The position numbers and the translations under genes were made by a program. From IMG/VR virus record IMGVR_UViG_3300046504_000020, positions 1 to 21,475 of that record: a stretch of DNA of 21,475 nucleotides; one strand, written 5' to 3'. Source of the DNA: a virus. Shown piece after piece: positions 1-21,475 of the stretch; position 1 is the stretch's first letter, and each line of letters starts with the position of its first letter. Below the pieces are notes generated by a model. That model had not been told where the DNA came from. It saw only the letters and a program-made list of their open reading frames with translations, and made no database searches.

Positions 1-2
1 AT

Positions 3-929
3 TATGCCAGGACACATACCTCTAGCGGAGGGGCGGGAGCTGGAGCGGGTGCAGGAACAGGAGGCGGGGGAGGGGGTACTCAAGGAACAGTAGATTACAA
101 CGCCATGATCCAACCCGCCCTAGATGCCTTAAATGGTGTAGCCAATTCAGCACAATCCTCTTATGATGCCAATGTATCTAATATCAATACTAATCAAGCT
201 ACTCAATCTGGTATCTTAAATCAAAACCTCACCACTCAACAGGGAGATGTAAATGCTGCCAGAACCAATCAAAGTAATCTCACTAATAACGCTATTCAGC
301 AAGCCAAACAAGCCTATTCAGAAATAGCTCAAGGACTTCAATCCAGGTACGGAGGTTCGACTGGTACGGGAGCTTTTGCTAACGAAATAGCTGGAAGACA
401 AACTACTACAAATATGGCGGCTTTTCAAACTAATTTAGCCAACGCCATGCAACAATTAGACGCTACTTGGACTCAAGTTCAACAGAATCACGATAATAAT
501 ATGAAATCACTTAACGATCAAACTCAATCAGCTATTGCTCAAGCTAAAAGTGCATTAGATACCAACATGGCTAATATAGGTATGCAAAGAGGTCAGTTAC
601 AATCTCAAAAAGCCGAGATGATAAACAATGCTGTTCAAAATTACCAACAGACAGTAAACGCAGTAAATACGGCTAATACTCAATTTGCTCAAACTCTGGC
701 AGCTAACTTGGCTTCCGCAGGACAATCTGTACAACAGGCTATAGCTACAGCCAAAGCTATAGTAGGTACAGGGCAACAAGGGGCTAATCAGGCTACTCAA
801 GGAACACAAAATATAACTCAAGGACTTAACGGAATCACGACACCAGTTAGCAGTTCACAAACAGCAGCCAGTGCTTTACCAATAGGATACTGGGTAGATA
901 GTTCCGGCAAAGTACATCAAGGACAATAA
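3..929 (+). CDS. Helical virion protein, Gln/Asn/Ala-rich, 5'-truncated
   Basis: The reading frame is open to the left edge, so the ATG at 105 is probably internal and the N-terminus lies outside the window. The visible protein starts with a Gly/Ala-rich linker (about residues 8-27 of the visible part), then a long Gln/Asn/Ala/Thr-rich helical stretch with few hydrophobic blocks, and ends in a short segment containing PIGYWVDSSGKVHQG. It has no Cys and no enzyme motif. It ends 9 nt before the large LPD38-type virion gene. Composition and position fit a virion internal, ejection or tail-associated protein; this role is inferred from context, not from a recognised domain. The Gly/Ala linker is far more GC-rich than the rest of the window. 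Confidence 0.75.
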   Translation, partial: YARTHTSSGGAGAGAGAGTGGGGGGTQGTVDYNAMIQPALDALNGVANSAQSSYDANVSNINTNQATQSGILNQNLTTQQGDVNAARTNQSNLTNNAIQQAKQAYSEIAQGLQSRYGGSTGTGAFANEIAGRQTTTNMAAFQTNLANAMQQLDATWTQVQQNHDNNMKSLNDQTQSAIAQAKSALDTNMANIGMQRGQLQSQKAEMINNAVQNYQQTVNAVNTANTQFAQTLAANLASAGQSVQQAIATAKAIVGTGQQGANQATQGTQNITQGLNGITTPVSSSQTAASALPIGYWVDSSGKVHQGQ

Positions 930-938
930 TGAAATGAA

Positions 939-3900
939 ATGCTCAACGCCTATGAATCCGCAATTCAGTCAGCAAAAAAGTTCCTCAATATAGGGCAACC
1001 CGCCCAGTCTGCTCCAATGCCAGTAGTTCAGTCTTATCTTCCTCATCCTAGTACACCTGCTGCTCCGATTGCCCCCCCAAAGATGGCAAGTTATTCAAAT
1101 ATATTAGCTAACTACATGAACGGAGTACAAAAGACATTCAGTAGTTTTATGGGGAATGCTGGTAACGCTATAAATAATATCCCCGCAGTTAAGAGCTACA
1201 CACAACAAGTTCAAGAATCTAAACAAACACCATTTTTTAATGCAAACAACACCCCCCAACAGTGGATAGGCAAGGTGGGACAAGATATTCAGAAAAGAGG
1301 TTTGGCTGAGGGGTTCCATGATATAACATACCCAATTACCACAAGTCCATACTTAAGACCAATAACAGATATGGGAACAAGTGCTGTTAGAATGGCTAAC
1401 TACAAGTTGGGCAGACCCAGTCCCACGGTAAACTATTTGTTGGGTCAGACCGATAAACAAATGGCTAATCCCAATATCAAACCAATTCCTGATGCTATTA
1501 GAAAAACACTAGATAATATTTTGAAAACAGCTACACCAGATATGAAGGATGTTGCTAAAGGTTTCCAGGGTCAACAAAGTGCAGCGAGCAAAACTTTAGG
1601 AGGGCAGAATTACCCAGCAATTCCAACAACCTATGCTCCTAAAAATACCGCTCAAAAGTTTGGTGCATTTATGAATGATTTTATAGGAACAGGAGTTGCA
1701 ATGGGCCCGGGAATCGCCGCATCAACAAATGAGGGTCTGCAAGGTCTAGGAGCGGTAGCAAATGCCTCACCGACCGTAGCCAGATTTAGTCAATTTATTT
1801 CCGATCTAAGTAAAACCAAGATCAAATTACCCATATCAGATATTCAAGATGTTATGACAGGGAAAGCCAGTCCCGAAGTTGTGCAGAAATACACTCAAGC
1901 AACCGCAGGTATGAATAATGATGAGATAGCCGCACTCGTACGTCAAGCTAAAGTTGATGGCGTTAGTCCTAAAATGAACATACTAGATTATGCAAAAGAT
2001 CTATTCCAAAGAGTTAAAATCTCATTACAAGACACTGGTGAACCAAAAATGCTTCCCTCAGGAATGCCAGAACCCGCTCCAGCTTATAATCCCAATGAAG
2101 CAGGATTTTTCAGATTTGATCCTACAACTAATCCACAAATTATAGATAATCCTGATGCAAAACTTGTAGGTACACTCATTCAAAAGATGGAAGGTACCCA
2201 ACCCCTAAGTATGGAAGAAGGAAATATTATCACTCAATTAGCTGGTAAATATGGAGTTAAGATTCAAGAAAAAATAAATCCCAACCTAGACATCCTTCGT
2301 CAATTAGAAGGACTTTTGACTAAAGATCAAGGAATTGCAAACAGGTTTCCAAATCAAGGAGGATTTATAAAACCAGACGAGATACTAAAATCAGTAGGAT
2401 TGCTAAAAGAGAAACCACCAGTAAAACCCGTATCTGTACCACAAGATATTATACCACCAGAAGTCAAAACAGTGCCAACATCGGTGAACCCAGAAGCATC
2501 GAAATTGCCATTGAAAACACCAACAACCCAATCCCAAGTATCACCAAATCAAATAGTCCCTGAAGTAAAACCTGAAGTACCATTGGCAGATTCTTCACCC
2601 TTATATTTTAACACAGACAGATTAAATGTAAATACCAAAGCCAAAGATTTTGTTACACAAACAATAGAGGAAGTTAAACCCCAAATAGAACAGGTTGCTG
2701 GAAAGAAATTAAGCAATAAAGAAGCTGTTGACCTAGCCAATAATAGTGCCGGGGTTCTCAATCGAGTGGTCTCAAAACAAGAAACCCTAGCATGGGAAGC
2801 AAAACTATTAAAAGCAAGAGAGTTATTAGCAAAACAAGCCAAGGATGGTAAAGTGACACAAGAATATATTGACAATTTAATAGCGGTTAAAACTCAAGGA
2901 ACAGATATAGCACGCAAACTTCAATCTATGTCCATTGGAGCCGATCCAAAAGAGGTAACTGCCAAACAGGCCATTCTGGAAGCTGTCTTAAGGGTAACGC
3001 AAAATTCAGATGAAGTATTGTCAAAAGCAAAAGGGGTTGATTTTAATAACTACGAGCAAGCAGCAAGTTTCTATCGTCAATTTGTTAAACCCACCGCAAG
3101 TGATTGGCTTGAAAAAGTTAGGTATTCATCCATGCTTTCCTCACCCAATACACATATCAATAATACTTCTTCTAACTTTCAGGGTACTGGAATAATTGCC
3201 CCGATAGAAAAAACAATATCGGGTAACGTGGATGCTTTGTTGAGTGCCATCAATCCCAATAGAGTGCGAACACAATTTGCTGGGGAAGGTGTGGCTTATG
3301 CCAAAGGATATTATTCAAAATTGGGGGATGCCTGGACAAACTTTACAGATACAATGAGTGGCAAGAAGATTTCATCGGCGCAAGAAATGTATAATCTTCC
3401 TTTAACTGAAAAGGGTACCTTTAAGAGGGGTGTTGAAAATTTATTAAGTGTCCCAGGTAAATTACTTCAAGCAGAGGATGAGTTCTTTCAAACACTAACC
3501 GAGGGTGGAGTAAAATCGTCATTGAAATTCCGTGAGAGTAAGGGTGTAAAAGTAGGTGGTCTTGAAGACAAAGCCTATTTAGAAGCTAGAAAAAGATTAT
3601 TTAATGCCGCATTTGGACTTAAGGAGGAAGGATATGTATTAAAAGCTTTAGAGTTTATCCCTATGAAAGTTGCCGAGGCTAGAATGAATAGTAATCCAGT
3701 TATCTCAACAATAGCAAAATATACATTCCCATTCGTAAGAGTTCCTTCAAATATATTAAAATCCTCAGTTGAATATGGACCACTAGGTGTAACAACACTT
3801 CCTGGTGCGTCTGATAAGGTTGGACAACTATCAAAAGCTATACTTGGTACAGCGATAGGTCTTGCTGCGGCGGTATTGGTGGGTGAAGATAGATTAACAT

Positions 3901-5624
3901 GGGGTGAACCAACGGATGAAAAGAAACGTAACGCTGCCAGGGCGGCAGGATGGCAACCCTACTCTCTTAAAATTGGCGATAATTATTTCTCATATGCCAA
4001 GATGCACCCAGCAATAGCATTTCCACTAGCCTTAGTTGCAGCCGTAAGAGATTCGCAGAAGAAGAAGTTATTGGATGATGGACAAGTTGAAACGGTTTTG
4101 GATGGGGTGGCGAAATGGGTAAATTTCTACGCCAGCATGTCTTACGTTAAAAATATTGGGGATGCGGTGTCGGGTGTTAATGGAGATTTAAGTGCTGGAA
4201 CCCGACAAATCTCTAACTACGCACAACAGCTCGTTCCTTACAGGGCACTCCTGGGTTGGGTAACAAGAATCGTTGATCCTTATCAGAGACAAGTCGATCC
4301 AAAGGGAAACATTCTTACCAAACAATTGCAATCTTTGATGACACAAGTCCCTGGACTTTCAGGAGCCGTACCTGCCAGAGTCGATGCAAAAGGAAACCCA
4401 ATAGAAAATCCCCATAGATGGATTAACGCTTTCTCTCCCGTAAGGATAACCACTGAAAATCCACAACTAATGAAAACCTACAACTTACTTGAAGCCAAGG
4501 CACAGACTACACGGCAAGAAACCGCAATTAAACAACAAGTTTTAGACACAGGTAAAGAGCAAACATATAACGGTAAGAAGTTTTATCCATCAAAGGAACT
4601 CGACACTGCTACGGGTGAGTATAAACCGGTCGTCAAATCTGTCAAGGTTCCCCAAACAACAAGTGATGTTTATGGTGGATTAGATAAAAAATATGAAACG
4701 TCTCCCGATGCACCACAAAACATTTTACAGACAATAGGAGTTTATGGTACTGGAATTCTTAAAGACCCTTCAGGAACCATCAACGCCATCAAGACGGGTC
4801 AACCGATCCGTAAAGTTACGGGAGACACCGTGGTGGTTGAAAGACTTAAAGGACTCTCCGCTCTTGACCAAGGAGACCAATCAACCCAAGTAGATCATAT
4901 TATTGCCGATTCATTAGGGGGAGATAACTCAGAATCTAATTTGGCCATTATTTCTACCCAAGACAACCAAGCCAAGGGTGTTGTAGATACCTACCTCTAC
5001 AATCTCTTAAAAGATGGCAAAATAACCAAAAAGGAGGCTCAGACAAGAGACCTAAATTGGAGAAACGAAATAACCAACCTCTCGTCTACAGATAAGACTA
5101 AAGTAAGTAATATTTTAAGTGCTACTCCACCCCCAGCAAAAGTAGTTAAAACAGATATTCTAAGTACGCTAGCAGGAAGAACCTACCAGCCCATCTATAA
5201 CAATGACACAGGTACTTATTCAGATATTCAAGTAAAAATGCCTCAACAACCTGTCTACACAGGTATGACTGAACTGGATAAGCAACTAAAGTCTAAATAC
5301 ACGACTGCTTTAACAACCGCCAAAACAAATATAGGCAAACTTTATCTTGATGGGCAAATCACGGCACAAGAGGCAAATGATGCCCTAACAACAATAAAAT
5401 TAACAACAGGGAAAGCCAAAAAGCCAGCTAAGATGGCCTACAAGAAACTTACCCTACCAAAACCCAAAAAACTAGCCAAATTTAAAATTAAAGGTGTTAA
5501 ATTAGCCAAGTATAAACCCGTAGGTAAATTAGCTAAATCAAAAGCACCTAAAAAACTAGCCAAAGCTAAATTTAAGAGTGTAAGACCATTAACTTTAAGT
5601 CAGGTTACGCCCAGAAGGGCTTAA
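939..5624 (+). CDS. Giant LPD38-type polyvalent virion protein with HNH-like motif and lysine-rich tail
   Basis: This 1561-residue protein probably belongs to the virion and enters the cell with the DNA. Residues 1-600 are Pro/Gln-rich and low in recognisable domains. From about 725 to 1040 the pattern matches the large polyvalent protein domain LPD38 family as I know it: SSMLSSPNTHINN near 730, QAEDEFFQTL near 845, FPFVRVPSNILK near 930, and AAGWQPYSLKIG near 1003. A hydrophobic segment at about 966-980 could cross a membrane. Near 1318 a VDHIIADSLGGDN motif followed by SNL and DNQAKG resembles an HNH nuclease core without the usual CxxC pairs. The last 75 residues are repeats rich in KLAK/KPKK-type blocks, histone-H1-like, and probably bind DNA. 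The family call is fairly firm; nuclease activity is inferred. Confidence 0.85.
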   Translation: MLNAYESAIQSAKKFLNIGQPAQSAPMPVVQSYLPHPSTPAAPIAPPKMASYSNILANYMNGVQKTFSSFMGNAGNAINNIPAVKSYTQQVQESKQTPFFNANNTPQQWIGKVGQDIQKRGLAEGFHDITYPITTSPYLRPITDMGTSAVRMANYKLGRPSPTVNYLLGQTDKQMANPNIKPIPDAIRKTLDNILKTATPDMKDVAKGFQGQQSAASKTLGGQNYPAIPTTYAPKNTAQKFGAFMNDFIGTGVAMGPGIAASTNEGLQGLGAVANASPTVARFSQFISDLSKTKIKLPISDIQDVMTGKASPEVVQKYTQATAGMNNDEIAALVRQAKVDGVSPKMNILDYAKDLFQRVKISLQDTGEPKMLPSGMPEPAPAYNPNEAGFFRFDPTTNPQIIDNPDAKLVGTLIQKMEGTQPLSMEEGNIITQLAGKYGVKIQEKINPNLDILRQLEGLLTKDQGIANRFPNQGGFIKPDEILKSVGLLKEKPPVKPVSVPQDIIPPEVKTVPTSVNPEASKLPLKTPTTQSQVSPNQIVPEVKPEVPLADSSPLYFNTDRLNVNTKAKDFVTQTIEEVKPQIEQVAGKKLSNKEAVDLANNSAGVLNRVVSKQETLAWEAKLLKARELLAKQAKDGKVTQEYIDNLIAVKTQGTDIARKLQSMSIGADPKEVTAKQAILEAVLRVTQNSDEVLSKAKGVDFNNYEQAASFYRQFVKPTASDWLEKVRYSSMLSSPNTHINNTSSNFQGTGIIAPIEKTISGNVDALLSAINPNRVRTQFAGEGVAYAKGYYSKLGDAWTNFTDTMSGKKISSAQEMYNLPLTEKGTFKRGVENLLSVPGKLLQAEDEFFQTLTEGGVKSSLKFRESKGVKVGGLEDKAYLEARKRLFNAAFGLKEEGYVLKALEFIPMKVAEARMNSNPVISTIAKYTFPFVRVPSNILKSSVEYGPLGVTTLPGASDKVGQLSKAILGTAIGLAAAVLVGEDRLTWGEPTDEKKRNAARAAGWQPYSLKIGDNYFSYAKMHPAIAFPLALVAAVRDSQKKKLLDDGQVETVLDGVAKWVNFYASMSYVKNIGDAVSGVNGDLSAGTRQISNYAQQLVPYRALLGWVTRIVDPYQRQVDPKGNILTKQLQSLMTQVPGLSGAVPARVDAKGNPIENPHRWINAFSPVRITTENPQLMKTYNLLEAKAQTTRQETAIKQQVLDTGKEQTYNGKKFYPSKELDTATGEYKPVVKSVKVPQTTSDVYGGLDKKYETSPDAPQNILQTIGVYGTGILKDPSGTINAIKTGQPIRKVTGDTVVVERLKGLSALDQGDQSTQVDHIIADSLGGDNSESNLAIISTQDNQAKGVVDTYLYNLLKDGKITKKEAQTRDLNWRNEITNLSSTDKTKVSNILSATPPPAKVVKTDILSTLAGRTYQPIYNNDTGTYSDIQVKMPQQPVYTGMTELDKQLKSKYTTALTTAKTNIGKLYLDGQITAQEANDALTTIKLTTGKAKKPAKMAYKKLTLPKPKKLAKFKIKGVKLAKYKPVGKLAKSKAPKKLAKAKFKSVRPLTLSQVTPRRA

Positions 5625-5626
5625 TA

Positions 5627-5655
5627 TTGACTATAAATTAAGTACAAACTAAAAT
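5627..5655 (+). promoter_or_regulatory. Sigma70-like promoter for the lysis cassette
   Basis: TTGACT (5627-5632), a 17-nt spacer and TAAAAT (5650-5655). The start codon of the next gene is at 5663, only 7 nt after the -10 box, so transcription should begin at or next to the ATG. There is no Shine-Dalgarno sequence. It lies just after the stop of the large virion gene, where a new unit would be expected. Confidence 0.65.
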
Positions 5656-5662
5656 TAACACA

Positions 5663-6028
5663 ATGACCAAACAATCTAATAACAGTAGTGCAGCAGCAGC
5701 AGCAGCAGCAGCAGCAGTGGCTTCTACCAATGCCCAACAGGCTGCTAAAACTGCTTCCGAGTCAGCCAACGTAATTGCAGTTGTAGCCAATGACGTAAGT
5801 TGGATGAAGAAAAGTTTGATAGGAATTGAAACAAAATTAAATGAGATGGATAAGGCTTTTGTTACCGCAGCACAGCACGCAGATGTTATTAAAAGTATTG
5901 ATAACCATGAAGGTAGAATAAATACACTGGAAACCGAAAAGACCAGAGTTACAGTTTTACTTAGTATTGCAATAGGAATAGGAATATTTATGGCAACTTT
6001 AATGGTTTACCACATAGCGGGGCGGTAG
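5663..6028 (+). CDS. XhlA-like coiled-coil membrane protein (lysis accessory or holin candidate)
   Basis: A 121-residue protein. Residues 10-18 are an alanine run, 45-92 are heptad-like (IETKLNEMDKAF, IDNHEGRINTLETEK), and 95-117 are one strongly hydrophobic helix followed by a short tail ending HIAGR. A cytoplasmic coiled coil plus C-terminal membrane anchor is the layout of the XhlA/haemolysin family, which assists the holin and endolysin in Gram-positive phages. It lies directly before the CHAP endolysin. The topology is visible; membership of XhlA is inferred from layout. The start at 5663 has a promoter at 5627-5655 and no ribosome binding site, suggesting a leaderless mRNA. Confidence 0.75.
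   Translation: MTKQSNNSSAAAAAAAAAVASTNAQQAAKTASESANVIAVVANDVSWMKKSLIGIETKLNEMDKAFVTAAQHADVIKSIDNHEGRINTLETEKTRVTVLLSIAIGIGIFMATLMVYHIAGR
5690..5716 (+). repeat. (GCA)9 trinucleotide repeat
   Basis: Nine uninterrupted GCA triplets encode nine alanines near the N-terminus of the XhlA-like protein. A uniform codon run is a typical replication-slippage site, so the length may vary between related phages. Confidence 0.95.
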
Positions 6029-6031
6029 TAG

Positions 6032-6037
6032 TATAAT
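6032..6037 (+). promoter_or_regulatory. TATAAT -10 box before the endolysin
   Basis: A perfect TATAAT ends 5 nt before the endolysin ATG (6043), just after the preceding stop codon. No good -35 box is seen at 16-18 nt (ACCACA at 17). It repeats the leaderless spacing seen at 5663 and 7371, but alone it is only suggestive. Confidence 0.4.
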
Positions 6038-6042
6038 GAACT

Positions 6043-6456
6043 ATGTTAATAGATCAATTTACAGGTAAGTATAAAAATAGATTTATAGACTATGATCATG
6101 CTTTCGGATTTCAGTGTGTTGATTTAATGCGTCAGTATATTTTAGATGTCTTTAGTTGGAATCCTTATATAGCCGTACCCTCAACAGGATACGCAAAGAA
6201 CATATTTTATAACTTCAAAACCAATAAGTACTTTAAGAAGGTACTTAACAGCCCCTACAATGCCCCTAAGAAGGGTGATATAGTGTTTTTTGGTACTTAC
6301 CTATTCTTATATGGTTTAGCAGGCCACGTTGCACTATGTGAGTCCGCAGATCAAATGAATCTCCTCACCTTTGATCAAAATTATCCTTCGAACTCTCCCT
6401 GTCATTTTCAGAAGCATTCTTATAAAGGGTGCTTGGGCTGGCTAACTCCCCAGTAG
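6043..6456 (+). CDS. CHAP-domain endolysin
   Basis: A peptidoglycan amidase or endopeptidase for host lysis, 137 residues and made of the catalytic domain alone. CHAP hallmarks: nucleophile Cys25 in FQCVDLMRQY, the structural block PKKGDIVFF (75-83), catalytic His95 in GHVALC, and a polar residue in FDQN (110-113). There is no recognisable cell-wall-binding domain and no signal peptide, so export should need a holin; several candidates flank it. CHAP endolysins are best known from phages of Gram-positive hosts. A -10-like TATAAT lies 5 nt before the start and no SD sequence is visible. Confidence 0.88.
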   Translation: MLIDQFTGKYKNRFIDYDHAFGFQCVDLMRQYILDVFSWNPYIAVPSTGYAKNIFYNFKTNKYFKKVLNSPYNAPKKGDIVFFGTYLFLYGLAGHVALCESADQMNLLTFDQNYPSNSPCHFQKHSYKGCLGWLTPQ

Positions 6457-6462
6457 AGTTAG
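6442..6462 (+). promoter_or_regulatory. Hairpin over the endolysin stop codon
   Basis: CTAACTC (6442-6448) and GAGTTAG (6456-6462) form a perfect 7-bp stem with a 7-nt loop spanning the TAG stop. The next start codon is 4 nt downstream. There is no T-run, so it is not an intrinsic terminator; it could modulate re-initiation or protect an RNA end. Confidence 0.45.
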
Positions 6463-6466
6463 TATT

Positions 6467-6724
6467 ATGACAAAACACAGTGAAACAAGGAAAATTAGAG
6501 CAAAAGACAGGAAATGGAAGAGTAATATTGACGTGGCTTTTGATAGGTTTAGAGAATGGTTTTACCCTTGGTTTAGGTTTATTAGAAGAAAAATGAAACA
6601 AGCTATTAAGTGGTATTTTTGCTTTCAGCCGAAGAATGACGGAGATTTAGCACTACATCTTTTTTTGTGGGCTTTTGTTACTATTGGGATAGTAGGTTGG
6701 TATAATATAGCGTTTGGGAGGTGA
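6467..6724 (+). CDS. Small basic single-pass membrane protein
   Basis: An 85-residue protein I do not recognise as a family. Residues 1-52 are very basic and aromatic (RKIRAKDRKWK, FDRFREWFYPWFRFIRRK), which suggests an amphipathic, membrane-surface region. Residues 62-80 (LALHLFLWAFVTIGIVGWY) form one hydrophobic helix. It sits between the endolysin and two further small membrane proteins, so a lysis role (holin, antiholin or membrane partner) is plausible but not shown. The start is 4 nt after a hairpin and lacks a clear SD. Confidence 0.65.
   Translation: MTKHSETRKIRAKDRKWKSNIDVAFDRFREWFYPWFRFIRRKMKQAIKWYFCFQPKNDGDLALHLFLWAFVTIGIVGWYNIAFGR
6698..6706 (+). promoter_or_regulatory. Extended -10 promoter (TGGTATAAT)
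   Basis: TGGTATAAT inside the end of the preceding gene, followed by the strong SD GGGAGGTGA and the ATG at 6732. The predicted transcript would have a short leader of about 18 nt carrying that SD. The same 9-mer occurs at 15655 and 20286, also upstream of gene starts. Confidence 0.4.
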
Positions 6725-6731
6725 ATCTATA

Positions 6732-6863
6732 ATGGGCGTTAAATTACTTTGGACATCAGTAGCAATATTTTTGATTGCACCGGTTATTGCAGTACCCGCA
6801 GCATCAGTTGTGGCCGCAGTATTAGCAGTGATAGGTGTTATTTTGAATTGGTTGGATAAGTAG
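6732..6863 (+). CDS. 43-residue hydrophobic protein, holin candidate
   Basis: MGVKLLWTSVAIFLIAPVIA begins a protein that is hydrophobic almost throughout, with two possible helices (about 5-21 and 24-39) separated by a Val-Pro-Ala turn and ending in NWLDK. A strong SD (GGGAGGTGA) overlaps the preceding stop codon and sets the start. Length, double-helix layout and place in the lysis cassette fit a very small holin. No specific family is recognised. Confidence 0.7.
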   Translation: MGVKLLWTSVAIFLIAPVIAVPAASVVAAVLAVIGVILNWLDK

Positions 6864-6876
6864 GAGGTGAATATTT

Positions 6877-7080
6877 ATGCCGTCAAAACAGGGAGAATTA
6901 AATAAACTTGATTGGATTAAGATTGGACAAAACTTTCTTAAATTTGTTGCACCTACTTTAGCAATATTTTTTGCTTTATTGGCACAAGGTGTTTCCATAG
7001 AGAAAGCTTGGCCTTTGGCTTTGTTTGCACTTTATCAGTCAATTAGCGATATTCTTAGTAAATTAAATGCAGGTAAATGA
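6877..7080 (+). CDS. 67-residue membrane protein, holin candidate
   Basis: A charged N-terminus (MPSKQGELNKLDWIK) is followed by hydrophobic stretches at about 20-38 and 43-58 and a short charged C-terminus ending LNAGK, the layout of small phage holins. The near-consensus SD AGGAGGTGA lies 7 nt before the ATG, and the previous gene ends 13 nt upstream. Its stop overlaps the next start (ATGA). With two other small membrane proteins nearby, it is unclear which is the holin and which are antiholins or pinholin-like partners. Confidence 0.75.
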   Translation: MPSKQGELNKLDWIKIGQNFLKFVAPTLAIFFALLAQGVSIEKAWPLALFALYQSISDILSKLNAGK

Positions 7081-7262
7081 GCGTTGAAGATACTATCCGT
7101 CAAGCCAATGATATAGTCCGTAATGCGGAAGTTTGTTATATGAGCGAGTTAAGACAAGACTATAGTCAGGCTTTGGCTGAAAAAAGACCCCAGGAAGCAA
7201 AAGAGTTACTTCAGTTAATAATAGAAGAAAATGATAGGCTACACGCCAAGAAACCCCGATAA
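7077..7262 (+). CDS. Small helical soluble protein after the holin candidates
   Basis: A 61-residue, charged, helix-rich protein (RQANDIVRNAEVCYMSELRQ, then AKELLQLIIEENDRLHAKKPR) with probable coiled-coil segments and no membrane helix. It overlaps the preceding gene by ATGA, so it is translationally coupled to the 67-residue membrane protein. I recognise no family. It ends the lysis cassette; the next gene has its own promoter. Confidence 0.65.
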   Translation: MSVEDTIRQANDIVRNAEVCYMSELRQDYSQALAEKRPQEAKELLQLIIEENDRLHAKKPR

Positions 7263-7335
7263 AACCAAATCAGCCCTGACTCCTGTTACAAAGTAGAGCT
7301 GACGTGGGAGAGAGTATTATACCACCAAAAACCCC

Positions 7336-7365
7336 TTGACACAATTAAGTGGGAAGGGGTATAAT
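7336..7365 (+). promoter_or_regulatory. Consensus sigma70 promoter with overlapping dyad
   Basis: TTGACA (7336-7341), 18-nt spacer, TATAAT (7360-7365); the next ATG is at 7371, 5 nt after the -10 box, so the mRNA should be leaderless. CCCCTT (7332-7337) and AAGGGG (7354-7359) form a dyad that overlaps the -35 box and abuts the -10 box, a plausible repressor site. This is among the strongest promoters in the window. Confidence 0.75.
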
Positions 7366-7370
7366 GGGTT

Positions 7371-7604
7371 ATGATTAGTAACTCTCCAATTCTACCACAA
7401 CAGGGCAATTCTCCGCAACTATTCTATCAACTTCAGAAAAATAACACCCTACATTTAATACAAGTTTCTCCTACTGGCGAAAAGAAATATATTCACTTTA
7501 TCCCCAATTTAAATATTCCAACAATTAAAACTCATCACAAAAAAGTCCTAGAAGCCAAAAGGGACTCTAAAGCCGTGCAAAACGGCACGTTATTCGGAAA
7601 CTAA
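7371..7604 (+). CDS. Hypothetical 77-residue protein from a leaderless promoter
   Basis: The protein begins MISNSPILPQQGNSPQLFYQ and contains a beta-strand-like middle (NTLHLIQVSPTGEKKYIHFI) and a basic C-terminal half (TIKTHHKKVLEAKRDSK). No family is recognised. It is the first gene behind a near-perfect promoter (7336-7365), which argues for strong and perhaps early expression, and no ribosome binding site precedes the ATG. A 118-nt gap follows. Confidence 0.6.
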   Translation: MISNSPILPQQGNSPQLFYQLQKNNTLHLIQVSPTGEKKYIHFIPNLNIPTIKTHHKKVLEAKRDSKAVQNGTLFGN

Positions 7605-7643
7605 TTGGCGGGGTTGATGCCTACTCTCCGGCTACAGGAAGGG

Positions 7644-7700
7644 GAGTTCTCGGGAATACTATTACTTTGAAAGGGGTAGGGGGTATGAGTTCTCAGGAAT
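7644..7700 (+). repeat. Pair of GAGTTCTCRGGAAT direct repeats (operator candidate)
   Basis: GAGTTCTCGGGAAT (7644-7657) and GAGTTCTCAGGAAT (7687-7700) differ at one base and start 43 bp apart, close to four helical turns. They lie in the gap before the gene at 7723, and the second copy overlaps a weak candidate -35 (TTCTCA, 17 nt before TAGTAT). The arrangement suggests binding sites for a regulator. Confidence 0.5.
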
Positions 7701-7722
7701 TTATATATGTTTTAGTATTTAT

Positions 7723-8064
7723 ATGAATTATCAATTATTATTAAATGATTGCAAGGAAATTATCGTTGAATATGGCTTTACTTCTAGGTGGGCTGTAATA
7801 GAAGGTTATCATGCTTTAGGAAAACGTATAGCCGAAGAAAAAATAGATAACGTCACTGTGACGCAACTGGCTAATGATTTAGATAAGCCTGTTCGTACTT
7901 TCCAACGCTCCCTACAATTTTATAAGAAGTACCCTGATTTACTTATGCTTCCAGAAGGTAAAAATACTTCATGGCATCAGATAGTTAACAAATACTTACC
8001 GGAAACCGTTGCTCCTAAAGAAAAGAAACTAACCAAGTGTCCAAAATGCGGATTTGAATTTTAA
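7723..8064 (+). CDS. DUF1016-N-like helical protein with C-terminal zinc ribbon
   Basis: Residues 20-85 contain the pattern YHALGKRIAEE, then TVTQLANDLDKPVRTFQRSL, QFYKKYPDL, and TSWHQIVNKYLP. This closely follows the N-terminal helical domain of DUF1016/YhcG-type proteins (YxxGrrI, LsxdLgrgfsxrnLrxmrrFYxxyP, sWShyxxLl). The protein stops there, without the PDDEXK nuclease domain of full-length YhcG, and instead ends in KCPKCGFEF, half of a zinc ribbon. A DNA-binding or regulatory role is likely. The domain resemblance is by eye; a generic phage HTH protein is the alternative. It begins a row of closely packed genes. Confidence 0.7.
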   Translation: MNYQLLLNDCKEIIVEYGFTSRWAVIEGYHALGKRIAEEKIDNVTVTQLANDLDKPVRTFQRSLQFYKKYPDLLMLPEGKNTSWHQIVNKYLPETVAPKEKKLTKCPKCGFEF

Positions 8065-8065
8065 T

Positions 8066-8404
8066 ATGGATTACATCGAAGTAAACATTCTTAAACCGCT
8101 TTATATTTATGAGGGTGTTCCTTTTGTTAATATCCGTGATAAGTATCTTAAACAGGCAAAGTATCAAGGTAAGTTACTAAAGATCACCACCCCCACTACA
8201 ACTCACTATACGACCCCTGAAGCTTGGATTAAGACCGGAAAGAAGCTAAAAGAAGTATTTTTATTTCCGAACCGGCCAATGAAACTTGTGGGTAATTACG
8301 CAACCGATAACAAACCCCCCGTAGAACACGAAATAAACATGGATAATTATTTAAGTAATATGAGTAAACTTCGGGCAATAGCCAAAGCGAAAGGATATAT
8401 ATGA
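8066..8404 (+). CDS. Hypothetical 112-residue protein
   Basis: The start at ATG 8066 is chosen, one base after the preceding stop; a TTG at 8054 would add four residues. The first half alternates hydrophobic strands (YIEVNILKPLYIYEGVPFVN, GKLLKITTPTTTHY), and the second is basic and helical, ending SKLRAIAKAKGYI. No family or catalytic motif is recognised. Its stop overlaps the next start as ATGA, placing it in the same operon. Confidence 0.65.
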   Translation: MDYIEVNILKPLYIYEGVPFVNIRDKYLKQAKYQGKLLKITTPTTTHYTTPEAWIKTGKKLKEVFLFPNRPMKLVGNYATDNKPPVEHEINMDNYLSNMSKLRAIAKAKGYI

Positions 8405-8616
8405 ACCTTTTTGAAGAACAAGATATTAAAACGAAAATGGAAGAACTGGTTGAGAAGTGGAAAGGAAAAACACCGGAATTAAACTCCCCCGCCTGGTGGC
8501 GTTATCGTGCAGATCAAAGCCTATACTTAACTTATAAGGCAAAACTAAATGATAAACCTATACATTCGGACCAAGCCGACAAAGCCGAAAAAATTTTCAA
8601 CTCAAAGGAAGTGTAA
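8401..8616 (+). CDS. Hypothetical 71-residue acidic/basic protein
   Basis: A charged, probably helical small protein with a Trp-rich stretch (SPAWWRYRADQSLYLTYKAK). It is coupled to the preceding gene by ATGA and overlaps in another frame with a 49-codon zinc-ribbon gene that begins at 8549. No family is recognised. The overlap leaves its last 22 codons in doubly coding DNA. Confidence 0.6.
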   Translation: MNLFEEQDIKTKMEELVEKWKGKTPELNSPAWWRYRADQSLYLTYKAKLNDKPIHSDQADKAEKIFNSKEV

Positions 8617-8698
8617 GAATTGTACCGATCTTTTCTTACCGGCAAGAAGTAACCAAGTATATTGTAGTAAGTGCCAGGGGTATAAAAGAAAAAAATGA
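8549..8698 (+). CDS. Overlapping 49-residue zinc-ribbon protein
   Basis: This small gene starts inside the preceding one in another frame and ends by overlapping the next start codon (ATGA at 8695). The protein has a basic N-terminus (RTKPTKPKKFSTQRK) and a four-cysteine zinc ribbon: CKNC, 15 residues, CSKC, in the context of NQVYCSKC, then a basic tail (YKRKK). The CxxC...vYCSKC pattern is common in tiny phage proteins that bind nucleic acid or act as regulators. Without it, an 80-nt gap would break an otherwise overlapping operon. Confidence 0.75.
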   Translation: MINLYIRTKPTKPKKFSTQRKCKNCTDLFLPARSNQVYCSKCQGYKRKK

Positions 8699-9060
8699 TA
8701 GTTAAGAAAATATACGAACCAATTTTAACGGCAGATGTTATTTTTATCTTTGATTGTAAGGTCAAAGAATTGGAAAATTGGTACAAAAGAAAGAACCTTG
8801 TAAAAGAAGATTCTTATGACTTATTATCGGGGGCTGTTACAGACTATGTAGACAAGGATAAATATAAATATTACATAATTTGGATAGAAAATAAAAAAGA
8901 CTTCTACACATTATTTCATGAAAGTATCCATTTAGTAAGAAGAATTATGGTAGATAGGAATGTTCCATTTAACGAAACCAATGACGAATTTATTGCTTAT
9001 TACGAAACCTTTTGGTTCAAAAAATTGTGGAGAATTATGAGCAAAAATAGGAAGATATAA
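8695..9060 (+). CDS. Small HExxH metallopeptidase-like protein
   Basis: A 121-residue protein. HESIH at residues 75-79 is a zinc HExxH motif, followed 18 residues on by NDEFIAYYETF, whose Glu98 could be the third zinc ligand, as in gluzincin or ImmA/IrrE-like peptidases. The first 70 residues look like alternating strands and helices. There is no signal peptide, so it would act in the cytoplasm, for instance on a repressor or host protein; that role is inference. It is coupled to the zinc-ribbon gene by ATGA and is followed by a 117-nt regulatory gap. Confidence 0.75.
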   Translation: MIVKKIYEPILTADVIFIFDCKVKELENWYKRKNLVKEDSYDLLSGAVTDYVDKDKYKYYIIWIENKKDFYTLFHESIHLVRRIMVDRNVPFNETNDEFIAYYETFWFKKLWRIMSKNRKI

Positions 9061-9125
9061 GGGGGATATAAAGGGGGATTAAAAAGATGCTTTTTACGCA
9101 CAAACTGCTCCAAACTACGCACAAA
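9059..9125 (+). repeat. Two pairs of direct repeats upstream of the HTH gene
   Basis: AAGGGGGAT occurs at 9059-9067 and 9071-9079 (12-bp phase). TACGCACAAA occurs at 9095-9104 and 9116-9125 (21-bp phase, two helical turns). The second copy ends 17 bp before the -35 box of the promoter at 9143. Regular spacing on one face of the helix is typical of operator or activator sites, possibly for the HTH protein encoded immediately downstream. Confidence 0.6.
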
Positions 9126-9142
9126 ATAACACTCAAAAGGGC

Positions 9143-9171
9143 TTGACAACTACCATGCAATAGTCTAACAT
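9143..9171 (+). promoter_or_regulatory. Sigma70 promoter of the HTH gene
   Basis: TTGACA (9143-9148), 17-nt spacer, TAACAT (9166-9171). The ATG at 9178 follows 6 nt after the -10 box, so the transcript should start at the start codon. Repeated candidate operators lie directly upstream. Confidence 0.7.
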
Positions 9172-9177
9172 GTTAAT

Positions 9178-9357
9178 ATGAGTCAAGAAAAAACCGAGAG
9201 AAACCAGGCTCTTTATAACGACTTCAAAACCGGATTAAGTGTTGTTGATTTAGTTGCCAAGTATAGGATTGATTCTTCGGTTGTAACTAGAATAATTAAG
9301 CGTGAGCAGTTAAAAGATGAAGTTTTACCTTTAGTAGGAGATGACGATAAAAATTGA
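9178..9357 (+). CDS. 59-residue helix-turn-helix DNA-binding protein
   Basis: Residues 12-44 (LYNDFKTGLSVVDLVAKYRI, then DSSVVTRIIKRE) fit a compact homeodomain-like HTH: a first helix, a glycine turn, LVAKYRI as the positioning helix and SSVVTRIIKRE as the recognition helix, the pattern of transposase- or Mor-type HTHs. The C-terminus is acidic (PLVGDDDKN). It follows its own promoter with two sets of direct repeats and is the first gene of a unit with the 9360 and 9928 genes, so it may regulate itself and that unit. No SD is present and the mRNA is predicted leaderless. Confidence 0.75.
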   Translation: MSQEKTERNQALYNDFKTGLSVVDLVAKYRIDSSVVTRIIKREQLKDEVLPLVGDDDKN

Positions 9358-9359
9358 AA

Positions 9360-9938
9360 ATGGAAGAAGCTAAAGCAATTACTATAAGAAAACAAAGTCC
9401 TAAACAGATAACCGCCTTTGGGTTAAAAGCCTCAAAGCAACTAATGGATATTGTTACCCAAACCAACTGGACAGTAAATATACAAGGAAATAAATATCTC
9501 CGTTTTGAGGGTTGGCAGACCGTAGGAAAATTCTTCGGATACACAGTTAAGACTGAAGATACTAAATATGTAGAGTTTGGCGAGGCTAAGGGTTTTGAGG
9601 CAAAAGCTGTTGTCCTTGATAACAAAGGAACTGTTATCGGGGGAGCTGAAGCCATATGTATGAATGATGAAAAGAACTGGGCTGGTAAGCCACTTTACGC
9701 ATTAAAGAGCATGGCACAAACAAGAGCATCCGCTAAAGCATTTAGACAAATTTTATCTTGGGTAGTGGTACTTGCTGGATACTCCCCAACCCCGATGGAA
9801 GAAATTGGAGCCGAAGTTGTGGAAGCAATAAAGGAACAAAAAGTAGAAATACCCGAGCCTTCTGGTAGATGTGAGTTTTGTTTTACAACTAACCAATATC
9901 ATAAACCAGGTTGCCCAAATGCAAATAATGGAAAATAA
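9360..9938 (+). CDS. SMAQTRA-motif phage protein with C-terminal Cys/His motif, possible ssDNA-annealing role
   Basis: ATG 9360 is chosen; TTG 9354 is in frame, overlapping the HTH stop. The core runs from YLRFEGWQTVGKFFGY (about 47-62) through GGAEAICMNDEKNW to YALKSMAQTRASAKAFRQIL and VVVLAGYSPTPMEE (about 115-148). I have seen this combination in uncharacterised phage and actinobacterial proteins sometimes compared with Rad52/Redbeta-like annealing proteins, but I cannot confirm that here. The C-terminus, CEFCFTTNQYHKPGCPN, is a compact CxxC-HxxxC zinc-binding motif. Its neighbour at 9928 is a long coiled coil of the kind that often sits beside phage recombination genes. Confidence 0.65.
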   Translation: MEEAKAITIRKQSPKQITAFGLKASKQLMDIVTQTNWTVNIQGNKYLRFEGWQTVGKFFGYTVKTEDTKYVEFGEAKGFEAKAVVLDNKGTVIGGAEAICMNDEKNWAGKPLYALKSMAQTRASAKAFRQILSWVVVLAGYSPTPMEEIGAEVVEAIKEQKVEIPEPSGRCEFCFTTNQYHKPGCPNANNGK

Positions 9939-10698
9939 ATTACAACTAATAGTTAAAGAAAGTGGATTAGAAACAACAAAATCAAAGTATATTCTTGATA
10001 AGTTTACGAATTATTTTGAGATTGCTTCTGACTGGGAGAAAAAGGCCAAAGAAATTATAGTTAAAAGTGCGGATGATAAGACGGAAATGCAGATGGCTAG
10101 GGTCGGCCGGTTGTTCTTAAGAGAGAAAAGAATAGCGATTGAAAAAGCTAGGGTTGAACTGAAAGAGCAAGCTTTAAGAGAAGGAAAAGCAATTGATGGT
10201 ATTGCCAATATATTAAAAGCTTTGATAGTTCCTATTGAAGAATATCTTGAAAAACAGGAAAGATTTGTCGAGATAAAAGAAGCTGAACTTGCTGAAAAGA
10301 AAAGGATTGAAGAAGAAGAAAGAATTGAAAAAGAGAGATTGGCTCAAGAAGAAGCAGATCGAAAGGAACAGGAAAGAATTAGACTTGAAAATATTAAATT
10401 GCAAAAGGAAGCAATAGAGAGAGAAAAAAAATTAGTTGAAGAACAGGAGAGGGCTAGGAAAGAAAAAGAATTGGCTGACGCTAAATTAAAGTCTGAACAA
10501 GAAGCTAATGAAAAAATACAATCTGATATTAGAGCTAAAGCTGAAGAAACAGCTAGATTAGAAAAAGAAAAGGCAGATAAAATAATTGCTGAAGAAAGAG
10601 CTAAAGCTGAAACCGAAAGATTAGAAAAAGAGAAAGCACAAAAATTATTAGATGAACAGATCGAATGCCCGTTTTGCCATAAAAAATTCAATATATGA
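9928..10698 (+). CDS. Long coiled-coil phage protein with C-terminal CxxC (DUF1351-like)
   Basis: ATG 9928 is chosen; it overlaps the preceding gene by 11 nt and gives 256 residues. An earlier in-frame start would only translate the antiphase end of that gene. Residues 1-110 are mixed helical (ESGLETTKSKYILDKFTNYF, MARVGRLFLREKRI), and residues 110-245 are an almost uninterrupted charged coiled coil rich in Glu, Lys and Ala. The end, CPFCHKKFNI, is one half of a zinc ribbon. The layout resembles DUF1351-type proteins next to phage recombinases. The A-rich, repetitive coding strand produces false antisense frames. Confidence 0.7.
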   Translation: MENKLQLIVKESGLETTKSKYILDKFTNYFEIASDWEKKAKEIIVKSADDKTEMQMARVGRLFLREKRIAIEKARVELKEQALREGKAIDGIANILKALIVPIEEYLEKQERFVEIKEAELAEKKRIEEEERIEKERLAQEEADRKEQERIRLENIKLQKEAIEREKKLVEEQERARKEKELADAKLKSEQEANEKIQSDIRAKAEETARLEKEKADKIIAEERAKAETERLEKEKAQKLLDEQIECPFCHKKFNI

Positions 10699-10850
10699 AA
10701 CCTATTAACGATACAAGAAAACCTCTACCTGCTGGCAAAAGATACTGTAGGTGTGGGGCTAAAATATCAGATCAGTTCATTGTTTGCTTTAAGTGCTATA
10801 ACGAAGATTTAAGAAAAACAACAAAGCATTTCAAAAAGAAAGAAACTTGA
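10695..10850 (+). CDS. 51-residue zinc-ribbon protein
   Basis: Overlaps the preceding stop by ATGA. The protein has CRCGAKISDQFIVCFKC: a CxC pair and a CxxC pair 12 residues apart, forming a likely treble-clef or zinc-ribbon fold, flanked by basic ends (NDTRKPLPAGKRY, LRKTTKHFKKKET). Such tiny basic zinc proteins are common in phages and usually bind nucleic acid or a host polymerase; the function here is unknown. Confidence 0.75.
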   Translation: MKPINDTRKPLPAGKRYCRCGAKISDQFIVCFKCYNEDLRKTTKHFKKKET

Positions 10851-10885
10851 CGAATATCAACCTTATCAGCCAGGAGTAAATTAAA

Positions 10886-11038
10886 ATGAAGAAAAAACTT
10901 AAATTATTGATACTCTACATTAAATATCACAAAGAGATAAACGAATTATATAATTTTTCTCTTAAGGGAAAAAATGGAGAGCAAGTGCCGGAAGATTGTG
11001 ATTGGGAAGACAGAACACGTTATTGGTATTGGAATTAA
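10886..11038 (+). CDS. Hypothetical 50-residue protein
   Basis: MKKKLKLLILYIKYHKEINE starts a basic amphipathic helix, followed by an acidic, Trp/Tyr-rich tail (EDCDWEDRTRYWYWN). AGGAG lies 8 nt before the ATG and supports the start. No family is recognised. It may sit at the membrane surface through the N-terminal helix, but no full transmembrane segment is present. Confidence 0.6.
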   Translation: MKKKLKLLILYIKYHKEINELYNFSLKGKNGEQVPEDCDWEDRTRYWYWN

Positions 11039-11040
11039 AC

Positions 11041-11175
11041 ATGATACAAATTAAAAAAACAAAAAGTGTAGACATGGAAGGAGACAAAGATGGTATTGGA
11101 ATTTTGATAGGCAACACAAATTTATGGGTTCCGGCAAGATTAGTTTTTCAAGTTAAAAGAGGATTAGAAACTTAA
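11041..11175 (+). CDS. Hypothetical 44-residue protein
   Basis: Starts two bases after the preceding stop. The short sequence alternates strands (IGILIGNTNLWVPARLVFQV), suggesting a small beta-hairpin protein. There are no Cys and no known motif. Tight spacing to the previous gene is the main support. Confidence 0.5.
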   Translation: MIQIKKTKSVDMEGDKDGIGILIGNTNLWVPARLVFQVKRGLET

Positions 11176-11232
11176 ATACAAAAGTTTTATAGGAAGCATC
11201 TTAAAAAATAATATTTAGATAAGGCTCTAAGC

Positions 11233-11338
11233 AGTAGGGGTTCTCGACAAATAAAAATTGGACACAGTACACGGGACATACCTACTACAATTTGCCCAGG
11301 CCAGGACAAGCATACCTTAAAAGGATTTTGTCCGGCCT
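11233..11338 (+). other. Structured intergenic element: possible pseudoknot plus hairpin
   Basis: This lies in the 175-nt gap before the transglycosylase gene. AGTAGG (11233-11238) can pair with CCTACT (11281-11286), and AAATTG (11255-11260) with CAATTT (11288-11293); the order gives an H-type pseudoknot. Next, AGGCC-A-GGACAA (11298-11309) pairs with TTGTCC-GGCCT (11328-11338), an 11-bp stem with one bulge and a smaller CCTT/AAGG hairpin on top. No T-run follows, so it is not a terminator. It could be a leader RNA or a protein-binding DNA site. Confidence 0.4.
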
Positions 11339-11350
11339 TATGTAAATGTT

Positions 11351-11881
11351 ATGAATACAAAAACTAAAATACTAGCCGGAGTAGCCATTCTAATACTCGC
11401 TGTGGTCTTACTTACCGTAATTCTACGGGGTATATCCTCGTGGTATGACAAACATGAGGTTAAATTCAACCAAGTCGTGCAGATTGAGGTACAAGCCCCC
11501 ATAACCATTAAGAGTCGAGAAGTAGAAGTGAGAGAGATCGTCAAAGTGATCAATTCAATTCCTAATCCGGTAGATTTAAAAACCGATACCGAAAAGTACA
11601 TATATCAAAAATTTGGAATAGAAGATTACAAAGTAGCCATCGCCATAGCAAGAAGCGAGTCCGGTTTAAGAGAAGGTGCTATCAATATAAACACTAACAA
11701 TACGATTGACGTAGGCGTATTTCAAATAAATTCTATTCATTTTAAGCAAGCCGGTTGCTCACTAAAAGAAGTTGCTACCATGCAAGGTAATGTAGATTGT
11801 GCTTATTCACTATTCAAGTCAAGCGGGTGGACGATCTGGACGACTGTATTAAATGGGGCGTTTGTTAGTAAACTACAATGA
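11351..11881 (+). CDS. Membrane-anchored lytic transglycosylase-like protein
   Basis: A 176-residue protein with an uncleaved-looking N-terminal helix (residues 7-26), a spacer, then a lysozyme-fold SLT-like domain. The likely catalytic Glu103 is in ARSESGLREGA, followed by the DVGVFQIN motif (120-127), matching the GLxQIN signature, and a C-terminal GWTIWTTVLNGAF. It would cut glycan strands outside the membrane, during DNA entry, lysis, or as a cell-wall remodelling factor. It lies 5 kb from the CHAP endolysin, in the accessory region. A structured element precedes it. Its stop overlaps the next start (ATGA). Confidence 0.82.
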   Translation: MNTKTKILAGVAILILAVVLLTVILRGISSWYDKHEVKFNQVVQIEVQAPITIKSREVEVREIVKVINSIPNPVDLKTDTEKYIYQKFGIEDYKVAIAIARSESGLREGAININTNNTIDVGVFQINSIHFKQAGCSLKEVATMQGNVDCAYSLFKSSGWTIWTTVLNGAFVSKLQ

Positions 11882-12264
11882 GAAAAATATCAAGGAAAGG
11901 AATTATAAATAAACTAGATAAACTTATAAGTGTGCAAATTAGAGCAAGAGGAATGTGTGAGCGGTGTGGTAAGAAAGAAAACTTGCAATGTGCACATATT
12001 TATTCGAGAAGTTATAAACATTTACGCTGGGAGCCGGAGAATCTAATTTGTCTATGTTCCGGCTGTCATTTCTGGTGGCACCAAAACCCTGCGGAAGCAA
12101 TAATTTGGGTAATGGATATAAGGGATATTAAAAAGTTAAAAAAGATACGCCAAAACACTACACCAATTAAGGACTGGCAATTACAAGCAATGTTAGACGA
12201 AATGAAAGAAGAAGATGATTTTATAAAACACGATTTAGATATGAGTAATGAAGGGACACAATGA
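11878..12264 (+). CDS. HNH/NinG-like zinc nuclease
   Basis: A 128-residue protein with a beta-beta-alpha-metal pattern: CERC (27-30), a histidine in CAHIYSR (His40), EPENLICLC (Asn55), then CSGCHFWWHQNP (60-70). The spacing resembles lambda NinG-type recombination proteins and zinc-bearing HNH endonucleases. The C-terminal third is charged and helical. Possible roles are processing of replication or recombination intermediates, or a homing-type activity. It is coupled on both sides by ATGA overlaps. The nuclease fold is likely; the substrate is unknown. Confidence 0.78.
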   Translation: MRKISRKGIINKLDKLISVQIRARGMCERCGKKENLQCAHIYSRSYKHLRWEPENLICLCSGCHFWWHQNPAEAIIWVMDIRDIKKLKKIRQNTTPIKDWQLQAMLDEMKEEDDFIKHDLDMSNEGTQ

Positions 12265-12422
12265 AAAAGAAAACCAAGGTATTAAAAGCTTTTCCACAAA
12301 CACCATTTTATTCAAAAGTGTTCAAGGGTAAGTGGTATGTTGCAGTTGATGAAAACCATCATAGTGTTTACTTTTGGGACGGAAAAGCTAAATATTTTAA
12401 TTTTTTATATCACTTTACTTAA
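12261..12422 (+). CDS. Hypothetical 53-residue protein
   Basis: Overlaps the preceding stop (ATGA). Basic start (MKKKTKVLKAFPQTPFYSKV), then strand-like aromatic segments (GKWYVAVDENHHSVYFWDGK) and a hydrophobic end. A small beta-rich fold is likely. No family is recognised. The next ATG follows the stop directly. Confidence 0.55.
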   Translation: MKKKTKVLKAFPQTPFYSKVFKGKWYVAVDENHHSVYFWDGKAKYFNFLYHFT

Positions 12423-12524
12423 ATGAAAAATTTACTACTCAAGCTCTGGATATACTTTTACGATAGACAACTAGAGCAAGGTTTGTTTTTCGCTAGGCTA
12501 GATAGAAAGATACGAAATACATAA
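12423..12524 (+). CDS. 33-residue microprotein with LFFARLDRKI motif, copy 1
   Basis: Starts directly after the preceding stop; its own stop overlaps the next ATG (TAATG). The C-terminal half, GLFFARLDRKI, recurs in the 36-residue gene at 13349, and both share an N-terminal Trp/Tyr amphipathic helix (KLWIYFYD versus RIWNYFYS). Two independent copies of so short a sequence strongly support a real, selected gene. The hydrophobic-basic pattern suggests membrane-surface or protein binding. Confidence 0.65.
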   Translation: MKNLLLKLWIYFYDRQLEQGLFFARLDRKIRNT

Positions 12525-12667
12525 TGAAAATATATAAACTAACTTATCATAATTTAATTTGTAGGATATTCGGGCACAAAAAGGTATATTCAACGTCGCA
12601 TGGCTGGCTGGCATATTCTAATAGATGCGGTCGCTGTAAAAGAATAATGTATGAAAAACTACGATAG
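12524..12667 (+). CDS. DUF1660-like zinc microprotein
   Basis: A 47-residue protein with CRIFGHKK near residues 13-20 and RCGRCKR near 34-40. The CxxxGHk...CxxCg layout is that of the small prophage proteins grouped as DUF1660, whose function is unknown. It starts by TAATG overlap and ends 17 nt inside the next gene. The Cys/His set (Cys13, His18, Cys35, Cys38) should bind one zinc. Confidence 0.65.
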   Translation: MKIYKLTYHNLICRIFGHKKVYSTSHGWLAYSNRCGRCKRIMYEKLR

Positions 12668-12740
12668 TGAGATGTTACTAATAGCGGTACTTTTAATTTT
12701 AGCTATGCTAGGTATATTAGTGATAACAAACGGAAGATAG
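12651..12740 (+). CDS. 29-residue single-helix membrane microprotein
   Basis: MKNYDSEMLLIAVLLILAML opens a protein with a short polar start, one 17-19-residue hydrophobic helix and a short NGR tail. It overlaps the DUF1660-like gene by 17 nt. A gene of the same size and layout lies at the matching place in the second cassette copy (14123). No function can be assigned. Confidence 0.5.
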   Translation: MKNYDSEMLLIAVLLILAMLGILVITNGR

Positions 12741-12746
12741 TAAATT

Positions 12747-12779
12747 ATGCACAACAAATCACGGAAGGATAAAAAATGA
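12747..12779 (+). CDS. 10-residue SRKDKK mini-ORF, truncated copy or leader
   Basis: The ORF MHNKSRKDKK ends in an ATGA overlap with the next start. The 19-bp string AATCACGGAAGGATAAAAA (12757-12775) recurs at 14219-14237 within a longer 36-residue gene, so this is probably a shortened duplicate that now serves as a translational leader. Confidence 0.4.
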   Translation: MHNKSRKDKK

Positions 12780-12949
12780 AAAAGATATTACGAATTGATG
12801 ACGAGGATAATAAATGGAGTCTTGGTGAAAGATTAAAAAAATTGTTAGAGGAAATGGATGTATTTGAAGGGAATGAAGATTGGAGATACGCAAAGAGAGG
12901 GGTATTGATTATTGAGTTTATTGAGGAACCGTACATAAAAGAAACTTAA
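12776..12949 (+). CDS. Hypothetical 57-residue acidic protein
   Basis: MKKILRIDDEDNKWSLGERL starts a charged protein that is helical in the middle (RLKKLLEEMDVFEG) and has a strand-like end (RGVLIIEFIEEPYIKET). Acidic small phage proteins of this kind are often inhibitors of host enzymes, but nothing here identifies a target. It ends two bases before the GTAAGG that starts the structured RNA region. Confidence 0.55.
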   Translation: MKKILRIDDEDNKWSLGERLKKLLEEMDVFEGNEDWRYAKRGVLIIEFIEEPYIKET

Positions 12950-12962
12950 TGTAAGGTTTTTG

Positions 12963-13066
12963 AGGGCTGGTTACCTTGCGAATGTCATAACAACTGAGTT
13001 GCGAAAACTGTAACAAGGTCTAGGCGAGTCGGGGGAACTAAATTCCTTACTTCGCAACCAGCACCT
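12963..13066 (+). ncRNA. Candidate structured RNA with a three-way junction
   Basis: A 144-nt gap folds by hand into a compact nested structure. P1: AGG+GCTGGTT (12963-12972) with AACCAGC-a-CCT (13056-13066). P2: ACCTTG (12973-12978) with CAAGGT (13014-13019), capped by CAAC-TGA-GTTG (12991-13001). P3: GCGAGT (13024-13029) with AC-t-TCGC (13049-13055), capped by GGAA-CTAAA-TTCC (13034-13046). Only four bases (CTAG) lie unpaired at the junction. GTAAGG (12951-12956) can instead pair with CCTTAC (13045-13050), giving a switch-like alternative. I recognise no known riboswitch or ribozyme class. An SD-led mini-ORF follows. Confidence 0.55.
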
Positions 13067-13093
13067 GAGAAACTTTATTTTAGGAGGGAAAGT

Positions 13094-13129
13094 ATGAATA
13101 AAGAATATATTGAATCCTTAGTAAGATAG
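13094..13129 (+). CDS. 11-residue SD-led leader peptide
   Basis: MNKEYIESLVR is preceded by TAGGAGGGAAAGT, one of the best SD sequences in the window, and ends 7 nt before the ATG at 13137. A strong SD on an 11-codon ORF, placed between a structured RNA and a gene without its own SD, points to a leader peptide or coupling device. Confidence 0.45.
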   Translation: MNKEYIESLVR

Positions 13130-13136
13130 TAAAACT

Positions 13137-13337
13137 ATGAAAAACAAAAGTACAATTTTCACAAGAAGTAAGACAGTAAAAACTTATAAGCATACTGAAT
13201 ACTTATGGGGACTATTTGCTGGTGAGGAAGTTCAACGTGTTGATAGTTATGGGTATGATTTGATAATTAAAGCCGATAATGAACCTAAACATATCTATTT
13301 AATAGGTGCCAACGGAAGACCTAAAAAACTTAAGTAA
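13137..13337 (+). CDS. Hypothetical 66-residue basic protein
   Basis: A basic, strand-rich protein (STIFTRSKTVKTYKHTEYLW, then YGYDLIIKADNEPKHIYLIG, ending RPKKLK). No Cys, membrane helix or known motif. It has no SD of its own and follows an 11-codon leader with a strong one. AGTAAGATAGT occurs just before this start (13120-13130) and again before the next gene (13333-13343). Confidence 0.6.
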   Translation: MKNKSTIFTRSKTVKTYKHTEYLWGLFAGEEVQRVDSYGYDLIIKADNEPKHIYLIGANGRPKKLK

Positions 13338-13348
13338 GATAGTCTAAT

Positions 13349-13459
13349 ATGATAAATATAATCTATAGAATCTGGAATTACTTTTATTCAGATGTAATGG
13401 AGTTTGGGTTATTTTTTGCCAGACTTGATAGGAAGATAAACAAAGCTAAATATGGTTAG
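13349..13459 (+). CDS. 36-residue microprotein with LFFARLDRKI motif, copy 2
   Basis: Paralogue of the 33-residue gene at 12423: both carry a Trp/Tyr N-terminal amphipathic helix and the identical GLFFARLDRKI block. It starts 11 nt after the preceding stop, behind AGTAAGATAGTCTAAT, and is followed by the pentapeptide-repeat gene. The duplication with conserved protein but drifted DNA supports real expression. Confidence 0.65.
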   Translation: MINIIYRIWNYFYSDVMEFGLFFARLDRKINKAKYG

Positions 13460-13473
13460 GAGGTGAATAAATT

Positions 13474-14052
13474 ATGAAAACAATAAATTTGACAGATGAA
13501 CAATTTGAAGAAGTACAGGCAGTTTTGAAAAAAGCTGTTAAAGAGGAAAAGACAGAAGGTGTAAAGACTTACAGCAACTTTGAAGGTGTAAAGATCTACA
13601 GCAGATTTGATAGTAAAAAGGTAATTTACACTTCTACTAAAACTACAATTAGAGAAGCTGTTATAGAGGCAGTAGAGAATTATGCCGACTTGAGTGGTGC
13701 CGACTTGAGTGATGCCAACTTGAGTGGTGCCGACTTGAGTGATGCCAACTTGATTGGTGCCGACTTGAGTGATGCCGACTTGAGTGGTGCCGACTTGAGT
13801 GATGCCAACTTGAGTGGTGCCGACTTGAGTGATGCCGACTTGAGTGGTGCCGACTTGAGTGATGCCAACTTGAGTGATGCCAACTTGAGTGGTGCCGACT
13901 TGAGTGATGCCAACTTGAGTGGTGCCGACTTGAGTGGTGCCGACTTGAGTGATGCCAACTTGAGTGGTGCCAAAACCGAATACTGCAAGGTTAATTTTTC
14001 AAGTGACGAAAAGAAACAGGCAGAACAATTCATTAAAGGATTGGATAAGTAA
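13474..14052 (+). CDS. Pentapeptide-repeat protein
   Basis: A 192-residue protein. Residues 1-70 are a charged domain ([18 protein letters not shown], then [18 protein letters not shown]). Residues 71-165 are 19 tandem pentapeptides of the form A(D/N)LS(G/D) with a single ANLIG, predicted to form a right-handed quadrilateral beta-helix of nearly five coils. A helical tail follows ([17 protein letters not shown]). The Asp-rich surface resembles DNA-mimicking members such as MfpA/Qnr, which bind gyrase; anti-restriction or gyrase protection is possible but unproven. The repeats use Ser rather than the bulkier outward residues usual in many members. A strong SD (AGGAGGTGA) sets the start. Confidence 0.88.
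13684..13968 (+). repeat. 15-bp tandem repeat array, 19 units
   Basis: Nineteen 15-bp units, GCC(G/A)ACTTGAGTG(G/A)T, encode the pentapeptide repeats. Apart from GAC/AAC and GGT/GAT switches the only difference is one ATT for AGT. Identical synonymous codons throughout mean the array expanded or was homogenised recently. Confidence 0.95.
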
Positions 14053-14057
14053 TTACA

Positions 14058-14081
14058 CTGCTTATCTTACGAGATAGGCAG
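14058..14081 (+). terminator. Hairpin after the pentapeptide gene, weak terminator candidate
   Basis: CTGCTTATC (14058-14066) pairs with GATAGGCAG (14073-14081): 9 bp with one G-T wobble and a 6-nt loop, starting 5 nt after the stop. The following AAATAAAT is not a T-run, so termination would be weak; transcript end protection is an alternative. Confidence 0.35.
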
Positions 14082-14122
14082 AAATAAATACTTAGGAAGA
14101 TAACAGAAAGACTAAATAGAAT

Positions 14123-14206
14123 ATGATTGATTATAATTACTTAGCAACTTTAATTGAAGTGTGGATAATTTCAATGTTGGTGGCATGGCTCCTTTTAAGA
14201 AAATGA
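14123..14206 (+). CDS. 27-residue single-helix membrane microprotein
   Basis: A short polar start (MIDYNY), one hydrophobic helix with Trp residues (LATLIEVWIISMLVAWLLL) and an RK end. Its stop overlaps the next ATG (ATGA). It occupies the same position as the 29-residue membrane microprotein at 12651 in the duplicated cassette, although sequence identity is low. Confidence 0.5.
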   Translation: MIDYNYLATLIEVWIISMLVAWLLLRK

Positions 14207-14313
14207 ACACACACAAGGAATCACGGAAGGATAAAAAGAAAAAAGAGAAGAAGATAGAGATATGGAAGTTGTATCCTGGCCCATTAAGAAAGTGGATGAA
14301 AGGACTTAAATGA
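14203..14313 (+). CDS. 36-residue basic SRKDKK microprotein
   Basis: MNTHKESRKDKKKKEKK followed by IEIWKLYPGPLRKWMKGLK. Very lysine-rich at the start, then an amphipathic Trp segment. It shares the SRKDKK block and 19 bp of DNA with the 10-residue ORF at 12747. Overlaps on both sides (ATGA) place it in an operon with the membrane microprotein. Function unknown; a nucleic-acid or membrane-surface binding peptide is possible. Confidence 0.55.
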   Translation: MNTHKESRKDKKKKEKKIEIWKLYPGPLRKWMKGLK

Positions 14314-14510
14314 CTACATCATCTAACAAGGATAAGGGGGTAAAGAAACCAACAATAATAGGAATAAAACAATTAAAGATTAAACCCTTAATTGATTTAC
14401 CTACTGTAAATAAAATAGACAACTTTGATGATTTATTTTTTCAGGTAAACCAATTTGGAGAAATAATAATTGATTATAAAAATGTTCATTACAACATCAG
14501 AAAATTATGA
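14310..14510 (+). CDS. Hypothetical 66-residue protein
   Basis: Begins MTTSSNKDKGVKKPT, then a hydrophobic-basic stretch (IIGIKQLKIKPLIDLPTV) and strands (QFGEIIIDYKNVHYNIRKL). No family is recognised. It overlaps its neighbours by ATGA at both ends. Its first 14 bases are repeated exactly at the next ORF (14507). Confidence 0.55.
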   Translation: MTTSSNKDKGVKKPTIIGIKQLKIKPLIDLPTVNKIDNFDDLFFQVNQFGEIIIDYKNVHYNIRKL

Positions 14511-14542
14511 CTACATCATCCAAAACAAATAAAGATTTATGA
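14507..14542 (+). CDS. 11-residue coupling ORF duplicating the previous gene's start
   Basis: MTTSSKTNKDL repeats the ATGACTACATCATC start of the gene at 14310 and ends in an ATGA overlap with the gene at 14539. It looks like a duplicated 5' end kept as a translational relay. Confidence 0.4.
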   Translation: MTTSSKTNKDL

Positions 14543-14841
14543 AAGAAACTGAATGTACTCTTTGTCTTGATAAAAAATGTATTGAGGTTAAGGATAAGCG
14601 TGGAATCACCAGAGTAATCATGTCCAAAAGTTACCCTACTGATATGTCCGTACCTGAAACCTCAAAGATTCCTATAAGTGGGTGTGTGTTCAGGCAGGCA
14701 CAGGAGGTTATGGATAAGCCCCGCACAAGAGGTGTAGGATATGGCGAACAGCCAGACGATAGCAGTGTGCAAATCACTGACGGGGCTCAAACAGATACTG
14801 AAGTAGAAAGAAAACAAAGCACTGATTTATTAGGTAGTTAA
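14539..14841 (+). CDS. Hypothetical 100-residue protein with N-terminal cysteine motif
   Basis: The N-terminus (CTLCLDKKCIEV) has a CxxC plus a third Cys, with Cys49 in SGCVFRQA; together they could bind zinc. The remainder is polar and probably flexible (GYGEQPDDSSVQITDGAQTD). DNA around 14690-14800 is more GC-rich than its neighbours. The last 19 bases, including the stop, are repeated at 14905-14923, the end of the next ORF. Function unknown. Confidence 0.5.
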   Translation: MKETECTLCLDKKCIEVKDKRGITRVIMSKSYPTDMSVPETSKIPISGCVFRQAQEVMDKPRTRGVGYGEQPDDSSVQITDGAQTDTEVERKQSTDLLGS

Positions 14842-14923
14842 GAATATGATTATTCTGATATATCAGTTTAAACAATATATAACAGGTGATATACCGCAAA
14901 ATATTGATTTATTAGGTAGTTAA
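14823..14923 (+). repeat. 19-bp direct repeat at two ORF ends
   Basis: TGATTTATTAGGTAGTTAA occurs at 14823-14841 and 14905-14923, each time forming the C-terminal DLLGS and stop of an ORF. The copies are 82 bp apart, consistent with a short local duplication. Confidence 0.85.
14846..14923 (+). CDS. 25-residue ORF from a local duplication
   Basis: MIILIYQFKQYITGDIPQ followed by NIDLLGS. Its end duplicates the end of the preceding gene. It has no SD and no convincing independent signal, so it may be a duplication remnant and not a working gene. Confidence 0.3.
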   Translation: MIILIYQFKQYITGDIPQNIDLLGS

Positions 14924-14931
14924 AGAACTAT

Positions 14932-15168
14932 ATGAAATCAAAAACTAAAGAAAAAGTTTGCTGTAGGGCTCATAGTATTACATTGTGTGGATTAGTAGGA
15001 GTATCGAATCATCTTTATTACTGTTGTGATAAATGCCCTACTAAACCTAAACCAAAGAACAAGATAGAAAAGATAAGACCACCAGAGGTTGAACTTACTA
15101 CAATGGATATATATTTTAAGTTGGGTGCAAAACTCAACGAAATAATTGATAACTTAAATGCCAAATAA
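14932..15168 (+). CDS. Cysteine-rich 78-residue protein
   Basis: The N-terminal half carries a dense Cys/His set (VCCRAHS, TLCG, then YYCCDKCPTK), sufficient for one or two zinc sites. It is followed by a Lys/Pro linker (KPKPKNKIEKIRPPE) and a helix (DIYFKLGAKLNEIIDNLNAK). A small zinc-binding DNA or protein adaptor is likely, but the family is not recognised. Its last 11 nt overlap the next gene. Confidence 0.6.
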   Translation: MKSKTKEKVCCRAHSITLCGLVGVSNHLYYCCDKCPTKPKPKNKIEKIRPPEVELTTMDIYFKLGAKLNEIIDNLNAK

Positions 15169-15484
15169 TACAAAGTTAAAAGAAGAATTTTATAAGAAGT
15201 TTGTAGGATTGCCTCCAATGTACCACACAGAGTCGCATCAAAATATTCAAGGGTATTATTCCGACAAAATGATGAATATAAAAGAACTTTGGAACTGGAT
15301 AGACAATGCCTTAACAGAAGCAAGGAAAGAAGAACAAGAGAGAATAATAAAAGAGATAGAAAATTATCCTTGGCTGATGGTTATAAAGGGAGATGTTTTT
15401 TCACTTTCAAGTATGGATAGGGATACTAAAGTGCGGAAACAGATGCGAAAGGAAGTTTTGGAACTCTTAACCAAAAAGAAATGA
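15158..15484 (+). CDS. Hypothetical 108-residue helical protein
   Basis: A charged, mostly helical protein with aromatic patches (YKKFVGLPPMYHTESHQNIQ, IKELWNWIDNALTEARKEEQ) and a basic end (EVLELLTKKK). There is no catalytic motif. It overlaps the next ORF through ATGA. It resembles many uncharacterised early phage proteins only in composition. Confidence 0.6.
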   Translation: MPNNTKLKEEFYKKFVGLPPMYHTESHQNIQGYYSDKMMNIKELWNWIDNALTEARKEEQERIIKEIENYPWLMVIKGDVFSLSSMDRDTKVRKQMRKEVLELLTKKK

Positions 15485-15642
15485 AAATAGAATTTGATTG
15501 GTATGGACTGGCTATGCTAGTTAGGGGAATAAATAAAGGATTTGCCGAGTTGTTTCATTGGTGTATGCAACATGGTGACAAGAAAAAGAACTGGAAACGG
15601 ATAGAAAAAGAATTGGGACTAAAGCAATACAAAAGTAAATGA
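15481..15642 (+). CDS. Hypothetical 53-residue basic protein
   Basis: MKIEFDWYGLAMLVRGINKG starts a helix ending in the aromatic-Cys patch FAELFHWCMQH, then a basic helix (KKKNWKRIEKELGLKQYKSK). It overlaps the preceding gene by ATGA and closes the accessory operon; the terminase promoter starts 13 nt later. Confidence 0.55.
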   Translation: MKIEFDWYGLAMLVRGINKGFAELFHWCMQHGDKKKNWKRIEKELGLKQYKSK

Positions 15643-15654
15643 ATAACAAAATAG

Positions 15655-15663
15655 TGGTATAAT
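15655..15663 (+). promoter_or_regulatory. Extended -10 promoter of the packaging operon
   Basis: TGGTATAAT (15655-15663) carries the TGn extension that can replace a -35 box; none is visible at 17 nt. The small terminase ATG (15671) follows 7 nt after the -10 box, predicting a leaderless transcript. Confidence 0.6.
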
Positions 15664-15670
15664 ATGTAGT

Positions 15671-16072
15671 ATGCCCAATGAAATAACCAAACATCCGGGT
15701 GGACGCCCCACTAAGTTTTTACCTGATATAATTTACCCCAAGATAGACGAGTATTTAAGCAGTTGTGGCAGAGAACAAACAGAATTACCTACCGCAGAAG
15801 GTTTAGCACTTAAATTGGACGTAAATACGGACACTTTATATGAATGGGCAAAAGTTCACCCAGAGTTTTCCGAATACTTAAAAAAATTAGCAGAAACCCA
15901 AAAGAATCAATTGATGAATGATGGAATGTATGGAGGCAAGGAAGTTAATGCCGGAATGGCCATATTTTTACTCAAAGCAATTCACGGATTAAAGGAACCT
16001 CCTACAATTTTGCAGCAATTTAATACCGGGGGTTCAATGACCCTTGAATTCGTGGGCGGTCCAAATGAATAA
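15671..16072 (+). CDS. terS: Terminase small subunit
   Basis: A 133-residue DNA-packaging recognition protein. Features: the N-terminal GGRPTKF motif common to small terminases, an HTH-like segment (TAEGLALKLDVNTDTLYEWA, then HPEFSEYLKKL), then an oligomerisation helix region with GGKEVNAGMAIFLLKA and a short tail. It should bind the pac or cos site and recruit the large subunit encoded 0.4 kb downstream. No SD precedes it; a TGGTATAAT box lies 7 nt upstream. Its stop touches the next ATG directly. Confidence 0.85.
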   Translation: MPNEITKHPGGRPTKFLPDIIYPKIDEYLSSCGREQTELPTAEGLALKLDVNTDTLYEWAKVHPEFSEYLKKLAETQKNQLMNDGMYGGKEVNAGMAIFLLKAIHGLKEPPTILQQFNTGGSMTLEFVGGPNE

Positions 16073-16513
16073 ATGCTAACCAAATATCAAAAGTATAAAG
16101 ATTACTATAAAAAGTATTACCGAGAACATAAAGACTTTGTGAAAAGTATTAGGGATCGGTGGACGGATAAGAAAAGATTTGGTGGTTTAGTTGAAATGAT
16201 TTTGAAAAGGGACGGCTACAGGTGTCAGCGATGTGGAATGACCAATGAAGACCACCTAGTAAGATGGCACAAGAGATTGACTATAAACCACATCAATGGT
16301 AAGGGTAGATATTCGAACACTCCAGACAACAATCCAAACAATCTTGTTACTTTGTGTCTTTCTTGTCATGCTTCGGTGGATAATTTGAGGGTGTGGAAGA
16401 ATAAATCGTACAGTGAACGTTTAATTTGGACTAGGAACGGAAGAATTGCTAGCGGAAAAAGATTATCCCGGAATTTATTGACATTAAATGAAAAAACATG
16501 CAAGTTCGCTTAA
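16073..16513 (+). CDS. HNH endonuclease between the terminase genes
   Basis: A 146-residue protein: a basic/Tyr-rich N-terminus (YKDYYKKYYREHKDF), then an HNH zinc finger with CQRC (51-54), LTINHINGKG (His73), NNPNNLVTLC (Asn90) and CLSCH (95-99). In HK97-like and related phages an HNH protein next to the terminase is needed for packaging and terminase cleavage, and this position suggests the same role. A homing endonuclease is the alternative, although it is a separate gene and does not interrupt one. It overlaps the large terminase by 16 nt. Confidence 0.87.
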   Translation: MLTKYQKYKDYYKKYYREHKDFVKSIRDRWTDKKRFGGLVEMILKRDGYRCQRCGMTNEDHLVRWHKRLTINHINGKGRYSNTPDNNPNNLVTLCLSCHASVDNLRVWKNKSYSERLIWTRNGRIASGKRLSRNLLTLNEKTCKFA

Positions 16514-17814
16514 GCCCATGGCAACTAGAAGTAGCAAACGACAATCACAGGTTCAGGATAGTATGTGCGGGAAGAAGATCGGGCAAATCAGTCCTGGCCA
16601 GGCTTATCTTGTTGAAGTGGGCAATCTCAAATGTAGGTACTTATTATTTAGTATCACCGACCTATCGACAGGCGAAATCTATTCATTGGGCGGAGATGAG
16701 GAAGGAGATCCCGAGGGAGTGGGTAGCAAAAACTAATGAAACAGAATTATCTTTCACACTTAAGAATGGAAGTGTCATTGCGTTACATGGAGCTGAAAAT
16801 CCGGATGCACTTAGAGGTGTTAAACTTAGGGGTTTGGTTATTGACGAAATTGCATCTATTAGGAATTGGGAATGGCTCTGGGGCGAGGTACTTAGACCTA
16901 CGCTCACTGATTATGAGGCACCAGTTGTATTCATTAGCACACCCAAGGGTTACAACCATTTTTACGAATTATACGAGCAAGGACAAAATAACGATAGTCA
17001 GTACAAATCATGGAAATTCACCAGTTATGATAATCCCTATATCCCGAAAGAAGAAATAGACAAAGCAAAAAATGAACTTACTGAAGACACATTTCAACAA
17101 GAGTATATGGCAGATTTTAGGAAGTACACCGGGCTCGTGTATAAGGACTTTAGTCGTGATACCAATGTCATTGATCCGTTTACCATACCCGACTCTTGGA
17201 GCGTATACAGAGGAATCGACTTCGGCTCAACTAATCCGACAGCATGTTTATGGATTGCAGTCGATGGGGATGACAACTGGTTTATCTATGACGAACATTA
17301 TGAATCTAAATCTGATATTAGTTATCATGCTGGTGTTGTTAACTCTAAGTCTAATCGTACTATTACGGCAACTTATGGTGATCCGTCAGGTGCTCAATGG
17401 ATTACAGAGTTCGCACAAAGAGGCATTTATATCACTCCAGCCACAAAAGAAACAAGCACAGCATTCAACACATGGGTCAGATATAAAATCGAAAAGGTTG
17501 CAGAGAAACTCAAAATCATTCCAGGGCATACCGTTGCCTATGGATTACACACAGGCAAAGAAAGTCTGGCTGGCTCACCATCGCTCTTCATCTTCAACAC
17601 TTGTACACACACCATTGGAGAGTTTGAAACCTACCGTTGGAAAGAAAAGAGTGTCACACAAGCGCAAGACCTAAACGAACCAGATGTTCCCGAGAAGGCA
17701 AATGATCACGCTATGGATGCACTAAGTTACTTTGCTTGTAGTTACAAGAAACAACCTGATATAAATGCTTACATACCAAATGACATCGGTACACGAGACT
17801 GGTCACTATCATAA
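16498..17814 (+). CDS. terL: Terminase large subunit
   Basis: The packaging motor ATPase-nuclease, 438 residues. ATPase: Walker A AGRRSGKS (24-31), adenine-contacting Q9 in SPWQLE, Walker B LVIDE (113-117) and coupling motif STPKG (147-151). RNase H-like nuclease: GIDFGSTNPTACLWI with Asp241, YGDPSG with Asp295, and NDHAMDALSYF with Asp407, a complete acidic triad. The length is standard. It overlaps the HNH gene by 16 nt and the next gene by TAATG. The two long frames inside it are artefacts. Confidence 0.96.
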   Translation: MQVRLSPWQLEVANDNHRFRIVCAGRRSGKSVLARLILLKWAISNVGTYYLVSPTYRQAKSIHWAEMRKEIPREWVAKTNETELSFTLKNGSVIALHGAENPDALRGVKLRGLVIDEIASIRNWEWLWGEVLRPTLTDYEAPVVFISTPKGYNHFYELYEQGQNNDSQYKSWKFTSYDNPYIPKEEIDKAKNELTEDTFQQEYMADFRKYTGLVYKDFSRDTNVIDPFTIPDSWSVYRGIDFGSTNPTACLWIAVDGDDNWFIYDEHYESKSDISYHAGVVNSKSNRTITATYGDPSGAQWITEFAQRGIYITPATKETSTAFNTWVRYKIEKVAEKLKIIPGHTVAYGLHTGKESLAGSPSLFIFNTCTHTIGEFETYRWKEKSVTQAQDLNEPDVPEKANDHAMDALSYFACSYKKQPDINAYIPNDIGTRDWSLS

Positions 17815-18095
17815 TGACAAACTTTGAATCACTACCAACCATAGAACAGAGTAATCTTGAATCTTACTGGGAGATAGTGAGACGTTTAGAACCGGAGTTC
17901 TACTTAGTTAGACTGGCGTTGGGTGAGACAGACGTGAATACAATGGTTCTTCCCCGGGTAATAAGGGCTATAAGTAACTTAAGTGAGGGTACAGGCTATG
18001 GTAGAGTGTCTATCTACATGTCCGATCACAAGATAACTCAGATTAAGACAGAAGAAAGCGATCAATTCAATGACAATGCAACCTTGGAAAAGTAA
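17814..18095 (+). CDS. DUF2292-like small protein
   Basis: A 93-residue protein coupled to the large terminase by TAATG. Residues 58-78 (GYGRVSIYMSDHKITQIKTE) match the short YGxVxIxxxdgkvvqIekTE pattern of DUF2292, a small beta-structured domain of unknown function also found near phage terminases. The N-terminal half is helical and acidic (SYWEIVRRLEPEFYLVRLAL). Function unknown. Confidence 0.65.
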   Translation: MTNFESLPTIEQSNLESYWEIVRRLEPEFYLVRLALGETDVNTMVLPRVIRAISNLSEGTGYGRVSIYMSDHKITQIKTEESDQFNDNATLEK

Positions 18096-18252
18096 TGAGT
18101 TAGCTAGTTTGATGATAAATCACCCGAAAGTAGAGAAAATCATTCCACCAGAGGTTTTGGGTTATTTTATGTCAAAAAGTGAGTCAAAAGACGATCTAAA
18201 GAGGTATTTTAGGGCAATTATTGCTACAATTGACACCTCTTTGGGTAAATAG
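18070..18252 (+). CDS. Hypothetical 60-residue protein before the portal
   Basis: Starts inside the previous gene (26-nt overlap; ATG 18076 is an equally good start). A helical, basic protein (NELASLMINHPKVEKIIPPE, DDLKRYFRAIIATIDTSLGK). A sigma70 promoter for the portal unit is embedded in its last codons (from 18230). No family is recognised. Confidence 0.55.
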   Translation: MTMQPWKSNELASLMINHPKVEKIIPPEVLGYFMSKSESKDDLKRYFRAIIATIDTSLGK

Positions 18253-18258
18253 TATAGT
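18230..18258 (+). promoter_or_regulatory. Sigma70 promoter upstream of the portal
   Basis: TTGACA (18230-18235), exact 17-nt spacer, TATAGT (18253-18258). Predicted start is near 18265, only about 25 nt before an intrinsic terminator. The promoter can make a leader RNA of about 53 nt unless polymerase reads through. Confidence 0.75.
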
Positions 18259-18288
18259 AAAACAGAGTTAAATACCTAATAAAGTAAT

Positions 18289-18318
18289 GACTCGTGAGCA
18301 ATCACGGGTCTATTTTTT
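18289..18318 (+). terminator. Intrinsic terminator abutting the portal start codon
   Basis: GACTCGTGA (18289-18297) pairs with TCACGGGTC (18302-18310), 9 bp with one wobble and a GCAA (GNRA) tetraloop, followed by TATTTTTT (18311-18318). The portal ATG is at 18325. A possible 17-codon ORF (18287-18340) runs straight through the hairpin, so translation could disrupt it. Confidence 0.85.
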
Positions 18319-18324
18319 GAAAAA

Positions 18325-20424
18325 ATGGTTGATACGATAAAAGACACACAGATAAACGGTACTCCGGAAGAACAAGAAACCTTTAGTGAGGTTTATCGTC
18401 ACTATTCCATGTCTACACAAGACTTAAGACGCAGAATGGTTGATTGGGACAGCAAAGACGCACTATTCAGGAACTATATTAACGAATCCTCATGGCCTTA
18501 TAGATCAATGGTTACAGATCCAAGAGTCTTTACAGCTATTTATGAGAAGACTGCTCGTATATTAGCTAATAAACCTGAAGGACGTTTAATTCCAAGAGAG
18601 GGTGGAGATGCACTTAAGGCCAAAATCAACGGTGAACTACTTTCTTTCCAGTGGGACGACAATGTAAGGGCTGAGGAGAACCCCATGTTAGCTAAGTGGG
18701 CTATAATGGATCAGAATGCACGTAAGTATGGTGCTTCATTTGCTTTCGTAGGTTGGAAGTGGCAAAGACAAGTCGAAAGAATAGGCCAACCATTTGGTAA
18801 GGATAGTAAAGAGCAAGGCAAAGCTGTAACATTCTTTGACGGACCTAACTTCAGACCTTGGAATAATAGAGATGTCCTTCATAATCCTTCTTATTCAACA
18901 ATCAAGACCTGGATTCAACTTAGAGACTACTTAACGCTTAATGATCTTGAAGATGTCAACGATTCAGCACGCTCTAAGCCCATTTACAAGAACTTGGACA
19001 TCTTAAGAGACAAACTAAGCAACATTTCATCTAAAGGACTAGATACAAGGTCGCAAAACTACTGGATGAAGAACAAAACCATTAAAGGTTTACAAGACTA
19101 CCTGGGACTTGACCCTTCATTCAAAGTTATAGAGATCATTACTGAGTATAGACCCGACAGGTGGATTACATTCGCTCCTAAACACGGCCTTATCTTAAGA
19201 GACATTCCTAATCCTTACAAACATCAACAGATTCCTGTAGTTTTACTTAAATACTACCCAATAGATGAGGATATATACGGACTCTCGGAGATAGAGCCTG
19301 TCGAGAAACTACAAAAAGCGATAAACGCTTTAGTCTGTCAGTATCTCGATGCGATCAACATGAGTCTGTATGCTCCTCTTAAAATCAATCCCGTTAATGT
19401 TCAGATGCACACCTTAGAGTTCGGACCCGGTAAGAAGTGGTTGATGAATAATCCCGCTACAGATGTTATAACTCACCAAGGTGCACCTCAAGGAATACAA
19501 GAGTTTGCTTCTACTTATAGATTCTTAGTCGGGGCTATGCAGGAAGCCTTAGGAGAGACGAGTGCGGCTGCTTCAAGTTTGGATCCTGGTGCAAGTAATA
19601 AGACCGCAACCGAGATTAAAGACTTAACCGGTAGTAGAAGCGCAAGGGATAACTTCAATTTAATATTCTTGGGTGAAGCCTTAAAGAAACAAATGATGTT
19701 CTGGCTGAAGATGAATCAACAGTTCCTATTCGGTAGCAATCAAAAGGATAAACAGAAGTTGATTCAAATCATAGGCAAAGACGCTATCAAGTTCTTCCAA
19801 TCTGAGGGGTTGGATGCTAATGGGCTAGATCAGAAAGCCATTGATACTTTGACAGATCCGACAATGGTCGGGACAAGTGTTAACCCTGAATCCTTAGCAA
19901 CACCACTATTCCCCGTTAAAGTCGGAGGAGATGTTATTCCTAAACTAACAGTAGAGGGTCAGGGACAAGTGGGACATCTTGTAATAGAACCGGATGACCT
20001 AGCGGGTACTTATGATTACATACCCGATGTTGGTTCAATGAGTCAAATGGCTCCTGAAGATAAAATAACTGCAATGAGTAACGCTTTAGCTATGGCTACG
20101 GGAGTAGATCCTAAGACGGGTCAGCCGTCAGGATTGGCTGCAATGATGGCCAAAGAAGGTAAGAAGGTCAAAGCAACTGAGTTATGGACTGACTTAATGG
20201 AAGAGACAGGATTTAAAGATGCAGATCAATACATAGAGAGTATTCCACAACCACAAGCACAACCTAGTATAGCGGATGCTCTAGGTGGTATAATGGGTCA
20301 ACAAAATGTCCAAGGTCAAACTCAACCAGGAGGAATCCCTGGCGCAGGTCAAGGCGGAGCAGGTCCAGGAATGCCTGGCCAGCAAGGGATGGCAGGAATG
20401 CCTCCTCCCGTTCCTACAGGCTAA
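18325..20424 (+). CDS. Portal protein
   Basis: A 699-residue dodecameric vertex protein through which DNA is packaged. The clip/stem/wing-type signals include an N-terminal YRHYSMSTQDLRRRM region, WAIMDQNARKYGASFAFVGW, YPIDEDIYGLSEIEPVEKLQ (about 311-330), the long helical crown LQKAINALVCQYLDAIN, and GETSAAASSLDPGASNKTAT (about 410-429), the portal tunnel-loop neighbourhood. It ends in a Gln/Gly/Pro/Met-rich tail. It is encoded just after the terminase, as usual. There is no SD; a terminator ends 6 nt before the ATG. The length and tail suit the large portal proteins of short-tailed phages. Confidence 0.88.
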   Translation: MVDTIKDTQINGTPEEQETFSEVYRHYSMSTQDLRRRMVDWDSKDALFRNYINESSWPYRSMVTDPRVFTAIYEKTARILANKPEGRLIPREGGDALKAKINGELLSFQWDDNVRAEENPMLAKWAIMDQNARKYGASFAFVGWKWQRQVERIGQPFGKDSKEQGKAVTFFDGPNFRPWNNRDVLHNPSYSTIKTWIQLRDYLTLNDLEDVNDSARSKPIYKNLDILRDKLSNISSKGLDTRSQNYWMKNKTIKGLQDYLGLDPSFKVIEIITEYRPDRWITFAPKHGLILRDIPNPYKHQQIPVVLLKYYPIDEDIYGLSEIEPVEKLQKAINALVCQYLDAINMSLYAPLKINPVNVQMHTLEFGPGKKWLMNNPATDVITHQGAPQGIQEFASTYRFLVGAMQEALGETSAAASSLDPGASNKTATEIKDLTGSRSARDNFNLIFLGEALKKQMMFWLKMNQQFLFGSNQKDKQKLIQIIGKDAIKFFQSEGLDANGLDQKAIDTLTDPTMVGTSVNPESLATPLFPVKVGGDVIPKLTVEGQGQVGHLVIEPDDLAGTYDYIPDVGSMSQMAPEDKITAMSNALAMATGVDPKTGQPSGLAAMMAKEGKKVKATELWTDLMEETGFKDADQYIESIPQPQAQPSIADALGGIMGQQNVQGQTQPGGIPGAGQGGAGPGMPGQQGMAGMPPPVPTG
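20286..20294 (+). promoter_or_regulatory. Extended -10 motif inside the portal gene
   Basis: TGGTATAAT, followed by GGGTCAACAAA and the ATG at 20306. GGTATAATGGGT is identical to the -10 region of the strong promoter at 7360. No -35 is visible. It would give a leader of about 5 nt for the overlapping gene. It may also be chance, as it encodes Gly-Gly-Ile-Met of the portal. Confidence 0.35.
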
Positions 20425-20632
20425 GAGAGATCAGAGTTTCCCTGATCCATCCGCATTTACCAATGAAGCGGATTTTAACTATGCGGCAAAGACCACAAGC
20501 ATTTATAAAAAGGTTATACAGGAACTTTTAATAGAGATAGAGAAGTACAAGCAAGCAGCAACTTATTTACAAGCTAAACAGAATGGTGAGTTAAGCGATC
20601 CGTTTGGGATCGGAAGGGAGGCGAATACATAA
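20306..20632 (+). CDS. Small morphogenesis-region protein overlapping the portal end
   Basis: The only ATG in this frame lies 119 nt inside the portal gene, giving 108 residues. The part after the portal stop (KRDQSFPDPSAFTNEADFNY, then KKVIQELLIEIEKYKQAATY) is a convincing charged helical protein ending SDPFGIGREANT, while the overlapping first 40 residues have composition typical of an antiphase reading of the portal tail. The true start is uncertain: leaderless initiation at 20306 (a TGGTATAAT lies 11 nt upstream), an unusual start codon, or a +1 frameshift from the portal. The next gene follows by TAATG. A head-assembly role is inferred from position. Confidence 0.6.
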   Translation: MSKVKLNQEESLAQVKAEQVQECLASKGWQECLLPFLQAKRDQSFPDPSAFTNEADFNYAAKTTSIYKKVIQELLIEIEKYKQAATYLQAKQNGELSDPFGIGREANT

Positions 20633-20871
20633 TGTCAGTACGTGTAAAAAGATATTCAATACAGGGCAATGAACAGAATGATTACGTACCAGGGGATGAC
20701 GCTGGTAAGATTTCTGATCGTGAAACCACGGTAGATGGCCAGACTTTTCATTGGGGACCAAATCAAGTCAGGAACTTTTTGGATGATTCAGTGGGGAAAA
20801 GACACGCAGCCTTTGGGTCAGCAGCTAATCCAGTAGAAGATGCAATTCCTTTTGGAACATCAAGAAGTTAA
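20632..20871 (+). CDS. Hypothetical 79-residue protein in the head module
   Basis: MSVRVKRYSIQGNEQNDYVP starts a polar protein with strand-like and loop segments (TTVDGQTFHWGPNQVRNFLD) ending in AANPVEDAIPFGTSRS. GGGAGGCGA before TAATG gives a good SD. It has no known motif; its position between portal and capsid genes suggests a structural or assembly role. Confidence 0.65.
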   Translation: MSVRVKRYSIQGNEQNDYVPGDDAGKISDRETTVDGQTFHWGPNQVRNFLDDSVGKRHAAFGSAANPVEDAIPFGTSRS

Positions 20872-20883
20872 GAGGTGATTATA

Positions 20884-21015
20884 ATGGCTAAAAAAGAAGT
20901 TAAACTTATAAAGTGCGTTGTCCTTGTTGCTAATGTAAATTGGAATAAAGGAGATGTTGTTGAAGTTTTAAGCGATGATATAAGAATAGGCTATTCTTTG
21001 CAAGAGGTTAAGTAG
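20884..21015 (+). CDS. Hypothetical 43-residue protein
   Basis: MAKKEVKLIKCVVLVANVNW then NKGDVVEVLSDDIRIGYSLQEVK: a small all-beta, SH3-like pattern (the NKGDVVEV turn resembles KOW/SH3-type small head proteins). The SD AGAGGTGA lies 6 nt before the start. Its stop codon overlaps the -35 box of the next promoter. Confidence 0.6.
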   Translation: MAKKEVKLIKCVVLVANVNWNKGDVVEVLSDDIRIGYSLQEVK

Positions 21016-21041
21016 ACAATACTTGACTTATGCCTTATAAT
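21013..21041 (+). promoter_or_regulatory. Sigma70 promoter before the 21118 gene
   Basis: TAGACA (21013-21018), exact 17-nt spacer, TATAAT (21036-21041). Predicted start is near 21048. TTTACAA (21045-21051) and TTGTAAA (21064-21070) can pair early in the leader. An intrinsic terminator lies between this promoter and the gene. Confidence 0.65.
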
Positions 21042-21075
21042 GTTTTTACAAGGTTTTAACGCTTTGTAAAGCAAG

Positions 21076-21109
21076 AAACCGCTACGATTTTAGATCTGGC
21101 GGTTTTTTT
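21076..21109 (+). terminator. Intrinsic terminator between promoter and gene
   Basis: AAACCGC (21076-21082) pairs with GCGGTTT (21099-21105), followed by a continuous T-run (21103-21109). GAT/ATC can extend the upper stem. The next ATG (21118) is 8 nt after the T-run. The design is the same as before the portal. Confidence 0.8.
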
Positions 21110-21117
21110 GTTGCAAA

Positions 21118-21354
21118 ATGAAAGAAGAAGTTAAGGAAGAACCAAAAGAAGAGGTTAAACCTAAGGAGGAAGAACTCATCACTTTAGGTCCGCCTGTAAC
21201 TTGTATTAAAGGAGAACACTCTTTTCAGGTAATAGGTATAGAGATGGGAATGAGGAAAGCGCAGTGTACTAAGTGTCCGATAGGTTATTACTTGGGACCG
21301 AGTGATAATTTGAAAGATGGGCACGTTTACTTTAACGAGAAACTTGTGATTTGA
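21118..21354 (+). CDS. Small zinc-binding protein in the head module
   Basis: A 78-residue protein with a Glu/Lys-rich start (MKEEVKEEPKEEVKPKEEEL), then a Cys/His set: VTCIKGEHSF, AQCTKCPIGYYLGP and DGHVYFN. The order C-x4-H...CxxC...GH fits a compact zinc-binding fold often seen in short phage proteins near head genes. The first half is probably disordered. It lies behind a promoter and terminator and has no SD. A scaffold-associated or regulatory role is possible. Confidence 0.65.
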   Translation: MKEEVKEEPKEEVKPKEEELITLGPPVTCIKGEHSFQVIGIEMGMRKAQCTKCPIGYYLGPSDNLKDGHVYFNEKLVI

Positions 21355-21430
21355 GAATAGGGTAGCCCTTATTCCCAGACCAAAAGTTTGGAATGCAGTG
21401 ATGCACGCTTAAAGTGCAGTCCGAAAGGAC
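21355..21430 (+). promoter_or_regulatory. Hairpin-rich leader before the last gene
   Basis: Four small stems follow each other: GAATAGGG/CCC-t-TATTC (21355-21374), CCAA-AAGT-TTGG (21380-21391), TGCAC/GTGCA (21402-21406 with 21414-21418), and GTCC-GAAA-GGAC (21419-21430) with a GNRA loop. TGCA-GTGA-TGCA (21394-21405) competes with the third. The last two stems abut and could stack. A strong SD (AAAGGTGGTGA) follows at once, so the element could control translation. Confidence 0.5.
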
Positions 21431-21451
21431 GAAGAAAGGTGGTGATTATAT

Positions 21452-21475
21452 ATGGCAGATGATATAAAACAGGCA
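21452..21475 (+). CDS. Start of a further gene, 3'-truncated
   Basis: Only MADDIKQA is visible before the window ends. The SD GGTGGTGATTATAT and the elaborate leader suggest a highly expressed gene. Its position after the portal and several small genes fits a scaffold or major capsid protein, but eight residues cannot show this. Confidence 0.6.

Follow-up and report, generated by a model that had tools for sequence, protein, structure and literature searches.

The intercistronic gap that extends from the UAA stop codon at positions 12947–12949 to the Shine–Dalgarno sequence at 13083 of the phage genome analysed here is a genuinely structured RNA. The gap is closed by a long stem, P1, which is rarely matched in shuffled sequences, and stems built on the same plan occur in related phages. 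The structured RNA matches no known class, and no sequence homologue was found in the sets searched. A possible reading, which we favour tentatively, is that this cis-acting intercistronic RNA directs the processing or the stability of a polycistronic phage transcript.

The window comprises an entire viral record of 21,475 bases, whose gene content is that of a tailed phage, with genes for an internal virion protein (939–5624), the large terminase (TerL, 16498–17814), the portal (18325–20424) and an endolysin, as well as a long run of tiny ORFs (10695–15640) within which the gap lies. The nearest named phages are remote (35% identity in TerL); the relatives of the window are IMG/VR contigs, with TerL identities of up to 87%, and a further relative is a contig from the bin of a Micrarchaeota MAG. 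The contig of the closest relative, L041 (87% identity in TerL), ends short of the structured-RNA region. Its TerL gene (L041 470–2204) is interrupted by a stop codon and an inserted HNH ORF (about L041 1190–1590), an insertion that is missing from the window copy.

A long stem closes the gap between two cistrons

P1 is formed by a 5′ arm at 12951–12972 (12951–12961 and 12963–12972, separated by a G mismatch) and a 3′ arm at 13056–13078 (with a bulged A at 13063 and a mismatched G at 13067), both on the plus strand. Its 21 bp close approximately 80 nucleotides with a pairing probability of about 1 (0.96–1.0 over most of the stem), and the helix can be extended to 25 bp by pairing of the UAA stop codon with residues 13080–13082. 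In a prefix folding series, a plus-strand hairpin joining 12951–12957 to 12973–12979 is expected during transcription and is lost once the 3′ arm has been made; this transient pairing would represent an ordinary folding path.

The fold of 12951–13078 has a free energy of −45.3 kcal/mol, compared with −29.0 ± 3.5 kcal/mol for shuffled sequences, none of which was as low in 3,000 trials; over 12951–13129, the z-score was −3.7 (0 of 200 shuffles). The score of the stop-anchored stem was matched by 3 of 5,000 shuffles. When the core (12973–13055) was randomized with P1 kept, 61 of 400 sequences folded equally well, so that the statistical signal is carried by the stem. A scan of both strands of the 21-kb window places the gap among a handful of local folds with z-scores below −4.5. 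A functionless chance fold in an intergenic spacer is extremely unlikely. In its favour, the scan yields several folds with z-scores near −4 to −5, and no homologue was found, but the results of the 3,000 and 5,000 shuffles, the presence of a spacer of approximately 130 nucleotides in a genome whose genes are tiny and so compactly arranged that they nearly overlap, and the enrichment of like-planned stems in relatives all argue against this explanation.

The upstream cistron, a tiny ORF of 57 amino acids (12776–12949, plus strand) preceded by a Shine–Dalgarno-like GGAAGGA, ends with its UAA stop codon at the base of the stem. Downstream, the Shine–Dalgarno sequence AGGAGG (13083–13088, plus strand) lies outside P1, directly after its 3′ arm, and is a strong one, serving an 11-codon ORF (MNKEYIESLVR, 13094–13129, plus strand), confirming both features as described in an earlier reading of the sequence without database searches (the sequence-only reading). 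The next ORF, of 66 amino acids (13137–13337, plus strand) and without a family match, has no Shine–Dalgarno sequence of its own, a lack common to several more of the run's tiny genes, and starts 7 nucleotides past the stop of the 11-codon ORF. Because of this spacing and the missing Shine–Dalgarno sequence at 13137, AGGAGG and the mini-ORF probably open a translationally coupled block. MNKEYIESLVR, which the sequence-only reading had taken for a leader peptide, shows no run of repeated codons; a simpler view is that it is the Shine–Dalgarno-bearing first cistron of that block. The leader peptide of an attenuator precedes or overlaps the competing hairpins; the 11-codon ORF begins 16 nucleotides after the end of the structure at 13078.

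The pentapeptide-repeat gene that had been placed downstream of the RNA is present, at 13474, but its proposed link to the RNA is unsupported, as the relatives of the gene in L056 and L057 have no such RNA upstream. The gene region (13459–14093) shares 77% nucleotide identity with both contigs and its flanks are not shared; the gene is a mobile module. Paralogous tiny proteins (..GLFFARLDRKI..) are encoded on either side of the RNA, at 12423–12524 and 13349–13459, which suggests a duplication within the run of tiny genes.

No family in Rfam 15 reached its gathering threshold anywhere in the window, and a local search to an E value of 10 returned only sub-threshold matches to SpR14 (20.2 of the 50 bits required) and SIB (15.7 of 56 bits), bearing out the earlier statement that the RNA matches no known class. 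Nucleotide homologues of the RNA were absent from the phage and plasmid sets, searches of viral contigs with exact and gapped DNA patterns gave 31 matches at a chance-like level, and a search for close relatives of the two ORFs flanking the RNA found none. Single-sequence covariance models of both folds of the RNA, run against 49 related records (823 kb), recovered only the window itself. ARAGORN detected no tRNA or tmRNA in the window. The TTGCGAA..TTCGCAACCA pairing in the gap resembles an acceptor stem; a tRNA-like identity was rejected, the sole prediction under relaxed ARAGORN settings being a poor artefact with an intron, on the opposite strand.

The core and its alternative folds

The core can adopt two folds on the plus strand. 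In fold A (12977–13056), which has the minimum free energy, helix P2 (12977–12982/13051–13056) encloses adjacent hairpins at 12994–13032 and 13033–13047, whereas in fold B (12973–13055) a helix of 12973–12978 with 13014–13019 and a hairpin at 13024–13055 are both flush with P1, producing a three-way junction with zero linkers. Fold A, at −45.4 kcal/mol, accounts for approximately 75% of the ensemble and fold B, at −44.1 kcal/mol, for approximately 23%, a split computed without coaxial stacking, which would favour fold B. The three-way junction of the sequence-only reading thus exists, but as a suboptimal state.

The motifs on which that reading based its competing pairings are present to within one base: GTAAGG at 12951–12956, TTGCGAA at 12976–12982 and 12999–13005, and TTCGCAA at 13051–13057, with CCTTAC located at 13045–13050. 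Neither of the proposed alternatives is a serious competitor, as pairing GTAAGG with CCTTAC costs approximately 16 kcal/mol and pairing the second TTGCGAA copy with TTCGCAA approximately 12 kcal/mol. An H-type pseudoknot in which ACCTTG/CAAGGT crosses GTTGCGAA/TTCGCAAC was also considered and is unlikely: a fold containing just the second helix has approximately −31.7 kcal/mol, and the first cannot repay the penalty.

Neither the stability nor the bistability of the core carries a statistical signal. At least 20% of the ensemble occupied a different core fold in 38% of core shuffles, the corresponding share of the ensemble for the natural sequence being 28%, and in both folds A and B P1 is unchanged and the Shine–Dalgarno sequence remains outside it. 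The description of the RNA as switch-like is unsupported because such bistability is common among core shuffles and both folds keep the stem, with the Shine–Dalgarno sequence outside. That of an attenuator is likewise unsupported because no intrinsic terminator (a short GC-rich hairpin with a U tract) was found near 12951–13090 and the short ORF lies downstream of the structure. The compact core may mainly cap the stem.

A riboswitch-like regulatory RNA that binds a ligand or protein through its two core folds is accordingly improbable, in our estimate. Such an RNA would find a basis in the gap of 1.3 kcal/mol between the folds, one of them a zero-linker junction, and in the competing hairpin on the folding pathway (12951–12957/12973–12979). 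Against it stand the ordinary behaviour of the core among its shuffles, the outer stem and Shine–Dalgarno context common to both folds, the missing terminator, and the lack of an Rfam match above threshold or of a sequence homologue in the phage, plasmid and viral sets searched. The RNA is like the riboswitches and attenuators among the cis-regulatory families of Rfam in being a structured RNA upstream of genes with alternative pairings, but differs from them in that it matches no Rfam family, its ORF is downstream, its core is no better than shuffled, and no expression platform was found: the alternative folds alter neither a terminator nor the Shine–Dalgarno sequence.

Stop-anchored stems in related phages

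A fold scan of the related records revealed further long intercistronic stems that run from a stop codon to a ribosome-binding site (RBS) or start codon and are unrelated in sequence. Their common plan consists of a stop codon, a long stem, a compact core and an RBS. Such stem-closed elements are located at L004 7497–7642, L003 4256–4381, L031 1635–1743 (stem at 1636), L024 315–416, L005 679–776 and L103 9881–9994, as well as at L104 9255, L094 2019 (reverse strand), L124 10514, L110 4706 and L052 461. In L103, L094, L031 and L104, the stem abuts the Shine–Dalgarno sequence or start codon, as it does in the window.

Among 325 stop codons of the related records whose downstream gap measures at least 75 nucleotides, a subset chosen after the result over all stops had been seen (18 versus 11, non-significant), 11 strong stop-anchored stems (score of at least 40) were observed versus 2.5 expected, a number reached in none of 200 shuffled sets. 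Stop-anchored stems are thereby enriched four- to fivefold over shuffles, and only at stops with a real gap, as the 741 stops without one showed no excess (4 versus 5.6). Of 14 strong cases, 9 have a helix that takes in the stop codon, compared with 74 of 234 in shuffles. The first test applied, a bulk comparison of the two ends of each gap for complementarity, gave no enrichment, and neither did 87 gaps of unrelated contigs (11 versus 8.3), a weak control owing to their small number and different GC content.

An inner motif shared by L104 and L096 (TATGGGGA..TCCCGAACGT) was picked out by eye, and blastn and nhmmer gave no significant similarity for it. Three successive small genes in L019 (3250–3860) are surrounded by alternating arms that can pair with one another and are accompanied by RBS sequences. 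The window itself contains a second stem-closed strong fold (11208–11353, z-score about −4.5), directly before the start of a lysozyme-like gene at 11351.

The element in L103 also bears on whether the arms could be a DNA-level or mobile remnant, that is, inverted repeats at a hot spot of recombination or homing endonucleases, with the RNA fold incidental. The homology between L103 and L009 breaks inside the element, an HNH gene replacing its left part, and L104 carries elsewhere an isolated copy of the right arm of an element and of the tail of the flanking gene. The arms of different elements have no common sequence, which is unlike a single mobile family, and none of 22 HNH genes is framed by complementary arms; we consider this origin very unlikely. 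L009 (1–354) and L103 (9881–10010) belong to contigs that are 99.98% alike over 5.3 kb, with the HNH gene abutting the right arm in L009 and the full element in L103; a 336-nucleotide segment with a small ORF is present in only one of the two.

Possible roles of the stem

The stems of the related phages probably shape the cutting or translation of a shared messenger. In the window, the overall reading would accommodate a processing, a stability or a coupling stem. Under the processing or stability reading, the selected part would be the long stem that extends from the upstream stop codon to just before the Shine–Dalgarno sequence of the next block. Its helix of about two turns, with a G–G mismatch and a bulge, would resemble known RNase III substrates, and it might either be cut or block exonucleases, so that the upstream and downstream cistrons would have different mRNA fates.

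Phage T7 has 10 RNase III sites, six of them in intergenic regions that also hold a promoter (PMC9135205), and such sites have no strong consensus, the stem structure being decisive (PMC8708148). P1, with its 21 bp, or 25 when the pairs of the stop codon are counted, supplies what an RNase III site calls for, namely an intercistronic duplex of roughly two turns. RNase III is the obvious candidate enzyme because a duplex suffices without a consensus and the T7 sites are intergenic. The RNA is like T7 sites of the R1.1 type in lying between cistrons of a polycistronic phage mRNA, in the mismatch and bulge of its stem and in being free of a consensus. The T7 sites are small hairpins, whereas here the putative cleavage would involve a branched core of approximately 80 nucleotides closed by 21–25 bp that start at the stop codon. 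This difference in size counts against processing, as do the lack of a homologue of the exact element and the chance that the stop-to-Shine–Dalgarno placement merely reflects the packing of a structure into the gap.

Cuts at P1 could also release the core as a small, stable, trans-acting RNA. RNase III excises precursors in which a compact core is closed by a long duplex, an architecture seen here, and the window holds other candidates for short RNA genes (20997–21118). With neither a promoter nor a terminator of its own found, and no conservation detected, an excised RNA of this kind is quite improbable.

Alternatively, the stem could act as a coupling bridge that places the stop codon beside the next Shine–Dalgarno sequence and allows re-initiation across the insert of approximately 130 nucleotides, an unlikely role but one with specific points in its favour. 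The helix begins within the UAA and reaches the base preceding GGAGGG, the stems of L103, L094, L031 and L104 abut a Shine–Dalgarno sequence or start in the same way, and a strong Shine–Dalgarno sequence with a tiny ORF opens the downstream block. A terminating ribosome, given its established footprint, would nevertheless cover and open the lower stem, the Shine–Dalgarno sequence is strong enough for initiation alone, and the abutment may be a packing effect. The ribosome-shunt leaders of eukaryotic viruses, for example cauliflower mosaic virus, have a short ORF that terminates where a long stem begins, and ribosomes take up translation again immediately past that stem. The RNA shares with them the short ORF ending at the stem base and would share the restart beyond it, but those leaders belong to a eukaryotic scanning system, whereas here a Shine–Dalgarno sequence follows the stem. 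That the stem-closed RNAs of this phage lineage are generally translational bridges, a bacterial counterpart of ribosome shunting in which ribosomes pass an insert free to carry varied RNA cargo, is a speculation to which we give little credence.

The interest of the processing or stability element lies mainly in the recurring plan of its class, the single element being of modest importance. If the class holds, many cistron boundaries in these uncultivated phages would be marked by stop-to-RBS stems independently of sequence, providing a concrete design rule for such boundaries. The stems would then amount to post-transcriptional control on a phage-wide scale, a layer invisible to homology searches and Rfam, because the plan is shared and the sequence is not.

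Two further regions of the window have promoter-like sequences in or beside folded RNA. At 7307–7388, a consensus-like promoter (TTGACA..TATAAT) lies inside a strongly folded region (z-score about −5.7). At 20997–21118, two hairpins, one of them terminator-like, lie within approximately 70 nucleotides downstream of a promoter-like TTGACT..TATAAT, marking a candidate small RNA; a 28-nucleotide block in this region (ACAAGGTTTTAACGCTTTGTAAAGCAAG) is identical in L041, and the surrounding spacer differs.
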